64,000 nucleotides of DNA from Cellulosimicrobium cellulans (lineage in GTDB: Bacteria; Actinomycetota; Actinomycetes; Actinomycetales; Cellulomonadaceae). The stretch's first letter is position 1. Each line of letters starts with the position of its first letter. Positions 1 through 64,000 of the stretch are shown in pieces. The notes beneath the pieces were generated by a model. That model had not been told where the DNA came from, searched no databases, and saw only the letters and a list, made by a program, of their open reading frames with translations. A program made the position numbers and the translations under genes. The stretch is taken from the NCBI RefSeq assembly GCF_016921195.1, contig NZ_JAFGYF010000004.1:62001-126000 (forward strand). The letters are read 5' to 3'.

Positions 1-2
1 AG

Positions 3-1085
3 TACGTCGAGATCGACGTGCACACGACGGCGGACGGGCTGCCGGTCGTGCTTCACGACCAGACCGTGGACCGCACGACGGACGGCACCGGCGACGTGGC
101 CGTGCTGCCGGGCGCGCAGGTCACCGCGCTCGACGCCGGGTCGTGGTTCTCCCCCGCGTTCGCCGGCCAGAACCTGCCCACGTTCGCCCAGGTGCTGGAC
201 CTGCTGGAGACCGGCTCGTCGACCCTGCTGCTGGAGATCAAGGGCCCGGAGACGTCCGCCGAGGTCGAGCGCGTCGTGGACATGGTCGTCGAGGCCGGGC
301 TCGAGGACCGCGTGGTCCTCCAGTCGTTCGACGTCGCCGCGCTGCGGTACGCGCGCGAGCACGCGCCGCAGATCCCGCGCGGCCTGCTGCGCGGCTCGCT
401 CGACGCCGACCCCGTCGCCGTGGCGCAGGACCTCGGTGCCGTCATGTACAACCCGTCGGCGACCGCGCTGCTCGCCCGCCCCGGCGTCGTCGCGGACCTC
501 AACGAGGCCGGCATCGCCGTCATGCCGTACACCGTGAACTCGGCGGCCGACTGGGCCCGGCTCACGGAGATCGGCGTCGACGGCGTCATCACCGACCGCG
601 CCGGCGCGTTCATCGGCTGGAAGCAGGCGCGCGAGCAGGAGGCGCCGGCCCCGGCCGCACCGACGGTCGAGGTCGTGAGCCCGGCCGAGGGCGCCGAGGT
701 CGAGCGCGGCGGCACGCTCGTCGTCGCCGCCAGCGCCACCGACGCTGACGAGGTCACGCTCACGCTCGACGGCGAGCCAGTCGCGAACGGCGCGGCCGTC
801 GCCGCCGCGGACCTCACGCTCGGCGAGCACACCGTCGTCGCGACCGCCCGCGGCGCAGGCGGCGAGGCGACGGCGGAGCGCACCGTCGTCGTGACGGTCA
901 CGCCCGAGGGCCTGCGCTCCCGTGTCGCGGTGCTCGACCTCCCGCCCGGCCAGCTCGTGGGCGCGCTCAGCGCGGTCGAGGCGGGTCGCTGGGAGTCGGT
1001 GCGGCGGACCGTCCAGAAGTTCGTCGACGACGCGGCGACGCGCGAGCGTCTGCTCGAGGAGATCGACCACCTCGACGGCCGCTGA
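3..1085 (+). CDS. Glycerophosphodiester phosphodiesterase, 5' truncated, with Ig-like tail
   Basis: The frame is open from the window edge, so the true start and the first part of the catalytic barrel are missing. The visible N-terminus carries the GDPD motif EIDVH followed by HDQTVDRTTDGTG, and the barrel closes at GVDGVITDRAG (about residue 195 of the visible part). An Ala/Pro linker and a bacterial Ig-like domain of about 75 residues (TVEVVSPAEGAEVERGG to TVVVTV) follow, then a helical tail of about 55 residues. The family hydrolyses glycerophosphodiesters to glycerol-3-phosphate and an alcohol. The Ig-like tail suggests an exported or surface enzyme, but the signal peptide would lie outside the window. 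Confidence 0.88.
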   Translation, partial: YVEIDVHTTADGLPVVLHDQTVDRTTDGTGDVAVLPGAQVTALDAGSWFSPAFAGQNLPTFAQVLDLLETGSSTLLLEIKGPETSAEVERVVDMVVEAGLEDRVVLQSFDVAALRYAREHAPQIPRGLLRGSLDADPVAVAQDLGAVMYNPSATALLARPGVVADLNEAGIAVMPYTVNSAADWARLTEIGVDGVITDRAGAFIGWKQAREQEAPAPAAPTVEVVSPAEGAEVERGGTLVVAASATDADEVTLTLDGEPVANGAAVAAADLTLGEHTVVATARGAGGEATAERTVVVTVTPEGLRSRVAVLDLPPGQLVGALSAVEAGRWESVRRTVQKFVDDAATRERLLEEIDHLDGR

Positions 1086-1109
1086 CGCCCCGCGGAGCGC
1101 CGTGGGAGG

Positions 1110-1148
1110 GGGCCCGTCCCCGGTCGTGCTGCGACCGGGGGCGGGCCC
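1110..1148. terminator. Strong bidirectional hairpin between convergent genes
   Basis: Arms 1110-1126 and 1132-1148 pair over 17 positions with one G-T wobble around a 5-nt loop (TGCTG). It sits between the stops of the GDPD gene (1085) and the convergent membrane-protein gene (1151). The position and stem strength fit a shared terminator. There is no clear T-tract, as is common in actinobacteria. Confidence 0.75.
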
Positions 1149-1150
1149 GC

Positions 1151-2521
1151 TCACGTGTCGGCGAGGAAGCGCCGCCGCTCGGAGCGCGCGGACCCCAGGC
1201 CGGCCCAGCCGGCGAGGGCGAGCACGCCGCCCGCGATCCAGACGACGACGGACCAGTCGGGCGGACCGTCCGAGCCGACGACGGCGCCGCTCGTCGCGAG
1301 GATCGCCGCCCCGAGCCCGAGCAGCGCGAGGCCCAGCACGAGCAGCACGACGTCCCGCACGGTCTTCCCCGTGCCGCGCCGGGGCGCGCGCGCCGCGAGC
1401 GCGTCCCTCTCGGCCGGGGTCAGGGGCGCCGTCGGGCCGAGGGGCTGGACCCGCTCGGCGCCGTGCCGGAACCGCGCCGGGTCGTCGACCGCCTCGACGA
1501 GCGCCGACGGCAGGCCGAGGAGGTACGCGAGGTCGGCGACCGGGTCGCCGGGCCACGTGGACGCGGCGAGCAGCGCGCGCAGCCGGCCCGGGTCGCGCGG
1601 CTCGCCGAAGGTCTCGACGAGCGCGTCGTACGCACCCTCGGTCCCCGAGGTGGACAGGTCCGTCCACGTGTCGTTCCAGCTCCCGAAGACCCACGGCCGC
1701 CCGGGCGTCGTGAGCGTCCACGCCACCCCGGCCCCCGCCCGCTCGAGGCTGATCATCGCCTCGCCCGGACGCAGCCCGCGCTCGATCGTCGACCGCGCGC
1801 GGAACTCCCCCGTGAGGGCCGCCGTGAACGCCTCCCGGACCTCGTCGTCGGGCGCACCCGGGACGGAGACCGGCGGCCGCTCGACGGTCCAGACGGACGT
1901 GCGCTCGTCCGTCGCGCGCACCCACGCCGACCCGGCACGGCGCACCGCGGCGCGGACGAACGCAGCGTCGGAGCGCACGAGCTGGACGACGGCGTCGGGG
2001 GCCGCCGAGTCGGTCGCCGGCAGATCGGCGACCGCGGCGAACGTGTCCAGCAGGTCGTCGGGGTGCTCGAGCTCGCGCAGGCGCTCCGGCGCGGTCGCCG
2101 CGTCCCGCAGACCGACGAGCGCGGCGACGGCCGCGAGCACGTGGCTGGGGTCGCCGTCGAGACGCATCGCGTGGTCGGTGCTCGTCCCGGACGGGTCGAC
2201 CGGCGCCCACGTCACGACCGCCGGCGGAGCCACCGCGTCGGTGCGGGCCGCGAGGATCGCGCTCACGCCGTCGGGCAGCGGGTCGGACCCGGCGTCGAGC
2301 TGCACGACCCACGGCGCCGGGACCAACGCGTCGACGCGCGCGAGCGCCTCCGCGACGGACCCGGGCGCGTCCGCGTCGTCGGCGCACGTGCCGTCCTCGG
2401 TGTCGACCTCGGCGAACGTCCAGCCGCGCTCGTCGGTCGGGCCGACCCGCCCGTACTCGAGGTCCGCGGCGCGCAGACGGACGACGACATGGTCGTGCGG
2501 GGTGCGGGTGACGACGTTCAC
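1151..2521 (-). CDS. Hypothetical protein with two C-terminal membrane segments
   Basis: A 456-residue protein from a GTG start at 2521. I do not recognise the family. Residues 1 to about 370 look soluble and acidic/hydrophobic-mixed, with alternating short strands. The last 75 residues hold two hydrophobic spans (VVLLVLGLALLGLGAAILA and VVVWIAGGVLALAGWAGLG) separated by a short loop, so it is probably a tail-anchored protein with a large cytoplasmic domain. Its convergent neighbour is the GDPD gene, and the reductase gene at 2587 lies upstream on the same strand 65 bp away. The start is uncertain because no clear Shine-Dalgarno sequence precedes it. The frame stays open upstream to 3040, but that part is a shadow of the reductase gene. 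Confidence 0.72.
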   Translation of the reverse strand: MNVVTRTPHDHVVVRLRAADLEYGRVGPTDERGWTFAEVDTEDGTCADDADAPGSVAEALARVDALVPAPWVVQLDAGSDPLPDGVSAILAARTDAVAPPAVVTWAPVDPSGTSTDHAMRLDGDPSHVLAAVAALVGLRDAATAPERLRELEHPDDLLDTFAAVADLPATDSAAPDAVVQLVRSDAAFVRAAVRRAGSAWVRATDERTSVWTVERPPVSVPGAPDDEVREAFTAALTGEFRARSTIERGLRPGEAMISLERAGAGVAWTLTTPGRPWVFGSWNDTWTDLSTSGTEGAYDALVETFGEPRDPGRLRALLAASTWPGDPVADLAYLLGLPSALVEAVDDPARFRHGAERVQPLGPTAPLTPAERDALAARAPRRGTGKTVRDVVLLVLGLALLGLGAAILATSGAVVGSDGPPDWSVVVWIAGGVLALAGWAGLGSARSERRRFLADT

Positions 2522-2586
2522 GGCGTCATGATGCCGGACCGCAGTGCCCCAAGGGACCGCGCACCACCAGGCGAGCGATCGCGCTG

Positions 2587-3186
2587 TCAGCGAGCCCGGT
2601 CGTAGACCAGGGCGAGCTCCCCGGTCGCGCCCGTCTCCTGGTACGCGACCGTCCAAGCGGTGGCGGGCAGGCCGTCGTCGAAGAGCCGCGGCCCGCCGCC
2701 CACGACCACGGGGACGAGCAGGAGGTACAGGCGGTCGACCAGGTCGGCCGCCAGCAGGGCCTTGATGACGCTCGCGCTGCTGTTGACGAGGATGTCGCCC
2801 TCTCCCGTGCCGCGGAGCTCCGCGACGACGTCCGCGGCGGGGCCGTCCACGACCCGCGCGCGGTCCCACGGCGCCTCGGCCAGCGACGTGGAGAGCACCA
2901 CCTTCTCCGTGTCGACGAGCCAGCGCGCGTACGCGCGGTCCCGCGGGTCCGCGGTGTCGTCGTCGGCGACCGGCGGCCAGTAGCCGAGGAACCCCTCGGC
3001 GTTGACGCGGCCGAGCACGGCCGTGGTGGCGGCCGCACACATCCGGGTCATCTGGTCGCGCGCCGTGTCGGTGGCGACGTACGGGGCGAACGCGCCGAAG
3101 TCCCCCGGGCCTCCGGGGCCGTGGTAGCGCCCGTCGAGCGTGAGGGCGAGGTTCGCGGTGACGAGGCGTCCGGTCGAGCGGGTCAT
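2587..3186 (-). CDS. Dihydrofolate reductase / RibD C-terminal family protein
   Basis: A 199-residue protein of the RibD_C/DHFR-like fold: NLALTLDGRYHG at the N-terminus, a substrate/NADPH region VLGRVNAEGFLGYWPP, DILVNSSASVIKALLAADLVDRLYLLLVPVVVGGGPRLF near the end, and a short C-terminal strand. Members reduce pterin or pyrimidine-type substrates with NADPH, but most of these small actinobacterial paralogues have no assigned substrate. The ATG (3184-3186) overlaps the stop of the upstream ArsR-SRPBCC gene (ATGA), so the two are translationally coupled and probably co-regulated by that repressor. Confidence 0.88.
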   Translation of the reverse strand: MTRSTGRLVTANLALTLDGRYHGPGGPGDFGAFAPYVATDTARDQMTRMCAAATTAVLGRVNAEGFLGYWPPVADDDTADPRDRAYARWLVDTEKVVLSTSLAEAPWDRARVVDGPAADVVAELRGTGEGDILVNSSASVIKALLAADLVDRLYLLLVPVVVGGGPRLFDDGLPATAWTVAYQETGATGELALVYDRAR

Positions 3187-4049
3187 GAGGTGCTCCCTGT
3201 GTCGGTCATGTCGGTGTCGGTCGTGTCGGTCGTGTCGGTGTCGTGCGGGCTCGCGACGGTCGCCACGAGTGTGTCGAGGCTCTGCCCGAAGCCGATCTCG
3301 ATCCCGGCGACGAAGTCGGCGGAGTCGACCGTGCTGTCGGCGACCCGGAAGCGGACGTCGAGGGTCGTGCCGTCGCCGTCCGGACGGAGGTCAAGGTCGA
3401 CGTGCGCCGTGAAGGCGACCCTCCCGTCGGGGAGCACCGGCGAGAGCCGGTAGGCCAGGCGCTCGCCCGACCTCGCCTCGACCACCCGGCCCTCCGCACG
3501 TCCGACCACCACGTCGGACCCGTCGACGTCCTCGACGTCGCGGTACTCGTGCAGGATCCGACCGCCCGGCCGCGCGTCGAACACGAGCTCGGACACGCGC
3601 AGGTCGTCCGGCGTCCACCACCGGGCGAGCAACGGGGCCTCGGTGAGGTGGCGCCACACGACGTCCGGTGCGGCGGCGAGCGGCCGGGTGAACTCGAACG
3701 TGCGGCCGTCCGCCCAGCCGGACCCCCGCGCGGCCTCGCGCTCGGACGACAGGCTCTTCCCGTACTGCGCGAACGTCTCTCCCGACTCCTCCGTGGCATC
3801 GGCCAGGGCGGTCAGCGCCCCGGCGAGCTCACGGAGCGCCTCGGGGCGCACCGCGTAGATCCGACGCTGACCAGAGCGCTGGGACACGACGACGCCGGCC
3901 CGCTCGAGGGTCTGCAGGTGCTTGGTCGTCTGCGGCTGACGCGCGGCGGCGAGCTGCGCGAGCACGCCCACCGGCCGGGGACGCTCGGCGAGGAGCGTGA
4001 CGAGCCGCCACCGGACCGGGTCGGCGAGCGCGGCGAGAAGGGCCTCCAT
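3183..4049 (-). CDS. ArsR-family repressor fused to an SRPBCC (AHSA1-like) domain
   Basis: A 288-residue fusion. Residues 1-95 are a winged-helix ArsR domain (LADPVRWRLVTLLAERP, QPQTTKHLQTLERAGVV, SQRSGQRRIYAV). Residues about 115-260 are an AHSA1/START-like SRPBCC ligand pocket (FEFTRPLAAAPDVVWRHLTEAPLLARWW). The last 20 residues are a low-complexity Asp/Thr tail made by a short GTC/GTG-rich repeat. In many actinobacteria such domains occur as adjacent genes; here one polypeptide could sense a hydrophobic ligand directly. A palindrome 25 bp upstream of the start is the likely auto-operator. It overlaps the downstream reductase gene by ATGA. Confidence 0.9.
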   Translation of the reverse strand: MEALLAALADPVRWRLVTLLAERPRPVGVLAQLAAARQPQTTKHLQTLERAGVVVSQRSGQRRIYAVRPEALRELAGALTALADATEESGETFAQYGKSLSSEREAARGSGWADGRTFEFTRPLAAAPDVVWRHLTEAPLLARWWTPDDLRVSELVFDARPGGRILHEYRDVEDVDGSDVVVGRAEGRVVEARSGERLAYRLSPVLPDGRVAFTAHVDLDLRPDGDGTTLDVRFRVADSTVDSADFVAGIEIGFGQSLDTLVATVASPHDTDTTDTTDTDMTDTGSTS

Positions 4050-4073
4050 GGAGGAGATGATTCCCCAGCACGA

Positions 4074-4093
4074 ATATTCCTGTCAAGGAATAT
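4074..4093. promoter_or_regulatory. Candidate ArsR operator
   Basis: Inverted repeat ATATTCC-(TGTCAA)-GGAATAT, two perfect 7-bp arms with a 6-bp spacer. It starts 25 bp upstream of the repressor start codon in one of the few A+T-rich patches here. The arm and spacer layout is typical of ArsR/SmtB sites. It may also reach the VOC gene, whose stop is at 4107. Confidence 0.6.
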
Positions 4094-4106
4094 GTCCCTC
4101 GAGCAG

Positions 4107-4940
4107 TCAGAAGCCCTCCGGCGGTGTGTACTGCGACAGCGTGAGGAGCGCACCCTGGGGGTCGCGGATCTCGGCCTCACGCGTCCACTGCGTGTCGACC
4201 GAGGACAGCACCGTGCCGCCGGCACGCTCGGCCGACGCGGCGGCCTCGTCCCGGTCCGCGACGGCGAACGTCACGGAGTGGTGCGCCGGCCCGCCGTCCT
4301 CGACCACGCCTGCCACGACGTCGCGGAACCCCGGCGGCGCACCCTCCTGGTTCGCGTCGATCTCGGGGTAGACGGTCCGGGCGAGGTGGTCGCCGTAGCC
4401 GGGGACGCGCGCCATGCCCGCCCCGAGCTCGGGGCTGACCTCCCACCCGAGGAGCGGACCGTAGAAGTGCAGCGCCCGCGCGACGTCGGGCGTGTGCAGG
4501 ACGCTGAAGTTCCACGTGCCCGGCTCGTTGACGCGCTGGGCGCCGACGCGGGTGCCGGCCTGCCAGAGCCGGAACGTGGCGCCCTGCGGGTCGCGGACGG
4601 ACGCCGTGCGCCCGGGCGGCCCGATCGTCGTCGGGCCGTCCAGGACCTCTCCGCCGAGGTCGGGGACGCCGCGCGACGAGGCGTCCACGTCGTCGACCGC
4701 GACGTACGTGATCCACCCCGGCGCACCGGTCCCCGTCGCGACCGCCGCGACGTCCTGCCCGCCGAGCGACGCGACGACGTAGCGCTCCCCCGTTCCGGGC
4801 GGCAGCCTGTCCTCGAACTCCCACCCGAAGAGGGCGCCGTAGAACGCGAGCGCGGCGTCGACGTCGGGCTGCTCGGTGTCCACCCAGCACGGCACGCCGT
4901 GCGGGTAGGTGCGGACGGGCCGGGACTGCGAGGTGTCCAT
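4107..4940 (-). CDS. VOC (glyoxalase-fold) family protein, two domains
   Basis: A 277-residue protein with two tandem glyoxalase/bleomycin-resistance-fold halves: PCWVDTEQPDVDAALAFYGALFGWEFED at residue ~15, and NFSVLHTPDVARALHFYGPLLGWEVSP at ~150. The second half ends AEIRDPQGALLTLSQYTPP. The layout matches the actinobacterial CFP30B/27-kDa-antigen type. The substrate is unknown; VOC proteins bind a metal and small molecules. The ATG at 4940 was preferred over one 27 bp upstream because homologous proteins of this type begin shortly before the first beta strand. Confidence 0.88.
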   Translation of the reverse strand: MDTSQSRPVRTYPHGVPCWVDTEQPDVDAALAFYGALFGWEFEDRLPPGTGERYVVASLGGQDVAAVATGTGAPGWITYVAVDDVDASSRGVPDLGGEVLDGPTTIGPPGRTASVRDPQGATFRLWQAGTRVGAQRVNEPGTWNFSVLHTPDVARALHFYGPLLGWEVSPELGAGMARVPGYGDHLARTVYPEIDANQEGAPPGFRDVVAGVVEDGGPAHHSVTFAVADRDEAAASAERAGGTVLSSVDTQWTREAEIRDPQGALLTLSQYTPPEGF

Positions 4941-5091
4941 GGCCCCAGGGTCCCACCGCCCACCCACGTCGGCAGGTCCTGCCGGGCGTTCACCCGCCGG
5001 TCACCTCGCCGCCCTTCCGCGCGCTGACGGGCGTGCGTACGGTGGCGGAGAACCTCTCGACGACCACCGTCCCCGACGACGAGGAGCCATT

Positions 5092-6384
5092 GTGTCCACG
5101 AGACCCGTTCACCGGGCCCAGCCCCGCACCGCACGCACCGTCCTGGCCTCCGCCCTCGCCGCAGCCCTCGCCCTGACCGTGGGGACCGTCGGCGCCGCCG
5201 CGAGCCCCGCCGTCGCGCACGGCGGCCACGGCCACGGGAACGGGAACGGCCACGATCGCGGGACGCTGCGCGTCGCGACGTACAACGCGAGCCTCAACCG
5301 CGCCGCGGCGGGCGAGCTCGAGGCCGACCTCTCGACCCCCGACGACCCGCAGGCCGCGACCATCGCCGAGGTGCTCCAGCGCACGCGGCCCGACGTCGTG
5401 CTGCTCAACGAGTTCGACCACGTGCCGGGCGGGCGCGCCGTCGACCTGTTCCGCGACAACTACCTCGAGGTGTCCCAGGGCGGCGCGGCGCCGATCGAGT
5501 ACCGCTACGCGTACGTGGCGCCGTCGAACACCGGGATCCCCAGCGGGTTCGACCTCGACAACGACGGCACGGTCGGCGGGGGCGACGACGCGTTCGGGTT
5601 CGGGGCCTTCGAGGGCCAGTACGGCATGGTCGTGCTGTCGCGGTACCCGATCGAGACGGACGGCGTCCGGACCTTCCAGCACTTCCTGTGGAGGGACATG
5701 CCCGGCGCGCTGCTCCCCGACGACCCCGCGACCGCCGCACCCGAGGACTGGTTCACGCCCGAGGAGCTCGAGGTCGTGCGGTTGTCGAGCAAGTCGCACT
5801 GGGACGTGCCCGTGCGGGTCGGCCGCGAGACGGTCCACGTGCTCGCGTCCCACCCCACGCCGCCCACCTTCGACGGCTCCGAGGACCGCAACGGGCGACG
5901 CAACCACGACGAGATCCGGTTCTGGGCGGACTATGTGACGCCGCGGGCGTCGCGGTACGTGTACGACGACGCCGGCCGCCGCGGGGGCCTGCACCCGGGC
6001 GAGAGCTTCGTCGTCCTGGGCGACCAGAACGCCGACCCGCTCGACGGCGACTCGGTCGACGCCGCGATCGACCAGCTCCTCGGCCACCGGCGCGTCCAGG
6101 ACCCGGCGCCCCGGTCGGCCGGCGGCGTCGAGGCCGCCGGGCTCCAGGGCGGCGCGAACGCGACCCACCTCGGTGACCCCGCGCTCGACACCGCCGACTT
6201 CGCGGACACCGCACCGGGCAACCTGCGCGCGGACTACGTGCTCCCGTCGCGCGACCTGCGCGTGCGCGACGCCGGCGTGTTCTGGCCCGTCCAGGCGGAC
6301 CCGCTGTCGCGGCTCACCGGCGTCTTCCCGTTCCCGAGCAGCGACCACCGGCTCGTGTGGGTGGACCTGGCCGTCCACGGCTGA
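5092..6384 (+). CDS. Exported endonuclease/exonuclease/phosphatase-family protein
   Basis: A 430-residue protein from a GTG start preceded by GAGGAG at 5-7 nt. Residues 1-36 form a signal peptide ending ASPAVAHGG, followed by a His/Gly-rich stretch. The EEP catalytic fold follows: TLRVATYNASLNR, DVVLLNEFDHV (metal-binding Glu), GMVVLSRYPI, VHVLASHPTPPTFDG (His), FVVLGDQNADPLDGDS (D-x-N) and a final SSDHRLVWVDL (catalytic Asp-His). An acidic insert DLDNDGTVGGGDD near residue 155 resembles a single EF-hand/dockerin-type calcium loop. The family includes nucleases, phosphatases and sphingomyelinases; this long secreted type is probably a phosphoesterase acting outside the cell. Confidence 0.9.
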   Translation: MSTRPVHRAQPRTARTVLASALAAALALTVGTVGAAASPAVAHGGHGHGNGNGHDRGTLRVATYNASLNRAAAGELEADLSTPDDPQAATIAEVLQRTRPDVVLLNEFDHVPGGRAVDLFRDNYLEVSQGGAAPIEYRYAYVAPSNTGIPSGFDLDNDGTVGGGDDAFGFGAFEGQYGMVVLSRYPIETDGVRTFQHFLWRDMPGALLPDDPATAAPEDWFTPEELEVVRLSSKSHWDVPVRVGRETVHVLASHPTPPTFDGSEDRNGRRNHDEIRFWADYVTPRASRYVYDDAGRRGGLHPGESFVVLGDQNADPLDGDSVDAAIDQLLGHRRVQDPAPRSAGGVEAAGLQGGANATHLGDPALDTADFADTAPGNLRADYVLPSRDLRVRDAGVFWPVQADPLSRLTGVFPFPSSDHRLVWVDLAVHG

Positions 6385-6672
6385 CCCACCGGTCCCGCGT
6401 CGCCCCGGGTGCTCGTCGCCCGGGGCGACCGTCCTGGACCGCGACGGCCGCCGGGTGCACACTCGGAGGTCTGTGCTCACCGCCGACGCACAGCAGACTC
6501 CCGGCCGGCGCCTCGCCGGTCGCACGGCACGCCCTCGGCACCTGTGGCGCGCCACGTCGTCCGGCCCGACGACCACCTCACCCACGTCCCCGGCGCGACG
6601 CGCACGCGTGCTGCCCCGCAGCACGGTGACGACACCCCTGCCGCGCCCGGGACCGCCGGACCTGGAGCACCC

Positions 6673-7818
6673 ATGAGAAGACTCCGCACCGCCCTGCCCG
6701 CAGGCGTCGCCGCAGCGACCGCCGCCCTCGTGCTCGTCGCGAGCCCCGCCGTCGCGCACGGCGGCAGGCACGACCCGCGCCCACCCACCGTGACCGACGT
6801 CGCGACCGGGCTCGTCACCCCGCTCAGCCTCGCGGTCGGGCCGCGTGGCACGACCTACGTCACCCAGAACTTCCCCGGCCTGCTCACGGCCGTCGGGCGC
6901 GACGGCACGCCGAGCGTGCTCTACGCGTCGCCCGACGGCGGCGAGGTGGGCGGCGTCTCCTACGACGACCGCCGGATCACGTTCACCGAGACGCAGCTCG
7001 GCGAGCAGGGCCCGGTCGCGTCGGAGGTCTCGACGCTGCGCACGGACCGCTGGGGGAACCCGACGGGCACGCCCCGCGTCCTCGCGGACACGTTCGCGTA
7101 CGAGCAGGCGAACAACCCCGACGCGGGCGTGACGTACGGCCTGCGCGAGACCGACCCGGCGTGCGTCGCCCAGGTGCCCCCGGCGCCGGTCCCGGGCCTG
7201 TACACGGGGATCGCCGACTCCCACCCGTACGCGACGACCACCTCGCGCGGCACGACCTACGTCGCCGACGCGGGCGCGAACGCGATCCTGTCGATCAGCG
7301 ACCGCGGGAAGGTCCGCACGGTGGCCGTCCTCCCGGCCCAGCCCGCGGTGGTCACCGCGGAGGCCGCGGCGGCCTTCGGGTGGCCCGACTGCGTCGTCGG
7401 CGAGACGTACTGGTTCGAGCCCGTCCCCACGGACGTCGAGGTGGGACCGCGCGGCGTGCTCTACGTGACGACATTGCCCGGCGGTCCGGAGGACGCGAGC
7501 CTCGGCGCGCGCGGCGCCGTCTACACCGTGGACCCGTGGAAGGGGAAGGTGCGCCAGGTCGGGTCCGGGTTCGTGGGCGCGACCAACCTCGCCGTGACGG
7601 ACAAGGGCGCGGTCTACGTGGCCGAGCTCTTCGGGGGCAAGATCTCGCAGGTCGGCAAGCGCGGCCCGAGCACGGTCGTGGAGGTCCCGCTGCCCGCCGG
7701 GCTCGAGTGGGACGGCAAGGGGCTGCTCGCGACGACGAACGCGCTGCCCCCGGACGAGACCTCACCGCCCGACGGGCACCTCGTGCGCGTCGACCTCGGC
7801 AAGCACCGCGGTCGCTGA
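6673..7818 (+). CDS. Exported ScyD/ScyE-family protein (beta-propeller)
   Basis: A 381-residue protein with a signal peptide ending VASPAVAHGG, strikingly like the leader of the preceding EEP gene. It then has repeated propeller-like blades (TPLSLAVGPRGTTYVTQNF, SHPYATTTSRGTTYVADAGANAILSI, PTDVEVGPRGVLYVTTLPGGPEDAS, GATNLAVTDKGAVYVAELFGGKISQV). The pattern matches the ScyD/ScyE family, first named from scytonemin clusters but common in actinobacteria without them. No enzymatic function can be claimed here. A 288-bp gap with no visible gene separates it from the EEP gene. The ATG was chosen because the signal peptide begins there. Confidence 0.85.
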   Translation: MRRLRTALPAGVAAATAALVLVASPAVAHGGRHDPRPPTVTDVATGLVTPLSLAVGPRGTTYVTQNFPGLLTAVGRDGTPSVLYASPDGGEVGGVSYDDRRITFTETQLGEQGPVASEVSTLRTDRWGNPTGTPRVLADTFAYEQANNPDAGVTYGLRETDPACVAQVPPAPVPGLYTGIADSHPYATTTSRGTTYVADAGANAILSISDRGKVRTVAVLPAQPAVVTAEAAAAFGWPDCVVGETYWFEPVPTDVEVGPRGVLYVTTLPGGPEDASLGARGAVYTVDPWKGKVRQVGSGFVGATNLAVTDKGAVYVAELFGGKISQVGKRGPSTVVEVPLPAGLEWDGKGLLATTNALPPDETSPPDGHLVRVDLGKHRGR

Positions 7819-7855
7819 CGGCGGAGGCGGCCGCTGACCGCCCTGCTGCTCGGCC

Positions 7856-7885
7856 CGGGCGCCTCCGCTGCGGCGGGGGCGCCCG
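7856..7885. terminator. Hairpin between convergent genes
   Basis: Arms 7856-7868 and 7873-7885 pair over 13 positions with one wobble around a TGCG loop. It lies 38 bp after the ScyD-like gene stop and before the convergent decarboxylase stop at 8018. The rest of the 199-bp gap shows no gene that I trust. Confidence 0.55.
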
Positions 7886-8017
7886 GCCGCGCGAGGCCGA
7901 GCGCACCCCGCCCCCTCGGGCTCGACGAGCCGCGCGTCGGCGTCGAGGGCCCAGCGGGTGCGCCGCCCGACGTCCGTGAGCACGGCCCGCAGCCCGTCCG
8001 GCAGGGCACGGTCCGCC

Positions 8018-9442
8018 TCAGCCCGACGACGCGGCACGACGCAGGGCGTCGAGGCTCACCCGGACGTCGTCGTCCGTCGTCGCCCACGAGCTCACCGACA
8101 CGCGCAGCACCGCGCGGTCGTGCCAGCGCGACCCGGACATCCAGGCCGTGCCGTCGTCGAGCACGCGTCGCACGACGTCCTGCGTGCGCGCGTCGTCGCC
8201 GAACGCGGCGCACACCTGGGTGAAGACGACGTCGTTGAGCACGACCGCACCGTCGAGCGTCCGCATCCCCTCCGCGAACGTCGTCGCGTGCCGGCAGAAG
8301 CCGTCGACGAGGCCTGCGACGCCCGAGCGTCCGAGGGCGCGCAGCACCGCCCACACGGGGAACGCGCGCCCGCGGCGCGACAGCTCGGGCACCTTGTCGA
8401 GCGGGTCGCCCGTGTCGCTCTGGATGAGGTAGTCCCCGTGCATGCCCATCGCCGCGCGCAGCGGCGCGGGGTCGGCGACGATCGCGAGCCCGCAGTCGTA
8501 CGGGACGTTCAGCGTCTTGTGCGCGTCGGTCGCCCACGAGTCCGCGCCCTCGTACCCCGCGACGAGGTGCCGGTACGACGGCGACGCGGCGGCGAAGAGC
8601 CCGAACGCGCCGTCGACGTGCACCCACGCGCCGTGCCGGTGCGCGACGTCGACGGCCGCCGCGAACGGGTCGAACGCCCCCGAGTGCACGTTCCCCGCCT
8701 GCAGCACGACGATCGTGGGCCGCGCGGTCGGAGCGAGGCCCGCCGAGGTAGAACCGTGGTCCGCCGAGGGAGAACGCTGGTCGACGGGTGCGCGCAGCGC
8801 CTCGTCGAGCGCGGCGCCGGAGATGCGGCCCTGGCCGTCGGCGGCCACGACCTCGGGCGCGCCGAGCCCCAGGTAGGACAGCGCGAGGTCGACCGACTCG
8901 TGCCGTTCGGCGCCCACGAGCACGCGGACGCGCGGCGCACCCGTGAGACCGTCGCGACGCACGTCCCATCCCGCGCGGCGCAGCACCTCGCCGCGCGCCG
9001 CCGCGAGCGCCGTGAAGTTCGCGGTCGTGGCGCCGGTGACGAACCCGACCGCGCCGGCGGCGGGCAGCCCGAGCAGGTCGAGCAGCCACGCGCTCGTCAC
9101 GTCCTCGACGGCGGTGTGGGCGGGGGTCACCGTGCGCAGCGCGGAGTTCTGGTCCCACGCGCTGGTGAGCCAGTCGGCCGCCAGCGCGGCGGGATGGCTC
9201 CCGCCGATCACCATGCCGTAGAAGCGACCGGACGGCATGGCCGTGAGGCCGGGCCCGCACGCGGCGGCGAGCAGGTCGACGACGTCCGCGGCCGACGCCG
9301 GGCCGTCGGGCAGGTCGGTGCCCAGCGCGGCGACGACGTCGGCGACCGACGCCCGCGGCGGGACGGGCCGTGTCGCGAGGGAGTCGAGCCACGCGGCCGC
9401 GTGCTCGTGCGCCCGCAGGAGGGCGGCGTCGCGATCGTCCAT
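8018..9442 (-). CDS. PLP-dependent aromatic/glutamate-type decarboxylase family
   Basis: A 474-residue group II decarboxylase. The PLP lysine is Lys309 in SWATDAHKTLNVPYDCG; the cofactor-stacking region VGFVTGATTANFTAL and the Asp of HVDGAFGL are present. The family decarboxylates aromatic L-amino acids, glutamate or diaminobutyrate; the substrate cannot be fixed. Residues about 219-237 look inserted relative to the fold and are encoded by two units of the dispersed 21-bp repeat (see 8745-8786). The insert stays in frame because the unit is 7 codons. It lies divergent from the asparaginase gene. Confidence 0.9.
   Translation of the reverse strand: MDDRDAALLRAHEHAAAWLDSLATRPVPPRASVADVVAALGTDLPDGPASAADVVDLLAAACGPGLTAMPSGRFYGMVIGGSHPAALAADWLTSAWDQNSALRTVTPAHTAVEDVTSAWLLDLLGLPAAGAVGFVTGATTANFTALAAARGEVLRRAGWDVRRDGLTGAPRVRVLVGAERHESVDLALSYLGLGAPEVVAADGQGRISGAALDEALRAPVDQRSPSADHGSTSAGLAPTARPTIVVLQAGNVHSGAFDPFAAAVDVAHRHGAWVHVDGAFGLFAAASPSYRHLVAGYEGADSWATDAHKTLNVPYDCGLAIVADPAPLRAAMGMHGDYLIQSDTGDPLDKVPELSRRGRAFPVWAVLRALGRSGVAGLVDGFCRHATTFAEGMRTLDGAVVLNDVVFTQVCAAFGDDARTQDVVRRVLDDGTAWMSGSRWHDRAVLRVSVSSWATTDDDVRVSLDALRRAASSG
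8745..8786 (-). repeat. Dispersed 21-bp repeat, two units inside a coding sequence
   Basis: Units 8745-8765 and 8766-8786 share the pattern GAGGTAGAACCGTGGTCC (second unit diverged). The same unit type occurs at 27145-27246 and 28411-28498. Here the copies lie inside the decarboxylase gene and add about 14 residues between two conserved blocks. Confidence 0.75.
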
Positions 9443-9531
9443 GACCGCTCCTGACCGGGCCGGACCCGCGCCGGCCCTCCCGCCAGGCTGGACCCGCGCC
9501 GGGCCGGGGTCAACCGATGGGCGGCGATCCG

Positions 9532-9543
9532 GTACGCGCGTAC
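9532..9543. promoter_or_regulatory. 12-bp perfect palindrome in a divergent promoter region
   Basis: GTACGCGCGTAC lies between the divergent decarboxylase (start 9442) and asparaginase (start 9627) genes, 83 bp before the latter. It could be a regulator site, but a CG-alternating palindrome can also arise by chance at this base composition. Confidence 0.25.
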
Positions 9544-9626
9544 TTCTTACGCCCAGGCAATCACCCGGCAACACGCCGTCCCTAGCGTCGGGCGGGCCAG
9601 ATGTTCCCCCGACGGAAGGCCCCCTG

Positions 9627-11246
9627 TTGAGAACGTTCACCCTGACCCTGTCCGGCCGCGCTGTCGCGGCCGTCGTCGCGCTCGTGCTGGCGTGCGCGGC
9701 GCTCGCCGCGACGGTCGCGTACACCGTCGCCGACTCCCGGGCGTCGGCCGCCGCCGCACGCGCCGAGGGCGCCGCGGCGCCCGTGCTCGCCGCCGGGACC
9801 GCCCCGGCCAACCCGCTCGGCATCACGTCCGCGCAGTACGCGACCGCCACGGCGACCGCCGCTGCGGAGAAGCCGAAGGTCGTCGTCGTCGCGACCGGCG
9901 GCACCATGGCCGGCAAGGCGACCGGCCGCGACACGTTCACGAGCTACCGCGCCGGCACGTACCTCATGGAGGACATGCTGAACACGCTGCGGCCGGAGCT
10001 CGACGCCGTCGCCGACGTCACCGCCGTCCAGTTCGGCAACGCCGGCTCGTCCGGCTACTCGATGGAGCAGTTCCACGCGCTCACGCTCGAGGTCGAGAAG
10101 CAGCTGAAGACCGCCGACGCCGTCGTCGTGACGACCGGCACGGACACCCAGGAGGAGTTCGCGTACTGGCTCGACCTCACGGTGCGGTCGCGCAAGCCCG
10201 TGGTCACGTCCGGCTCGATGCGCCCGTGGGGGTCGGGCGCCGGGCCGGACTCGAGCCTCGTGTTCGGGACGGACGCGCCCGCGAACCTCTACAACGCGAT
10301 CAAGGTGGCGGCGTCGCAGCAGACGTTCTGCTTCGGGACCGTGCTCATGCTCAACGACGAGATCCAGGCGGCCCGCGAGGTCACGAAGTCGAACTCGTAC
10401 CGCACCGACACGTTCCAGACCCGCGAGTACGGCGTGCTCGGCTGGATCGACGGCGACAACATCACGCTGGGCCGGGCACCGGCACGCGTGCTCGCGTGCG
10501 ACACCGAGGAGTGGTTCACGCCGTTCGACCTCGCGAAGGTCGACCCGAAGACGCTCCCGCGCGTCGAGATCCTCATGTCCTACCAGCAGGCGGGCGGCGA
10601 GGCCGTGACGGCGTTCGCGAACGCGGGCGTGCAGGGCATCGTCACCGCGGGCACGGGTGCAGGGGGCATCTCGTCCGCGATGAGCCAGGCGCGCACCGCG
10701 GCGATCCGCGACAAGGGCGTGTGGTTCGTCTCCACGACGCGCACCGGGTCGGGGTCGTCGTACGGCGGCGGCAACGGCATCATCGCGGGCGGCGACCTCA
10801 CGGCCGTCAAGGCGCGGCTCCTGCTGCTCCTGTCCCGGGCCTTCACGGATGACTTCGCGACCGCGCAGGGCTGGTTCACGACCTACGGCAACGCGTCGTT
10901 CGACCAGTCCGCGACGGCGGACGACATCGGCGCCGAGCCGGGCGCCACGGCGGTCCGCTTCTCGGGCACCGCGACGCCGTCGTGCAAGGCGGCGGGCAAG
11001 CAGCTCTGGCTGACCACCTCGGTGACGAACACCGACACGGCGCCGATCGACGTCCGGGTGACGACGGTCTCGGGCGAGCACAAGTTCACGAAGATCCCCG
11101 CCGGGCAGACGGTCGAGAAGACGTTCTCGGTCAAGGGCAAGACGCTCGACGCCGGCGAGGTGTCGCTCGTGGCGTACAAGAACGTCGACGGCCAGGGCGT
11201 CCAGACGGAGGGCACGGCGGCCTACCCGGAGACGTCGTGCGGCTGA
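9627..11246 (+). CDS. Exported L-asparaginase-family protein with C-terminal Cys-bounded domain
   Basis: A 539-residue protein from a TTG start with GGAAGG 7 nt upstream. Residues 8-45 are a signal peptide/anchor. The asparaginase core shows the nucleophile Thr93 in ATGGTMAG, Thr172-Asp173 in TGTDTQEEFAYWLDLTV, SGSMRP, and Lys254 in AREVTKSNSY, so all residues of the two catalytic triads are present. The His that usually precedes GTDT is Thr170. After about residue 430 a C-terminal domain of ~100 residues begins, bounded by PSCKAAGK and TSCG at the very end. The family hydrolyses asparagine (or glutamine) to the acid and ammonia; export suggests nitrogen scavenging outside the membrane. Confidence 0.9.
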   Translation: MRTFTLTLSGRAVAAVVALVLACAALAATVAYTVADSRASAAAARAEGAAAPVLAAGTAPANPLGITSAQYATATATAAAEKPKVVVVATGGTMAGKATGRDTFTSYRAGTYLMEDMLNTLRPELDAVADVTAVQFGNAGSSGYSMEQFHALTLEVEKQLKTADAVVVTTGTDTQEEFAYWLDLTVRSRKPVVTSGSMRPWGSGAGPDSSLVFGTDAPANLYNAIKVAASQQTFCFGTVLMLNDEIQAAREVTKSNSYRTDTFQTREYGVLGWIDGDNITLGRAPARVLACDTEEWFTPFDLAKVDPKTLPRVEILMSYQQAGGEAVTAFANAGVQGIVTAGTGAGGISSAMSQARTAAIRDKGVWFVSTTRTGSGSSYGGGNGIIAGGDLTAVKARLLLLLSRAFTDDFATAQGWFTTYGNASFDQSATADDIGAEPGATAVRFSGTATPSCKAAGKQLWLTTSVTNTDTAPIDVRVTTVSGEHKFTKIPAGQTVEKTFSVKGKTLDAGEVSLVAYKNVDGQGVQTEGTAAYPETSCG

Positions 11247-11264
11247 CCGCCTGACCGCACGGCC

Positions 11265-11317
11265 GAGCACGACATGAGGGTCGTCATCGAGTCGATGGCG
11301 ACCCTCACGTCGTGCTC
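11265..11317. repeat. Near-perfect 53-bp palindrome (GAGCACG hairpin family, copy A)
   Basis: Arms 11265-11290 and 11292-11317 match at 24 of 26 positions. The outer arm GAGCACGAC is shared with the hairpins at 12121-12177 and 14758-14814. It begins 18 bp after the asparaginase stop, so it can act as that gene's terminator. Confidence 0.75.
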
Positions 11318-11452
11318 GCGGGCGGGCGGTGTCGTGCTCGGCACGCGCAGCGGTTCCGGAGCCGGCCGGTTAAGCAGGTCTCCTCACGAATCGCCTAGGG
11401 TGGGACGTGGAAGTGCGACGCCGCGCCCGTGCCGACCCGACGAGGGGGACCC

Positions 11453-12103
11453 ATGACCGACCCGACGCCGACCGCCGCACCGCCGACGTTCGTCGTGACC
11501 GAGCAGCAGTTCGACGCGATGTTCCCCGAGCGGAACCCCTTCTACACGTACGCCGGGCTGGTCGCGGCGACGGCCGCGTACCCCGGGTTCGCGACCTCCG
11601 GCGGCGACCGGGTCGCCCGACGCGAGGCGGCGGCGTTCCTCGCGAACGTGAGCCACGAGACGCACGGTCTGGTGCACGTGGTCGAGGTGAACACTGCGAA
11701 CTACCCGCACTACTGCGACCCCGCCCAGCCGTACGGGTGCCCGGCCGGGCAGGACGCCTACTACGGCCGTGGCCCGCTCCAGCTCTCCTGGAACTTCAAC
11801 TACCGGGCGGCCGGCGAGGCGCTGGGCATCGACCTCCTCGCGGACCCGTGGCTCGTCGAGCAGGACCCGACCGTCGCGTGGCAGACCGCGCTCTGGTACT
11901 GGAACACCCAGCCCGGCACGGCCTCGATGACGTGCCACGACGCGATCGTCGGCGAGCACGGCTTCGCCGAGACGATCCGGTCCATCAACGGCCCGCTCGA
12001 GTGCGAGGGCGGCAACCCCCGCCAGATGACCAACCGCGTCCGCCTCTTCCGCCACTACGTCGAGATCGTCGGCACCACGACGGGCGACCACCTCACCTGC
12101 TGA
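11453..12103 (+). CDS. GH19 chitinase catalytic domain without signal peptide
   Basis: A 216-residue protein consisting almost only of a GH19 domain: FVVTEQQFDAMFPERNPFYTY, the catalytic Glu of NVSHETHGLVHVVEVNTANYPHYC with the second Glu in VVEVN, YYGRGPLQLSWNFNY, and IRSINGPLECEGGNP near the end. GH19 enzymes cleave chitin (or peptidoglycan-like glycans) by inversion. The ATG at 11453 has GAGGGGG upstream. The N-terminus (MTDPTPTAAPPT) is not a signal peptide and there is no CBM, unlike the paralogue at 27345-28325, to which the catalytic part is closely similar. It may be cytoplasmic, released by lysis, or exported by another route. Confidence 0.9.
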   Translation: MTDPTPTAAPPTFVVTEQQFDAMFPERNPFYTYAGLVAATAAYPGFATSGGDRVARREAAAFLANVSHETHGLVHVVEVNTANYPHYCDPAQPYGCPAGQDAYYGRGPLQLSWNFNYRAAGEALGIDLLADPWLVEQDPTVAWQTALWYWNTQPGTASMTCHDAIVGEHGFAETIRSINGPLECEGGNPRQMTNRVRLFRHYVEIVGTTTGDHLTC

Positions 12104-12120
12104 CCCCGCCCCCCGTCCCG

Positions 12121-12200
12121 CCGAGCACGGGGTTGCTGTCGTTCTCCGGGCGATGACGACAGCAACCCCGTGCTCGGCCGCGTGCAGGGTCGTTCTCGGC
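12121..12200. repeat. Hairpin repeat, copy B, with conserved tail
   Basis: Perfect 22-bp arms at 12121-12142 and 12156-12177 with a 13-nt loop. A conserved 15-mer AGGGTCGTTCTCGGC follows at 12186-12200. The same arrangement recurs as copy C. It lies between the convergent GH19 and esterase stops and should work as a bidirectional terminator. Confidence 0.8.
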
Positions 12201-12217
12201 GGCGGGCAGGGTCGGGG

Positions 12218-14707
12218 TCAGCCGCAGGTGAGCGCGTCGTACGGGACGGCGACGGTGCGGCCGTCCGCGGTCGCGGTCGCCTCGCCGGCGGGGACGGTCG
12301 CGGTGCGGGCGGGGAACGACTGGTAGGCGCTCGCCCCCGGCGCGACGTCCGCGACGACCCGCGAGCCGTACGGCGTGGCCAGCTCGACGTCGACCGGCTC
12401 GTCCCCGGTGCTCGTGGCACGCACCGCGACGTAGGCCTTCCCGGCGAGGCACCGCGCCTGGGCGGTGACGTCGAGCGTCGGGCCCGCACCCCCGCCCGGC
12501 ACGACGGCGTCCCACGGCACGCGGCCCACGAACACGTCGGCAGCGCCCGCGTTCGTCGTACCGGCTGGCGCGCCGTACGTGAGTCCGGTGAGCAGCACCG
12601 CGCCGTCGCGGCCGTGGGCGGCGGGTGCGGGGGCCGCGAACAGGTTCGCGTCGTCCCACTCGTCGGCGCCGTCGCGCTCGCGCGACCCGGTCTGCGTCGC
12701 CTCGCCCGGGGTGCCGTCGGCCGCGACGGGGAACGTCACGACGTCGACCCCGCCGACGGCCGTGCCCAGCGCGCCGTACGTCGTGCCGACGACGAGCACC
12801 GCGTCGTCGGCACCGAGCACGCCGGTCACGCCGCGGTCGTCGGTCGACGTCCCGACCTGCGTCGTCCACAGGACCTCGCCCGCGGGGTCGAACGCCCGTG
12901 CCACGACGTCGTTGTCCCCGAGGTTGCCGTCCTCGCCGAGCGCCCCGCGCGTGTGCCCTACCGCGACGACCGACCCGTCCGAGCGCGCCACGAGGCCGTT
13001 GACCTGGTCGTTCTCGCTCGTCGCGACGGCGCGCAGCCACTCCTGCTCGCCGTCCGCGCCGTAGCGCGCGACCCAGCCGTCGTTCGCGCCCGCGCGCTCG
13101 GCCCCGGGCATCCCGCCGCCCGACACCCCGCCCACGTACACCCCGCCGTCGGGCGAGGCGGCGACCGCGAGCGCCTTGTCCTCGCCGGGCCCGCCCACCT
13201 GGCGCAGCCACAGCAGCTCGCCCGTCGCGGAGACCCGGCCGACCAGCGCGTCCTTGTCCCCGGCGCTCGGCGCGTCGCCCACGGCGCCGCTCGTGTACCC
13301 GGCGACGTAGGCGCCGCCCGCGCCGTCGGGCGCGACGGCGTAGAAGCGGTCGGCCGCGCCGGGGTCGCCGGTCTGCAGCGTCCAGGCGCGCTCGCCGTCG
13401 GCGGTGACGGCCGCGACGAACCCGTCGTCGCGCGTCGTGCCCGGGTGGGCGCCGTCGAGGTCGCCCTTGGTGTACCCGGCGACGAGCACGCCGCCGGCGG
13501 CGCCCGGCACGACGCCGTACGCGCGGTCGTCCGCGGCCGTCGCGACCGCGTGCCGCCAGACCTCGGTGCCATCGGCGTCGCGCCGCACGACCACGGTGTC
13601 CAGCCCGCCCGCGGGCTCGTACCCGTCCCACGCCCCGGCGAGGTTCAGCGCGACCGCGGTGCCGCCGTCGGGCAGGGCCGTCACGCCGCCCGCGCGGTCG
13701 TCGCCCGCGGAGCCGAGGAGCTCGGCGTCCCACGGCGCGGCGGGCGTGGTGCGCAGGCGCGCCGAGACGTCGACGACTCCCTCGCGGAACGCGGGCCGCC
13801 AGACGTCCCAGTCGTGGCCGCCGTCGAGCACGCGCAGCTCGGCCGTCACGCCCGGGACGCGGCGCGCCTGGTTGTAGAGGCGCGCGGACTCGAAGTCGAT
13901 GTCGTGCGTGGCCTCGGCGGGGTCGGGGTTGGCCCACTCGTCGTCGCCGACGGCGACGAACAGGTGCACCGGGAGCGCCGGGTCGAGCGCCGCGAGCGCC
14001 GTCGGGTAGGACAGCTCGGTGTACCGGTCGGCGTCGAACGGCGCGGGCCCGACGCCGTAGCCGCCGTGGTCGCGGGCCGAGGAGTCGGCCGGCGGCTGCG
14101 GCACGTAGACGGCGGGGCTCAGCACGATGCCCGCGGAGAACGTGTCCTGGTGGGCGAGCGTGAACCGCAGCGCGCCCGCGCCGCCCATGGAGTAGCCGCC
14201 CACGGCGCGTGCCTCGCGGTCCTCGACCGTGCGGTAGGTCGCGTCGACGTGCTCGACGAGGTCGCGCGTGAACGCCGTCTCGACGGCCGTGCCGAAGCCG
14301 GCGCCCGTCGCGTCCCCGGTGTACAGCGAGTCCGTGTACCAGGAGCCGCGGTCGTTCCACGGCGCGTCGGGCATGACGACGACCATCGGCTGGATCTCGC
14401 CCGCCCCGATGAGCTCGTCGAGGTCGCCCGTGACCTGCCGCCACGCGGCCTGCGTGTCGCCGCGGCCGTGCAGCAGGTAGAGCGTCGGGTACTCCTGCGC
14501 GGCGTCGTCGTAGCCGGGCGGCAGGTAGACCGTGTAGTCGATCGGCCCGGCCACCGAGTCGGCGACCCGCCCCGCCTCGACCGTGCCCTGCTCCGCGGCG
14601 GTCGCGGGCAGCGCGAGCCCCAGCCCGCCCAGACCGACCGCGAGGGCCAGCGCGGTCCCGACCGCCGTCGTGCCCGGCCGCCGGTGCGGCCGTCGTGCTG
14701 CGTCCAT
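12218..14707 (-). CDS. Exported esterase with beta-propeller repeats
   Basis: An 829-residue protein. Residues 1-38 are a signal peptide (LALAVGLGGLGLALPATAA). Residues ~45-318 are an esterase-D/feruloyl-esterase-like alpha/beta hydrolase with Ser173 in GYSMGGAG and His298 in DGGHDWDVW. Residues ~326-735 hold repeated SBBP-like propeller blades (GSAGDDRAGGVTALPDGG, ATAADDRAYGVVPG, GGPGEDKALAVAASPDGGVYVGG and others). The last ~85 residues form a Cys-bounded domain (ARCLAGKAYV to ALTCG) like the asparaginase tail. It probably cleaves ester-linked side groups on plant or microbial polysaccharide. Two tandem ATGs exist (14710, 14707); the second sits better behind GAGGAG. Confidence 0.88.
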   Translation of the reverse strand: MDAARRPHRRPGTTAVGTALALAVGLGGLGLALPATAAEQGTVEAGRVADSVAGPIDYTVYLPPGYDDAAQEYPTLYLLHGRGDTQAAWRQVTGDLDELIGAGEIQPMVVVMPDAPWNDRGSWYTDSLYTGDATGAGFGTAVETAFTRDLVEHVDATYRTVEDREARAVGGYSMGGAGALRFTLAHQDTFSAGIVLSPAVYVPQPPADSSARDHGGYGVGPAPFDADRYTELSYPTALAALDPALPVHLFVAVGDDEWANPDPAEATHDIDFESARLYNQARRVPGVTAELRVLDGGHDWDVWRPAFREGVVDVSARLRTTPAAPWDAELLGSAGDDRAGGVTALPDGGTAVALNLAGAWDGYEPAGGLDTVVVRRDADGTEVWRHAVATAADDRAYGVVPGAAGGVLVAGYTKGDLDGAHPGTTRDDGFVAAVTADGERAWTLQTGDPGAADRFYAVAPDGAGGAYVAGYTSGAVGDAPSAGDKDALVGRVSATGELLWLRQVGGPGEDKALAVAASPDGGVYVGGVSGGGMPGAERAGANDGWVARYGADGEQEWLRAVATSENDQVNGLVARSDGSVVAVGHTRGALGEDGNLGDNDVVARAFDPAGEVLWTTQVGTSTDDRGVTGVLGADDAVLVVGTTYGALGTAVGGVDVVTFPVAADGTPGEATQTGSRERDGADEWDDANLFAAPAPAAHGRDGAVLLTGLTYGAPAGTTNAGAADVFVGRVPWDAVVPGGGAGPTLDVTAQARCLAGKAYVAVRATSTGDEPVDVELATPYGSRVVADVAPGASAYQSFPARTATVPAGEATATADGRTVAVPYDALTCG

Positions 14708-14757
14708 CATGTCTCCTCGTCGAGATCCGGTGATGTGCTGCCCCCTCCCTCGTCCCG

Positions 14758-14837
14758 CCGAGCACGACGCTGCTGTCGTGACCGGGCCGATGACGACGGC
14801 GACGTCGTGCTCGGCCGGGAGGAGGGTCGTTCTCGGC
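14758..14837. repeat. Hairpin repeat, copy C
   Basis: Arms 14758-14779 and 14793-14814 pair at 19 of 22 positions with a 13-nt loop. The 15-mer AGGGTCGTTCTCGGC is repeated exactly at 14823-14837. It is in the same orientation as copy B, and the two bracket the esterase gene. It follows the last gene of the 10-gene operon (stop 14872) and probably terminates it. Confidence 0.8.
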
Positions 14838-14871
14838 GCGGCGCGCACCTCGGCCGCGCCGGCCCGCCGCG

Positions 14872-15735
14872 CTAGCCGGCCGCGCGGCGGTCCGCCAGTG
14901 CCAGCACGGTGCGGGCGCGCTCGACCATCGCGACGTCGAGGAACGTGCCGTCGGCGAGTGCGACGACGCCCGTGCCCGACGCCGCGGCGTCGCCCACGCG
15001 CTCGACGACCTCGCGCGCGCGGTCCACCTCGTCCGGGGTCGGGAGGAACGCGTCGCGGATCGTGTCGAGCTGCCCGGGGTGGATCGCGGTGCGGCCGCAG
15101 AACCCGAGCGCGCGCCCGGCGCGGCACGACGCCGCGAGCCCGTCGAGGTCGCGCACGTGCGTGAACGCGGACATCGCGGGCGACGGCAGCCCCGCCGCCC
15201 GGGCCGCGACGACGACCCGGCTGCGCGCCCACGCGAGCCCGGCCTCGTCGTCGACCCGCAGGTCGGAGCGCAGGTCGGCCTCGCCGAGCCCGAGGGACGC
15301 GACCTGCGGCGACGCCGTCGCGAGCTCGAACGCGCGCTCGACGCCGAGCGCCGACTCGACCAGCAGGTGCAGCGCCCGCCCGGGGAGCGCCGCCGCGAGC
15401 GCGCGCACCTCGTCGGCGGACTCGACCTTCGGCGCGCGCGCCCCGACGGCGAGCGGCAGCCCGGCGAGGGCCGCGACGTCGGCGGCGTGCCACGGCGTCG
15501 CGGGGTGGTTGATCCGCACCTGGACCCCGCGCGCGGCGGCGGCCTCGTCGAGCAGCGCGACGGCGTGCGCCCGTGCCTCGTCCTTGCGCGCCGGCGCGAC
15601 GGCGTCCTCGAGGTCCACGAGCACGACGTCGGCCGCGGACCCGATCGCCTTCGCGACCCGGTCGGGCCGGTCCGCGGGCACGTACAGCAGCGTCAGCGGC
15701 GGCGCGGCGCCCGGCCGGTCGCCCCGGCCCGTCAC
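14872..15735 (-). CDS. CoA-ester lyase, HpcH/HpaI-CitE family
   Basis: A 287-residue TIM-barrel protein of the CitE/malyl-CoA lyase type: LTLLYVPADRPDRVAKAI at the N-terminus, VLVDLEDAVAPARKDEAR, VRINHPATPW, LHLLVESALGVERA (catalytic/metal Glu), ASLGLGEADLRSDL (metal Asp) and GFCGRTAIHPGQLDTI. The family cleaves beta-hydroxyacyl-CoA esters such as malyl-CoA or citramalyl-CoA to acetyl-CoA plus a 2-oxoacid. The GTG start (15733-15735) overlaps the stop of the CoA-transferase gene (GTGA). The transferase next door would supply its CoA ester. It is the last gene of the operon. Confidence 0.9.
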   Translation of the reverse strand: MTGRGDRPGAAPPLTLLYVPADRPDRVAKAIGSAADVVLVDLEDAVAPARKDEARAHAVALLDEAAAARGVQVRINHPATPWHAADVAALAGLPLAVGARAPKVESADEVRALAAALPGRALHLLVESALGVERAFELATASPQVASLGLGEADLRSDLRVDDEAGLAWARSRVVVAARAAGLPSPAMSAFTHVRDLDGLAASCRAGRALGFCGRTAIHPGQLDTIRDAFLPTPDEVDRAREVVERVGDAAASGTGVVALADGTFLDVAMVERARTVLALADRRAAG

Positions 15736-16952
15736 ACCGCCCCCTCGGCCCGGAGCTCGGCGACGCGCTCGGGCGAGAAGCCGAGCTCGCCCAGCACGGC
15801 GTCGGTGTCGGCGCCGTGGGCGCGGCCGGTGAAGCGGATGACGCCGTCGTTCTCGGACATCCGGAAGAGCGGCCCCTGCATGAGCATCGGCCCGAGCTCG
15901 GGGTCCTCGATCTCGTGGATCGTGCCGAGCGCGCGGAACTGCGGGTCGTCGACGATGTCCTGGGCGTCGTAGATCGGCGCGACGGCGGCCTGCGCCTCCT
16001 CGAACGCGGCCACGACCTCGTCGCGCGTGCGCTGCGCGATCCAGCCGCCGACGGCCTCGTCGAGCAGGTCGGCGTGCCGCGCGCGCTCGACGCCGCTCGC
16101 GAACCACGGCTCGTCGACGAGCTCAGGGCGCCCGACGAGGCGCACGACGCGCTCGGCGATGGACTGCGCCGACGTCGACACCGCGACCCACTGCCCGTCG
16201 CGCGTGCGGTAGGTGTTGCGCGGCGCGTTGTTCGCGGACCGGTTGCCGGTGCGCGGCTGCACGGTGCGGAGCTGGTCCCAGCGCGTGATCTGCGGCCCGA
16301 GCATCGCGAGGATGGGCTCGATGATCGCCGTGTCGACGACCTGCCCGTGCCCGGTGCGCTCGCGCGTGGACAGCGCGACCATGACGGCGAACGCGGTCGC
16401 GAGCGACGCGACGCCGTCCGCGAGCCCGAACGGCGGGAGGGTCGGCGGGCCGTCGGGCTCGCCGGTCATCGCGGCGAACCCGCTCATCGCCTCGGCGAGC
16501 GTGCCGAACCCGGGGCGGGTGCGGTACGGGCCGACCTGCCCGAACCCGCTCACGCGCGCGAGCACGAGCCGCGGGTTGTGCGCGGACAGCTCGTCGTAGC
16601 CCAGGCCCCAGCGCTCGAGCGTGCCGGGCCGGAAGTTCTCGATGACGACGTCCGCCCCGGCGACGAGCGCGAGGAACACCTCGCGGCCGCCGTCGCTCCC
16701 GAGGTTCGCCGTGACCGTGCGCTTGTTGCGCCCGAGCGTCTTCCACCACAGGTTCACGCCGTCCTTCGCGGCGCCGTGCGTGCGCGACGGGTCGGGCTTC
16801 GTGGGGTGCTCGACCTTGACGACGTCGGCGCCCAGGTCGCCGAGGTGCATCGCCGCCATCGGCCCGGCGAACAGCGTCGACGCGTCGACGACGCGCAGGC
16901 CCGCGAGCGCGCCCGCGGCCGGGTCGCGCGAGACGCGCGGTGCGTCCGTCAT
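15732..16952 (-). CDS. CaiB/BaiF (class III) CoA-transferase
   Basis: A 406-residue class III CoA-transferase: GLRVVDASTLFAGPMAAMHLGDLGADVVKVEHP, GVNLWWKTLGRNKR, DVVIENFRPGTLERWGLGYDEL, SGFGQVGPYRTRPGFG, and the catalytic Asp in GHGQVVDTAIIEP. It moves CoA between a donor (often succinyl-CoA) and a carboxylic acid. Its start overlaps the stop of the upstream fusion gene (ATGA) and its stop overlaps the lyase start (GTGA). The tight coupling to a CitE-type lyase suggests that it activates a hydroxy-dicarboxylic or similar acid for cleavage. Confidence 0.92.
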   Translation of the reverse strand: MTDAPRVSRDPAAGALAGLRVVDASTLFAGPMAAMHLGDLGADVVKVEHPTKPDPSRTHGAAKDGVNLWWKTLGRNKRTVTANLGSDGGREVFLALVAGADVVIENFRPGTLERWGLGYDELSAHNPRLVLARVSGFGQVGPYRTRPGFGTLAEAMSGFAAMTGEPDGPPTLPPFGLADGVASLATAFAVMVALSTRERTGHGQVVDTAIIEPILAMLGPQITRWDQLRTVQPRTGNRSANNAPRNTYRTRDGQWVAVSTSAQSIAERVVRLVGRPELVDEPWFASGVERARHADLLDEAVGGWIAQRTRDEVVAAFEEAQAAVAPIYDAQDIVDDPQFRALGTIHEIEDPELGPMLMQGPLFRMSENDGVIRFTGRAHGADTDAVLGELGFSPERVAELRAEGAV

Positions 16953-18952
16953 GCCGTCACCCCCGTCTCGTCGTCGGCGAGGTCCCACGCGCAGCGGAAC
17001 CCGACGGTCGCGCCGCGCGCGAGCCCCAGGCCGGGGACGAGGAGCTTGACCGCGTAGTCCGCCGCGTGGCGCCCGCCCTCGACGTACCAGTCGGAGCCCT
17101 CGGCGCGGTAGTCGCTCCCGCCCTTGATCATGACGAACCGCGTGCGGCCGTCCGAGTGCTCGGAGGCCGTCCAGCTCCACACGGCGGGTTCGCCGCGCGT
17201 CCAGCCGGGCTGCTCGGCCGCGAGCTGCCACTCGTCCTCGGTGGGCAGACGACCGCCCCGCCACGCGCAGTAGGCGCGCGCGTCGTCGAGGTCGACGAAC
17301 GTCACGGGCTCGTCCTCCGTGCCGGGCACGGGACGGCCGTCCGCCCAGTGCGCGAGGAAGCGGTGCGCGACGGCGGGCGTGTAGCCCGTCGCGGCGAGGA
17401 ACTCCGCGAACTGCGCGTTCGTGACGTCGCCCCCGACCGCGACCGGGGTGGCGAGCTCGCCGTCGCGCTGGAGGGTCCGCGCGTCGTGCAGGCGCGGCGG
17501 GAGCGGCTTCCACTCGTCCACGTACGGCGCGCCCTGGTACATCCCGGTCTCGCGCGCGCGGTACCGGACGGTCAGCACGTACGGCCCAGCGGGCACGACG
17601 ACGGCGCCCGTCCCGGGCGCCACGCTCGCCCCGGGTGCCGCGACCCTCTCGGCAGCGGGTGCGAGACGCCGCGCGAGGCGGTGCGGGAACCGCGCGTCGG
17701 GGTCGTGCGGCGCGGTCTCGTCGAGCGCGGCGACGACGTCGCGCAGGTGCGGCAGCCACGCGGGCTCGGCGGCGCCGTCGGCCACGTGCAGCACCGCGGC
17801 AATGCCGCGGCCGGGCACGCGCCCGGGCGCGCCGCCCGGGAGCAGGGGGCCGTCGTGGTCCGTCTCGCCGCGGTTGACGACCGTCCACAGGGTCACGCCG
17901 TCGAGCTCCCAGCGCGACGCGTACACCCCGGCGGCCTCGGCCTCGGGCGCGAGCTCGGCGAGCGGCGTCCACTCCCCCTCCAGGAGCAGCGGCCGCGCGG
18001 CGCGCTGGACCGTGACCAGGCGCTTGACCGTCGCGGCGTCGCGCCGCGACCAGCCGACCCACACGCCGAACACGACCTCCCACACCATGACGCCCACGCC
18101 GTTGAGCCACGCGGACTGGAGCTCCTCGGAGTGGTCGCGGTGCCAGCGGCGCACGTGGTGCTGCATGTGCCGACGCTCGTACCAGTGCGCGCGCAGCACG
18201 CCGGGCACGGGCGAGTCGGCGAAGAACTGCGCCCACGACGACGAGTGGTCCTCGATGCGCTCGACCGGGAGCTTCGACTCGCCCTCCAGGACGATCCCAG
18301 GACGCGCCGCCTCGAGGCGAGCGACGAGCTCCGGCTCCGCCTTCTTCAGGGTGTCCAGGAAGACGCCGTCGGCGCCGAGCTCGCGCACGACGGCCGCGAG
18401 CTCGGTGAGGTCGTCGTCGCCGCGGCGCGTGCCGACGTCCCACGGGTTGTAGTCGACGAACACGTGCAGGCCCGCGTCGTGGAACGTCCGCACGAGGTCG
18501 ACGATCCCCGGGACGTCGCGGTAGAAGTCCCACTGGTTGCGGTCGTCGATCCCGATGACGGGGTACGCGTGCCACAGGACGACGGCGTCGAGGCCGCCGA
18601 ACCGCTCGCGCGCGTCGGCGAGGAACCGCTCGGTCGTGAACCGGTGCTCCTCGAACGAGTACAGCAGCTCGTCCCACAACCAGACCTGCGCGACCGTCGA
18701 GCAGCCAGCGGCCCACGCCGCGTCCGGGCGGTCGTACGCGGCGCCCGTGTACCCGTGGCGGCGACGTGCGTCGTCCCGCCACGCGGCGAGCCGCTCGCGC
18801 CACGCGGGGCGGTCGGCGCGGTCGGCCGGACCGACGAAGATCTTCGCCTCGTCGAGCGCGCGCGACTGCTCGGGCGTGAGCGGCCCGTCGAGCGGGACCT
18901 CGGTCGGCCGGTCGATCGGGCGCGGGACGAGCGGGTCGAACGTGTAGGTCAT
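16949..18952 (-). CDS. TIM-barrel glycosidase-like domain fused to an FGE/SUMF1-type domain
   Basis: A 667-residue protein without a signal peptide. Residues ~60-430 look like a glycoside-hydrolase-type (beta/alpha) barrel: LDAVVLWHAYPVIGI, GLHVFVDYNPWDVG, ELGADGVFLDTLKKAEPE, GIVLEGESKLP, WLNGVGVMVWEVVFG. Residues ~495-660 match the formylglycine-generating-enzyme/sulfatase-modifying-factor domain: GGDVTNAQFAEFLAATGYTP, VTFVDLDDARAYCAWRGGRLPTEDEWQLA, SWTASEHSDG, and GATVGFRCAWD at the end. The paired active-site cysteines of true FGE are not visible, so sulfatase activation is unlikely. ATGA overlap with the CoA-transferase gene. No close named family is recognised for the fusion. Confidence 0.85.
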   Translation of the reverse strand: MTYTFDPLVPRPIDRPTEVPLDGPLTPEQSRALDEAKIFVGPADRADRPAWRERLAAWRDDARRRHGYTGAAYDRPDAAWAAGCSTVAQVWLWDELLYSFEEHRFTTERFLADARERFGGLDAVVLWHAYPVIGIDDRNQWDFYRDVPGIVDLVRTFHDAGLHVFVDYNPWDVGTRRGDDDLTELAAVVRELGADGVFLDTLKKAEPELVARLEAARPGIVLEGESKLPVERIEDHSSSWAQFFADSPVPGVLRAHWYERRHMQHHVRRWHRDHSEELQSAWLNGVGVMVWEVVFGVWVGWSRRDAATVKRLVTVQRAARPLLLEGEWTPLAELAPEAEAAGVYASRWELDGVTLWTVVNRGETDHDGPLLPGGAPGRVPGRGIAAVLHVADGAAEPAWLPHLRDVVAALDETAPHDPDARFPHRLARRLAPAAERVAAPGASVAPGTGAVVVPAGPYVLTVRYRARETGMYQGAPYVDEWKPLPPRLHDARTLQRDGELATPVAVGGDVTNAQFAEFLAATGYTPAVAHRFLAHWADGRPVPGTEDEPVTFVDLDDARAYCAWRGGRLPTEDEWQLAAEQPGWTRGEPAVWSWTASEHSDGRTRFVMIKGGSDYRAEGSDWYVEGGRHAADYAVKLLVPGLGLARGATVGFRCAWDLADDETGVTA

Positions 18953-19005
18953 GGTGCCTTTCCCTCGGCGGGCCGGGCCCGCGCTCGGACGTGCTGCGGA
19001 CGGGC

Positions 19006-20010
19006 TCAGGTCGGTCGGGTGGGGTTCTCGGCCCGCTCGGCGAGCGCGACGACGTCCGCGGCGTCCGGCACGGCGTCCTGCGCGCCGGGCCGGGTCACGG
19101 CGAGCGCGCCCGCGGCGGCGGCCAGCCGGGCGGCGTCCGGCAGGTCCGCGCCGCGCGCGAGCGCGGCGGCGAGGACGCCGCAGAACGTGTCGCCCGCGCC
19201 GGTCGTGTCCACGGCCTCGACGGGGATCGCGGGGACGGTCGTGAGCAGGGGCCCGCCCGCACGACGCTCCGCCACGAGGCTGCCCTCTCCCCCGAGCGTC
19301 ACGACGACGGCCGGCACGCGCTCCAGCAGCAGCCCGGCGAGCACGCTCGGCTCGCCGTCCCCGGAGGCCCCCGCCAGGTCCGCCGCCTCGTGCTCGTTGA
19401 CCACGAGCACGTCGACCTCCGCCCAGAGGTCGTCCGGCAGGTCGCGCGACGGCGCGGCGTTGAGGACCAGCAGCGCGCCCGGGCGGCGCGCCGCGGCGGC
19501 GGCGCGCACGACGTCGAGCGGGATCTCGAGCTGCGCGAGCACGACGTCCGCGGCGGCGATCCGCTCGGCCTGCGCCGCGCCGACCGTCACGTGCGAGTTC
19601 GCGCCGGGCGCGACGACGATCGCGTTCTCGCCGTCGGGCGAGACGGTGATGAGCGCGGTGCCCGTCGCGGCCTCCACGCGCTCGACGAGGTCCGTCCGCA
19701 CCCCGCCGCGGTCGAGCGACGCGAGCAGCAGGTCCGCCGCGTCGTCGTGCCCGAGCGCTCCGACGAACGTCGTGTCGGCGCCGCCCGCGCGCGCCGCGCC
19801 GACGGCCTGGTTCGCGCCCTTGCCGCCGGGGTTGCGCCGCAGCTCGCCGCCGAGGATGGTCTCGCCGCCGCCGGGATGGCGCGGCACGTCGACGACGAGG
19901 TCGACGTTCGCCGACCCGACCACCACGACCCGTCCGGACGTGCCCGGGACCGTGCCGTCCGGCGTCCCGTGCTGCGTCCGGTCAGGTGTCCCGTCCGACG
20001 TCGTGCTCAT
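19006..20010 (-). CDS. rbsK: Ribokinase-type PfkB sugar kinase
   Basis: A 334-residue PfkB kinase with ribokinase hallmarks: VVVGSANVDLVVDVPRHPGGGET, the first signature RNPGGKGANQAVGAARAGG, NEHEAADLAG, VVVTLGGEGSLV, and the second signature DTTGAGDTFCGVLAAALA with the catalytic Asp. An N-terminal stretch of ~27 residues is polar and Thr/Gly-rich and may be spurious, but the ATG is coupled (ATGA) to the stop of the upstream ADP-ribosylglycohydrolase gene. Ribokinase makes ribose-5-phosphate from ribose. Its place next to two ribosyl-glycohydrolase-family genes supports ribose, or a close pentose, as the released sugar. Confidence 0.92.
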   Translation of the reverse strand: MSTTSDGTPDRTQHGTPDGTVPGTSGRVVVVGSANVDLVVDVPRHPGGGETILGGELRRNPGGKGANQAVGAARAGGADTTFVGALGHDDAADLLLASLDRGGVRTDLVERVEAATGTALITVSPDGENAIVVAPGANSHVTVGAAQAERIAAADVVLAQLEIPLDVVRAAAAARRPGALLVLNAAPSRDLPDDLWAEVDVLVVNEHEAADLAGASGDGEPSVLAGLLLERVPAVVVTLGGEGSLVAERRAGGPLLTTVPAIPVEAVDTTGAGDTFCGVLAAALARGADLPDAARLAAAAGALAVTRPGAQDAVPDAADVVALAERAENPTRPT

Positions 20011-21500
20011 GCGCCTGCCTCCTCCGTGGCTCCCTGCGCGGCTCCCCCGGCCACCTCGACCGGCGTCGCCGCGAGCGCGACCGTCCGCGCCGCGAGGTCC
20101 ACGATCCTCTGCTCGCCGCCGGGCAGCGAGGTCGCGATGTGGCCGTCGAGCGGGCGCGTCCACCGCTGGCCGATCCCGTCGACGCCCTGCAGCGCACCCA
20201 CCACGCCGCCGACCGTCGCGCCCGCGGAGTCGGTGTCCCAGCCCGCGGTGACGGCGATCGCGACGCTCGCGCCGAAGTCGCCGCGGCCGTCCGCACCGCG
20301 CCCCGCCGAGAGCGCGTAGGCGATGACCGCGGCGTTGTTGAGCACGTGCACCCAGTGCAGGTCGCCGTACGCGGCGTGGATCGCGTCGAGCCCGGCGCGC
20401 ACGCCCGCCTCCGACGCGTCGCCGTCGCGGCCCGCGTCGCGGCCGAGCCGGATCGCGGCGGCCAGCCGGCTGCCCGGCGGCACGACGGCGTCCGCCGCGT
20501 CGAGCACCTCGTCGACCGTCTCGCAGACCATGGCCGCCGACGCGAGCGCGGCCGCCCACATCGCGCCGTACACGCCGTTGCGCGTGTGGCTCAGCCGCGC
20601 GTCCGTCCACGCGAGGCGCGCCGCCTCGCGCACGTCGCCGGGCGAGACCCAGCCGAGCACGTCCGTACGGATGAGCGCGCCGATCCACTCCCGGAACGGG
20701 TTGTGGTGCGTCGCCGTCTCCGGCACCGGCCGCGCGTCGAGGATGTTGCGGTAGGCGGCGCGCTCGGCCGTGAACACGCGGCCCGCGGGCAGCGCGTCGA
20801 GCCAGAGCTGCGCGACGTCGTCCGTCGTGAAGCCGCGCCCGTGCCGCTCCAGCAGGGCGAGCGCGAGGATCGGGTAGTTGAGGTCGTCGTCCTCGGGCAT
20901 CCCGTCGATGTTCTCCTCGAGCGACGTCGGGGCGCTGCGCCGGTTCCACGGCCAGCGCGCGGCGACGTCGTCGGGCAGCCCGACGGCGGTGAACCAGCGG
21001 TCGAGGGGCCACCGGCCCGTCGCGCGCAGGATCTCCTCGATCCCGGCGCGCGGGATCTTCTCCACGGGCTTGCCGAGCAGGCAGCCCGCCGCGCGCCCGG
21101 TCCACGCGCCGAGCACGCGGTCCGCGTACGCGGCGTCGGCGGCGGTTCCGGTTGCCGCACCGGCCGCGATGCCGGCGGAGGACCCGACGGCGCCCGGGCG
21201 GGTGGGCAGGCCGGGCGCCGCCGGGAGCGTGGTGAGGATCGCGTCCCAGTCGTCGGGCTCGTGCGGCGCGGGCGCCGCGGGCAGCGCGTCGAGCTCCACG
21301 AGCAGGTCGCGCGCGAGCGCACGCAGCTCCGGGGTCGCGGGGACGGGGCCGGCCCCGCTCACCGCGGGGGCGGGGTCGCCGCCCGCGGCGACCCAGCGCT
21401 CGCGCACGTCCGCGAGCGCCGCAGCGTCCTTGCCCTCCGCCGCGGACTGGACGAGCTCGTGCGCGAGCAGGTCCTCGGGCTGGGCCCAGGTCAGCCTCAC
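20007..21500 (-). CDS. ADP-ribosylglycohydrolase-family protein A (long, variant metal motif)
   Basis: A 497-residue protein from a GTG start coupled by GTGA to the upstream paralogue. An N-terminal region of ~110 residues is not part of the usual fold. The DraG/ARH core starts at YADRVLGAWTGRAAGCLLGKPVEKIPR. The motif that is normally T-D-D-T reads E203-D204-D205-D206 (MPEDDDLNYPIL), while the second metal motif is standard (GWDTD422-424 S). Also visible are HNPFREWIGALIRTDVLGWV and LSHTRNGVYGAMWAAA. The family hydrolyses N- or O-glycosidic bonds of ADP-ribose or related ribosides with two divalent metals. With a ribokinase and a sugar importer in the same operon, a catabolic glycosidase role is more likely than a protein-modification role. 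Confidence 0.9.
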   Translation of the reverse strand: MRLTWAQPEDLLAHELVQSAAEGKDAAALADVRERWVAAGGDPAPAVSGAGPVPATPELRALARDLLVELDALPAAPAPHEPDDWDAILTTLPAAPGLPTRPGAVGSSAGIAAGAATGTAADAAYADRVLGAWTGRAAGCLLGKPVEKIPRAGIEEILRATGRWPLDRWFTAVGLPDDVAARWPWNRRSAPTSLEENIDGMPEDDDLNYPILALALLERHGRGFTTDDVAQLWLDALPAGRVFTAERAAYRNILDARPVPETATHHNPFREWIGALIRTDVLGWVSPGDVREAARLAWTDARLSHTRNGVYGAMWAAALASAAMVCETVDEVLDAADAVVPPGSRLAAAIRLGRDAGRDGDASEAGVRAGLDAIHAAYGDLHWVHVLNNAAVIAYALSAGRGADGRGDFGASVAIAVTAGWDTDSAGATVGGVVGALQGVDGIGQRWTRPLDGHIATSLPGGEQRIVDLAARTVALAATPVEVAGGAAQGATEEAGA

Positions 21501-22726
21501 GCCGGGCCACCCGCCCGCGCGGCCCGCGCCGCGCCGTCGTGCACCCCGGGGGCCGGCCCGTCCACGGACGCGTTGCCGAGCTCGGCGAGCGCGCGCAGGC
21601 GCGACGTGGCGCGCTCGCGGTCCGCACGGAGGATGTCGGCGGCGGCCGACGCCATGAGCCGGCCGGTCTCGCGGATGTCCATGCGGCTCGCCTCCTCGAT
21701 CGCGTCGAGCCACTCGTCCGGCACGACGGCCGTCCCGCCCAGCCCCGCGCACACCGCACCGGCCATGACGGCGATCGAGTCGGCGTCGCGCCCGTAGTTC
21801 ACGGCGCCGAGGACCGCGCCGCGGAAGTCGCCGCGGTGCCCGAGCACGAAGCCGAGCGCCGCGGGAAGCTCCTCGATGGACTTGGTGCGCGACGGGCGGC
21901 GCGCGTCCATGGACATCTGCCGGTACGCGGGCCCGACGGAGTCGAACGGCGCGACCGTGTCACGGATGAGCCGCGCGAGGGCGCGCTCCTCCTCGTCCGT
22001 CGTGGGCGCCGTCGTCCAGCCGTCGAACGCGTCGACCACGGCCCGGAGCGCCGCGGCCGTGCCGTCGTGCGCGACGTCGAGCGCGGCGTGCACGACGTCG
22101 TCGACCGTGGCCCCCGGCGCGACGGACGCGGCGACCATGGCCGCGAACACGCCCGCGGCCTCGCGGCCGTAGCTCGACTGGTGCGCGCCGGTGAGGTCGA
22201 TCGCCTCGGCGTACGCGCCGCGCGGGTCGCCCGCGTTGGCGAGGCCGACGGGCGCGACGTACATCGCGGCGCCGCAGTTGACGACGTTCCCGACGCCCGC
22301 CTCGCGCGGGTCCACGTGCCCGTAGTGCAGGCGCGCGACGATCCACTTCTCGGCGAGGAACACGCGCTGGAGCAGCAGCGCGGTCGACTCGAGCTCGGGG
22401 ATCCAGCGTGGCTCGCCGATCATGAGCGGCACGAGGTCCTCGGCCATCGCGTACGCGTCGAGGTGCTCGCGGCGCTTCGCGTACACCTCCACGAGCGCGC
22501 GCGTCATGAGGGTGTCGTCGGTGACGTGCCCGTCGCCCTTGTGGTAGGGCGCGATCGGACGCGCGTCCTGCCAGTTCGGGTACCAGGGCTCGACGATCCC
22601 GGTCACGCGCCCCCCGTGGCGCTCCTCGATCTGCTCGGGGGTCCAGCCCTCGGTGGCGCCCCCCAGCGCGTCCCCCACCGCCGCTCCGGTGATCACTGCC
22701 ACCGCTCGGTCGTCCAGCCAGGTCAC
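21497..22726 (-). CDS. ADP-ribosylglycohydrolase-family protein B
   Basis: A 409-residue DraG/ARH-fold protein from a GTG start preceded by AGGGAG at 6 nt. Motifs: AVAVITGAAVGDALGGATEGW, GDGHVT69-DDT (metal ligands), TGAHQSSYGREAAGVFAAMVAAS, and NYGRDAD314-316 SIAVMAGAVCAG (second metal pair). It is clearly a different subfamily from protein A: shorter, with canonical motifs. No signal peptide. Its GTGA junction with protein A implies co-translation. The likely role is hydrolysis of an imported glycoside, possibly with protein A acting on a different linkage or step. Confidence 0.9.
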   Translation of the reverse strand: MTWLDDRAVAVITGAAVGDALGGATEGWTPEQIEERHGGRVTGIVEPWYPNWQDARPIAPYHKGDGHVTDDTLMTRALVEVYAKRREHLDAYAMAEDLVPLMIGEPRWIPELESTALLLQRVFLAEKWIVARLHYGHVDPREAGVGNVVNCGAAMYVAPVGLANAGDPRGAYAEAIDLTGAHQSSYGREAAGVFAAMVAASVAPGATVDDVVHAALDVAHDGTAAALRAVVDAFDGWTTAPTTDEEERALARLIRDTVAPFDSVGPAYRQMSMDARRPSRTKSIEELPAALGFVLGHRGDFRGAVLGAVNYGRDADSIAVMAGAVCAGLGGTAVVPDEWLDAIEEASRMDIRETGRLMASAAADILRADRERATSRLRALAELGNASVDGPAPGVHDGAARAARAGGPA

Positions 22727-22795
22727 GGTCCACTCCCTGTCGATCTCTCTCGGCGCGGGTCGCGCCCGGTGCGACCCGTGGGGGCCGCGGTTCCC

Positions 22796-22826
22796 GGCGG
22801 GGCGGCCGTCCTTCGGCCGCCCCGCC
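22796..22826. terminator. Intra-operon hairpin after the binding-protein gene
   Basis: Perfect 13-bp arms 22796-22808 and 22814-22826 around a 5-nt loop, starting 11 bp after the binding-protein stop (22837) and 70 bp before the next gene. Hairpins here commonly protect or attenuate transcripts so that the binding protein is made in excess over downstream enzymes. It could also mark a boundary between two transcripts. Confidence 0.6.
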
Positions 22827-22836
22827 GCTTGTCCTG

Positions 22837-24126
22837 CTACTTGGTGATCTCGTCCCAGCCCGACTCGAGCTCGGTCGCGAGCTGGTCGGCGTCGATCTCC
22901 TGGGCGAGGAACTTCTGGTACGCGGGCGTCGCGACCGTGTCCTTCCACTGCGCGTACGCGTCGACGAACAGGTACGGGGCCGAGGTGAGGTACTGGCCGG
23001 ACGAGAGGATCGTCGACCAGCCGTTCTCGTCGCCGAGCGAGGCCGCCATGGCCTCCTGCGCCGACGTGGTGGCCGGGATGAGCGCGTCCGCCTCGTTGAG
23101 CGCGGCGAGGTTCTCCGTGTCGGTGAAGAACTCGATGAACTCCGCGGACTCCTCGACGTGCTCGGAGTCGATGTTCACCGAGAGCGTCTGCGGGTTGGCG
23201 GCCTGCTCGGCGCCGTCGGGGCCCTCGAGCGGGGGCAGCACGACCCAGTCGAAGCCCTCGGGCGCGTCGTTGGCGATGTTCGCGGCCTGGAACGAGCCCT
23301 GGATCGTCATGGCGACCTGGCCGCCGTAGAACGACGCGAGCGTCTCCGAGCCCGACTGCGTGAGCGTCACCGGGAGCACCGTGTTGTCGGTGTGCGCCAT
23401 CTCGTCGACGAGCTCCGGCAGGGCCATCTCGCCCTCGCCGATCGTGATGCTCGCGTCGGCGCCGGTGCCCTCGAAGTACTGGCCGCCGAAGCCGGGCGCC
23501 ATGGCCATGAACGCGGCCGTCGGGCTCGCGAGCCCCCACCCGAGCCCGTACGCGCCGTCCTTGGTGGTGGCCTTCGCGATCTCGCGCAGCTCGTCCCACG
23601 TCATCGTGTCGCCCGTGGGGATCTCGACGCCCGCGGCCTCGAGCATCGTCCTGTTGGCGAACACCATGTAGGACTGCAGCTCGGTCGGGTACGCGATGAC
23701 CTGGTCGTCGACCGTGACGGAGTCGAGGATGCCCTCGGGGATGTCGGCGCGCTTCTCGTCCGACATGTACTCGGACAGGTCGGCCAGGTAGCCGTCCACG
23801 GCGAAGGGCACGATGCTCGCGGCCTCGTAGTGGATGATGTCCGGCGCGGCGCCGCCGTTGAACTGCGTGATGAGCTTGTCGTAGATCCCGTCCCAGCCCG
23901 CGGGCACGATCTCGACCTGGACGTCGGGGTTGGCCTCGTTCCAGTCCGCGACGATCTTCTCGGTCGCCTCGATGGCGGCCGGCTGGTCGGACAGCGACTG
24001 GAACTTCAGCGTGACCGGGCCGCCGTCGGCGCCGTCGTCCCCGCTGCCGCCCCCGCTGGAGCAGGACGCGACGAGCAGGGTCGTGATCGTGAGGCATGCG
24101 GCGATGGACGCACCACGAGTCTTCAT
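22837..24126 (-). CDS. Sugar ABC transporter solute-binding lipoprotein
   Basis: A 429-residue family-1 extracellular solute-binding protein. The lipoprotein signal has the lipobox LVASC at about residues 18-22, then a Gly/Asp linker. Typical features follow: VTLKFQSLSDQPAAIEATEKIVADWNEANPDVQVEIVPAGW, GGAAPDIIHYEA, TGDTMTWDELREIAKAT and an extended C-lobe ending LATELESGWDEITK. It delivers a substrate, usually an oligosaccharide or glycoside, to the two permeases upstream. It is third from the last transport gene in the operon order LacI-permease-permease-SBP. Confidence 0.93.
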   Translation of the reverse strand: MKTRGASIAACLTITTLLVASCSSGGGSGDDGADGGPVTLKFQSLSDQPAAIEATEKIVADWNEANPDVQVEIVPAGWDGIYDKLITQFNGGAAPDIIHYEAASIVPFAVDGYLADLSEYMSDEKRADIPEGILDSVTVDDQVIAYPTELQSYMVFANRTMLEAAGVEIPTGDTMTWDELREIAKATTKDGAYGLGWGLASPTAAFMAMAPGFGGQYFEGTGADASITIGEGEMALPELVDEMAHTDNTVLPVTLTQSGSETLASFYGGQVAMTIQGSFQAANIANDAPEGFDWVVLPPLEGPDGAEQAANPQTLSVNIDSEHVEESAEFIEFFTDTENLAALNEADALIPATTSAQEAMAASLGDENGWSTILSSGQYLTSAPYLFVDAYAQWKDTVATPAYQKFLAQEIDADQLATELESGWDEITK

Positions 24127-24168
24127 GGTTCTACCTTTCGGGTGGGGGCGGTTCGGGGGTTCATGGGG

Positions 24169-24996
24169 TCACCCCTTGACGGCGCCGGACAGCAGGCCGC
24201 CGGTGAGCTTCTTCTGCATGATCGAGAAGAAGACGATGCTGGGGATGGCCGCGAGCACGGAGCCCGCGGCGAGGGGGCCGAGCGCCACCTTGCCCTCGCC
24301 GCCGATGAACATCTTCAGCGTGATGGGCAGCGTGTAGTTCTCGGGTGACTGGAGCAGCACGAGCGCGAAGAAGAACTCGTTCCACGACGACACGAAGCTG
24401 AACATCGCCGTCGCGACGATGCCCGGCATGAGGAGCGGGAAGACGATCGTGCGGAGCACGGTGAACCGGCTCGCGCCGTCCATCGAGCCCGCCTCCTCGA
24501 GGTCGACCGGGATCGCGGAGACGTAGCCCTGCATCATCCACAGCGCGAACGGCAGCGTGTACGTGGTGTGGACGAGCGTGAGCCCGACGAGCGAGTCCGT
24601 GAGGCCGATGGTCCGCAGGATGAGGAACAGCGGCAGGATGATGAGGATCACCGGGAACACCTGGCTCACGAGGATCCAGCCCACGCCTGCCGCGCGGATC
24701 TTGCCGCGCAACCGCGCGAGCACGTACGACGCGGGCAGCGCGATGACGATGACGAGAGCCGTCGAGACGACCGCGACGATCGCGCTGTTCCACGCCGAGC
24801 GCACGAGGCCCTGCCGCGAGAGCGCCTGGGAGTAGTTCTCCCAGTGAAAGTCCTGCGGGATCAGGCTCACGGTCAGCGAGTTGAGCTCGCCCGACGACTT
24901 GAGCGACGCGGAGATGAGCCAGAGCAGCGGGAAGCCGAGGAAGAGGATGTAGAACGCGAGGGCCACGTACTGGGCCGGGCGGACGAGTGCGCGCAC
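24169..24996 (-). CDS. Carbohydrate ABC transporter permease (MalG-type)
   Basis: A 275-residue inner-membrane permease with six hydrophobic spans. The cytoplasmic EAA loop EEAGSMDGASRFTVLRTIVFPLLMPG at ~190 contacts the ATPase. GTG start 3 bp after the stop of the partner permease. Pairs with the gene at 25000-25962. No ATPase gene is present in the operon, so it probably uses a shared MsiK-type ATPase encoded elsewhere, as is usual in actinobacteria. Confidence 0.93.
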   Translation of the reverse strand: MRALVRPAQYVALAFYILFLGFPLLWLISASLKSSGELNSLTVSLIPQDFHWENYSQALSRQGLVRSAWNSAIVAVVSTALVIVIALPASYVLARLRGKIRAAGVGWILVSQVFPVILIILPLFLILRTIGLTDSLVGLTLVHTTYTLPFALWMMQGYVSAIPVDLEEAGSMDGASRFTVLRTIVFPLLMPGIVATAMFSFVSSWNEFFFALVLLQSPENYTLPITLKMFIGGEGKVALGPLAAGSVLAAIPSIVFFSIMQKKLTGGLLSGAVKG

Positions 24997-24999
24997 GGG

Positions 25000-25962
25000 T
25001 CAGCTCTCCTTCTCGGAGCGGAACTGCGACCGCAGGTAGATCGCGAGCAGGAGGACGACGACCACCACGAGCACGACGCCCATCGCGGCGGCGTAGCCGA
25101 TGTTCCGGTTCTTGAACGCCTCCAGGTAGGTGAAGAGCATCGGCAGCATGGTCCGGCCGCCAGGCCCGCCCTCGGTGAGCACGTAGACCAGCGAGAACGA
25201 GTTGAAGTTCCAGATGAAGTTCAGCGACGTGATGGACGTGATGATGGGCCGCAGGCTGGGGAGCGTCACCGCGGTGAAGCGGCGCCACGCGCCCGCGCCG
25301 TCCATCGCGGCGGCCTCGTGGAGCTCGTCCGGGATCTGCTGGAGCCCGGCGAGCAGCGTCACCGTGGTCTGCGGCATGCCGACCCACACGCCGACGACGA
25401 TCACCGCGGGCAGCGCGGTCGAGAAGTCCGCGAGCCAGTTGATGTCGTCCGGCAGGCCCAGAGCGCCGAGGAATGCGTTGAGCGGCCCCGCGTTGGGCGA
25501 GTAGATCATCTGCCACATGATCGCCACGACGACCGGCGGCATGGCCCACGGGATGAGCGCGAGCACACGCGTCAGCCCCTGGAGCCGGAGCCCGGAGTTG
25601 AGCAGGAGCGCGAGGCCCATCGCCGCGACGAGCTGGAGCAGCGTCACCGAGACGGCCCAGATCATGCCGATGCGGAACGAGTCCCAGAAGAACGAGTTGT
25701 CGGCGAGGCGCACGAAGTTGTCGACGCCCACGAACTGGTAGTCCGGGTGCCGCACGAGCCGGGCGTCGGTGAACGCGAGCGCGACGCCCATGACGAGCGG
25801 CGCGACGCTCAGCACGAGGATCGGCAGGAGCGACGGCATGACGAGCGCGATCGCCTCGCGCCGCTTGGCGCGGGCCATCCCGCCGGTCCGTCGCGGGGCG
25901 CCACGGTCGGGGCGACGGGCGGCCGCGGCGTGCGGGTCGCCCGCGAGGGTCGGCGCGCTCAT
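25000..25962 (-). CDS. Carbohydrate ABC transporter permease (MalF/UgpA-type)
   Basis: A 320-residue permease with an Arg-rich cytoplasmic N-terminus and six hydrophobic spans beginning EAIALVMPSLLPILVLSVAPLVMG. The EAA motif is DELHEAAAMDGAGAWRRFTAVTLPSLRP at ~215. It ends YLRSQFRSEKES. The ATG overlaps the LacI stop (ATGA), so the repressor and importer are co-translated. It forms the heterodimer channel with the following permease. Confidence 0.93.
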   Translation of the reverse strand: MSAPTLAGDPHAAAARRPDRGAPRRTGGMARAKRREAIALVMPSLLPILVLSVAPLVMGVALAFTDARLVRHPDYQFVGVDNFVRLADNSFFWDSFRIGMIWAVSVTLLQLVAAMGLALLLNSGLRLQGLTRVLALIPWAMPPVVVAIMWQMIYSPNAGPLNAFLGALGLPDDINWLADFSTALPAVIVVGVWVGMPQTTVTLLAGLQQIPDELHEAAAMDGAGAWRRFTAVTLPSLRPIITSITSLNFIWNFNSFSLVYVLTEGGPGGRTMLPMLFTYLEAFKNRNIGYAAAMGVVLVVVVVLLLAIYLRSQFRSEKES

Positions 25963-26993
25963 CGGGAACCCCCTCCGGCGTCGGCGGTCGACTCGCGCAC
26001 CGCGAGCCGGGGCCCGACGGCGCGGTGCCGCCCGGCCTGCGCGTCGCCGTCCACGAGGTCGACGACGAGCTCCGCGGCGATGCGCCCGCGCTCGGTCGAG
26101 CCGAGCGAGACGCTCGTGAGGCTGGGCTGGAACACGCGGCCGATCTCGGTGTCGTCCATCCCGGTCACCGCCACGTCCTCGGGGACCGACAGCCCGCGCT
26201 CGCGCACCGCGCGGATCGCGCCGATGGCGAGCAGGTCGTTGGCCGCGACGATCGCGTCCGGGCGGGTGGCGCCGTCGGACGCGTCGAGGAGCGCGCGCGT
26301 CGCGGCGAGTCCCGCGGCCACGGTGAAGTCCGTGGCGACGACCGCGTCCGCGCGCTCCCCGCTGAACCCGTCGGCGCGCGTCGCGGCGTCGAAGCCGCGC
26401 TGGCGTGCCTCACCCGGCGTCGTGTCGAGCGGGCCGTTGAGGAACGCGAGCCGGCGGCGGCCGAGGTCGAGCAGGTGGCGCACGGCCTCGCCGATGCCGC
26501 CCGCCGAGTCGGTGGAGACCGAGTCGATGCCGTGGTCGGCGAGGCTGCGGCCGATGACGACGACGGGGACGGGCGCCTGCCGGATCTCCTCGACGAGCTC
26601 GTCGTCGGTGCGCAGCGGGCTGAGGATCATGGCGTCGACGAAGCCGCTCGACAGGCTGCGCACGAGCTCGACGGTCGAGGTCGTCGTGTCCCCCGTCGTC
26701 ATGACGACGACGCGGTAGCCGTGCGGCGCGAGGACCTCGTGGATCGCCGTCATCATCTCGACGTAGACGGGGTTGCCGATGTCGGCGACGGCGAACGCGA
26801 CCTGGAACGTCTTCTTCAGGCGCAGGGACCGCCCGATGGCGTCCGGGCTGTAGCCGAGCTCGGTGGCCGCGGCGCGCACGCGCTCGACCATCGCCGGGCT
26901 CGCGCCCGTCCCGTGCAGGGCGCGGGAGGTCGAGGCCAGGGAGACCCCGGCCCGCTGTGCCACCTGGATCAGCGTGGCGCGTGATGACGTCAC
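25959..26993 (-). CDS. LacI-family transcriptional regulator of the 10-gene operon
   Basis: A 344-residue LacI/GalR protein from a GTG start. The HTH is TLIQVAQRAGVSLASTSRALHGTGASPAMVERVRAAATELGYSPDAIGRSL in the first 60 residues. The periplasmic-binding-protein-like effector domain follows (VAFAVADIGNPVYVEMM, AIVAANDLLAIGAIRAVRERG, VAVTGMDDTEIGRVFQPSLTSV). It is the first gene of the operon and sits just downstream of two palindromes that match LacI-type operators, so it most likely represses itself and the transport/catabolic genes until the substrate sugar binds. The frame extends upstream to 27086, but that part contains the operators. Confidence 0.92.
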   Translation of the reverse strand: MTSSRATLIQVAQRAGVSLASTSRALHGTGASPAMVERVRAAATELGYSPDAIGRSLRLKKTFQVAFAVADIGNPVYVEMMTAIHEVLAPHGYRVVVMTTGDTTTSTVELVRSLSSGFVDAMILSPLRTDDELVEEIRQAPVPVVVIGRSLADHGIDSVSTDSAGGIGEAVRHLLDLGRRRLAFLNGPLDTTPGEARQRGFDAATRADGFSGERADAVVATDFTVAAGLAATRALLDASDGATRPDAIVAANDLLAIGAIRAVRERGLSVPEDVAVTGMDDTEIGRVFQPSLTSVSLGSTERGRIAAELVVDLVDGDAQAGRHRAVGPRLAVRESTADAGGGSR

Positions 26994-27025
26994 TGTCGTC
27001 CACCTCGTCGTCGAAGGATCGCGTC

Positions 27026-27039
27026 TGGAAACGTTTCCA
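27026..27039. promoter_or_regulatory. LacI operator O1
   Basis: Perfect 14-bp palindrome TGGAAACGTTTCCA, 33 bp upstream of the LacI start codon. The core GGAAACGTTTCC is the classic LacI/GalR-type site with the central CG. Confidence 0.85.
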
Positions 27040-27060
27040 ACTTCCCACCCAGGGGAACCC

Positions 27061-27074
27061 TGGAAACGTTTCCG
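27061..27074. promoter_or_regulatory. LacI operator O2
   Basis: TGGAAACGTTTCCG, the same 12-bp core as O1. Centres are 35 bp apart. Two sites allow cooperative binding across the promoter of the LacI-led operon. Confidence 0.83.
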
Positions 27075-27144
27075 GGTTGCGGACACTCTCGCACCCGCCC
27101 CGCCCGGACGTCAACCCCGCACACCCGCCTTCATCCCGGCGGCA

Positions 27145-27246
27145 GCGAGGTAGAGCCCTGGTCCCGCGAGATAGAACCGAGGTAGGGACCACGGCTCTAC
27201 CTCGCGGGACCAGGGCTCTACCTCGCGGGACCAGGGCTCTACCTCG
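27145..27246. repeat. 21-bp repeat array with inverted arm
   Basis: Direct units at 27195-27215 and 27216-27236 are identical (core CTACCTCGCGGGACCAGGG), with a partial third at 27237-27246. An inverted copy at 27145-27178 faces them, so the whole array can fold into a long imperfect hairpin. Related loci are at 28411-28498 and 8745-8786. Confidence 0.85.
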
Positions 27247-27344
27247 GCCTCCCACGGGTACGGGGATCCTCGTACGGGGGTTGTCCACGACGACACGGCG
27301 CGGTCAGGCTCGAACCGACCCGACCACCGACGAAAGGTGCACCG

Positions 27345-28325
27345 ATGCACACCCGAGCCCCGGCGTCGTCCTCCCCCGCGGCGCCCACCGCGATCACCGC
27401 ACGCCCCGCGACCCGACCCCTCGCCCTGCTCCTCGCCGTTCTTCTCGCGCTCGTGGGAGCGCTCTCCTGGACCGTCGCCGGCCCGGCGTCGCGGGCGCAC
27501 GCCGCGACGTGCGCACCCGCGTGGAGCGCCGGGACGGTCTACCTGGGCGGCGCCGTCGTCTCCCACGGCGGCCAGAACTGGAAGGCCGGCTGGTGGACCC
27601 AGGGCGAGACGCCCGGCACCACCGGCGAGTGGGGCGTCTGGCGCTCGCAGGGTGCGTGCGGCGGCGGGACCGACCCGGGCAACCCCGGGAACCCCGGCAC
27701 CCCGAGCGGCTTCGTCGTCTCCGAGGCGCAGTTCAACCAGATGTTCCCGAACCGGAACCCGTTCTACACGTACCAGGGCCTCGTCGACGCGCTGTCGGCC
27801 TACCCGGGCTTCGCGACGACGGGCGGCACTGAGGTCGCCAAGCGCGAGGCCGCGGCGTTCCTCGCGAACGTCAACCACGAGACCGGCGGGCTCGTCCACG
27901 TCAAGGAGATCAACACCGCGAACTACCCGCACTACTGCGACTACTCGCAGCCGTACGGCTGCCCTGCGGGCCAGAGCGCGTACTACGGCAAGGGCCCCGT
28001 CCAGTTGAGCTGGAACTACAACTACAAGGCCGCAGGCGACGCGCTCGGCATCGACCTGCTGAACAACCCGTACCTCGTGGAGCAGAACTCGGCCGTCGCG
28101 TGGAAGACCGGGCTGTGGTTCTGGAACACGCAGTCCGGTGCGGGCTCGATGTCCGGGCACCAGGCGATCGTCTCCGGCGCCGGCTTCGGCGAGTCGATCC
28201 GCTCGATCAACGGCTCGATCGAGTGCAACGGCGGCAACCCGGCCCAGGTCCAGTCGCGCGTGACCGCCTTCCAGCGCTTCGCCCAGATCCTCGGCACGAC
28301 GACGGGCGCAAACCTCTACTGCTGA
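27345..28325 (+). CDS. Exported chitinase, CBM5/12 plus GH19
   Basis: A 326-residue secreted enzyme. Residues 1-53 are a long signal peptide (RPLALLLAVLLALVGALSWTVAG ... SRAHA). Residues ~55-103 are a CBM5/12 module (CAPAWSAGTVYLGGAVVSHGGQNWKAGWWTQGE ... WGVWRSQG). After a Gly/Pro/Asn linker the GH19 domain runs from ~125 to the end: NQMFPNRNPFYTYQG, NVNHETGGLVHVKEIN with both catalytic Glu, YYGKGPVQLSWNYNY, IRSINGSIECNGGNP. It degrades chitin outside the cell. It is the secreted paralogue of the gene at 11453. Transcription starts downstream of the repeat array. Confidence 0.95.
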   Translation: MHTRAPASSSPAAPTAITARPATRPLALLLAVLLALVGALSWTVAGPASRAHAATCAPAWSAGTVYLGGAVVSHGGQNWKAGWWTQGETPGTTGEWGVWRSQGACGGGTDPGNPGNPGTPSGFVVSEAQFNQMFPNRNPFYTYQGLVDALSAYPGFATTGGTEVAKREAAAFLANVNHETGGLVHVKEINTANYPHYCDYSQPYGCPAGQSAYYGKGPVQLSWNYNYKAAGDALGIDLLNNPYLVEQNSAVAWKTGLWFWNTQSGAGSMSGHQAIVSGAGFGESIRSINGSIECNGGNPAQVQSRVTAFQRFAQILGTTTGANLYC

Positions 28326-28410
28326 CCTCGCCGTCCCGAGCAGGTGAACGTGGCCCGTCCCGACGCCGGGGCGGGCCACGGTCGCGCGCGTCGCGGGCAA
28401 CAGCACCGGG

Positions 28411-28498
28411 CGATCGAACCACGGTTCTACCTCGCGCAACCATGGTTCTACCTCGCGTGACCGCGGTTCTCTCTCGCGGGGTCTCGGCTCTGGCTCGG
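28411..28498. repeat. Diverged 21-bp tandem repeats
   Basis: Units 28425-28445, 28446-28466 and 28467-28487, plus a partial unit to 28498, share the pattern TTCTACCTCGCG followed by a variable 9-mer. They fill the convergent gap between the chitinase (stop 28325) and the DUF305 gene (stop 28503). Periodicity is exactly 21 bp, as at 27195-27246. Confidence 0.8.
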
Positions 28499-28502
28499 TG
28501 CG

Positions 28503-29195
28503 TCAGAGGGTGGCGAGGAGGTCGCGCATACGGTCGATCTCGCCGCCCTGACCGGCCGCGGTCTCGGCCGCGATCTCGTTCGCGAAGAGGTCCTGGCCCT
28601 CGACGAGCACGACGTCGACCATGGCGAGCGCGCCCTCGTGGTGCTGGATCATCCCCTCGAGGAAGAGGCGGTCGAACTCCGCGCCGCTCGCGGCCTCGAT
28701 CGCGGCGAGCTGCTCGTCGCTCAGCATGCCGGCACCAGCGCCGTGGCCCTCGTGCCCGCCCGCACCGCCACCGGGCGCGCGCGGGCCGGTCCCGCCGTCG
28801 TCGTCCACTCCGTCCGGGACGGCCAGGTCGCGCGCCTGCAGCCACGACGCGAGCGCGTGCACCTCGGGGCCCTGCGCGGCGGTGACGCGCTCCGCGAACG
28901 ACCGGACGGCGTCCGACCCGGCGCGGTCGGGCGCGAGCGCCGCGATCTCGAGCGCCTGGAGGTGGTGCTCGATCATCCCCGTGACGAACGCCGCGTCCGC
29001 CTGGTTCCAGGAGCCCTCCTCGGGCGTGGCGCCGTAGTCCTCGGGGGCGACCGTCGTCGCTTCCTCGCCCGGTCGACCGGGCTGGACCACGACGCTCGAC
29101 GGTGTCGGGGTCGGCGCCGGGTCGGGCGTGCACGCCGCTGCCCCCAGCACGACGCCGAGCACGACCGCGCCCCAGGTCAGGGCACGTGCGCCCAT
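28503..29195 (-). CDS. DUF305-family lipoprotein
   Basis: A 230-residue protein with a lipoprotein signal (LGVVLGAAAC; lipobox AAAC at about residue 22) and a Pro/Thr linker. Two DUF305 His-rich helices follow: FVTGMIEHHLQALEIAAL and FLEGMIQHHEGALAMVDVV. A Gly/His-rich stretch (GGHEGHGAG) lies between them. DUF305 proteins are four-helix bundles of the ferritin-like/copper-binding type, often linked to metal handling at the cell surface. Divergent from the LVIVD gene. The ATG at 29195 is chosen because the signal peptide starts there; the frame is open to 29294. Confidence 0.9.
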   Translation of the reverse strand: MGARALTWGAVVLGVVLGAAACTPDPAPTPTPSSVVVQPGRPGEEATTVAPEDYGATPEEGSWNQADAAFVTGMIEHHLQALEIAALAPDRAGSDAVRSFAERVTAAQGPEVHALASWLQARDLAVPDGVDDDGGTGPRAPGGGAGGHEGHGAGAGMLSDEQLAAIEAASGAEFDRLFLEGMIQHHEGALAMVDVVLVEGQDLFANEIAAETAAGQGGEIDRMRDLLATL

Positions 29196-29342
29196 GGCCG
29201 GGGCTGCGTTACGGCTGGGAAAACTCTGCACCCGTCCTGTTCCCTCCGTGTAAAAGGTCGCCGGGAACTGCCCGGTTTGAGTGGTACAGATCACATCTGC
29301 CGGTCAGAATTCGCAGAACCCTACCAAGGAGGTGTTTCCCAG

Positions 29343-31151
29343 GTGCATCGAACGACGCACGGGCAGACGCGCCGGCAACGACGCCGGGTCCTGCTCGCCT
29401 CGTCCATGGCGGCCACGCTCGCCGTCTCCTCCCTCGCGGTCGCCTCGTCGGCGGCCGCCGAACCGTCCGACGGCTCTCCCGAGGCGGTGGCCGCGCTCAC
29501 CGAGCAGGCCGCCGCCTCGCTCGCGGACCTCCCCGCCCAGCGCATCGCTCCCCTCGCCCAGGCCACCGACGTCCTGGCGCCCGGAGAGGTCGCCGGCAGC
29601 CCCAACCTGACCCACGTCGCGAACATCCCGAAGAACGGCGACTTCACGCCCGAGGGCCAGTACAGCACCGACCTCGCGTTCCAGGGCCGGTACGCGTTCG
29701 CCGGGAACTACGGCGGGTTCACGGTGTACGACGTCGCGAACCCGACAGCCCCGCAGCAGGTCGCCCAGGTCGTCTGCCCCGGGTCCCAGAACGACATCTC
29801 GGTCTACGGCGACCTGCTCGTCCTCAGCACCGACTCCTCGCGCAGCAACGACTCGTGCGAGAACGTCGCCCAGAGCGCCACGATCAAGGACTCGTGGGAG
29901 GGCATCAAGGTCTTCGACATCTCCGAGCCGACGTCGCCGCAGTACGTGGCGTCGGTCGAGACCCAGTGCGGCTCCCACACCCACTCGCTCGCGCCGTCGC
30001 AGGACGGCGAGGAGCTGTTCGTCTACGTCTCGTCGTACAGCCCGAACGCGGCGTTCCCCGACTGCCAGCCGCCGCACGACCTCATCTCGGTCGTGCAGAT
30101 CCCGCTCGACGACCCCGCCGCGGCGGAGCTCGTCTCGACGCCCGTCCTCTTCCCCGACGGCGGCAACCCGGGCGGCAACGGCTCCAGCACGACGTCGGGC
30201 TGCCACGACATCACGACCTACCCGTCGAAGGACCTCGCGGCGGGCGCGTGCATGGGCGACGGCATCCTCATGGACATCTCCGACCGCGCGCACCCGGTGG
30301 TCACCGAGGTCGTCCGCGACACCACGAACTTCGCCTTCTGGCACTCGGCGACGTTCAACAACGCCGGCACCAAGGTCGTCTTCACGGACGAGCTCGGCGG
30401 CGGCGGCGCGCCGACGTGCAACCCGACAGTCGGGCCCGAGAAGGGCGCGGACGCCATCTACGACATCGTGGACGGCGAGCTCGTGTTCAAGAGCTACTAC
30501 AAGATCGAGCGCGAGCAGGCCGCGACGGAGAACTGCGTGGCGCACAACGGCTCGCTCATCCCCGTCCCGGGGCGCGACATCATGGTCCAGGCCTGGTACC
30601 AGGGCGGCATCTCGGTGTGGGACTTCACGGACTCGGCGAACCCGGTCGAGATCGCGTGGTTCGACCGCGGACCGCTCTCCTCGGAGCGTCTGATCCTCGG
30701 CGGCTCGTGGTCGGCGTACTGGTACAACGGCGCGATCATCTCGAACGACATCCAGCAGGGCCTCGACGTGCTGCTGCTCGACGACCCGGTGACGAACGCC
30801 GCGAAGTCGGTCGTGACGGACGAGTTCAACCCGCAGGCCCAGCCGACGTACATCGAGCCGCCGGCGTGGTCGAAGACCACCGCGTACGCGGGCGGCACCA
30901 CGGTCACCTACGCGGGCGCCGTCTGGCGCGCGCAGTGGTGGACCAAGGGCCAGGTGCCCGGCGCCGACGCGTGGGGCCCGTGGGAGGAGATCGCCGGGGT
31001 CGACGCGGACGGGGTCGGCGCGTGGAAACCGAGCCGGGTCTACGTCAAGGGCGACACCGTGACCCACGAGGGAACGACGTACACCGCGAAGTGGTGGACC
31101 CGGAACCAGGAGCCCGGCGACCGCTGGGGCCCGTGGGAACCGCAGGACTGA
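29343..31151 (+). CDS. Exported LVIVD-repeat protein with two CBM5/12 modules
   Basis: A 602-residue protein from a GTG start with a near-consensus AAGGAGGT 10 nt upstream, so it is probably highly translated. Residues 1-40 are a twin-Arg-like signal (RRQRRRVLLASSMAATLAVSSLAVASSAAA). Residues ~90-490 carry LVIVD-type propeller repeats (FAGNYGGFTVYDVANPTAPQQVAQV, EGIKVFDISEPTSPQYVASV, GGISVWDFTDSANPVEIAWF) with several Cys. Two C-terminal chitin-binding modules follow (WSKTTAYAGGTTVTYAGAVW ... WGPWEEI and WKPSRVYVKGDTVTHEGTTY ... WGPWEPQD). LVIVD function is unknown; the CBMs imply binding to chitin or related glycans. Confidence 0.92.
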   Translation: MHRTTHGQTRRQRRRVLLASSMAATLAVSSLAVASSAAAEPSDGSPEAVAALTEQAAASLADLPAQRIAPLAQATDVLAPGEVAGSPNLTHVANIPKNGDFTPEGQYSTDLAFQGRYAFAGNYGGFTVYDVANPTAPQQVAQVVCPGSQNDISVYGDLLVLSTDSSRSNDSCENVAQSATIKDSWEGIKVFDISEPTSPQYVASVETQCGSHTHSLAPSQDGEELFVYVSSYSPNAAFPDCQPPHDLISVVQIPLDDPAAAELVSTPVLFPDGGNPGGNGSSTTSGCHDITTYPSKDLAAGACMGDGILMDISDRAHPVVTEVVRDTTNFAFWHSATFNNAGTKVVFTDELGGGGAPTCNPTVGPEKGADAIYDIVDGELVFKSYYKIEREQAATENCVAHNGSLIPVPGRDIMVQAWYQGGISVWDFTDSANPVEIAWFDRGPLSSERLILGGSWSAYWYNGAIISNDIQQGLDVLLLDDPVTNAAKSVVTDEFNPQAQPTYIEPPAWSKTTAYAGGTTVTYAGAVWRAQWWTKGQVPGADAWGPWEEIAGVDADGVGAWKPSRVYVKGDTVTHEGTTYTAKWWTRNQEPGDRWGPWEPQD

Positions 31152-31206
31152 CGCGCCTCGCCCGGGCGCCACGCCCGAGCGGGGCGCCGGGCTGACGCAC
31201 CCGGCA

Positions 31207-31242
31207 GACGGCGCCCGTCCACCCCGGTGGGCGGGCGTCGTC
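31207..31242. terminator. Hairpin after the LVIVD gene
   Basis: Arms from 31207 and to 31242 pair over about 15-17 positions with two wobbles (GACGGCGCCCGTCC against the GGGCGGGCGTCGTC side). It lies 56 bp after the stop at 31151. Confidence 0.6.
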
Positions 31243-31286
31243 GCGCGGGGCCCGTCAGCACGTGCCCACCCGTAGGATGCGGCCGC

Positions 31287-31697
31287 ATGACCGGGAACCT
31301 GCTCGACGACGGCGCGCGCTGCCCGTGCCTCTCCGGCGACACCTACGGGTCGTGCTGCGGCCGGTACCACGCCGGGTCGCCCGCGCCGACCGCCGAGGCG
31401 CTCATGCGCTCGCGCTACAGCGCGTTCGCCGTCGGCGACGCCGACTACCTCCGCGCCACGTGGCACCCCTCCACCCGGCCCGCCGACCTCGAGCTCGACG
31501 ACGACGTGGAGTGGCGTCGGCTCGACGTCGTGCACACCGAGGCGGGCGGCCCCTTCGACACGACAGGGGTCGTGGAGTTCGTCGCGCACCACCGCTCGCG
31601 CGCCCACCCGGCCGACCGCGGCCGGCTCCACGAGGTCAGCCGCTTCGTCCGGGAGGGCGACCGCTGGTCCTACGTCGACGGCGTGGTGCAGGGCTAG
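31287..31697 (+). CDS. YchJ-like (UPF0225) protein
   Basis: A 136-residue protein with the YchJ pattern: an N-terminal Cys cluster CPCLSGDTYGSCCGRYHAG, then PTAEALMRSRYSAFAVGDADYLRATWH, and a cystatin/NTF2-like domain to the end (VEFVAHHRSRAHPADRGRLHEVSRFVREGDRWSYVDG). The Cys cluster probably binds zinc. The biochemical role of YchJ proteins is not established. The ATG at 31287 precedes MTGNLL; a longer frame to 31227 has no family support. Confidence 0.9.
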   Translation: MTGNLLDDGARCPCLSGDTYGSCCGRYHAGSPAPTAEALMRSRYSAFAVGDADYLRATWHPSTRPADLELDDDVEWRRLDVVHTEAGGPFDTTGVVEFVAHHRSRAHPADRGRLHEVSRFVREGDRWSYVDGVVQG

Positions 31698-31735
31698 CGC
31701 CCTCCAGTCCGGCACCCTCGGGGCGTCCCGGAGGC

Positions 31736-32512
31736 TCAGGCGACGCGGTGGCGCAGCGTGCCCACCCCGCCGACCTCGAGCGCGACCTCGACCCCGCCCT
31801 CGACGGGCACGGCCGACCGGTGCGCACCCGTGAGCACGACGTCCCCCGGGCCGAGCTCGAGGTGGCGCGTGAGGAACACGAGCTGCTCGACGACGTCGTA
31901 GGAGAGCCCCGCGGTGGTGGACCGCGCTCGCTCCACCCCGTCCACCGCGACGACGAGCGCGGCGTCGTCGAGCGTGGCGGCGGTGTCGATCCACGGGCCG
32001 AGCGGCGTGAACCCAGTGCCGTTCTTCGCGCGCGTCATCATCGCGTCGAGCGGCACCTGGTCGTCGGCCGTGAGGTCGTCGGCGACGGTGCAGCCGAGGA
32101 TCGCCCCGGGGACGTCGTCGGGCCGCAGGTCGCGGCACGGTCGCCCCACGACGACCGCGGCCTCCGCCTCCGCCACCAGGCGCCCCAGCGCGCGGTCGTG
32201 CCGGACGACGGCCCCCGGCCCGACGACCGTGCGCGCCGACTTGAGGAACGCCTGCGGGGGCAGCGCCCGCCCCTCGGGTCCGCTGTTGTGCGCCATCCCG
32301 ACCACCACGCGCGGGCGGCACGGCGCGAGCAGGGCGCCGTCGAGCCCGGGGTCGTCGGCGCGGACCCGCACGCCGCTCGACGCGGGCAGCGCCGGGCGGC
32401 CGTCGCGACCTGTCGCGGGCTCGGGGACGTCCGCGACGAGCACGTCCCAGGCGTCGCCGTCGAGCACGGCGGCGCGCGGACCGTGCGCGGTGCGCAGGCG
32501 CGCGATCCTCAT
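31736..32512 (-). CDS. Fumarylacetoacetate-hydrolase (FAH) family protein
   Basis: A 258-residue FAH-fold protein: MAHNSGPEGRALPPQAFLKSARTVVGPGAVVRHD, the metal motif EAEAAVVVGRPCRDL, GCTVADDLTADDQ and AKNGTGFTPLGPWI, ending GPGDVVLTGA and a short tail. The superfamily hydrolyses or isomerises beta-dicarbonyl acids, such as 2,4-diketo-3-deoxy sugar acids or acylpyruvates. The ATG overlaps the sialidase-like gene stop (ATGA). It is the last gene of the GntR-linked set. Confidence 0.92.
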   Translation of the reverse strand: MRIARLRTAHGPRAAVLDGDAWDVLVADVPEPATGRDGRPALPASSGVRVRADDPGLDGALLAPCRPRVVVGMAHNSGPEGRALPPQAFLKSARTVVGPGAVVRHDRALGRLVAEAEAAVVVGRPCRDLRPDDVPGAILGCTVADDLTADDQVPLDAMMTRAKNGTGFTPLGPWIDTAATLDDAALVVAVDGVERARSTTAGLSYDVVEQLVFLTRHLELGPGDVVLTGAHRSAVPVEGGVEVALEVGGVGTLRHRVA

Positions 32513-33636
32513 GACGACCCGGCCCGGTCGCCCGCGGCGGCGCCCTCCGGCCGGTCCACGAGCCGCAGGGGCACGCGCGCGAGGACGATGCCCCGGCGCT
32601 GCCAGGTGTAGGCGACGAGCAGCGTCGTGCCGTCGGTCGTCGCCGCCGGGTAGGAGTACTCGCCGCGCCCGTCCGTGACGATCCCCGTGTCGCCGGCCGC
32701 GAACCCGCTCGGCGGCCCGTCCCCCCGCAGCGCGGGCACGGGGGCGCCGGGGAGCGTGGCGGGTGCCTCGGTCCCGTCCTCGAGGTCCAGCACGCGGTGC
32801 CAGGTCAGCCCGTCGTCGTCCGAGATCGAGACGCTCAGCGGGCACCGCGCGCCCCACGCCTCCCCCACCGGGTTGTGCACCAGGGCGACGCGCCCGCTCG
32901 GGAGCCGGACGGCCGTGAGGCCCGAGTTGTTGTTCGGCAGTCGCGTGGGTGCGGCGGGCGTCCACGTGCGGCCGTCGTCCGCGGACGTCGTCCGGTAGAC
33001 GACGCCCTCGCTCGACCGGCAGACGGCGACGAGACCGGACCGCCCCGACCAGAGCGCCGGCTGGATGACCCCGGCGCCGCGCAGCCTCGACCGGTCGAGC
33101 GGGACGTCCGCGAGCGCCCAGCTCGCCCCGGCGTCCTCGGAGCGGTCGAAGCGCGCTCGCCAGACGGGGTCCGGTCCCCCGCTCTCGACCGAGGACGGGG
33201 CGAGCCACGCGCCGCTCGGGGTGACGACCGGCGGGTTCTTCACCGGTCCCCGGCCACCGCTCGCGTCCCCGGGGACGAGCTCGCGCGGCGCCGTCCACGT
33301 CCGGCCGTGGTCGGCGGACGTGCGGTACCAGGTCACCCAGCGCGAGATCCGGGCGCCCCGGTGGGCGAAGAGCCAGAGCCGCCCGTCGGGCGCGACGGCG
33401 AGCACGGGGTTCCACCACGCCACGTCGTCGTCCTCGCCGAGCACGACCTGCGGCTCGCCCCAGGCGCCGTCCTCCTCGCAGGCGAGCCAGATCGCGTTGT
33501 CGGGCGTGCCCTCCCGGGTGCCGGCGAACCATGCGACGAGCGTGCGCCCGCCCGTGCGGGCGACGGTGGACGCGTGGCACTGGGCCCACGCCTCGCCGTC
33601 GCCCGACACGAGCAGGCGCTCCACGGGCGTGGTCAC
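32509..33636 (-). CDS. Sialidase-superfamily six-bladed propeller, no signal peptide
   Basis: A 375-residue protein from a GTG start coupled (GTGA) to the MFS gene. Four Asp-box motifs are visible (SADHGRTW, SEDAGASW, SADDGRTW, SDDDGLTW). The N-terminal Arg region is not obvious, though WFAGTREGTPDNAIWL resembles the first blade of exo-sialidase/BNR proteins. There is no export signal. Many such actinobacterial proteins are annotated as exo-alpha-sialidase, but intracellular location with a DapA-family lyase and a FAH protein suggests a glycosidase or lyase acting on an imported acidic oligosaccharide rather than a classical sialidase. Confidence 0.85.
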   Translation of the reverse strand: MTTPVERLLVSGDGEAWAQCHASTVARTGGRTLVAWFAGTREGTPDNAIWLACEEDGAWGEPQVVLGEDDDVAWWNPVLAVAPDGRLWLFAHRGARISRWVTWYRTSADHGRTWTAPRELVPGDASGGRGPVKNPPVVTPSGAWLAPSSVESGGPDPVWRARFDRSEDAGASWALADVPLDRSRLRGAGVIQPALWSGRSGLVAVCRSSEGVVYRTTSADDGRTWTPAAPTRLPNNNSGLTAVRLPSGRVALVHNPVGEAWGARCPLSVSISDDDGLTWHRVLDLEDGTEAPATLPGAPVPALRGDGPPSGFAAGDTGIVTDGRGEYSYPAATTDGTTLLVAYTWQRRGIVLARVPLRLVDRPEGAAAGDRAGSS

Positions 33637-35072
33637 CGGACGGTCTCGCCGACGACGTTGAGGTCGCGCCGGAAGGTCTCGGGCGTCTTCCACACGGTGA
33701 CCATCGTGATGAGCGCGCCGACCATGACGTACAGCGCGACGAGCTGCCAGCGCGACCCGTCCTCGCCCGCGAGCGCGGTCGCGATGAACGGCGTCAGGCC
33801 GCCCGCGACGATCGACGCGATCTCGCGCCCGGTGGCCGCGCCGGAGTAGCGGCGGTCCGCCGGGAAGAGCTCGGCGAAGAACGCCGGCTGGATGGAGTTG
33901 ATGGCGTTGTGCCCGAGGTTCAGCATGAGGACGTACCCGAGCACGATGAGCACGAAGCTGCCCGTGTTGAGCAGCCCGAAGAACGGGAAGGCCATGACGA
34001 ACACGACGAGGGCCCCGAAGAAGTAGACCGGCCGGCGACCGATCTTGTCGGAGACCCAGGAGAAGATCCCGTGGGCGGGGAACGCGAGGACCGCCATGAT
34101 GAGGATCGCGGTGTTGAGGCTCTCCTTCTCGATGCCGAGGTGCTGCGGGCCGTAGCTGAGCACGAAGACCGTGAGCAGGAAGTACGGCAGGGCCTCGGCG
34201 AAGCGCAGCCCGACGATGCGCAGCAGGTTGCGCCAGTCCTCGAGGAAGACGCTCGCCAGCGGCCCGCGGGCGGGCGCCTGCGGCGCGGGCTCGGCGGCCG
34301 CCGCAGCCTCGCGCTCCTGGCGCTCACGGATCGCGGCCTGGCTGGCCTCGAGGTTCTCGACGGTGAGCGAGCGGTTGCGGCCCTCCTTCTCGAGCCCGGC
34401 GACGGCGTCGGTGAAGACCGGCGTCTCCTCGAGCGAGCGGCGCATCCACAGGCCGACGGCGAGCACGACGGCGGAGAGCCAGAACGGCACGCGCCAGCCC
34501 CACGACTGGAGCTGGGCGTCGTCGAGCGTGTACACCCAGGCGAACACGAGGGTGATGAGGATCTGCGCGGAGAAGCCGCCGGTGTTCGGCCACGACGTGT
34601 AGAAGCCGCGGTGCCGCGGGTTCGTGGACTCGAGCACGATGATCATGGACCCGCCCCACTCGCCGCCGACGGCGAAGCCCTGGACGAGCCGGAGTAGGAC
34701 GAGCAGCGCGGGCGCGAGGAGGCCGATCGAGTCGTAGGACGGGAGGAAGCCGATGAGCAGGGTCCCGGTCCCCATGATCGCGAGCGTGAGGACGAGCGTG
34801 GACTTGCGCCCCTGCTTGTCGCCGCGGCGGCCGAAGAACATGCCGCCGAGCGGGCGGGCCAGGAACCCGACGGCGAACGTGCCGAGCGACGACAGCGTGG
34901 CGACGAACGGGTTCTCGGACGGGAAGAACACGGCGGGGAAGACGATCGCGGCGGCGGTGCCGTAGACGAGGAAGTCGTAGTACTCAAGCGTGTTGCCGAC
35001 GAAGCTCGAGAGCGTGACCTTCCAGGCGTACCGCCTGCTCGTGAGCGGGGCCGCGGGTGCGGTGACGGACAT
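33633..35072 (-). CDS. MFS transporter, metabolite:H+ symporter (MHS) type
   Basis: A 479-residue 12-span transporter. The MHS/ShiA-ProP signature is clear: SSFVGNTLEYYDFLVYGTAAAIVFP, FLARPLGGMFFGRRGDKQGRK, LVQGFAVGGEWGGSMIIVLE, and WRVPFWLS after span 6. A long central cytoplasmic loop (VFTDAVAGLEKEG ... PAPQAPARGP) contains a charged helix. MHS carriers take up organic acids, sialic acid, shikimate or osmolytes with protons. The ATG has GAAGGAAC upstream. Coupled by GTGA to the sialidase-like gene. Confidence 0.92.
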   Translation of the reverse strand: MSVTAPAAPLTSRRYAWKVTLSSFVGNTLEYYDFLVYGTAAAIVFPAVFFPSENPFVATLSSLGTFAVGFLARPLGGMFFGRRGDKQGRKSTLVLTLAIMGTGTLLIGFLPSYDSIGLLAPALLVLLRLVQGFAVGGEWGGSMIIVLESTNPRHRGFYTSWPNTGGFSAQILITLVFAWVYTLDDAQLQSWGWRVPFWLSAVVLAVGLWMRRSLEETPVFTDAVAGLEKEGRNRSLTVENLEASQAAIRERQEREAAAAAEPAPQAPARGPLASVFLEDWRNLLRIVGLRFAEALPYFLLTVFVLSYGPQHLGIEKESLNTAILIMAVLAFPAHGIFSWVSDKIGRRPVYFFGALVVFVMAFPFFGLLNTGSFVLIVLGYVLMLNLGHNAINSIQPAFFAELFPADRRYSGAATGREIASIVAGGLTPFIATALAGEDGSRWQLVALYVMVGALITMVTVWKTPETFRRDLNVVGETVR

Positions 35073-35152
35073 CGTTGTTCCTTCGGTGCGGGTTCCGCTG
35101 ATCTCAGTGTGAGGGCTCCCGGGTCTCAGCGGCGAGGGCCCGGGCCCCTCCC

Positions 35153-35175
35153 GTGGCACCCGTCCGGGGTGCCGC
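35153..35175. terminator. Small hairpin between the lyase and transporter genes
   Basis: GGCACCC (35155-35161) pairs with GGGTGCC (35167-35173), extended by CG pairs. It lies 24 bp after the DapA-family gene stop, so it may partly attenuate downstream transcription. Confidence 0.35.
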
Positions 35176-35198
35176 GGGTCGAGCGGTGTGGAGCGTGG

Positions 35199-36074
35199 TC
35201 AGGCGGCCGCGAGGTCCTGCCCGGCCGCGGCGAGAGCCGCGCGGATCTCCGCCTTCACGGCGTCGGACGGCGGGTCGACCGGCATGCGCGTCGTCCCGCC
35301 GGGCAGCCCCTGGACGTCGAGGCCGTACTTGAGCCGCGCGATGCTGGGCCCGAGGGCGGCGACGAGCCGTTGGACGACCGCCTGCGCCCGCACGACGGCG
35401 GCCGCGTCGTCCGCGGCGAGCGCCGCCCGCAGGTCCGCGAACGCGCGCGGCGCGACGCCGGAGACGCCGGACACCGTCCCGCGCCCGCCGGCCGCCACGA
35501 CGTGCGGGAGATCGGCGTCGTTCCCCGACCAGAGCGCGAGCCGCGGGGCCGCGTCCCGGTACGCGTCGACCCGGGCCGAGGCGGCGCCGGACGTCTTGAC
35601 GCCGTCGAGGCCGAGCTCGGCGAGCTCGGCGAGGAGCTCGGGCGAGACGTCGGAGCACGCGACGTCCGGGAAGACGTAGGCGTAGAGCTCACCGTCCGTC
35701 GCGGCCCGCAGCGTGGCGTAGTAGCGCACGACGCCCGCGTCGCTCGCGGTGAGGTAGTAGGGGGTGATCGCGGCGAATCGCCGGACACCCGCGTCCTCGG
35801 CCGCGCGCAGGTGGCCGAGCGCCTCGTGCACGGAGGCGGCACCGACGTGCGCGATCGTCCGGTCGGGGCCGAACACGTCGGCGGCGGTCCGTACGAGCGC
35901 GGCGCGCTCCGCGGCGTCGAGGGCCGGGAACTCGCCCGTCGTCCCCACGGCGAACACCCCGTCGACCTCGGGCTCCACGTGGGCGAGCAGCGCGCGCAGC
36001 GCCCCCAGGTCGAGCGCACCCGACGCGTCGTAGGTCGTGACGGGCGGGGTGATGATCTCCGGTGCCGTGGTCAT
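35199..36074 (-). CDS. Dihydrodipicolinate synthase / N-acetylneuraminate lyase family protein
   Basis: A 291-residue DapA-superfamily TIM barrel: GVFAVGTTGEFPALDAAERAALVR (GTTGE motif), ITPYYL with the catalytic-region Tyr, and GLDGVKTSGAAS with the Schiff-base Lys. The family makes or splits 2-oxo acids with pyruvate: DapA, NanA, KdgA-like or 2-keto-3-deoxy-acid aldolases. With an MHS carrier, a sialidase-like propeller and a FAH protein the likely role is an aldolase in acid-sugar breakdown. The ATG at 36074 has GAAGGAGA upstream. A GntR-type palindrome lies 74-93 bp upstream. Confidence 0.9.
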   Translation of the reverse strand: MTTAPEIITPPVTTYDASGALDLGALRALLAHVEPEVDGVFAVGTTGEFPALDAAERAALVRTAADVFGPDRTIAHVGAASVHEALGHLRAAEDAGVRRFAAITPYYLTASDAGVVRYYATLRAATDGELYAYVFPDVACSDVSPELLAELAELGLDGVKTSGAASARVDAYRDAAPRLALWSGNDADLPHVVAAGGRGTVSGVSGVAPRAFADLRAALAADDAAAVVRAQAVVQRLVAALGPSIARLKYGLDVQGLPGGTTRMPVDPPSDAVKAEIRAALAAAGQDLAAA

Positions 36075-36143
36075 GGCACGTCTCCTTCGGCTCTCTCGCG
36101 TCGCTGCGCGGGCGCTGCTTCGCGCCGCCGTCAGCATGGCATC

Positions 36144-36163
36144 GTTTACTGTTAACAGTCAAC
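36144..36163. promoter_or_regulatory. GntR/FadR-type operator
   Basis: A 20-bp imperfect palindrome containing the perfect core ACTGTTAACAGT (36148-36159); 9 of 10 arm positions match. It lies between the GntR gene and the DapA-family start, in an A+T-rich island, where a repressor would block the downstream operon. Confidence 0.75.
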
Positions 36164-36193
36164 CGTCAACGAAGCATGGCCGGTGACACGACG

Positions 36194-36225
36194 ACGCCCC
36201 GGCCTGCCGAGGCAGACCGGGGCGT
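36194..36225. terminator. Strong terminator after the GntR gene
   Basis: Arms ACGCCCCGG and CCGGGGCGT (36194-36202 and 36217-36225) plus an inner stem CTGCC/GGCAG form a 14-bp stem with one mismatch and a GA loop. It starts 13 bp after the GntR stop codon (36238). Confidence 0.8.
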
Positions 36226-36237
36226 GCGGGAGGGGGC

Positions 36238-36900
36238 TCAGCGGCGGGGCTGCTGCAGCGCGTCCTTCATGCGGCGGCGCGAGCCCGCGAGGTGCTCGTC
36301 GAGATAGGCCAGCGCCTCGTCGAGGCGCGGCGTCCGGATCGCGTCGAGCAGCCGCTCGTGGTCCGCGCACGACGGGTGCAGGTCGACGTCCTGCTTGTTC
36401 GTCTCCTGGAGCATGACCGCGAACGTGGGCTCGATCTGCTCCCACAGCGTGCGCAGCCGGCGGTTCGGCACGGCGGCGTACAGCGTGGAGTGGAACGCGA
36501 GGTCGTGGGCGGCGTACGTGTACCAGTCACCGGCGTCCGCCGCCTCGCGCATCCCGGCGAGAGCCGCCTCGCTCGCGGACCAGTCGACCTCGTCGGCGTG
36601 CTCCGCCGCCGCGCGCACGGCGACCGCCTCCAAGGCGCTGCGCACGTCGTACAGCTCGTCGACGTCGGCGGCGCCAACGCCGCGCACGACGTACCCCCGG
36701 CGCTCGGACTCGACGAGGTGCTCCGCCGCGAGGACCCGCAGCGCGTCGCGGACGGGGCCGCGCGACACGTCGTACTGGCGCGCCACGCCCTCCTCGACGA
36801 GCCGCTCCCCCGGCGCCAGCTCCCCCCGGACGATCGCGACCCTCAGGACGTGGGCGAGACGATCCCCCAGCGACCCCGCACGCACCGTGTCGACCGACAA
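36238..36900 (-). CDS. GntR (FadR-subfamily) transcriptional regulator
   Basis: A 220-residue regulator. The N-terminal winged helix (LAHVLRVAIVRGELAPGERLVEEGVARQYDVSRGPVRDALRVLAAEHLVE) is followed by an all-helical FCD effector domain (VDELYDVRSALEAVAVRAAAEH, AAHDLAFHSTLYAAVPNRRL, ADHERLLDAIRTPRLDEAL) with the His residues expected for metal/acid binding. I prefer a TTG start at 36900 behind GAAGGGGCGAGG; an ATG at 36948 would add 16 low-complexity residues and lacks a ribosome site. It likely represses the acid-sugar operon through the 36144-36163 palindrome. Confidence 0.88.
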   Translation of the reverse strand: MSVDTVRAGSLGDRLAHVLRVAIVRGELAPGERLVEEGVARQYDVSRGPVRDALRVLAAEHLVESERRGYVVRGVGAADVDELYDVRSALEAVAVRAAAEHADEVDWSASEAALAGMREAADAGDWYTYAAHDLAFHSTLYAAVPNRRLRTLWEQIEPTFAVMLQETNKQDVDLHPSCADHERLLDAIRTPRLDEALAYLDEHLAGSRRRMKDALQQPRR

Positions 36901-37010
36901 CCTCGCCCCTTCGTCCGCACCCCCGACGGGGCCGCCGACCGGCCCCATGACCGGACCATTGTGCCGCAGGCGCGCGGGTAGGACCCGGGCGCCGGGCTAC
37001 GCTCGCGGTC

Positions 37011-38021
37011 ATGACCCGCATCGTCGACGTCGCCCGGCACGCCGGCGTGTCCACGGCCACGGTCTCGCGGGTCCTCAACGGCAAGACCGTACGACCCGAG
37101 CTCGCCGCGGCCGTCCGTGCAGCGGTCGAGGACCTCGGCTACGTGCCCGACCGGACGGCGCGCTCGCTCCGACGGCGCTCGAGCGACGTCGTCGCGCTCG
37201 TCCTGCCCGACGTCGAGAACCCGTTCTTCACGGCCGTCGCGCGCGGCGTCGAGGACGTCGCCCAGGAGGCCGGGTACTCCGTCGTGCTCTGCAACACCGA
37301 CGACGACCCGGCCAAGGAGGAGCGCTACCTGGCGGTGGCGGAGCACGAGAACATGGCCGGCGTCGTCGTCGCCCCCGCGAGCGCGGCGCCCGAGATCGCC
37401 GCGCTGCGCGCCCGGCGCCGCGCGGTCGTCGTGATCGACCGCCGGGTGGTTCAGGACGTGGACCAGGTGGTCTTCGACAACGTCGCGCTCGGGCGACAGG
37501 CCGCGCAGGCCCTGGTCGAGCGCGGGTTCCGGCGGATCGCGTGCGTGACCGGGCCGGTCGCGACGAGCACGGCCGTGGACCGGGCACGCGGCTGGCGGGA
37601 GGCGCTCGACAGCGCCGGCCTCACCGCGGACCACCTCCTGGTCCACGCCAACTTCCGCGTCGACGGGGGGTACGACGCGACCGTCGCCCTGCTGAGCCGG
37701 ACGGACCCGCCGGACGCCGTCCTCGCGACGAACAACCTCGTGGGCGTCGGGGTGCTCCGCGCGCTCGCCGACGCGCACGGCCGCCCGGCGGCGTCCCCTG
37801 CCGACGCGGGGCGCGACCGTGGACCGGGCGGTGGGCCGGCGCTCGGGGTCGGCATCGTGGGCGACCTGCCCTTCGCCACGTCGCGCACGTCCGACGTCGC
37901 GCTCGTCCCGCTCGACCCCCGGGCGCTCGGCACGACCGCCGCGCGGATCCTGCTCGACCGGCTGGCCGGGGCCGACGACCCGGCGCGCCGCGTCGTCCAG
38001 GGCACGCCCGCCGGGCCGTGA
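37011..38021 (+). CDS. LacI-family transcriptional regulator
   Basis: A 336-residue LacI/GalR protein: HTH MTRIVDVARHAGVSTATVSRVLNGKTVRPELAAAVRAAVEDLGYVPDRTARSL, then the effector fold (DVVALVLPDVENPFFTAVARGVEDVA, GVVVAPASAAPE, GFRRIACVTGP, AVLATNNLVGVGVLRAL). A Gly/Pro/Asp-rich insert of ~15 residues precedes GVGIVGDLPF. It is divergent from GntR and convergent with the ketose-bisphosphate aldolase gene. It probably controls part of the adjacent sugar locus; I see no clear operator nearby. Confidence 0.9.
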   Translation: MTRIVDVARHAGVSTATVSRVLNGKTVRPELAAAVRAAVEDLGYVPDRTARSLRRRSSDVVALVLPDVENPFFTAVARGVEDVAQEAGYSVVLCNTDDDPAKEERYLAVAEHENMAGVVVAPASAAPEIAALRARRRAVVVIDRRVVQDVDQVVFDNVALGRQAAQALVERGFRRIACVTGPVATSTAVDRARGWREALDSAGLTADHLLVHANFRVDGGYDATVALLSRTDPPDAVLATNNLVGVGVLRALADAHGRPAASPADAGRDRGPGGGPALGVGIVGDLPFATSRTSDVALVPLDPRALGTTAARILLDRLAGADDPARRVVQGTPAGP

Positions 38022-38028
38022 GCCAGTC

Positions 38029-39021
38029 TCAGCCCGCGGGCGCGGCGCTCGCAGCCGCGGGCAGCACGTCCGACGCGCGCCCGGCCTGGCCGAAGAGCAC
38101 CATGCGCTCCTCGACGAGCCGCTGCGCCCACTCCCGGCCGAGCGCGAGGTAGCCCGCCGGGTCCACGTCGCCGGGCGACGCGGCGAGCGCGACGCGGACG
38201 CCCGCCGTGAACGCCATGTAGTGGTCCATGCCCTGGTTGATCTTGCGCACGCCGAGGCTCGCCGCCCGGGCCTTCTCGGCGTCCGGGACGCCCCACGACT
38301 CCGGCAGGTCGCCGCCGTGCGCGTTGATCGTCGCCCGGAGGTCGGCCGGGAGCCCTGACGAGCCGTGCATGACCAGGTGCGTCCCCGGCACGCGCCGCGC
38401 GATGCGCTCCACGAGGTCCATGTGCAGCACGGAGCCGTCGGGCGGGCTCGTGAACTTGTAGGCGCCGTGCGACGTCCCGATCGCGACGGCGAGCGCGTCC
38501 ACCCCGGTGCGGCGCACGAACTCCTCGGCCTGGTCCGGGTCAGCGAGGACGATCTCCGCGTGGCTGCGACCGTCCTTCGAGCCGCCGATCGTCCCCAGCT
38601 CGCCCTCCACGGACACGCCGTGCGCGTGCGCGTGCTCGACGACGCGCCGCGTCACCGCGACGTTGTCCTCGAACGCGGCGGGGCGGCCGTCGGGCCCGAG
38701 CGAGCCGTCGATCATGACGCTCGTGAACCCCGCCGCGACGGCGCGCGCGCACGTCGCCTCGTCGGGACCGTGGTCGAGGTGCAGCGCGACCGGGACGTCG
38801 GGGTACGCCGCGATCGCCGTCCGCAGGGCGGACCACCACAGCGCGTCCGAGGCGTACGGGTGGGACCCGGCCAGGGTCTCGACGATGACGGGGCTCTCCG
38901 TGGCGCGCGCGGCGTCGAGCACCGCCGTCGCCATCGCGAGGTCCGCGACGTTGAAGGCGCCGACGCCGTAGCCACCCCGGGCGGCGGCGTCGAGCAGGGT
39001 ACGGTTCGTGACGAGGGTCAT
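38029..39021 (-). CDS. Class II ketose-bisphosphate aldolase (FBA/GatY/KbaY family)
   Basis: A 330-residue zinc-dependent aldolase: GYGVGAFNVADLAMATAVLDAA, VALHLDHGPDEATCARAVAAGFTSVMIDGS (zinc His), VSVEGELGTIGGSKDG, AVAIGTSHGAYKF and HLVMHGSSGLP (zinc His residues). It splits a ketose-1,(6)-bisphosphate into DHAP and an aldehyde. In this locus it could act on tagatose- or fructose-type intermediates, or on a 1-phosphate made by an FGGY kinase. It is divergent from the LacI gene at 39105 and convergent with the LacI gene at 37011, only 7 bp away. Confidence 0.9.
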   Translation of the reverse strand: MTLVTNRTLLDAAARGGYGVGAFNVADLAMATAVLDAARATESPVIVETLAGSHPYASDALWWSALRTAIAAYPDVPVALHLDHGPDEATCARAVAAGFTSVMIDGSLGPDGRPAAFEDNVAVTRRVVEHAHAHGVSVEGELGTIGGSKDGRSHAEIVLADPDQAEEFVRRTGVDALAVAIGTSHGAYKFTSPPDGSVLHMDLVERIARRVPGTHLVMHGSSGLPADLRATINAHGGDLPESWGVPDAEKARAASLGVRKINQGMDHYMAFTAGVRVALAASPGDVDPAGYLALGREWAQRLVEERMVLFGQAGRASDVLPAAASAAPAG

Positions 39022-39104
39022 GGCTGACCTTCCTGTCGTGTCGTCGGGAGCGTGCCGCCCGGGCGGACGGCGACGGGTGCGAGCGAGAGACGGGCGGAGG
39101 CGAC

Positions 39105-40163
39105 GTGACGCAGGACGACGACCGGACCGCGGGAGCGGGTGGCCGGTCCGTGCGGCTCGCCGACATCGCGGCGCGCGCGGGGGTGTCCATCAAGACGGTG
39201 TCGCGCGTCGTCAACGACGAGCCGCACGTCGCGGCCGCGACGCGGCGCCTCGTGGAGGACGCGATCGCCGAGCTCGGGCTGGAGGGCGAGTCGCGCCCGC
39301 GCGGCCGCAAGCGGCGCACGGGCGTGGTCGGGCTGGTCTTCCCGGACGTGCGCAACGACTACTTCGCGGCCGTCAGCCGCGCGCTCCAGGAGCGGCTCGC
39401 CAACGTGAGCCCCACGCTGCTGTCGGCGGACTCGGACGACGACCTGCACACCGAGGAGGCGATCCTCACCGCGTTCCGTCGGCTCGACGTCGACGGCATG
39501 GTCATCTTCCCGACCGGCGCCCCGGGCCTCGTGGAGTTCGCGCAGTCGGTGCCGACCGTCGTCGTCGACCGCACGGTGCCGTCCGTGCGCGGCCTCGTCG
39601 ACCACGTGCTGCCGGACGCGCGGCACGCGGCCGAGCAGCTCACGCTGCACATGATCGAGCAGCACCGCGTGCAGCGCGTGTGCCTGGTCGCGGGCGACCT
39701 CGCGGTCTCGACGCTGCGCAACCGGCACACCGCGTTCCAGCGCGTCGTGAGCCGGACGGGGACGGAGAACCACGTCCTCGCCGGCCTCACGACGTCGGAG
39801 GAGGCGGCGACCGCGGCGTACTCGCTCTTCCGGACGCTCGAGCCGCCGTTCGGCGTGCTCGCGACGAACAGCCTCATGTTCTGGGGCGTGCTCACCGCGG
39901 CGCAGCGCCTCGGTCTCAAGGTGCCGTCCGACGTCGTGCTGACGACGTTCGACAACGTGCCCGGCGTCGGGACGACGGGCCTCGTGCCCACGAACGCCGT
40001 CGCCCCGGCGGCGACGCTCGCCGCCCGGACCGTCCAGCTCCTCACGGAGCGCATGAACAACCCGTCGTTGCCGCCGCGCCTGCTCGACATGGACTACGAC
40101 ATCGCCTACGGCACGACGTGCGGGTGCGTGCCGATCGACCCGGCGCGCAACGTCCTCGGCTAG
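39105..40163 (+). CDS. LacI-family regulator, second copy
   Basis: A 352-residue LacI-type protein from a GTG start with GGAGG 5-10 nt upstream. HTH: VRLADIAARAGVSIKTVSRVVNDEPHVAAATRRLVEDAIAELG at residues ~15-58. The effector domain is standard (GVVGLVFPDVRNDYFAAVSRALQERL, FGVLATNSLMFWGVLTAAQRLGLKVPSDVVLTTFDNVPG). The C-terminus carries two Cys (TTCGCVPIDPARNVLG). It lies between the two aldolase genes and is likely a regulator of the ABC-kinase-aldolase operon. Confidence 0.9.
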   Translation: MTQDDDRTAGAGGRSVRLADIAARAGVSIKTVSRVVNDEPHVAAATRRLVEDAIAELGLEGESRPRGRKRRTGVVGLVFPDVRNDYFAAVSRALQERLANVSPTLLSADSDDDLHTEEAILTAFRRLDVDGMVIFPTGAPGLVEFAQSVPTVVVDRTVPSVRGLVDHVLPDARHAAEQLTLHMIEQHRVQRVCLVAGDLAVSTLRNRHTAFQRVVSRTGTENHVLAGLTTSEEAATAAYSLFRTLEPPFGVLATNSLMFWGVLTAAQRLGLKVPSDVVLTTFDNVPGVGTTGLVPTNAVAPAATLAARTVQLLTERMNNPSLPPRLLDMDYDIAYGTTCGCVPIDPARNVLG

Positions 40164-40165
40164 GC

Positions 40166-40186
40166 GGCCCGGCCGGGCGCCGGGCC
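40166..40186. terminator. G+C-rich hairpin between convergent genes
   Basis: GGCCCGG (40166-40172) pairs with CCGGGCC (40180-40186). It sits in the 56-bp gap between LacI and the class II aldolase gene. The run of G and C makes alternative pairings possible. Confidence 0.4.
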
Positions 40187-40219
40187 CGGCCGGGGCGGGG
40201 CGCTGCGCGCCGGACCCGG

Positions 40220-40864
40220 TCACAGCGTGTGCGTGATGCCCAGCGACGCGTAGTCGAGGACGATCGGGTCGTCCGTCACGGCGCGCGCGGCGGAGAGGAC
40301 CTTCGCCGCGCTCTCGACCGCCACGCTCGTCTTGAACGCGTCACGCAGGTTGGGCCCGACCGTGAGCAGGCCGTGGTTGGCCCAGACGACGGCGTTGCGG
40401 TCCTCGAGGTACCGCGCCATGTCCCGCCCGAACTCGGTCGAGTTGCTCAGGGCGAACGGCATGACCGGCACGTCGCCCTTGGTGTAGATGACCATGTTGA
40501 CGAGCGCGCCGCGGATCGGCTCGCCCAGCACGCCGAACACGTTCGCGTACGTGGGCTCGGTGTGGACGATCGCCTGGACGTCGGGGCGCGCGGCGTAGAC
40601 GGCGAGGTGCACCGTCACCTCCGACGACGGCTGGAGCCGCCCCTCGACGACGTTCGCGTGCTCGTCCACGACCACGAGGTCGTCCGGCGTCATGCGGTCG
40701 TACTCGAGGTCCGTCGGGGTGATGAGGAACGTCGACGTGCCCGGGATGCGGAGGCTGATGTTGCCCTGCGTGTTGAAGTTGAGCCCGAGCTTCACGGACT
40801 CCAGGCAGTACGCGAGGACGTCCTCGCGCGCGGCCTGCAGGTCGAACGTGTCCAGCGTGGTCAT
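40220..40864 (-). CDS. Class II aldolase/adducin family protein (fuculose-phosphate aldolase-like)
   Basis: A 214-residue protein of the FucA/AraD/RhaD fold: NFNTQGNISLRIPGTSTFLITPTDLEYD, catalytic-type Glu82 in SSEVTVHLAVY, His101 in IVHTEPTY, and His164 in WANHGLLTVG. The usual zinc triad is H-x-H plus a distant His; here the second His is Glu103 (HTE). The family splits fuculose-1-P or rhamnulose-1-P, or epimerises ribulose-5-P. The ATG overlaps the kinase gene stop (ATGA). It is the last gene of the importer-kinase-aldolase operon. Confidence 0.9.
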   Translation of the reverse strand: MTTLDTFDLQAAREDVLAYCLESVKLGLNFNTQGNISLRIPGTSTFLITPTDLEYDRMTPDDLVVVDEHANVVEGRLQPSSEVTVHLAVYAARPDVQAIVHTEPTYANVFGVLGEPIRGALVNMVIYTKGDVPVMPFALSNSTEFGRDMARYLEDRNAVVWANHGLLTVGPNLRDAFKTSVAVESAAKVLSAARAVTDDPIVLDYASLGITHTL

Positions 40865-42360
40865 GCGATCTCCTTGAGTGCGGTGCCGTCGACGGTCTCG
40901 ACGGCGAGGGACGTGCTGACGGGGGTGAGGAGCTGGTGCAGCGAGTCGAACGTCGCGCGCTGCCGCGCGTACCACGCGGCGTGCCGCGGGTCGGGGCTCG
41001 CCTCGTGCACGACGGCGGGGGCGGGCAGGTCGAGCACGCTCGCGAAGGTGCCGGCACCGAGCGCGGCGAGGAGCGCGGCGCCCCGCCCCGCCGCCTCGCG
41101 CACGACGGCGCGCAGCGGGACCCCGGCCGCGTCGGACCGGGCCTGGAGGGCGCCGAGGTTGGCCGAGCCGCCGCCGACGGCGTGCACGTCCACCGGGTCC
41201 ACCCCGCGCTCCGCGAGCGCCGCCCGGATCTTCGCGAGCTCGAACCCCGAGGCCTCGACGAACGCGCGCGCGATCTGCGCCGTCGTCGTCTCGAGCGTCA
41301 GGCCGAGGAGCGCACCCCGCGCGGCGGGGTCGTTGTCGAGCGTGCCCGACCCGGCGAGGTAGGGCGCGACCAGGAGCGGGGGCGGGTCGACGGCACCGAC
41401 CTCGTAGAGCGACGCCCACGGGTCGATCCGGTCGTGGTGGACGATCGACGAGAACCAGTCGAGCGCGAAGCCGCCCGCCGCCGTGCCCGCGAGGGTGACC
41501 CACAGGTCCGCCCCCACGGGGTAGGTCGCGAGCCCGGTCCCGCCGAGCCGCTCCGGCCGCGCGCGCGTGCCCACGGTGAGGCAGTCGCTCGACCCGAACG
41601 AGAACACGGCCCGTAGGCCGGGGCGTCCGCCCCCGCCGAGGAAGGCCGCGGCCTGGTCGTGCACGCCCGCGACGACGGGCGTCCCGGCGCGCAGCCCCGT
41701 CCGGGCGGCGGCGTCCGCGGAGACCGCGCCGATCACGTCGCCCGCGGCGACCACCGGGGACAGGAGCGCGGCGGGCACGTCGAGCGCGTCGAGCACCGCG
41801 TCGGACCAGGCGCGGGTCCGCACGTCGAACGCCCCCGTGCGGGCGGCCATCGTCAGGTCGACGGCCGGTGCGGCGCCGAGCCGCGTCGCAACGAAGTCGT
41901 CCAGGGTGCGCACCGCGGCGGGCAGCACGCCGTCGGGCAGGAGCCCGCGCACCTTGTGGACGGAGAACATCGGGTGCAGCGGCTGGCCCGTGATCTCCTG
42001 GACGGCGTCGCCGCCGAGCAGCTCGCGGAGACGGTCCGCCGAGCCCGCGCCGCGGCCGTCCATGCTCAGTGGCGCGGGACCGAGCGCGCGGCCGGCGCGG
42101 TCGACGGGCACGACGGCCTCGCCGAGCGTCGAGAAGGACAGGGCCTCCACCGGGTCCGCGGCCACCGCGGGCTCGGCGACGACGTCGCGCACGAGCGCCT
42201 CGACGCCGACGAGCACGGCCTCCGCGTCGACGTGCGCGCGGCCCGGCGCGGGGCGCACGACCGTCGTGCGGCGCGAGCGCGCGACGAGCTCGTTCCCCCC
42301 CTCGTCGTACACGCCGACGCGCGTGCCCGTGGTCCCGAGGTCGATGCCGAGGTAGCTCAC
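40861..42360 (-). CDS. FGGY-family carbohydrate kinase (xylulokinase/gluconokinase-like)
   Basis: A 499-residue FGGY kinase from a GTG start coupled by GTGA to the permease gene. Motifs: YLGIDLGTTGTRVGVYDEGG (phosphate 1), STLGEAVVPVD, GVHDQAAAFLGGGGRPG with the catalytic-region Asp, and AVGGGSANLGALQARSDAAGVPL (the FGGY signature region is modified). It phosphorylates a sugar or polyol; the substrate cannot be fixed from sequence. It lies between the importer and a fuculose-type aldolase, so a 1-phosphate ketose product is plausible. Confidence 0.9.
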   Translation of the reverse strand: MSYLGIDLGTTGTRVGVYDEGGNELVARSRRTTVVRPAPGRAHVDAEAVLVGVEALVRDVVAEPAVAADPVEALSFSTLGEAVVPVDRAGRALGPAPLSMDGRGAGSADRLRELLGGDAVQEITGQPLHPMFSVHKVRGLLPDGVLPAAVRTLDDFVATRLGAAPAVDLTMAARTGAFDVRTRAWSDAVLDALDVPAALLSPVVAAGDVIGAVSADAAARTGLRAGTPVVAGVHDQAAAFLGGGGRPGLRAVFSFGSSDCLTVGTRARPERLGGTGLATYPVGADLWVTLAGTAAGGFALDWFSSIVHHDRIDPWASLYEVGAVDPPPLLVAPYLAGSGTLDNDPAARGALLGLTLETTTAQIARAFVEASGFELAKIRAALAERGVDPVDVHAVGGGSANLGALQARSDAAGVPLRAVVREAAGRGAALLAALGAGTFASVLDLPAPAVVHEASPDPRHAAWYARQRATFDSLHQLLTPVSTSLAVETVDGTALKEIA

Positions 42361-43283
42361 TTGACCGACCCCGCGAGACCGTTCACCAGGTACCGCTGGA
42401 TGAACAGGTAGACGACGACGATGGGCACGGAGATGAGCACGAGCACGGCGAACAGCGCGCCGGGCTGGCTCAGGTAGATCCCGCGGTACGCGAGGGGGAC
42501 GAGCGTCAGGGGCTTGAGGTCGTTGTCGCTGATCGCGACGAGCGGCAGGAGGAAGTCGTTCCACGTCATCATGAGCTGCCAGATCACGACGACCGCGGCG
42601 GCTGCCTTGCCGAGCGGGAAGTAGATGCGCCAGAAGATCGTCCACGCGGACGCGCCGTCGACGAGCGCGGCCTCGTACGTCTCGTCGGGGATCGCGAGGT
42701 AGGTGGTGCGGATCATGATCACGGCGAACGGCAGGCCGAGCGCCGTGTAGGCGAGGACGAGCCCGAGCAGCGAGTCGTAGAGGCCGATCGCCTGGAGGAT
42801 CTTGAAGACCGCCACGACGATGCTCGCCATGGGCAGCACGAGCGCGAGCAGCAGCCCGACGAACACGACGCCCCGGAACGGCACGCGCAGACGGGCGAGG
42901 GCGAACGCCGTCATCGAGCCGAGGAGGACGACGAGGAGGATCGACGGGACCGACACGAGCAGGCTGTTGAGCAGGTGCTGGAGGATCGGGTTGGTCTCGA
43001 AGATCGTCACGTAGTTGCGCAGCGTCGGCTCCTCGGGGAGCAGGCCGAGCGCCGTCGTCGAGGGGTTCGACGTGGGCAGCAGCGAGATGCCGACCACCAT
43101 CACCACGGGGACCATCCACAGCGCGGCGAGCGGGCCGAGCACCCAGTGCGACCACCGCGGCGGGGCCTCGACGTCCTTGCTGCGACCGTGGCCGCGCCGA
43201 CGGCGGGCGGGTGCGGCGGCGGGCGCCGTGGTGTCGTCGGCCGTGCGCCGCGCGCGGTCGGTGCCGGAGCTGAGCGCGGTCAT
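42357..43283 (-). CDS. Carbohydrate ABC transporter permease (MalG-type), second system
   Basis: A 308-residue permease with a ~45-residue Arg-rich cytoplasmic N-terminus, six spans and the EAA loop DETYEAALVDGASAWTIFWRIYFPLGK. Start overlaps the partner permease stop (ATGA). No ATPase gene is nearby. Confidence 0.92.
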   Translation of the reverse strand: MTALSSGTDRARRTADDTTAPAAAPARRRRGHGRSKDVEAPPRWSHWVLGPLAALWMVPVVMVVGISLLPTSNPSTTALGLLPEEPTLRNYVTIFETNPILQHLLNSLLVSVPSILLVVLLGSMTAFALARLRVPFRGVVFVGLLLALVLPMASIVVAVFKILQAIGLYDSLLGLVLAYTALGLPFAVIMIRTTYLAIPDETYEAALVDGASAWTIFWRIYFPLGKAAAAVVVIWQLMMTWNDFLLPLVAISDNDLKPLTLVPLAYRGIYLSQPGALFAVLVLISVPIVVVYLFIQRYLVNGLAGSVK

Positions 43284-44248
43284 GACTTCTCCCCCGTGAT
43301 GAAACCGGCCCCGAACGTGCGCAGCATCGCGACGGACGAGCCGATCGCGAGGACGAGCAGGACGACCGAGATCGTCGCGCCGTAGCCGAACGACTGGAGC
43401 TGGAAGGCTTCCTTGAACATGTACGTGGGCATGAGCTCCGACGCGTGGTTGGGCCCGCCCTCGGTGAGCACCCACACGAGCTCGAAGGTCTTGAGCGAGC
43501 CGATGATCCCGAGCAGGACGAGCGAGAGGTGGGTCGGCTTGAGGAGCGGCAGGACGATGCGCCGCACGAGCGCCCACCCGCTGGCCCCGTCGATGCGCGC
43601 CGCCTCGAGGACCGAGTGGTCGAGCAGCTGCAGGCCGGCGAGGTAGAACAGCATCGAGAAGCCCGACCACATCCACACGTTGACGACGATCACCGTGACG
43701 ATCGCGGTCGACGGGTCGGACAGGTAGGGGCGCGTGAGGACCTCGAGGCCGGTCGCCCGCCCGAGCTGCGCGAGCACGCCGTTGAACGGGTCGAGCAGGC
43801 GCTGCCACACGATGCCCACGACGACGGGCGACAGGACGGCGGGCAGGAAGAAGATCGCGCGGTACACCGTGCGTCCCCGCAGCCGGGTGTTGAGCAGCCA
43901 CGCGAGCGTGAAGCCGATGACCGCCTGCGGCACGATCGTCAGGAGGATCCACAGCAGCGAGTTGCGCAGCGTGATGTGGAAGACCGGGTCCTGGGCGAGG
44001 TCCGCGTAGTTCTGGACGCCGACCGGCGTCCCGGCGTTGACGCCGTCCCAGTCGAGCGTGCTCGCCTGGACGTTGAACACGATCGGGTACACGACGAACA
44101 CCGCGAAGAGCAGGAGCGCGGGCGCGATGAAGCCGAGCGCGACGAGCTGCTGGCGGCGACGCGTGCCGCGTCCCGTCGACGTCGTCGCGCGCGGCCCGGC
44201 GACCCGCGGCGTCGCCGCCGCGGGTCGCCCGGAGACGAGGGCTGCCAT
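43280..44248 (-). CDS. Carbohydrate ABC transporter permease (MalF-type), second system
   Basis: A 322-residue permease: first span LVALGFIAPALLLFAVFVVYPIVFNV, EAA loop DHSVLEAARIDGASGWALVRRIVLPLLKP, and TEGGPNHASELMPTYMFKEAF typical of the MalF/UgpA group. Starts 2 bp after the binding-protein stop, so it is co-translated with it. Confidence 0.92.
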   Translation of the reverse strand: MAALVSGRPAAATPRVAGPRATTSTGRGTRRRQQLVALGFIAPALLLFAVFVVYPIVFNVQASTLDWDGVNAGTPVGVQNYADLAQDPVFHITLRNSLLWILLTIVPQAVIGFTLAWLLNTRLRGRTVYRAIFFLPAVLSPVVVGIVWQRLLDPFNGVLAQLGRATGLEVLTRPYLSDPSTAIVTVIVVNVWMWSGFSMLFYLAGLQLLDHSVLEAARIDGASGWALVRRIVLPLLKPTHLSLVLLGIIGSLKTFELVWVLTEGGPNHASELMPTYMFKEAFQLQSFGYGATISVVLLVLAIGSSVAMLRTFGAGFITGEKS

Positions 44249-44250
44249 CG

Positions 44251-45588
44251 TCAGCCCAGCCCGTCCTGGACCGCCTGGACCGAGGCCGCGGCCTCCTCCG
44301 GCGTCGACTGTCCCGCGGCCACCGCGGACAGCGCGTCCGCGACGGCCGTGTCGATGTCCGGCGACTCGAAGTAGCGCGAGTACTGCACCTCGGGCATCCA
44401 GTCCTCGGTGAACGTCGTCCACATCTCCTGCTGCTTGTCGCTCGTGAACTCCTCGGGGTCGAGGCCCTGCACGGCGGGCAGGTCGTTGAACGTGTTGATG
44501 AGCACCTGGGCGCCGTCCCCGGCGATCCAGTCGGTGAGGACCTGGCACGCCAGCTCGGGGTTCTTCGCGTCCTTCGAGATGCCGAGCGCGACGTCGATGC
44601 CGCCGACGAGCTGCGGCTCGGGTGCCCCGCCGGGGATCGTCGGGAACAGGAAGGGCTCGTAGCCCTCCATGCCCTGCGAGAGCGGCGGGATGTCGGCGCG
44701 CGAGGGGTCGGACTGCTGGATCCACCAGGCCCCGAGGGGGATCATCGCGGCGTTGCCCGCCTCGAACTGGTTGACGCCGTTCGGGTAGGCGTCGAGCGCG
44801 AGGGCGCCCTGCTGGGCGATGCCGTCGGTGAACAGCTTCTGCCAGTACGTGAAGGCCTCGACGATCCCCGGGTCGGTCCACGACGCCTCGCCCGACTCCG
44901 CCTGGTGGACGAGGCCCGGCTCGATGTTGTTGGCGATCTGGAGGAAGACGACGTTGCGCAGCCACGAGTCCTTCGCGGGCAGGAGGAACGGCGCGGCCGA
45001 GCCGCCGCCGAGCGCGTCGACGGCGCTCTCGAGGTCGGCCCACGTGGCCGGGGGCTCGATGCCGGCCTCCTCGAGGAGGTCGGAGTTGGCCCAGAGGTTC
45101 ACCGTCTGCACGAGGAGCGGCAGCGCGTAGTAGTGCTCGTCCCCCTCGGGGTTGCCCATCCGCGCCTGCTCGAGACCGATGGGGAAGAACTTCGACTCCC
45201 AGTCGTCGCCCCAGGTCTCTGCCGCGCACTCCTCGAGCGGCATGAGGTTGTCCCGGTACTGCTGGGTCAGCGCGCCGGGCTGGAGCCCCACGATGTCGGG
45301 CATCGTGCCCGAGCTCGCGCGGGTCTGCAGGTCCACGACGTACTCCGGGTAGTTGAAGATCGTGGCGTCGATCGTGACGTCCGGGTTGGCGGTGGTGAAC
45401 GCGTCGATCATCTGGCGCGTGGTCTGCTCGATCGGGCTCCAGGAGCGGAACGTCACCGTCGTCCCGCCCCCGCCCCCCTGGCCCGACTGCTCAGGATCCG
45501 CGCTGCCCGCGCACGCCGCGAGCGACGTGACGATCGTGAGCGCGACTCCGGCCTGGATGCCGCGGCGCGCAGTTCGGGGAAGCTTCAT
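44251..45588 (-). CDS. Sugar ABC transporter solute-binding lipoprotein, second system
   Basis: A 445-residue family-1 binding protein with a lipoprotein signal (VTSLAAC lipobox at about residues 20-26) and an acidic/Gly linker. VTFRSWSPIEQTTRQMIDAFTTANPDVTIDATIFNYPEYV, SSGTMPDIVGLQPG and AGNAAMIPLGAWWIQQSDPS are typical. It heads a minus-strand operon of binding protein, two permeases, FGGY kinase and class II aldolase. Its promoter must lie in the 45589-46036 divergent region. Confidence 0.93.
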   Translation of the reverse strand: MKLPRTARRGIQAGVALTIVTSLAACAGSADPEQSGQGGGGGTTVTFRSWSPIEQTTRQMIDAFTTANPDVTIDATIFNYPEYVVDLQTRASSGTMPDIVGLQPGALTQQYRDNLMPLEECAAETWGDDWESKFFPIGLEQARMGNPEGDEHYYALPLLVQTVNLWANSDLLEEAGIEPPATWADLESAVDALGGGSAAPFLLPAKDSWLRNVVFLQIANNIEPGLVHQAESGEASWTDPGIVEAFTYWQKLFTDGIAQQGALALDAYPNGVNQFEAGNAAMIPLGAWWIQQSDPSRADIPPLSQGMEGYEPFLFPTIPGGAPEPQLVGGIDVALGISKDAKNPELACQVLTDWIAGDGAQVLINTFNDLPAVQGLDPEEFTSDKQQEMWTTFTEDWMPEVQYSRYFESPDIDTAVADALSAVAAGQSTPEEAAASVQAVQDGLG

Positions 45589-46036
45589 CGCGTCCGTCCT
45601 CTCTCCGTCGTTGGATGCGAGGGCCTCATCGAACGTCTCCGGGTCGAGGCCGTCAACGGCACCGCCGCCTCCTCCGCGGCCGCGCCGGCCCCGTGTCGTC
45701 CGCGCCTGTCCGGTGGCCACCGCCACGCGAGCGCGGCGCTGTCGCCGGTGACGAGCCACCGGCCGACAGCGCGGTGTCCGTTGTCCGACAACGGCGCCGC
45801 CGGGGAGCGCGAGACTCTGCGGCACGCGCCGACCGTGCGGGTGCCGCCGGGGCCGGGTGACAACCGGGCCCGCCGTCGCTGTCCCGGGGCGGCACGGGTC
45901 GGGCACGGACCCCGCCACCCCGCACCGGCACGCAGGTCACAGTTGCGTCACCGCCCGCACCTGTCTCACATTTCGAGATTTCGCCGGGCAACGGCGCAGG
46001 TCGGGGCACCCGTTGTGTCTGTAATCGATTTCTGTC
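45589..46036. other. 448-bp divergent regulatory region
   Basis: It separates the binding-protein operon (minus) from the kinase-isomerase pair (plus). It holds an 8-bp-arm palindrome (45778-45794) and, next to the kinase start, TGTAAT (46020-46025, a fair -10 box) overlapping the palindrome AATCGATT (46023-46030). No coding frame here has family-like sequence. Confidence 0.6.
45778..45794. promoter_or_regulatory. Candidate operator palindrome
   Basis: CCGTTGTC-C-GACAACGG, perfect 8-bp arms around one base, in the middle of the divergent region between the two halves of the sugar locus. It is a good candidate for one of the two LacI-family regulators, though no regulator can be assigned. Confidence 0.55.
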
Positions 46037-47659
46037 ATGCTGATCGTCATGCCCAGACCCCTCGTGACCCCGGGCCTCGTCGGCGTCGACGTCGGCACGT
46101 CGAGCAGCAAGGGCGTGCTCGTCGGTCCCGACGGCGCGATCCTCCGCTCCGCCACGCGCGCCCACGCCGTGGACCGGCCGGCACCCGGTCAGGTCGAGAT
46201 GGACGCCGCCGTCTGGTGGGACGAGCTCGTCGCGATCGTCACCGAGCTCACCTCCGACCTCGCCCCCGGCGCCGTCCGCGGCGCCGACGTGCCCGCCGAC
46301 CTCGAGGTCGCCGCCGTCGGGGTGTCCGGCATGGGCCCGTGCGTCCTGCTGGCGGACGAGGCCGGGACGCCGGTGCGCCCGGCGATCCTGTACGGCGTCG
46401 ACACGCGCGCGACCCGTCAGATCGCCGAGCTCGACGCCGCGCTGGGGCGCACCACCGTCCTCGATCGCTGCGGCTCCGCGCTCTCGTCCCAGGCCGTGGG
46501 CCCCAAGATCGCCTGGGTGCGCGAGCACGAGCCCCAGGCGTGGTCGCGCACCCGACGGCTGTTCATGCCCGCGTCCTACCTCGCGTTCCGGCTCACCGGT
46601 GCCTACGTGCTCGACCACCACTCCGCGTCGCAGTCGACGCCGCTCTACGACCCGCGCACGCACGAGTGGATCGACGACTGGGCCGACCTCGTCGCCCCCG
46701 GGCTCGAGCTCCCCGCCCTGCGCTGGCCGGGGGAGGCCGCGGGCACGACGCGCGAGCCCCTCGCCGGGGTCCCGGCGGGCACGCCGGTCGTGACCGGGAC
46801 GATCGACGCCTGGTCCGAGGCCGTGAGCGTCGACGCGACGCACGTCGGGGACCTCATGCTCATGTACGGCACGACGATGTTCCTCGTCGCGACCGTCGCC
46901 GAGCCCCTGCGCAGCGAGTCGATGTGGGGCACGGTGGGCGCCTACCCCGGCACGCACAACCTGGCCGGAGGGATGGCGACGTCCGGCGCGATCACGTCGT
47001 GGCTCCGCGACCTCACGGGCAGCGGGTCGAGCACCGGCTACGCCGAGCTCCTCGCCGAGGCCGAGGCGTCGGGGCCGGGCGCGAACGGTCTCCTCATGCT
47101 TCCCTACCTCGCGGGCGAGCGGACACCGGTCCAGGATCCCGACGCCCGCGGCGTCGTCGCGGGCCTCACGCTCTCGCACTCGCGCGGGGACCTCTACCGC
47201 GCGGCTCTGGAGGCGACCGCGTTCGGGGTGCGACACAACGTCGAGACCCTGCGCGACGCCGGCGCGGAGATCTCCCGCGTCGTCGCCGTCGGCGGGGGCA
47301 CCCAGGGCGACCTGTGGACGCAGGTCGTCTCCGACGTCACCGGGCTCCCGCAGGTCGTCCCGACGCGGACGATCGGCGCGAGCTACGGCGCGGCGATGCT
47401 CGCCGCCGGTCTGGTGCACGAGCACGGACGCCTCGTCGACGTCGCCGCCTGGAACCCGCCCGCGCGCGTCGTCGAGCCGGACCCCGCGCTCCGCGCGACC
47501 TACGACGAGCTCTACGGGCTGTACCGCGACCTGTACCCCGCGACGAGCGACGTCGTGCACGCGCTCGCCCGCCGGACGGACGGTCCCTCGGCACCCACGG
47601 CCCCGACCCGCTCCGCCCTCTCCCCCGACCGCGCCACCCTCGAAGGAGCACCCGCATGA
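46037..47659 (+). CDS. FGGY-family carbohydrate kinase, second
   Basis: A 540-residue FGGY kinase: GLVGVDVGTSSSKGVLVGPDG (phosphate 1), VGVSGMGPCVLLADEAG, AILYGVDTRATRQIAEL, GTIDAWSEAV, MLPYLAGERTPVQDPDARGVVAGLTLSHSRGDLYRAALEATAFGVRHNVE (FGGY signature region) and VVAVGGGTQGDLWTQVVSDVTGLP. The ATG at 46037 is close behind TGTAAT at 46020-46025 and has no ribosome site, so a leaderless transcript is possible; the ATG at 46049 is the alternative. The stop overlaps the isomerase start (ATGA), so the pair should act in sequence on the same sugar. Confidence 0.9.
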   Translation: MLIVMPRPLVTPGLVGVDVGTSSSKGVLVGPDGAILRSATRAHAVDRPAPGQVEMDAAVWWDELVAIVTELTSDLAPGAVRGADVPADLEVAAVGVSGMGPCVLLADEAGTPVRPAILYGVDTRATRQIAELDAALGRTTVLDRCGSALSSQAVGPKIAWVREHEPQAWSRTRRLFMPASYLAFRLTGAYVLDHHSASQSTPLYDPRTHEWIDDWADLVAPGLELPALRWPGEAAGTTREPLAGVPAGTPVVTGTIDAWSEAVSVDATHVGDLMLMYGTTMFLVATVAEPLRSESMWGTVGAYPGTHNLAGGMATSGAITSWLRDLTGSGSSTGYAELLAEAEASGPGANGLLMLPYLAGERTPVQDPDARGVVAGLTLSHSRGDLYRAALEATAFGVRHNVETLRDAGAEISRVVAVGGGTQGDLWTQVVSDVTGLPQVVPTRTIGASYGAAMLAAGLVHEHGRLVDVAAWNPPARVVEPDPALRATYDELYGLYRDLYPATSDVVHALARRTDGPSAPTAPTRSALSPDRATLEGAPA

Positions 47660-49305
47660 CCAGCAGCACCTACGCCGTCCCCACGCTCGCGCCGGAGCCC
47701 CAGGCCCCGGAGCGCACGGTCTACCTCGTCGCGTCGGGCGACCTGCGCGAGTCCGCGAACGTCGCGGGCTGGCCCACGCAGGTGGAGCTCGAGCGCGTCC
47801 TCACCGACGCGTTCGCCGCGAACGGCTGGAAGGTCGTGCGGGCCAACGAGGTGGACCCCGAGACGGGGCACGGGTTCATCAGCTCCCAGCGCATGGGGCT
47901 CGAGGTGTTCGCGACGATCCCGCCCGACGCGCCGCTCGTCGTCGCGGAGGCCGTGTGGCAGTACAGCCACCACGTGCTGGCCGGGCTGCGCACGCACCGC
48001 GGCCCGATCCTCACGGCCGCGAACTTCGCGGGCGACTGGCCGGGCCTCGTCGGGCTGCTCGGTCTCAACGCGGGCCTGACGAAGATGGGCCGCCCCTATT
48101 CGACCGTGTGGACGGTCGACGGGAGCGACGCCTGGTTCCAGGACGCGATCCGGTCGTGGGTGACGACCGGCACGATCGAGCACGACGACTCGCACGTCCA
48201 CCCGCTCCCGGAGCTCCCGGACAGCCCCGAGAAGCAGCTCGGCGAGGCGCTCGCCGCCCAGCTGCTGCGGGAGAAGGCGATCATCGGCGTCTTCGACGAG
48301 GGCTGCATGGGCATGTACAACGCGATCTTCGACGACGAGCTGCTCAACGGCCTCGGCATCTACAAGGAGCGGCTGTCGCAGTCCGCGCTCTGGGCGGAGA
48401 TGCAGCGGGTCGGCGACGACGAGGCGGACGCGGTCCAGCGCTGGCTCGAGGACGCCGGCATGACGTTCCGGCTCGGCACCGACGAGGCCACGGAGCTCAC
48501 CCCGGCCCAGCTGCGCTGGCAGCACAAGATGTACATCGCCGCGCTGCGGATCGCCGACGACTTCGGGCTCGACGCCGTCGGCATCCAGTACCAGCAGGGG
48601 CTCAAGGACATCTGCCCGGCGTCGGACCTCGCGGAGGGCTTGCTCAACAACGTCCAGCGGCCGCCGGTCCGGTCGCGCGACGGCCGGCGGGTGCTGTGGG
48701 ACGGCCAGGCGTTCCCGCACTTCAACGAGGCGGACGAGGGCGTCGCCGTCGACGCGCTCGTGACGAACCGCGTGTGGACCGCGATGGGCCTGGACCCGGC
48801 GACGACGCTGCACGACGTGCGCTGGGGCGAGGAGCACGACGGCCGGTTCGTGTGGGTCTTCGAGATCTCGGGCTCCGTGCCCGCCTCGCACCTGGAGGGC
48901 GGCTACGCGGGCGCCGAGGGGTGGCGCCAGGACCCGGTGTTCTTCCCGGCGGGCGGGTCGACGATCAACGGCGTCTCCAAGCCCGGCGAGATCGTCTGGT
49001 CGCGCGTCTACATCGCCGACGGCGTCCTGCAGGTCGACCTCGGGCGGGCCTCGGCCGTCTCCCTGCCCGCAGAGGAGACGCGCCGCCGCAAGGAGGCGAC
49101 GAACCCCGAGTGGCCGATCATGCACGCGGTGCTGCACGGCGTGAGCCGTGACCAGTTCATGGCCCGCCACAAGGCGAACCACCTCAACGTCGCGTACGCG
49201 CCCGACGCCGCGACGGCCGACCGCGCGCTCGAGGCGAAGGCCGCGTTCTTCGCCGCGCTCGGCATGCCCGTCCACCTGTGCGGGGACACGGCGCTCACGC
49301 GCTGA
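47656..49305 (+). CDS. L-fucose isomerase-like protein
   Basis: A 549-residue protein coupled (ATGA) to the FGGY kinase with GAAGGAGC upstream. It resembles the fucose/arabinose isomerase family: a Rossmann-like N-terminal half (TVYLVASGDLRESANVAGWPTQ, LTAANFAGDWPGLVGLLGLNAGLTKMG), IIGVFDEGCMGMYNAIFDDELLNGLG, ICPASDLAEGLLNNVQRPPV with the metal Glu/Asp, and a C-terminal FMARHKANHLNVAYA with the His that completes the Mn site in FucI. It interconverts an aldose and a ketose. With the kinase it would make a ketose-phosphate for the aldolase across the divergent region. Confidence 0.88.
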   Translation: MTSSTYAVPTLAPEPQAPERTVYLVASGDLRESANVAGWPTQVELERVLTDAFAANGWKVVRANEVDPETGHGFISSQRMGLEVFATIPPDAPLVVAEAVWQYSHHVLAGLRTHRGPILTAANFAGDWPGLVGLLGLNAGLTKMGRPYSTVWTVDGSDAWFQDAIRSWVTTGTIEHDDSHVHPLPELPDSPEKQLGEALAAQLLREKAIIGVFDEGCMGMYNAIFDDELLNGLGIYKERLSQSALWAEMQRVGDDEADAVQRWLEDAGMTFRLGTDEATELTPAQLRWQHKMYIAALRIADDFGLDAVGIQYQQGLKDICPASDLAEGLLNNVQRPPVRSRDGRRVLWDGQAFPHFNEADEGVAVDALVTNRVWTAMGLDPATTLHDVRWGEEHDGRFVWVFEISGSVPASHLEGGYAGAEGWRQDPVFFPAGGSTINGVSKPGEIVWSRVYIADGVLQVDLGRASAVSLPAEETRRRKEATNPEWPIMHAVLHGVSRDQFMARHKANHLNVAYAPDAATADRALEAKAAFFAALGMPVHLCGDTALTR

Positions 49306-49322
49306 CCCCCGCTCCCGCGACC

Positions 49323-49380
49323 CCGGGCGGGTCGCTCCGCCGCGCTCGTCCCCCCGGCCGCGGCGGGGCGGCCCGCCCGG
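49323..49380. terminator. Hairpin between convergent isomerase and VanZ genes
   Basis: CCGGGCGGG (49323-49331) pairs with CCCGCCCGG (49372-49380) across a long loop that can form further G+C-rich stems. It fills most of the 86-bp convergent gap. Confidence 0.35.
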
Positions 49381-49391
49381 CCTCTTCCGCG

Positions 49392-49877
49392 TCAGCGGGC
49401 CGGCCTGGCGGCACGGGCGGGCTCGGCGGCACGGAGGGGCCGACGGCGCGCGAGCCCGTGCAGGACGAGGGCCACGAGCACCGCTCCGAGCAGCGCTCCG
49501 GCCGTGTTCATCACGACGTCCTGCACGGTCGGGACGCGGCCGGGCAGGAGGTTCTGGGTCAGCTCGATCGCGACCGACAGCGCGCAGCCCGCGAGCGTCG
49601 CGACCCCGACGGCGCGCCGTACGCCCAGTGCCGCGCCGCGCCGTCGTGCGGTCACGCCCCGCAGGAGCGGGACCCCGAGCACGCCGAACGGCCCGAACAT
49701 CACGACGTTCGCGAGCGCCTCGAGCACGGCCAGCGTGAGGGGGATCCCGAGGCCCTGGAGGAACCCCAGGGTGGCCGTCGCCCAGCCCGGCGCGTCCGTG
49801 GACTGCGGCGAGGGCCACAGCGTCACGACGAGGACGGCGGCGAGGTAGGCGGCGAACGTCCACGTCAGCAGGCGCAT
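49392..49877 (-). CDS. VanZ-family membrane protein
   Basis: A 161-residue protein with four hydrophobic spans: MRLLTWTFAAYLAAVLVVTLWPSP, IPLTLAVLEALANVVMFGPFGVLGVPLL, VGVATLAGCALSVAIELTQNLLPGRVPTVQDVVMNTAGALLGAVLVALVLHGLA. The conserved VanZ pattern L-x-P-S and ELxQ...R...DVxxNTxGxxxG is present. VanZ proteins confer low teicoplanin resistance in some enterococci; in most actinobacteria the role is unknown. It stands alone. Confidence 0.88.
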   Translation of the reverse strand: MRLLTWTFAAYLAAVLVVTLWPSPQSTDAPGWATATLGFLQGLGIPLTLAVLEALANVVMFGPFGVLGVPLLRGVTARRRGAALGVRRAVGVATLAGCALSVAIELTQNLLPGRVPTVQDVVMNTAGALLGAVLVALVLHGLARRRPLRAAEPARAARPAR

Positions 49878-50018
49878 CCGGTCAGCGTACGGGGGCGGGC
49901 ACGGCCCGAGGCGGGACCCGTGGGACGGCCACGCTCCCTCCACCGTTCCCCCTCCGGCGCGCCCCGACGTGGCCGTCTCGCCGCGCGTGTCACCCGGACC
50001 CTCGGTTCACTGGGCGCC

Positions 50019-51008
50019 ATGGTCTCCCTCGGTTTTCACGCGTCCCACGAGCAGATCGCCCCGGCCCCCCTGCTGCGTGCCGCGCGGCGCGCGCAGGAGG
50101 TCGGGTTCGACGTCGCGATGTGCTCCGACCACCTCGCGCCCTGGAGCGCGCGACAGGGCGAGTCGGGCCACTCCTGGTCGTGGCTCGGGGCTGCGCTCGC
50201 CACCACCGACCTGCCGTTCGGCGTCGTCACCGCGCCCGGCCAGCGCTACCACCCGGCGGTCGTCGCGCAGGCGATCGCGACGCTCGGCGCGATGTTCCCC
50301 GGCCGCTTCTGGGCCGCGCTCGGCTCCGGCGAGGCGATGAACGAGCACGTCACGGGCGCTCCGTGGCCCACCAAGGCCGACCGGGACGCCCGCCTGCGCG
50401 AGTGCGTGGACGTCATCCGCGCGCTCCTGGCGGGCGAGGAGGTCACGCACCACGGCCACGTCACGGTGGACCGTGCGCGCGTCTGGTCGCTGCCCGACGT
50501 CGTCCCGCGCCTCGTGGGGCCCGCCGTCACCCCGGCGACGGCGCGCCGGCACGCGGACTGGGCCGACGGCCTCGTCACCGTGAACCAGCCGGTCGAGTCG
50601 CTGCGCCGCGTCGTCGGCGAGTACCGCGACGCGGGTGGGCGCGGCCCGCTCGCCCTGCAGGTCCACGTGTCCTGGGGCGACGACGACGAGGCGGCCTACG
50701 CGGTCGCGCACGACCAGTGGCGCTCCAACCTGCTGCCGCCGAGCGTCAGCTGGCACCTCGAGACCCCGGAGCAGTTCGACGCGGTCGCGGACCTCGTGCG
50801 CCCCGAGGAGGTGCGGGGGACGGTGCTCGTCGAGCACGACGCCGAGCGGTTCGCGGACCGCGTCGCCGAGCTGGCGGCGTGCGGGTTCGACGAGGTGTAC
50901 CTGCACCACGTGGGCCAGCAGCAGGACGCGTTCCTCGACGCGGCGGGCGCGACGCTGCTGCCGCTCCTGCGGTCGGCGACCACGACGACCGGCGGAGGCG
51001 CCGCATGA
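50019..51008 (+). CDS. LLM-class flavin-dependent oxidoreductase (TIGR03885-like)
   Basis: A 329-residue luciferase-like barrel: LGFHASHEQIAPAPLLRAARRAQEVGFDVAMCSDHLAPW, LPFGVVTAPGQRYHPAVVAQAIATLGAMFPGRFWAALGSGEAMNEHVTG. Such proteins use FMN or F420. The stop overlaps the start of a GH13 enzyme gene (ATGA). I recall this LLM subfamily as one found beside trehalose-synthase-like genes in actinobacteria, so the pairing is expected, but the joint role is unknown. Confidence 0.9.
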   Translation: MVSLGFHASHEQIAPAPLLRAARRAQEVGFDVAMCSDHLAPWSARQGESGHSWSWLGAALATTDLPFGVVTAPGQRYHPAVVAQAIATLGAMFPGRFWAALGSGEAMNEHVTGAPWPTKADRDARLRECVDVIRALLAGEEVTHHGHVTVDRARVWSLPDVVPRLVGPAVTPATARRHADWADGLVTVNQPVESLRRVVGEYRDAGGRGPLALQVHVSWGDDDEAAYAVAHDQWRSNLLPPSVSWHLETPEQFDAVADLVRPEEVRGTVLVEHDAERFADRVAELAACGFDEVYLHHVGQQQDAFLDAAGATLLPLLRSATTTTGGGAA

Positions 51009-52708
51009 GGATCAGCGACACGGGCGACCTGTGGTGGAAGAACGCGGTGATCTACTGCCTGGACGTCGAGACGTTCATGGACTGGAACGACGACGGCGTG
51101 GGCGACTTCGCCGGGCTCGTGCAGCGTCTCGACCACCTCGCCGACCTCGGGGTCACGTGCCTGTGGCTCATGCCGTTCTACCCGACCGCCGACCGCGACG
51201 ACGGCTACGACATCACCGACTTCCTCGCGGTCGACCCGCGGCTCGGCGACGTCGGGGACCTCGTCGAGCTGATCCGCACGGCGCACGACCGCGGTATCCG
51301 GGTGATCGCCGACCTCGTCGTCAACCACACCTCCGACCGTCACCCGTGGTTCAAGGCCTCGCGCTCCAGCACGGACAACCCGTACCGCGACTTCTACGTG
51401 TGGCGCGCCGACGAGCCGCCGCCCACCCAGGACCAGGTGATCTTCCCCGACCAGGAGGGCGGCATCTGGACGCAGGACGACAAGACCGGCGAGTGGTACC
51501 GGCACCGCTTCTACCGCCACATGCCGGACCTCAACACCGCCAACCCGCACGTCCGCGACGCGATCGCGAAGACGATGGGTTACTGGATCCAGCTCGGCCT
51601 GTCGGGGTTCCGCGTCGACGCGGTCCCGTTCTTCCTCGGGGACGCGGCCTCGAACCCGTCCGACGAGATCGAGGACCCGCACGACTTCCTGCGCGCGCTG
51701 CGCTCGTTCCTCTCGCGCCGCACGGGCGACTCGATCCTCATGGGGGAGGTCAACCTGCCGTTCGAGGAGCAGCGCCTCTACTTCGGCGACGACGGGACGG
51801 GTGACGGGAGCGAGTCCGGGCCGTCGAGCTCGGAGCTCACGCTGCAGTTCGACTTCAACGGCATGCAGGCGCTGTACCTGTCCCTCGCGCGGCACGACGC
51901 CGGCCCGCTCGCCGCGTCGCTCGCCGCACGTCCACCGATCCCCCACGACGCGCAGTGGGCGACGTTCGTGCGCAACCACGACGAGCTCACGCTCGACAAG
52001 CTGTCCGACGAGGAGCGCCAGGAGGTCTTCGCCGCGTTCGGCCCCGAGGAGGACATGCAGCTCTACGGGCGCGGGCTGCGCCGTCGGCTCCCGCCCATGC
52101 TGGGCGGGGACCCGCGCCGCGTGCGGATGGTGTACTCGCTGCTCTTCGCGCTCCCGGGGACGCCCGTCCTCTACTACGGCGAGGAGATCGGCATGGGCGA
52201 GAACCTCGCGGCGGACGGGCGGCTCGCCGTGCGGACCCCGATGCAGTGGACGTCCGGCCGCAACGGCGGCTTCTCGCGAGCCCCCGCACGCCGGCTCGCC
52301 GGGCCCGTGCCCACGGACGGCTACGCACCCGAGCACGTCAACGTCGCGGACCAGCGGCGCGACCCGGACTCGCTGCTGACGTTCGTGCGCCTGCTCGCGC
52401 ACCGCTACCGCGAGTGCCCCGAGCTCGGCTGGGGCGACGTCGACGTGCTCGACCAGCCGGAGCCGGCGGTCCTCGCGCTGCGCAGCACGTGGCAGGAGGC
52501 GTCGATGGTCACCGTCCACAACCTGTCCCCGGACCCGGTCGTGGTCCGGCTCGCGCTCGGGGAGCTGCCCGCCGAGGCGCGCCTCGTCGACCTGCTCGAC
52601 GCGGACGACGTCGAGCCGGACCCCGACGGGAGCGCCGAGGTCCGGCTCGACGGCTACGGCTACCGCTGGCTGCGCGTCACGCACCCGGGCTCGCGGCGGC
52701 TCCTGTGA
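51005..52708 (+). CDS. GH13 alpha-amylase family enzyme (trehalose synthase-like)
   Basis: A 567-residue GH13 protein: LWWKNAVIYCLDVETFMDWNDDGVGDFAGL, DLGVTCLWLMPFYPT, IADLVVNHTSDRHPWF, the nucleophile Asp in GLSGFRVDAVPFF, the acid/base Glu in SILMGEVNLP and the third Asp in FVRNHDELTL; ALPGTPVLYYGEEIGMGE follows. A short beta-sandwich domain closes the protein (ALRSTWQEASMVTVHNLSPDPVVVRL). The pattern is closest to trehalose synthase/maltose glucosyltransferase-type enzymes. It is cytoplasmic and coupled to the LLM oxidoreductase gene. Confidence 0.92.
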   Translation: MRISDTGDLWWKNAVIYCLDVETFMDWNDDGVGDFAGLVQRLDHLADLGVTCLWLMPFYPTADRDDGYDITDFLAVDPRLGDVGDLVELIRTAHDRGIRVIADLVVNHTSDRHPWFKASRSSTDNPYRDFYVWRADEPPPTQDQVIFPDQEGGIWTQDDKTGEWYRHRFYRHMPDLNTANPHVRDAIAKTMGYWIQLGLSGFRVDAVPFFLGDAASNPSDEIEDPHDFLRALRSFLSRRTGDSILMGEVNLPFEEQRLYFGDDGTGDGSESGPSSSELTLQFDFNGMQALYLSLARHDAGPLAASLAARPPIPHDAQWATFVRNHDELTLDKLSDEERQEVFAAFGPEEDMQLYGRGLRRRLPPMLGGDPRRVRMVYSLLFALPGTPVLYYGEEIGMGENLAADGRLAVRTPMQWTSGRNGGFSRAPARRLAGPVPTDGYAPEHVNVADQRRDPDSLLTFVRLLAHRYRECPELGWGDVDVLDQPEPAVLALRSTWQEASMVTVHNLSPDPVVVRLALGELPAEARLVDLLDADDVEPDPDGSAEVRLDGYGYRWLRVTHPGSRRLL

Positions 52709-52756
52709 TCCGGCGGCCGGTCAGCGGTGCCCCGGGCGCGCGACGCGCGACGGTCG

Positions 52757-53065
52757 TCAGCCGTCGTGGCCCGGCTCGTCCGGGCCGACGGGCCGGCCGG
52801 GCGAGGACGGCCAGTCGGGCGGCGAGTCCGGGACCGGGTCCGAGGGCCGCGGCTCACCGGGCACCGGGTCAGCGTGGCTCGGGTCGTGCGGCGGCTCCGA
52901 CGGGTCCGGGGGCGGCCCCGGGGACTTCGGTGGCTCGACGGTCGGCTCCGCAGGTCGAGCGGGCTCGACCGGTCCGCCCGGCTCGACCGGTCCGCCGGGC
53001 TCGACCGGTCCGCCGGGCTCGGCGGGGCGGTCCGGATCGGCAGGGCCGGGGCTGTTCGTGGTCAT
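52757..53065 (-). CDS. Small Pro-rich repeat protein
   Basis: A 102-residue protein of very low complexity: tandem hexapeptides PVEPGG (encoded by an 18-bp repeat, core CTCGACCGGTCCGCCGGG), then a Pro/Asp/Ser/His-rich tail. It is probably disordered. A good ribosome site (GGAGG, 7 nt before the ATG) supports a real gene, but composition alone could mimic one. No function can be proposed. The neighbours are the GH13 gene and a DUF488 gene. Confidence 0.6.
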   Translation of the reverse strand: MTTNSPGPADPDRPAEPGGPVEPGGPVEPGGPVEPARPAEPTVEPPKSPGPPPDPSEPPHDPSHADPVPGEPRPSDPVPDSPPDWPSSPGRPVGPDEPGHDG

Positions 53066-53186
53066 GGCTGCACCTCCGCTGCTCACGGCGCCCGGTCGGG
53101 CGTCCCCTCGACGCTAGGCACGTGCGCGCCCGCTCGCTCGCCCCGGCGACCCTCCGGGCGCCCGCAGGCCGCGGTGCGTTCCTCCG

Positions 53187-53789
53187 ATGACCCGAACGAG
53201 CGTCGTGTACACGGTGGGGCACTCCACGCGTCCCGTCGAGGACTTCCTCGCCCTCCTGCGAGAGAACGGGGTGCGGCGGCTCGTGGACGTGCGCACCGTC
53301 CCGAAGTCGCGGCACAACCCGCAGTACCACCGGGACGCGCTGGCCCCCGTCCTGCGCGCGCACGGCATCACCTACCGCTGGGTCCGGGAGCTGGGCGGCC
53401 TGCGGCGCGCACGGCCCGACAGCCCGAACGCCGCATGGCGCAACCTCTCGTTCCGCGGCTACGCGGACCACATGCAGACCCCCGAGTTCGCCGCGGCGGT
53501 CGACGACCTCGTGCGGCGCAGCACGCACGACGACCTCGTCATCATGTGCGCGGAGGCGGTGCCGTGGCGGTGCCACCGGTCTCTCGTCGGGGACGCCCTG
53601 GTCGTGCGCGGCGTGGAGGTGCGCGACATCGTCTCTGCCGCACGCCCGCGTCGGCACACGCTCACCTCGTTCGCGCGCGTCGAGGGGACGCGCGTCTGGT
53701 ACCCGCCGACCACGGACGACCCCGCGCACGACGCGGACGGAGCACCGGCACCTCCCCCTTCCCCGGGGACCGCCCGTTCTTCGCGGTGA
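53187..53789 (+). CDS. DUF488 family protein
   Basis: A 200-residue DUF488 protein: VYTVGHSTRPVEDFLALLRENGVRRLVDVRTVPKSRHNPQYHRDAL, WRNLSFRGYADHMQTPEF, and CAEAVPWRCHRSLVGDALV with the conserved Cys-x(6)-C-H-R. The last 25 residues are a disordered Pro/Ala tail. DUF488 proteins are cytoplasmic and their activity is not established. Confidence 0.9.
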   Translation: MTRTSVVYTVGHSTRPVEDFLALLRENGVRRLVDVRTVPKSRHNPQYHRDALAPVLRAHGITYRWVRELGGLRRARPDSPNAAWRNLSFRGYADHMQTPEFAAAVDDLVRRSTHDDLVIMCAEAVPWRCHRSLVGDALVVRGVEVRDIVSAARPRRHTLTSFARVEGTRVWYPPTTDDPAHDADGAPAPPPSPGTARSSR

Positions 53790-53802
53790 GCGCCCTCACG
53801 GG

Positions 53803-54387
53803 TCACCCCCCTGCCGGTGACGCGCCGTCGCCGCCCTGGAGTGCGGCGGCCACGATCTCCTCGACCGTGGCGGTGTCCGGCGTCTCGCCGGCGAAGAGCA
53901 GGTGCCCCGTGCCGATGAGGGTGCGCGCGAGCGTGTCGGGATCCACGCGCGTGGCGGACGGCCCGCGAGTCGTCTCGACCCGGAGACGCTGTGCGAGTGC
54001 GACGGCCGCCTCGGTCAGGACCGGGATCCCGCGCGGGGTCGACGACCGGAGACGTGCGCGCAGGCCGTCCCGGGCGATCGTCAGCCGGACCAGCTCCAGC
54101 GTGACGGGCGTGAACACCACTTCGAGCGCACGGACCATGCTCGACACCTGGTGCACCTCTGCGAGTCCGGCGAGGTCCGCCTCGACGCGCGCGACGTGCC
54201 TGCGCACGAGCTCGGCCAGGAAGTCGTCGAAGTCGTCGAAGTGCCGGTGCAGCACCCCTTTGGCGACGCCCGCCTCGTCGGTGACGGACCGGCTCGTCAG
54301 GCCGCCCGCGCCGTCGCGCGCGAGGACGCGCTCTGCCGCTTCGAACAGCTGCGACTGAGCGTCGCGCAGGGCCACTCCGGTCGGCAT
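53803..54387 (-). CDS. TetR-family repressor
   Basis: A 194-residue TetR protein: LFEAAERVLARDGAGGLTSRSVTDEAGVAKGVLHRHFDDFDDFLAELVRRH gives the HTH in the first 60 residues; an all-helical ligand domain follows. It is divergent from the methyltransferase gene, with a 50-bp gap that is almost entirely filled by palindromes, so it very probably represses itself and the methyltransferase. Confidence 0.92.
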   Translation of the reverse strand: MPTGVALRDAQSQLFEAAERVLARDGAGGLTSRSVTDEAGVAKGVLHRHFDDFDDFLAELVRRHVARVEADLAGLAEVHQVSSMVRALEVVFTPVTLELVRLTIARDGLRARLRSSTPRGIPVLTEAAVALAQRLRVETTRGPSATRVDPDTLARTLIGTGHLLFAGETPDTATVEEIVAAALQGGDGASPAGG

Positions 54388-54408
54388 CCTTCTCCCGTCA
54401 CGTCGACA

Positions 54409-54437
54409 GTGGGCATGCGCCCACTTAAAGTGGGCGC
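54409..54437. promoter_or_regulatory. TetR operator with three alternating half-sites
   Basis: Arms GCGCCCACTT (54417-54426) and AAGTGGGCGC (54428-54437) flank a single A in a perfect 21-bp palindrome that ends at the base before the methyltransferase ATG. An upstream AGTGGGC (54409-54415) pairs with GCCCACT (54420-54426) to give a second, overlapping palindrome. Repressor binding would cover both divergent promoters. Confidence 0.85.
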
Positions 54438-55241
54438 ATGGTCACTTTATCGCCCTCGCCCGAGCCCCTACCGCACGAGCAGCGCCGGATCGCCGAGTCG
54501 TTCGGCACCGATGCCGCCCGCTACGACCGCACCCGGCCTCACTATCCGCGGGCCCTCGCCGACGCCGTCCTCGACGGGCTCGGCGGTCTGCACGTCCTCG
54601 ACGTGGGCATCGGGACCGGGTTGTCCGCGCTCCCGTTCCGGGCGGCCGGGGCCGACGTCGTCGGCATCGAGATCGACGAGCGGATGGCCGAGGTCGCGCG
54701 GGCCAAGGGGTTCGTCGTCGAGACGGCCAGGTTCGAGGAGTGGGACCCGGCGGGACGCATGTTCGACACGGTGATCGCCGGGCAGACCTGGCACTGGGTG
54801 GACCCTGACGCGGGCGCCCAGCAGGCGGCGCGGGTCCTGCGCCCCGGCGGACGCGTCGCCCTGTTCTGGAACGCCGCCGAGCCCGAACCGGCGGTCGCGT
54901 CCGCCTTCGCCCAGGTCTACCGGGACATCGACACCGGTCTGCCGTTCACCCCCTTCGCCGCGCCGGCCACCACCGGGCAGGACCGGTTCCTCGAACCGGC
55001 CGAGGCGGGGCTGGCGCGGACCGGCGACTTCGCCGCGCCCGAGCGGTTGCAGCTCGCCTGGACCGCCACGATCACCCGGCAAGCCTGGCTCGACCAGGTT
55101 CCGACCAACGGAGGTCACCACCTCATCCCCGCCGACCGGCTCAGTCGGCTGCTGGACGGGCTCGGCGCCGCCGTCGACGCTCACGGCGGAACGTTCACGA
55201 TGCGGTACACCACCCACGCCACGGTGGCGCGGCGCCTCTGA
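54438..55241 (+). CDS. SAM-dependent class I methyltransferase
   Basis: A 267-residue methyltransferase: ESFGTDAARYDRTRPHYPRALADAVLDGLGGLHVLDVGIGTGLSALPFRAAGADVVGIEID (motif I), DTVIAGQTWHWVDPDAGAQQAARVLRPGGRVALFWN (motif III). It resembles small-molecule methyltransferases of the UbiE/Tam type. The ATG abuts the TetR operator and no ribosome site is visible, so translation may be leaderless. Being under a TetR repressor suggests induction by a toxic or signalling small molecule. Confidence 0.9.
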   Translation: MVTLSPSPEPLPHEQRRIAESFGTDAARYDRTRPHYPRALADAVLDGLGGLHVLDVGIGTGLSALPFRAAGADVVGIEIDERMAEVARAKGFVVETARFEEWDPAGRMFDTVIAGQTWHWVDPDAGAQQAARVLRPGGRVALFWNAAEPEPAVASAFAQVYRDIDTGLPFTPFAAPATTGQDRFLEPAEAGLARTGDFAAPERLQLAWTATITRQAWLDQVPTNGGHHLIPADRLSRLLDGLGAAVDAHGGTFTMRYTTHATVARRL

Positions 55242-55293
55242 CGGAGACGCACCGACGAGCGCCGCCAGGCGATCGGGTCCTTACGCTGGGCAC

Positions 55294-56430
55294 GTGACCT
55301 CGTTCGCCTCGGACAACTACTCCCCCGCCCACCCCGACGTCCTCGCCGCGCTCGCGGCCGCGAGCGCCGGGCACGAGATCTCCTACGGCGAGGACCCTTG
55401 GACGGCGCGCCTCCAGGACGCCGTGCGCTCGCGCTTCGGACCGGACGCCACGGCGTACCCGGTGCTCACGGGCACGGGCGCGAACGTCGTCGCCCTCATG
55501 GCGATGCTGCCGCGCTGGGGTGCGGTCGTCGCGACCGAGCACGCCCACCTCAACACGGACGAGAACGGCGCGCCCGAGCGCGTCGGCGGAGTCAAGGTGC
55601 TCACCGTCCCGGCGCCGGACGGGAAGCTCACGCCCGACGCCGTGGAGCGGTTCGCGGGCGACCTCGGCGACCCGCACCGCGCGCAGCCGCTCGTCGTGTC
55701 TCTCACGCAGTCCACCGAGCTCGGCACGCTCTACACGCCTGCCGAGATCCGTGCGGTGGCCGACGCCGCGCACGCCCGGGGCATGCGCGTGCACCTCGAC
55801 GGCTCGCGCCTCGCGAACGCCGCCGCGGCGCTCGACGTCCCGCTGCGCGCCCTGACCACCGACGCGGGCGTGGACGTGCTGTCTTTCGGCGGCACCAAGA
55901 ACGGGCTCGCGCTCGGTGAGGCGGTCGTCGTGCTCGACCCGTCGGCCGTCGACGGCGTCGAGTTCGTGCGCAAGGCGACGATGCAGCTCGCGTCGAAGAT
56001 GCGCTACGTCTCCGCCCAGCTCCTCGCGCTGTTCGAGCCGGTGGGCGACGTCGTCGCCGAGGTCGACGAGGTCACGGACGCGGACGAGCTCTGGCTGCGC
56101 AACGCGCGGCACGCCAACGCGATGGCGGCGCGCCTGCGCGCCGGGCTCGCGGACGTCGTCGTCCCCGCCGCGCTCGGTCCGGACGAGTCCGTGCCCGCCC
56201 CGACGTCGGGCCTGGCCTTCACGCAGCCCACGCTCGTCAACGCGGTCTTCGCGACGCTCCCTCGCGCCGCCGTCGAGCGCCTGCGCAAGCGGCACCGCTT
56301 CTACGACTGGGGACCGGGCGAGACGCCCGACCGGGTCGAGGTCCGCTGGATGTGCGCCTGGGACACGACGGCGGACGACGTGGACGGGTTCGTCGCCGAC
56401 GTGCGCAGCGTCCTCGCGGTCGCGCGCTGA
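55294..56430 (+). CDS. Threonine aldolase / beta-eliminating lyase family protein
   Basis: A 378-residue PLP enzyme: FASDNYSPAHPDVLAALAAASAGHEISYGEDPWT, PVLTGTGANVVALMAMLPRWGAVVATEHAHLNTDENGAPERVGGVK, MRVHLDGSRLANAAAAL (PLP Asp), and Lys in LSFGGTKNGLALGEAVVVL. The pattern is the low-specificity L-threonine aldolase group, which splits threonine or allo-threonine to glycine and acetaldehyde. GTG start with no strong ribosome site. The deaminase gene follows after 19 bp. Confidence 0.9.
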   Translation: MTSFASDNYSPAHPDVLAALAAASAGHEISYGEDPWTARLQDAVRSRFGPDATAYPVLTGTGANVVALMAMLPRWGAVVATEHAHLNTDENGAPERVGGVKVLTVPAPDGKLTPDAVERFAGDLGDPHRAQPLVVSLTQSTELGTLYTPAEIRAVADAAHARGMRVHLDGSRLANAAAALDVPLRALTTDAGVDVLSFGGTKNGLALGEAVVVLDPSAVDGVEFVRKATMQLASKMRYVSAQLLALFEPVGDVVAEVDEVTDADELWLRNARHANAMAARLRAGLADVVVPAALGPDESVPAPTSGLAFTQPTLVNAVFATLPRAAVERLRKRHRFYDWGPGETPDRVEVRWMCAWDTTADDVDGFVADVRSVLAVAR

Positions 56431-56449
56431 CCGGGCGAGGATGGGCGCC

Positions 56450-56944
56450 ATGACTCCCGTGAGCCTCCCCACCCCTGACGACCTCGTGCACCTGCGTCGC
56501 TGCGTCGAGCTCGCGCGCGAGGCGCTCGACGACGGCGACGAGCCGTTCGGCTCGCTGCTCGTCGACCGCGACGGTGCCGTGCGGTTCGAGGACCGCAACC
56601 GCGTGAAGGACGGCGACGCGACCCGGCACCCGGAGCTCGAGATCGCGCGCTGGGCCGCGGAGCACCTGACGCCCGAGGAGCGGCGCGGCGCGACCGTCTA
56701 CACGTCCGGCGAGCACTGCGCCATGTGCAGCGCGGCCCACGCCTGGGTCGGGCTCGGCCCGATCGTCTACGCGTCGAGCACGACGCAGCTGCTCGGCTGG
56801 CTCGAGGAGTGGGGCGTCGCACCCGGGCCTGTGCGACCGCTCGCGATCGGGGACGTCGCCCCGGGTGTCGCCGTCCGCGGGCCGGCCTACGAGCTGGGCG
56901 CCGAGATCCGGACCCTGCACGCGCGTCTGCACGGCGTCGGCTGA
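56450..56944 (+). CDS. Nucleoside/cytidine deaminase-fold protein
   Basis: A 164-residue deaminase: LRRCVELAREALDDGDEPFGSLLVDRDG, HPELE (zinc His and catalytic Glu), and GEHCAMCSAAHAWVGLGPIVYASS (Cys-x2-Cys). This is the guanine/nucleoside deaminase-type tRNA-adenosine-deaminase-like fold. Zinc-dependent deamination of a base or related amine. The ATG at 56450 is preferred over 56441 because of the spacing to GCGAGG. It probably shares a transcript with the threonine aldolase gene. Confidence 0.88.
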   Translation: MTPVSLPTPDDLVHLRRCVELAREALDDGDEPFGSLLVDRDGAVRFEDRNRVKDGDATRHPELEIARWAAEHLTPEERRGATVYTSGEHCAMCSAAHAWVGLGPIVYASSTTQLLGWLEEWGVAPGPVRPLAIGDVAPGVAVRGPAYELGAEIRTLHARLHGVG

Positions 56945-56989
56945 ACGCGACCGGTCGCGCCGAGACGCCGCCGCGGCGGGGGGCGCCCG

Positions 56990-57895
56990 TCAGGCGCCGA
57001 GCGCGTCCGCCACGGTGCGCGCGACCTCCGGCCGCGCGAGGTAGCCCGCCGGACGACCGTCGTCGAGCACGACGGCCGCAGCGTGGTGGCCGGGCGCCGC
57101 GTTCGCGACGACGAGGTCCTCGATCGCGGGCGTCGCCGGGTCGAGCGGGAACGCCGCCCGGCCGAGGCCGTGGAGCGCGAGCGCGTCGCGGCGGTCGCGC
57201 ACCGCGACCCAGCGGCGCACCGGGGCGGGCACGCGCAGCGGCGCGCGGGCGGCGAGGACGTCACGGATCGCCCGGATCGCGAGCGGGGACCCGAGCGTGA
57301 GGAGCAAGGGCACGTCCCACCGCGCCGCGCCCGGGTGCTCGCGCAGCACCGAGTACGCGACGACCGACCCCAGCGAGTGCGCGACGACGACCGCCGGCCC
57401 GTCGACCGGGATCGCCGCCGCCACGGCGTCGTCGATCGCCGTGCGCACGGCGTCGTCGTGCAGGTACGCCCACACGTCGCGCGCGAGCAGCACGACGACG
57501 GCGCCGCTCAGGCCGGGCACGTACCGGTCGAGCGCCGACAGCAGCAGGTTCAGCCACTCCCCGCCGTCTCCCGACGTGGCGCCCTCGGGACGCGCAGGCA
57601 CCGTCGCGCCCGCCGCGCGCAGCACCTCCTCGGCGACGTCGGCGACGAACGCGACCTCGGCGTCGGGCAGCGCCCGCGCGGCGTGCACCGTGACCGGCGG
57701 CGGCTCGGCGTCCCCCGCGACGAGTCCCGCGAGGGTGTCGCCGTAGAAGACGAACGACGTGTCGGCGTCGTCCAGCACGAGGTCTGCGCCGGCCGACGCG
57801 AGGCCCGCGTCCAGCACGGCGGTCCACGTGCGATCGAGCGCGTCCGCGTCGAGGCCCTGGCTGTCGCGGCCGTGGACGAGCACGAGTCGGGTCAC
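56990..57895 (-). CDS. Alpha/beta-hydrolase family protein
   Basis: A 301-residue protein: MTRLVLVHGRDSQGLDA at the first strand, a nucleophile elbow AVVVAHSLGSVVAYSVLREHPG (Ser in AHSLG), LLTLGSPLAIRAI, and a C-terminal His in AAPGHHAAAV. The spacing between first strand and elbow is long, as in lipase/GPI-deacylase-like hydrolases. No signal peptide; the substrate is unknown. Divergent from the SRPBCC gene. Confidence 0.85.
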   Translation of the reverse strand: MTRLVLVHGRDSQGLDADALDRTWTAVLDAGLASAGADLVLDDADTSFVFYGDTLAGLVAGDAEPPPVTVHAARALPDAEVAFVADVAEEVLRAAGATVPARPEGATSGDGGEWLNLLLSALDRYVPGLSGAVVVLLARDVWAYLHDDAVRTAIDDAVAAAIPVDGPAVVVAHSLGSVVAYSVLREHPGAARWDVPLLLTLGSPLAIRAIRDVLAARAPLRVPAPVRRWVAVRDRRDALALHGLGRAAFPLDPATPAIEDLVVANAAPGHHAAAVVLDDGRPAGYLARPEVARTVADALGA

Positions 57896-57978
57896 GCGCC
57901 GAACCTACCGGCTGCCGGTGTCGCCCGGAGGGTCTACCGTCGGCCCCAGGAGCTAGCCCCCGAGCACCCGAGGTACCC

Positions 57979-58407
57979 ATGAGCGAGCCGACCCTGACGG
58001 AGCACAGCACGACCGCCGAGATCCACGTCGCACGCCCCCCGCAGGTCGTGTGGGCCGAGCTCATGCACCCGAGCGCCCGCTGGATGCTCGGCATGAACGT
58101 GGAGACCGACTTCCTGCCCGGGAGCCGGGTCACGTTCGAGGGCCACTACATGGGCCGCGAGTTCGCGGACTGGGGCACCGTCGTGGCGGTCGAGCGCCCG
58201 CGGCTGCTGCACTTCACGCACTTCTCCCCGACGATGGGCCTGCCCGACGTCCCCGAGAACTACCACGACATCGCCATCACGCTCGAGCCGGACGACTCCG
58301 GGACGCGCGTACGCGTCGTCGAGCGCAACATCGAGACCGCCGAGCGTGCCGAGCGTGCCCACGCGCTGTGGAGCAAGGCGCTCTCGACGCTCGCGGGCCA
58401 CGACTGA
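57979..58407 (+). CDS. SRPBCC (AHSA1/START-like) family protein
   Basis: A 142-residue SRPBCC fold: TAEIHVARPPQVVWAELMHPSARWMLGMNVETDFLPGSRVTFEGHYMGREFADWGTVVAVERPRLLHFTHF and a C-terminal helix AERAHALWSKALSTLAG. Such proteins bind hydrophobic ligands in a helix-grip cavity. It stands alone before a strong terminator. Confidence 0.88.
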   Translation: MSEPTLTEHSTTAEIHVARPPQVVWAELMHPSARWMLGMNVETDFLPGSRVTFEGHYMGREFADWGTVVAVERPRLLHFTHFSPTMGLPDVPENYHDIAITLEPDDSGTRVRVVERNIETAERAERAHALWSKALSTLAGHD

Positions 58408-58441
58408 GGACGGGCTCTCGCGCGAGAGCAGCAGCCCCGGT

Positions 58442-58489
58442 ACGACGACGGGCCGGTCACCCCGCGAGGGATGACCGGCCCGTCGTCGT
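58442..58489. terminator. Perfect 18-bp bidirectional terminator
   Basis: ACGACGACGGGCCGGTCA (58442-58459) and its exact complement (58472-58489) flank a 12-nt loop between the convergent SRPBCC gene (stop 58407) and the surface-protein gene (stop 58518). Confidence 0.85.
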
Positions 58490-58517
58490 GCGGCCGGGAC
58501 CGCCGCACGCCCGCGCG

Positions 58518-61500
58518 TCAGGCGCTGCGGCGGCGCCTCGTCACGACCAGGAGCGCGGCGCCGCCGAGGACGAGCAGCGCCCCCAGCCCGGCGAAGAGGG
58601 CCGTGCTCGCGCCGGTGGTGGCGAGCGCACCGCCGTCGGACCTGGCCGTGTTGGTGAGCGTCACGTCGATCGACCCGCCGCCCGTCACGGTCACCGTGGT
58701 GACCTTCTCGCCGTCGACCGCGAAGTACGGCGTGCCCCAGTCGACGCCCGCGACCGCCGGGAGGTCGACCTCGCGCAGCGTCACGACCGTGCCGTGCGGC
58801 AGGCCCTGGGGCCCGTCGACGACGGTCCCGTCCGCACGCAGCGCGAGCGTGCCCGTGACGGCCTGGTCGCCGACCGTGTACTCGTAGGCGACGGTGAACG
58901 CCGTGTCCGCGGGGACCTTGGACTTCGACTCGCCCGCGACGACCTTGTGGACGGAGAACCCGCCCACCGCGACGTCGGCCGTGTTGGTCAGCGTGACGAG
59001 CGTGCTCTCGCCGTCACCGACCGTCACGGACTGCGGGCTGAACTCCGCGGCGCCCCACGTCACGCCCGGCACCGCGGGTCGGACGGTCTCGGCGAACGTC
59101 ACGACCGTCCCGACCGCGAGGTTCTGCGGGCCGTCGACGACCGCCCCGTCCGCGGTGACGACGAGCGTCCCGGTGGTCGGCACGCCGTCGAGCTCGTAGG
59201 AGTACTCGACCGTGAACTGCGCGTCGCCCGGCACGGAGCCCGCGGCACCGCCGACGACCTCCTTGGCGACCGAGAAGCCGCCCGCCCGGCCGTCCTGCGC
59301 GGTGTTCGTCAGCGTGACCAGCACGTTCTCGCCGTCGGCGACGGTGACGCTGGCCGGGCTGAACACCGGGGCACCCCACACGACGCCCGGCACGTCCGGC
59401 AGGTTCGTCTCGGTGAAGGTGACGACCGTGCCCACCGGCAGGTTCTGCGGGCCGTCCGCGACGCTGCCGTCCGCGAGGACCGTGAGCGTGCCCGTGACCG
59501 GGGTGCCGTCGAGGTCGTACGCGTACTCGACGGTGAACGCGGTGTCGGCCGCGACCAGCGACGCACCCGCGCCCGTGACCGCCTTCGCGACGGAGAACCC
59601 GCCCGCGGCCGCCGCCGTCGCGTCGTTCGTCACGACGACGGCGGCGGTCTCGCCGCTCTCCGTGACGGTGAGCGAGCCGGGCTCGAACGTCGGGGTGCCC
59701 CACACGACGCCGTCGACCTCGGGGAGCCCGGTCTCCGCGAACGTGACGACCGTGCCGAGCGGGAGGCTCACGCCCGCGTCGACCGCGCCGCCGGCCGCGG
59801 CGACGACGACCTCACCGGTCGTCGAGCCCTCGTACGACGAGCCCTCCGGGAGCTGCGCCGTCCACGCGACCGTGAACTCGGTGCCGTCCGGGACGAGCGC
59901 CGCGGTCGCGCCGGAGAGCTGCTTCTCCACGGAGAACGACCCGAAGAGCTCGGTCGCGGTGTTCGTCACGCCGACGGTGACGATCTGGCCGTCGGCGACG
60001 GTCACCGACGCGGGGTCGAACGTCGGGGTGCCCCACTCGACGCCCTCGACCTCGGGCAAGGTCGGCTCCTCGAACGTCACGACCGTGCCGGCCGGCAGGT
60101 CGCGCGGACCGGCGACGACGGTGCCGTCCGCGAGCAGGACGAGCGTGCCGCTCGTGTCACCGTCGTAGGAGATCCCGTCCGGGACCACGGCGGTCCACGC
60201 CACGGTGAACTCCGTGCCGGCCGGGACGCGACCGGCACCGGTGCCCTCGACGGACTTCGCGGCCTGGACGCCGCCCACCTGGAGGGTCGCGGTGTTGGTC
60301 ACGACGACCTCGGCGTTCTCCCCCTCCGCGACGGTGACCGCCGCCGGGCTGATCTGCGGGGCACCCCAGATCACGCCGGGCACGCTCGGCAGGTCCACCT
60401 CGGTGAACGTCACGACGGTGCCCACCGGGAGGTTCTGCGGGCCGTCGACCGGCGTGCCGTCCGCCAGGACGGTCAGCGTGCCCGCGACGGGCGCACCACC
60501 GAGCTCGTAGGAGTACGAGACGGTGAACTCGGTGTCGGCGGGCACCGACGTGGCGCCGGTGCCGGCGAGGGCCTTGGCGACCCGGAACCCGCCCGCGGCG
60601 GTCTGCGTCGCGGTGTTCGTCAGGGTCACCAGCGTGTTCTCACCGTCGCCGATCGTCACCTCGGACGGGGAGAACTCCGGTGCGCCCCACACGACACCCT
60701 CGACGTCGGGCAGCTGCACCTCGGTGAACGTGACGACCGTGCCCACCGGGAGGTTCTGCGGGCCGTCGACCGGCGTGCCGTCCGCGCGGACGGTCAGCGT
60801 CCCGGTGACCGTGGTGCCGTCGAGCTCGGCGGAGTACTCGACGGCGAACGCCGTGTCGTCCGGCACGAGCCCGGACGCCTCACCGACGACCGACTTCGCG
60901 ACCGAGAACCCGCCCGCGGGCGCGTCCGTGGCGGTGTTCGTCACGGTCACCAGGGCGTTCTCGCCGTCGGCGACCGTCACCTCGGACGGGGAGAACGACG
61001 GCGCGCCCCACACCACGCCCTCGACCTCGGGCAGCTGCACCTCGCTGAACGCGACGACCGTGCCGACCGGAAGGGTCTGCGGGCCGTCGACCGGCGTACC
61101 GTCCGCCCGGACGGTCAGCGTGCCCGAGACGGGGGTACCGTCCAGCTCGTAGGAGTACCCGACCGTGAACTGCGTGTCGGCCGGCACGAGGTCGGACGCC
61201 CCGCCGACGACCGACTTCGCCACCGCGAACCCGCCGACCTGCCGGGCGGCGGCGTTGGTCACCGTGACCAGCGTGTTCTCACCGCCGCCGATCGTCACGG
61301 TCGACGGGTCGAGCACGGGCGTGCCCCACGCGATGCCGGGCACCTCGGGGAACACCGTCTCCTCGAACGTCACGACGGTCCCGACGGGAAGGTCCTGCGG
61401 CCCGTCGACGACGGTCCCGTCCGCGAGGACGGTCACCGTCCCCGTGGTCGCGCCGTCGTACGCGATGCCGTCGGGGACCTGCGCGGTCCACGCCACCGTG

Positions 61501-63008
61501 AACGACGCGTCCGCCGGGACGGCGGCCGAGCCGGAGCCCTCCACGGCCTTGCTCACGGAGAACCCGCCGACGGCGAGCGTCGCGGTGTTGGTCAGGGTGA
61601 CGGCGGTCGTCGAGCTCGCGCCGATCGTGATCTCGGCGGAGGGGTCGAACGCGGGGGTTCCCCAGACGATGCCCGGTAGCTCCGGGAGGGTCGGCTCGGC
61701 GAGCACGACGACGGTGCCCTCGGGCAGGTCGGAGGGGCCGTCGACCACGGTGCCGTCGGCGCGCAGCGTCAGGGTGCCGGTCGTCTCACCGTCGTACTCG
61801 ACGCCGTCCGGGACCTGCGCGGTCCACGTCACCGTGAACTCGGTGCCGGCCGGGACGGAGGCCGCACCGGTGCCCTCGACGAGCTTCGCGACGGAGAACC
61901 CGCCGTCGCCGCCCGCGACGCAGTCGAACGGTCCCGGGCCGATCCACGGGTAGTTGTGCTGCTCGTTGCCGGATCCGGCCGTCGTCAGGTCGTTCCCGAC
62001 GTAGACCCGCCCGTTGGTGCTCGACGTGATGGTCGAGCTCGCGACCGGGGCGAGGATCGACCCGATGAACTGGCCGCTCCCGGTGATGTCCACCTGCTCG
62101 GCGTCGACGAAGTTCCACAGGATGCGCGACGAGGCCTCGCCGAGCGCGGCGCTGCCCAGGTCGTCCACGCGGACACCGTTGTAGTCGACGTAGTTCGCCG
62201 ACACGGCGACCGGACCGCCGACGACGTTGATCACGACCGGTGCGTCCGCCGGGATACCGCTGAAGAAGAACTCCGAGGCGCCGTCGAGGTCCGCCGCGTC
62301 GATCGTGAACGCCTGGAGCGTGGAGTTCGACGGGTCGGTGCTCGTGAACGTCACGCGCCCGCCGGACCGCTCGACCTCCCCGGTGGCGGTCGTCGTGCCG
62401 AGCGAGGCCGACGTCGCCGTGATGACGTCCTGGAAGTCGGCGAACGGCGACATCGCAGCCGCCTGGCCCATGCCGTCGGTCACGGGGGCGCCGTTCGTCT
62501 CGGGCTGGGCCGCGGGCGCGGTGACGGTCCCGCCCACCTGGACCGCACCGCCGGGCGCGAGGCCGGCCCCGACCTCGACCCGGTTCTCCCCCACGATGGT
62601 GAGGTCGCCACCGACGGCGAGCATGAGCGCACCCGGGTCCGGGGCGATCTGCGACCCGACGCCGACGGTGCCCACGTTGAACAGCCCGTCGGGGTTCTTG
62701 TCGAAGGTCGCGTCGCCGCGCACGAGGAGCAGGCCCTCGGACTCGGCCGCCGCGCCCGTCGCGAGGTAGTTGCCCCCCGCGTACACGGCCACGTTGTTGT
62801 CGGTGAACGCCGGCGGCAGGTTGCCGATGCCCGGCATCTCGCCGGGAGCGGGGCACTGCCCGGGGGCCGCCGCGGCGGGTGCGGCACTCGGTCCGGCGAC
62901 GACGACGAGCGCTCCGGACAGCGCGAGCGCTCCGGCCGTGGCTGCGGCGAGCAGCCGGCGCGGGATACCGGCCCGCGGGGCCGTGAGGGGGGACGGTCTC
63001 CAGGTCAT
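58518..63008 (-). CDS. Wall-anchored surface protein with ten DUF5979-type repeats
   Basis: A 1496-residue protein. Residues 1-48 are a signal peptide (RLLAAATAGALALSGALVVVAGPSAAPAAAA). Residues ~50-360 are a choice-of-anchor-A type domain (NVAVYAGGNYLATGAAAESEGLLLVRGDATFDKN, GQFIGSILAPVASSTITSSTNGRVYVGNDL). Residues ~368-1455 are ten repeats of ~107 residues, each GGFSVAK...VPADT.FTV...GTLTV.ADGT.VDGPQ.LPVGTVVTF.E..LP.V.GV.WG.P...P. The C-terminus is an LATTG sorting motif, a hydrophobic span (LFAGLGALLVLGGAALLVV) and RRRRSA. LAxTG suggests a class E sortase. GGAGAA precedes the ATG. Likely an adhesin or pilin-like stalk. Confidence 0.93.
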   Translation of the reverse strand: MTWRPSPLTAPRAGIPRRLLAAATAGALALSGALVVVAGPSAAPAAAAPGQCPAPGEMPGIGNLPPAFTDNNVAVYAGGNYLATGAAAESEGLLLVRGDATFDKNPDGLFNVGTVGVGSQIAPDPGALMLAVGGDLTIVGENRVEVGAGLAPGGAVQVGGTVTAPAAQPETNGAPVTDGMGQAAAMSPFADFQDVITATSASLGTTTATGEVERSGGRVTFTSTDPSNSTLQAFTIDAADLDGASEFFFSGIPADAPVVINVVGGPVAVSANYVDYNGVRVDDLGSAALGEASSRILWNFVDAEQVDITGSGQFIGSILAPVASSTITSSTNGRVYVGNDLTTAGSGNEQHNYPWIGPGPFDCVAGGDGGFSVAKLVEGTGAASVPAGTEFTVTWTAQVPDGVEYDGETTGTLTLRADGTVVDGPSDLPEGTVVVLAEPTLPELPGIVWGTPAFDPSAEITIGASSTTAVTLTNTATLAVGGFSVSKAVEGSGSAAVPADASFTVAWTAQVPDGIAYDGATTGTVTVLADGTVVDGPQDLPVGTVVTFEETVFPEVPGIAWGTPVLDPSTVTIGGGENTLVTVTNAAARQVGGFAVAKSVVGGASDLVPADTQFTVGYSYELDGTPVSGTLTVRADGTPVDGPQTLPVGTVVAFSEVQLPEVEGVVWGAPSFSPSEVTVADGENALVTVTNTATDAPAGGFSVAKSVVGEASGLVPDDTAFAVEYSAELDGTTVTGTLTVRADGTPVDGPQNLPVGTVVTFTEVQLPDVEGVVWGAPEFSPSEVTIGDGENTLVTLTNTATQTAAGGFRVAKALAGTGATSVPADTEFTVSYSYELGGAPVAGTLTVLADGTPVDGPQNLPVGTVVTFTEVDLPSVPGVIWGAPQISPAAVTVAEGENAEVVVTNTATLQVGGVQAAKSVEGTGAGRVPAGTEFTVAWTAVVPDGISYDGDTSGTLVLLADGTVVAGPRDLPAGTVVTFEEPTLPEVEGVEWGTPTFDPASVTVADGQIVTVGVTNTATELFGSFSVEKQLSGATAALVPDGTEFTVAWTAQLPEGSSYEGSTTGEVVVAAAGGAVDAGVSLPLGTVVTFAETGLPEVDGVVWGTPTFEPGSLTVTESGETAAVVVTNDATAAAAGGFSVAKAVTGAGASLVAADTAFTVEYAYDLDGTPVTGTLTVLADGSVADGPQNLPVGTVVTFTETNLPDVPGVVWGAPVFSPASVTVADGENVLVTLTNTAQDGRAGGFSVAKEVVGGAAGSVPGDAQFTVEYSYELDGVPTTGTLVVTADGAVVDGPQNLAVGTVVTFAETVRPAVPGVTWGAAEFSPQSVTVGDGESTLVTLTNTADVAVGGFSVHKVVAGESKSKVPADTAFTVAYEYTVGDQAVTGTLALRADGTVVDGPQGLPHGTVVTLREVDLPAVAGVDWGTPYFAVDGEKVTTVTVTGGGSIDVTLTNTARSDGGALATTGASTALFAGLGALLVLGGAALLVVTRRRRSA

Positions 63009-63165
63009 GGCTTCTCCAGTCGACGAGCGCCGAGGTTCTCCCGGCCTGCGCTTCCTCTCGTAAGAGCGCTTTCCGACTGGGTCATGACGACGCCTCCGTC
63101 GTGACGTCCGTCACACGATGCCCGGAGGGGCGCGGGCTCGGTAGCGTAGGGCGCGGAGGTGTCAC

Positions 63166-64000
63166 GTGACCGCTCGCGCACGCACGGTGTGGATCGTCGC
63201 CGCCGTCGTCACCGCGGTCGCCGCCGTCGCGGCGGTCGCCTGGTACGTCACCCGCCCGGGCCCCGCTCCGGCGCCGTCACCCTCGGGCGCGCCGACCGCT
63301 TCCCCCGACCCGTCGCCGTCGGGCACTCCCCCGACTCCGTCCACCCCGCCCGAGGACCCGCTGGCCGGGTGGACACTCGAGCAGAAGGTCGGCCAGCTGT
63401 TCATGGTCGGCGTCGACGTGAGCGACCCGCAGCAGGTGAGCTACGACGCGGTGTCGCAGCTCCACGTCGGCAACGTGTTCCTCGCCGGGCGGTCGCAGGC
63501 GGGCACGGGCCCGACGGCGGACCTCGTCGCCGGCTTCACGGCGCTCGTCTCGCCCGAGACCACGAACGGCACCCCGCTGTTCGTCGCGACGGACCAGGAG
63601 GGCGGCTACGTGCAGGTGCTGCGCGGACCCGGGTTCTCGCAGATCCCCACGGCCACGGACCAGGCGACGCTCGACCCAGCGACGCTGCAGGCGGACGCGA
63701 CGACGTGGGGCGGCGAGCTCGCGGCGGCCGGCGTGAACCTCAACCTCGCGCCGGTGATGGACCTCGTGCCCGAGGGCACGGCTGCGCAGAACCCGCCGAT
63801 CGGGTACTTCCAGCGGAACTACGGGTTCACGCCGGACGCGGTGACGGCCCACGCGAACGCCTTCAGCGCCGGCATGGAGGCGTCCGGCGTGGACGTGGCG
63901 ATCAAGCACTTCCCCGGGCTGGGCCGCGTCACCGAGAACACCGACACCGACGCGGGCGTCACGGACGACGTGACGACCCGTGACGACCCGTCCGTCGCCG
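63166..64000 (+). CDS. GH3-family beta-N-acetylhexosaminidase-like protein, 3' truncated
   Basis: The frame runs from a GTG (63166, with GGAGG 7 nt upstream) off the window edge; 278 codons are visible. Residues 1-30 are a signal/anchor (VWIVAAVVTAVAAVAAVAWYV), then a Pro/Ser/Thr linker, then the NagZ-type GH3 domain: GWTLEQKVGQLFMVGVD, VGNVFLAGRSQAG, TPLFVATDQEGGYVQVLRG, GVNLNLAPVMDLVPEG, SGVDVAIKHFPGLGRVTENTDTD (the KHFPG motif). It should remove beta-N-acetylglucosamine from chitin or muropeptide outside the membrane. The catalytic Asp region may be cut off. Confidence 0.88.
   Translation, partial: MTARARTVWIVAAVVTAVAAVAAVAWYVTRPGPAPAPSPSGAPTASPDPSPSGTPPTPSTPPEDPLAGWTLEQKVGQLFMVGVDVSDPQQVSYDAVSQLHVGNVFLAGRSQAGTGPTADLVAGFTALVSPETTNGTPLFVATDQEGGYVQVLRGPGFSQIPTATDQATLDPATLQADATTWGGELAAAGVNLNLAPVMDLVPEGTAAQNPPIGYFQRNYGFTPDAVTAHANAFSAGMEASGVDVAIKHFPGLGRVTENTDTDAGVTDDVTTRDDPSVA

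Follow-up and report, generated by a model that had tools for sequence, protein, structure and literature searches.

A conserved LacI-led operon of Cellulosimicrobium cellulans encoding two ADP-ribosylglycohydrolase-family proteins, with a possible role in ribofuranoside catabolism

Enzymes of the ADP-ribosylglycohydrolase (ARH) fold have been studied mainly as erasers of ADP-ribosylation, and LacI-controlled sugar operons of the MalEFG type draw on a shared MsiK-type ATPase. One study (PMC10819704) describes the yegTUV operon of Escherichia coli, in which the local repressor GgaR (YegW) governs genes for a transporter, a sugar kinase and an ARH-family protein; it gives the function of each gene as not known and ties the operon to ADP-glucose and glycogen.

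Here we analyse an operon located in a window (the whole stretch of DNA studied) of 64,000 nt from the soil bacterium Cellulosimicrobium cellulans (GCF_016921195.1, NZ_JAFGYF010000004.1, positions 62,001-126,000 of the forward strand). Like yegTUV, it places a transporter, ARH-family protein and sugar kinase under a local repressor; yegTUV differs in having three genes, an MFS nucleoside-type transporter, a single ARH protein and a GntR-type regulator, and in having no GH-FGE, CoA-transferase, lyase or esterase (PMC10819704). Operons of the LacI/MalEFG/MsiK type share with the window operon the regulator, binding protein, two permeases and an ATPase encoded elsewhere, and differ from it in enzyme set. 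Full-text literature searches (titles, abstract openings and term counts) returned no published description of the gene set.

Gene content, operator and conservation

Table 1. Features of the operon and its surroundings (window coordinates)
Feature	Position	Strand	Details
Esterase	12218..14710	-	830 aa; PF00756 86.9 bits, plus SBBP; repeat region; signal-like N-terminus (by eye)
CitE-esterase spacer with strong hairpin	14711..14871	-	folding z-score -3.45; stability matched by 1 of 200 shuffles
CitE-like CoA-ester lyase	14872..15735	-	287 aa; PF03328 104.9 bits
CaiB-family class III CoA-transferase	15732..16952	-	406 aa; PF02515 397.5 bits
GH-FGE, GH13-like barrel with C-terminal FGE-like domain	16949..18952	-	667 aa
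Ribokinase-like PfkB kinase	19006..20010	-	334 aa; PfkB 209.3 bits
ARH2, ADP-ribosylglycohydrolase-family, extra N-terminal helical region	20007..21500	-	497 aa; PF03747 151.3 bits
ARH1, ADP-ribosylglycohydrolase-family protein	21497..22726	-	409 aa; PF03747 159.7 bits
SBP, solute-binding lipoprotein, SBP_bac_1	22837..24126	-	Pfam; PDB relatives are sugar-binding proteins
PermG, ABC sugar permease, MalG type	24169..24996	-	profile searches
PermF, ABC sugar permease, MalF/UgpA type	25000..25962	-	profile searches
LacI-family regulator	25959..26993	-	344 aa; Pfam LacI and Peripla_BP_3
LacI operator copy 1, GGAAACGTTTCC	27027..27038		2 found, 0.02 expected (shuffles, up to 1 mismatch)
LacI operator copy 2, GGAAACGTTTCC	27062..27073		35 bp from copy 1

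All ten genes are backed by frame-specific GC3, and five of the nine junctions between them are 4-base overlaps (ATGA or GTGA). A first-pass annotation had described ten coupled minus-strand genes between 14872 and 26993, and the starts and stops agree with these limits; its longest gap of 110 bp is exact, since the remaining gaps measure 3, 42, 110 and 53 bp. Its gene families are borne out by Pfam except over the first ~500 residues of GH-FGE, which have no Pfam match, and its ten-gene set stands but overlooks an associated esterase gene (12218-14710). That the importer has no ATPase is true of the operon; elsewhere the genome encodes two ATPases, with 58% and 56% identity to a rhizobial UgpC.

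The 4.58-Mb genome contains exactly two perfect copies of GGAAACGTTTCC, each preceding lacI, and 62 of 74 relatives have the motif ahead of lacI with at most one mismatch. Over 80 related loci (1,618,622 bp), the only exact copy that does not precede lacI stands in front of the divergent esterase gene of locus L102, 53 bases from its called start.

Chosen as the best among 562 confirmed ARH2 relatives, these 80 loci lean towards close relatives, and some of them are truncated by contig ends. Presence was scored by tblastn because gene calling fails on low-GC loci (e.g. L027, L028, L033, L065, L077, L078). The search for co-occurrence of the ten families in the same order, as proposed in the first-pass annotation, found all ten genes in 56 of these best 80 loci and the present genes collinear in 75, at protein identities of 37-100%. 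Two of the five order exceptions (L089, L109) amount to a second kinase upstream; in the other three (L083, L084, L111) CaiB-CitE lies ahead of LacI and GH-FGE is absent. Of the seven enlarged loci of this order having a close ARH2, six carry the full set of ten, arranged alike (these loci partly overlap the 80, e.g. L028/L078, L031/L045), and the same-order gene set was also found beyond the genus, in distantly related actinobacteria. Such conservation goes beyond chance. No operon query matched L035 or L036 at E 1e-8. A search with GH-FGE across 246 genomes of the phylum, with four candidates scored per genome, gave a match in 78; since every match listed, the own genome excepted, covers the FGE part alone, there is no sign in this search that the operon is a general feature of Actinomycetota. 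What the sequence itself shows is the set of genes with its preserved order, the operator, the protein families, the retained catalytic-type residues and the link to the esterase.

The conserved layout bears on whether the operon comprises two independent modules (importer-ARH-kinase and GH-FGE-CoA-transferase-lyase) that share one promoter and act on different compounds. Plasmids of rhizobia, Mycolicibacterium and other organisms do carry ARH and importer genes, some together with a kinase and some lacking one, in the absence of the GH-FGE-CoA module, a Sphingopyxis cluster combines kinase, GH-FGE and CoA-transferase without an ARH gene, and CaiB-CitE stands apart in L083, L084 and L111. We nevertheless regard this reading as distinctly improbable: most of the best 80 of 562 loci keep both parts side by side in a single arrangement, genes are joined by 4-base overlaps in the window, and a fusion of kinase and GH-FGE (L093) bridges the two.

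ARH proteins and the ribokinase-like kinase

ARH1 and ARH2 exceed the curated PF03747 cut-off of 26.2 bits. An ARH3-type metal site has six ligands, T/D/D and D/D/T-or-S, all of which are present in ARH1 by motif; T69, D70, D71 and T72 together with D314, D316 and S317 are invariant in 6 of 6 sequences. The predicted model of ARH2 has the ARH3/DraG fold, and Glu203 occupies the position of ARH1 Thr69 in a profile alignment. The window proteins differ from ARH3/DraG ADP-ribosyl hydrolases in their setting of sugar importer and kinase, in the ~18% identity over the fold match, and in scores far below the equivalog cut-offs of DraG (TIGR02662; ARH1 51.3 and ARH2 24.2 against 337.05 bits) and Tri1 (NF041672; ARH1 42.6 against 490 bits).

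A shared superfamily and fold would suit a role of ARH1 and ARH2 as DraG-type regulatory de-ADP-ribosylating enzymes outside the catabolic chemistry, but this is highly improbable given these scores, the repeated pairing of ARH proteins with sugar importers, and the finding, by neighbour clusters, that no ADP-ribosyltransferase family recurs beside ARH genes. DraG-like regulation is not favoured on scores and residues. A nucleotide-type substrate such as an ADP-ribose conjugate is likewise not favoured, in view of the MalFG-type importer and the lack of any recurrent neighbour that could be a Nudix hydrolase or phosphatase (clusters of six or more members).

The nearest PDB chains to the kinase are ribokinases, and 1gqt can be aligned with it over the NvD, GGKGAN, QLE and AGDTF stretches, which in E. 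coli RbsK hold the residues that contact ribose. Its score for the ribokinase equivalog (TIGR02152), 269.2 bits, falls below the cut-off of 299.65. The operon kinase is missing in 13 of the best 80 loci (of 562), and the 10 genomes among these all have a homologue elsewhere (46-51%), the match crossing one stop in two of them.

Two sister ARH operons have a ribokinase-like kinase and a nucleoside hydrolase alongside, and up to four different ARH genes occur within one operon. An adjacent kinase is absent in five of eight ARH plasmid loci examined, for which the gene table is incomplete; L032 is an ARH-importer operon without one, its next gene being a GFO_IDH_MocA oxidoreductase. The Sphingopyxis cluster carries a GH127-like gene (annotated beta-L-arabinofuranosidase domain).

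Part of this evidence would fit another furanose, in which case the ARH-fold enzymes would cut apio-, psico- or arabinofuranosides, releasing the sugar that the kinase phosphorylates: a GH127-like protein adjoins kinase and GH-FGE in Sphingopyxis, the kinase is under the ribokinase cut-off, and the variety of ARH genes per operon suggests varied bonds. Such a substrate appears unlikely in view of the conserved stretches and closest structures of the kinase, the nucleoside hydrolase in both sister operons, and the ordinary ribokinase homologue on which genomes that have lost the operon kinase can draw.

GH-FGE, CoA enzymes and the esterase

The N-terminal part of GH-FGE is predicted to fold as a GH13-like barrel, the model being weak around residues 221-270, next to E225. 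At E up to 0.01 the sole sequence-family match is to PF03781, with none to a curated GH13 family; the GH13 label was therefore rejected, the structural matches (Foldseek list) also including a GH129 enzyme, an alpha-N-acetylgalactosaminidase and the non-enzyme 4F2hc. GH-FGE differs from GH13 and GH129-type glycosidases in its ~12% identity, its lack of a Pfam glycosidase match and its added C-terminal FGE-like domain. That a GH13-like fold is also seen in non-enzymes, e.g. 4F2hc, weighs against a glycosidase role. Formylglycine-generating enzymes have a conserved catalytic cysteine pair; in the FGE part of GH-FGE this pair is not conserved: of the window protein's two cysteines there, one is kept in 13 and the other in 23 of 35 sequences. 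Formylglycine formation and ergothioneine or selenoneine chemistry are not favoured on scores and residues.

The PF02515 score places CaiB among class III CoA-transferases; its Asp179, invariant in 6 of 6 sequences and aligned with Asp in the solved relatives 9br6 and 4hl6, is presumably the catalytic Asp. E127 and D154 of CitE are also invariant (6 of 6) and were aligned in a separate comparison. Neither protein scores above any cut-off of the named equivalogs, the best-scoring named family for CitE being the RipC/Ccl citramalyl-CoA lyase (NF038242; 150.1 against 375 bits). Itaconate/citramalate degradation by RipC/Ccl and a CoA-transferase is alike in CoA transfer followed by C-C cleavage, but the window scores lie far below the cut-offs for this system and for succinyl-CoA:HMG or glutarate CoA-transferases (150.1 of 375; 212 of 750), and the window CaiB-CitE pair is tied to sugar genes and an esterase.

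The esterase lies beside or in the operon in 23 of the best 80 loci (of 562): after CitE, within the operon, fused to GH-FGE (L088), or divergent with its own operator (L102). It was not found in the other 57, within the locus DNA covered.

CitE-type lyases are reversible, and CaiB and CitE might instead condense a substrate-derived 2-oxoacid (e.g. glyoxylate) with acetyl-CoA and release the product, no acid being taken from the substrate, which would agree with the 57 loci without esterase. We consider this rather improbable, since the esterase occurs in 23 loci and carries an operator where divergent, and no 2-oxoacid-making gene recurs in the operon (neighbour clusters).

A tentative catabolic pathway

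The reading we prefer, tentatively and at a little under even confidence, is a LacI-controlled operon for catabolism of an acylated ribofuranosyl glycoside. That the sugar is ribose, in which order the steps run, what kind of acid is freed and what each protein does are all inferred. SBP and the permeases would bring the compound in, with energy from a shared ATPase whose gene lies elsewhere. An ester-linked acid would be taken off by the esterase, which would act extracellularly here and probably within the cell where it is fused to GH-FGE or has no signal. The GH-FGE barrel may cut a glycosidic bond, ARH1 and ARH2 may cut ribofuranosyl bonds at a two-metal site, and the kinase would yield ribose 5-phosphate. 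The freed hydroxy-acid would be activated by the CoA-transferase and split by the CitE-like lyase into acetyl-CoA and a 2-oxoacid.

The catabolic route proposed in the first-pass annotation, which had missed the esterase, is partly supported. The ribofuranoside reading draws on the conserved order, the private operator, the ribokinase-like kinase, the CoA-enzyme residues, the esterase in 23 loci, the L088/L093 fusions, the sister operons with nucleoside hydrolase, kinase homologues elsewhere when the kinase is lost, and the ARH2 fold. Against it stand the kinase score below the ribokinase cut-off, ARH-importer operons without a kinase, the 57 of the best 80 loci (of 562) without esterase, the Sphingopyxis cluster with its GH127-like gene and no ARH gene, and CaiB/CitE scores below named equivalogs.

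It is conceivable, if doubtful, that catabolic furanosidases of the ARH/DraG fold make up a large class that has gone unrecognised. In bacteria of several phyla, between one and four such proteins would then serve, together with a dedicated importer and in many cases a ribokinase, in feeding on ribofuranosyl compounds, and the actinobacterial version would take an acylated glycosyl-riboside by a complete route to ribose 5-phosphate, a hexose and acetyl-CoA. A conserved, operator-defined unit of two to four ARHs, importer and ribokinase-like kinase suggests a second role of the ARH fold, in carbon catabolism, and predicts a ribose conjugate within reach of soil and plant-litter actinobacteria. 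The system is compact, and therefore testable with one strain, one binding protein and few enzymes; the outcome may also help to explain yegTUV of E. coli. A third ARH gene is present in the same genome (C18:10023-10910).

Organization and conservation of the ten-gene operon

Ten minus-strand genes (lacI, permeases PermF and PermG, binding protein SBP, ADP-ribosylglycohydrolase-family ARH1 and ARH2, kinase, GH-FGE, CaiB, and CitE) occupy 14872-26993; start and stop positions and GC3, which is mostly 0.9-1.0 in one reading frame along the stretch and switches frame at gene borders, agree with the limits set in the first-pass annotation. Five junctions have 4-base overlaps and the remaining gaps measure 3, 42, 110, and 53 bp, in keeping with the 110 bp maximum reported there. 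The families assigned earlier were recovered by Pfam for the ten products (LacI, BPD_transp_1 twice, SBP_bac_1, ADP_ribosyl_GH twice, PfkB, FGE-sulfatase, CoA_transf_3, and HpcH_HpaI), except that the first ~500 residues of GH-FGE, its supposed glycosidase portion, gave no match in the Pfam search.

ARH2 was matched in 19 of 59 surveyed genomes: the source genome itself, 12 of 16 congeners, 4 of 20 genomes from its family, and 2 of 22 from its order, one of these two matches being weak. Twelve stretches from the surveyed genomes were enlarged, seven of which surround a close ARH2; six of the seven carry all ten genes in order, and the other ARH2 and the kinase only. A contig scan confirmed at least 562 ARH2 relatives, of which the best 80 were retained, with sources including Cellulosimicrobium, Promicromonospora, Amycolatopsis, Saccharopolyspora, Microbacterium, Micromonospora, Jiangella, Glycomyces, and Nocardioides. 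Within these best 80, LacI is present in 75, PermF in 77, PermG in 78, SBP and ARH1 in 79 each, ARH2 (the query) in 80, kinase in 67, GH-FGE in 70, CaiB in 78, and CitE in 77. The gene order, for which a search of other genomes had been proposed, indeed recurs: the complete set is found in 56 of the 80 loci, and the genes present are collinear in 75. Median identity to the window proteins ranges from 51% (LacI) to 76% (CaiB), and minimum identity from 37% (SBP) to 62% (CaiB). Crude clustering of 92 loci placed core families in 71-81 loci each (leaving out a merged kinase/GH-FGE/esterase cluster) and any other family in at most 11, so the ten genes are conserved as a unit and not through general synteny. 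Within a sample of 246 genomes drawn over the phylum the unit is not general: the source genome alone, among the matches listed, gave a whole-length GH-FGE match. A near-identical operon occurs in L067, a record titled Sphaerisporangium cinnabarinum, a name that is probably wrong.

LacI-controlled sugar operons are of a familiar kind; this enzyme set was not found described in the literature searched. The statement that no pathway with this exact set was known is echoed by our full-text search, which covered mainly papers outside subscription journals and found no description of the gene set. The nearest system found, E. coli yegTUV, likewise combines an ARH-family protein with a sugar kinase, both also reported without an assigned reaction (PMC10819704).

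Operator and esterase gene

The palindrome GGAAACGTTTCC occurs twice upstream of lacI (shuffles give a mean of 0.02 matches at one mismatch or fewer), with no further exact copy in the 4.58-Mb source assembly. Within -200 to +30 of lacI it is exact in 42 of 74 relatives' loci, has at most one mismatch in 62, and at most two in 70; the other 1,517,548 bp, away from lacI regions, hold 11 sites at two mismatches. The only exact copy away from lacI in the 80 loci (best 80 of at least 562; 1,618,622 bp) lies at position 2154 of the Jiangella muralis locus L102, preceding a divergent esterase gene (called 2-2101, minus strand, PF00756). These data fit a local autoregulated regulon that includes the esterase.

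In the window an esterase gene, the eleventh, starts 161 bp past CitE behind a strong hairpin (z -3.45), and because of this spacing and hairpin it may be transcribed partly on its own. Its catalytic domain occurs in 23 of the 80 loci (best 80 of at least 562), 11 times downstream of CitE, 11 times between GH-FGE and CaiB (in L088 fused to GH-FGE), and once divergently (L102); it was not found within the stretches examined of the other 57. By eye, no signal peptide is apparent in the esterases of L088 and L095. In L093 the kinase is fused with GH-FGE. GH19 chitinase genes lie on either side of operon and esterase, and chitinase-like genes likewise occupy both flanks in L037, L039, L052, and L067.

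Kinase, acid branch, and proposed route

From the observed architecture we infer every activity of the following route. A MalFG-type system powered by a shared ATPase (two UgpC-like ATPases are encoded elsewhere in the genome) would import the substrate, an ester bond would be cleaved, GH-FGE would perform glycosidic and ARH1 and ARH2 ribofuranosyl cleavage, ribose would be phosphorylated, and the acid would undergo CoA-activation and then C-C cleavage.

The earlier ribokinase call is favored by solved structures, the best matches being ribokinases, and by NvD, GGKGAN, QLE, and AGDTF stretches that align with E. coli RbsK, in which these stretches contain ribose-contact residues. Against it, the kinase scores 269.2 bits where the ribokinase equivalog cut-off is 299.65, so the formal test does not assign it to that family; a furanose other than ribose carries real weight as the sugar. 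The operon kinase is missing in 13 of the 80 loci (best 80 of at least 562), one of them cut by a contig end; a search covering ten of these 13 genomes, and only such genomes, found a homologue elsewhere in all ten (46-51% identity), the match running through one stop in two.

CaiB Asp179, which we take to be the catalytic Asp, aligns with the Asp of succinate-hydroxymethylglutarate CoA-transferase and YfdE. RipC/Ccl is the top-scoring named family for CitE, yet at 150.1 of 375 bits it is far under the cut-off; Glu and Asp, presumably metal ligands, are retained. The acid would be a hydroxy-dicarboxylic acid of the malate, citramalate, or HMG type, cleaved by CitE in the preferred reading; CitE working in the condensing direction also deserves real weight. 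A PEP-mutase/isocitrate-lyase-family gene immediately follows CitE in Promicromonospora panici, and a second lies near the Sphingopyxis cluster.

Importer and ARH in other operons

Both sister operons (L033 and L034, ARH of 712-718 aa) include a PfkB kinase, whereas the kinase query had no match in L032. Ribokinase is annotated in three of eight inspected ARH plasmid loci (Mycolicibacterium, Deinococcus, and Agrobacterium L123); the other five, from Nitratireductor, Agrobacterium L156, Enterobacter, Pseudochrobactrum, and Phyllobacterium, carry no such annotation in a gene table that is incomplete. L032 and, within that incomplete table, these five argue against a fixed ARH-kinase pairing; importer and ARH thus form a recurrent module, with the kinase a frequent partner.

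Coordinates of features in the window and in other loci
Feature	Location	Strand	Description
Esterase	window 12218-14710	-	Esterase domain and SBBP repeat match; signal-like N-terminus by eye
GH19 chitinase	window 11429-12103	+	
GH19 chitinase	window 27345-28325	+	with CBM5/12
Palindrome copies	window 27027-27038, 27062-27073		upstream of lacI
Repeats	window 27145-27247		between operon promoter and divergent chitinase gene; three 21-nt direct repeats; 39-nt inverted repeat, arms 92% complementary, 4 nt apart
Sister operon	L034 5010-13236		SBP, permease, permease, ARH, PfkB kinase, inosine-uridine nucleoside hydrolase, then adenosine deaminase
Sister operon	L033 5382-12562		SBP, permease, permease, ARH, PfkB kinase, inosine-uridine nucleoside hydrolase
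ARH-importer operon	L032 4527-10540		GFO_IDH_MocA oxidoreductase follows
PEP-mutase/isocitrate-lyase-family gene	L042 16458-17240		Promicromonospora panici
Third ADP-ribosylglycohydrolase gene of source genome	contig C18 10023-10910		about 52 kb ahead of window start
ADP-ribosylglycohydrolase-family genes	L083 8853-13408		Microbacterium; four consecutive, one operon
Plasmid locus	L157 6951-11410		Enterobacter; LacI, large ARH protein, binding protein consecutively
Plasmid cluster	L119 77-8379		Sphingopyxis; TonB receptor, ribokinase, GH-FGE, GH127-like protein, CoA-transferase
GH-FGE homologue	L118 11704-13878		Spirosoma plasmid; 35% identity; adjoins GH28 gene in large carbohydrate region
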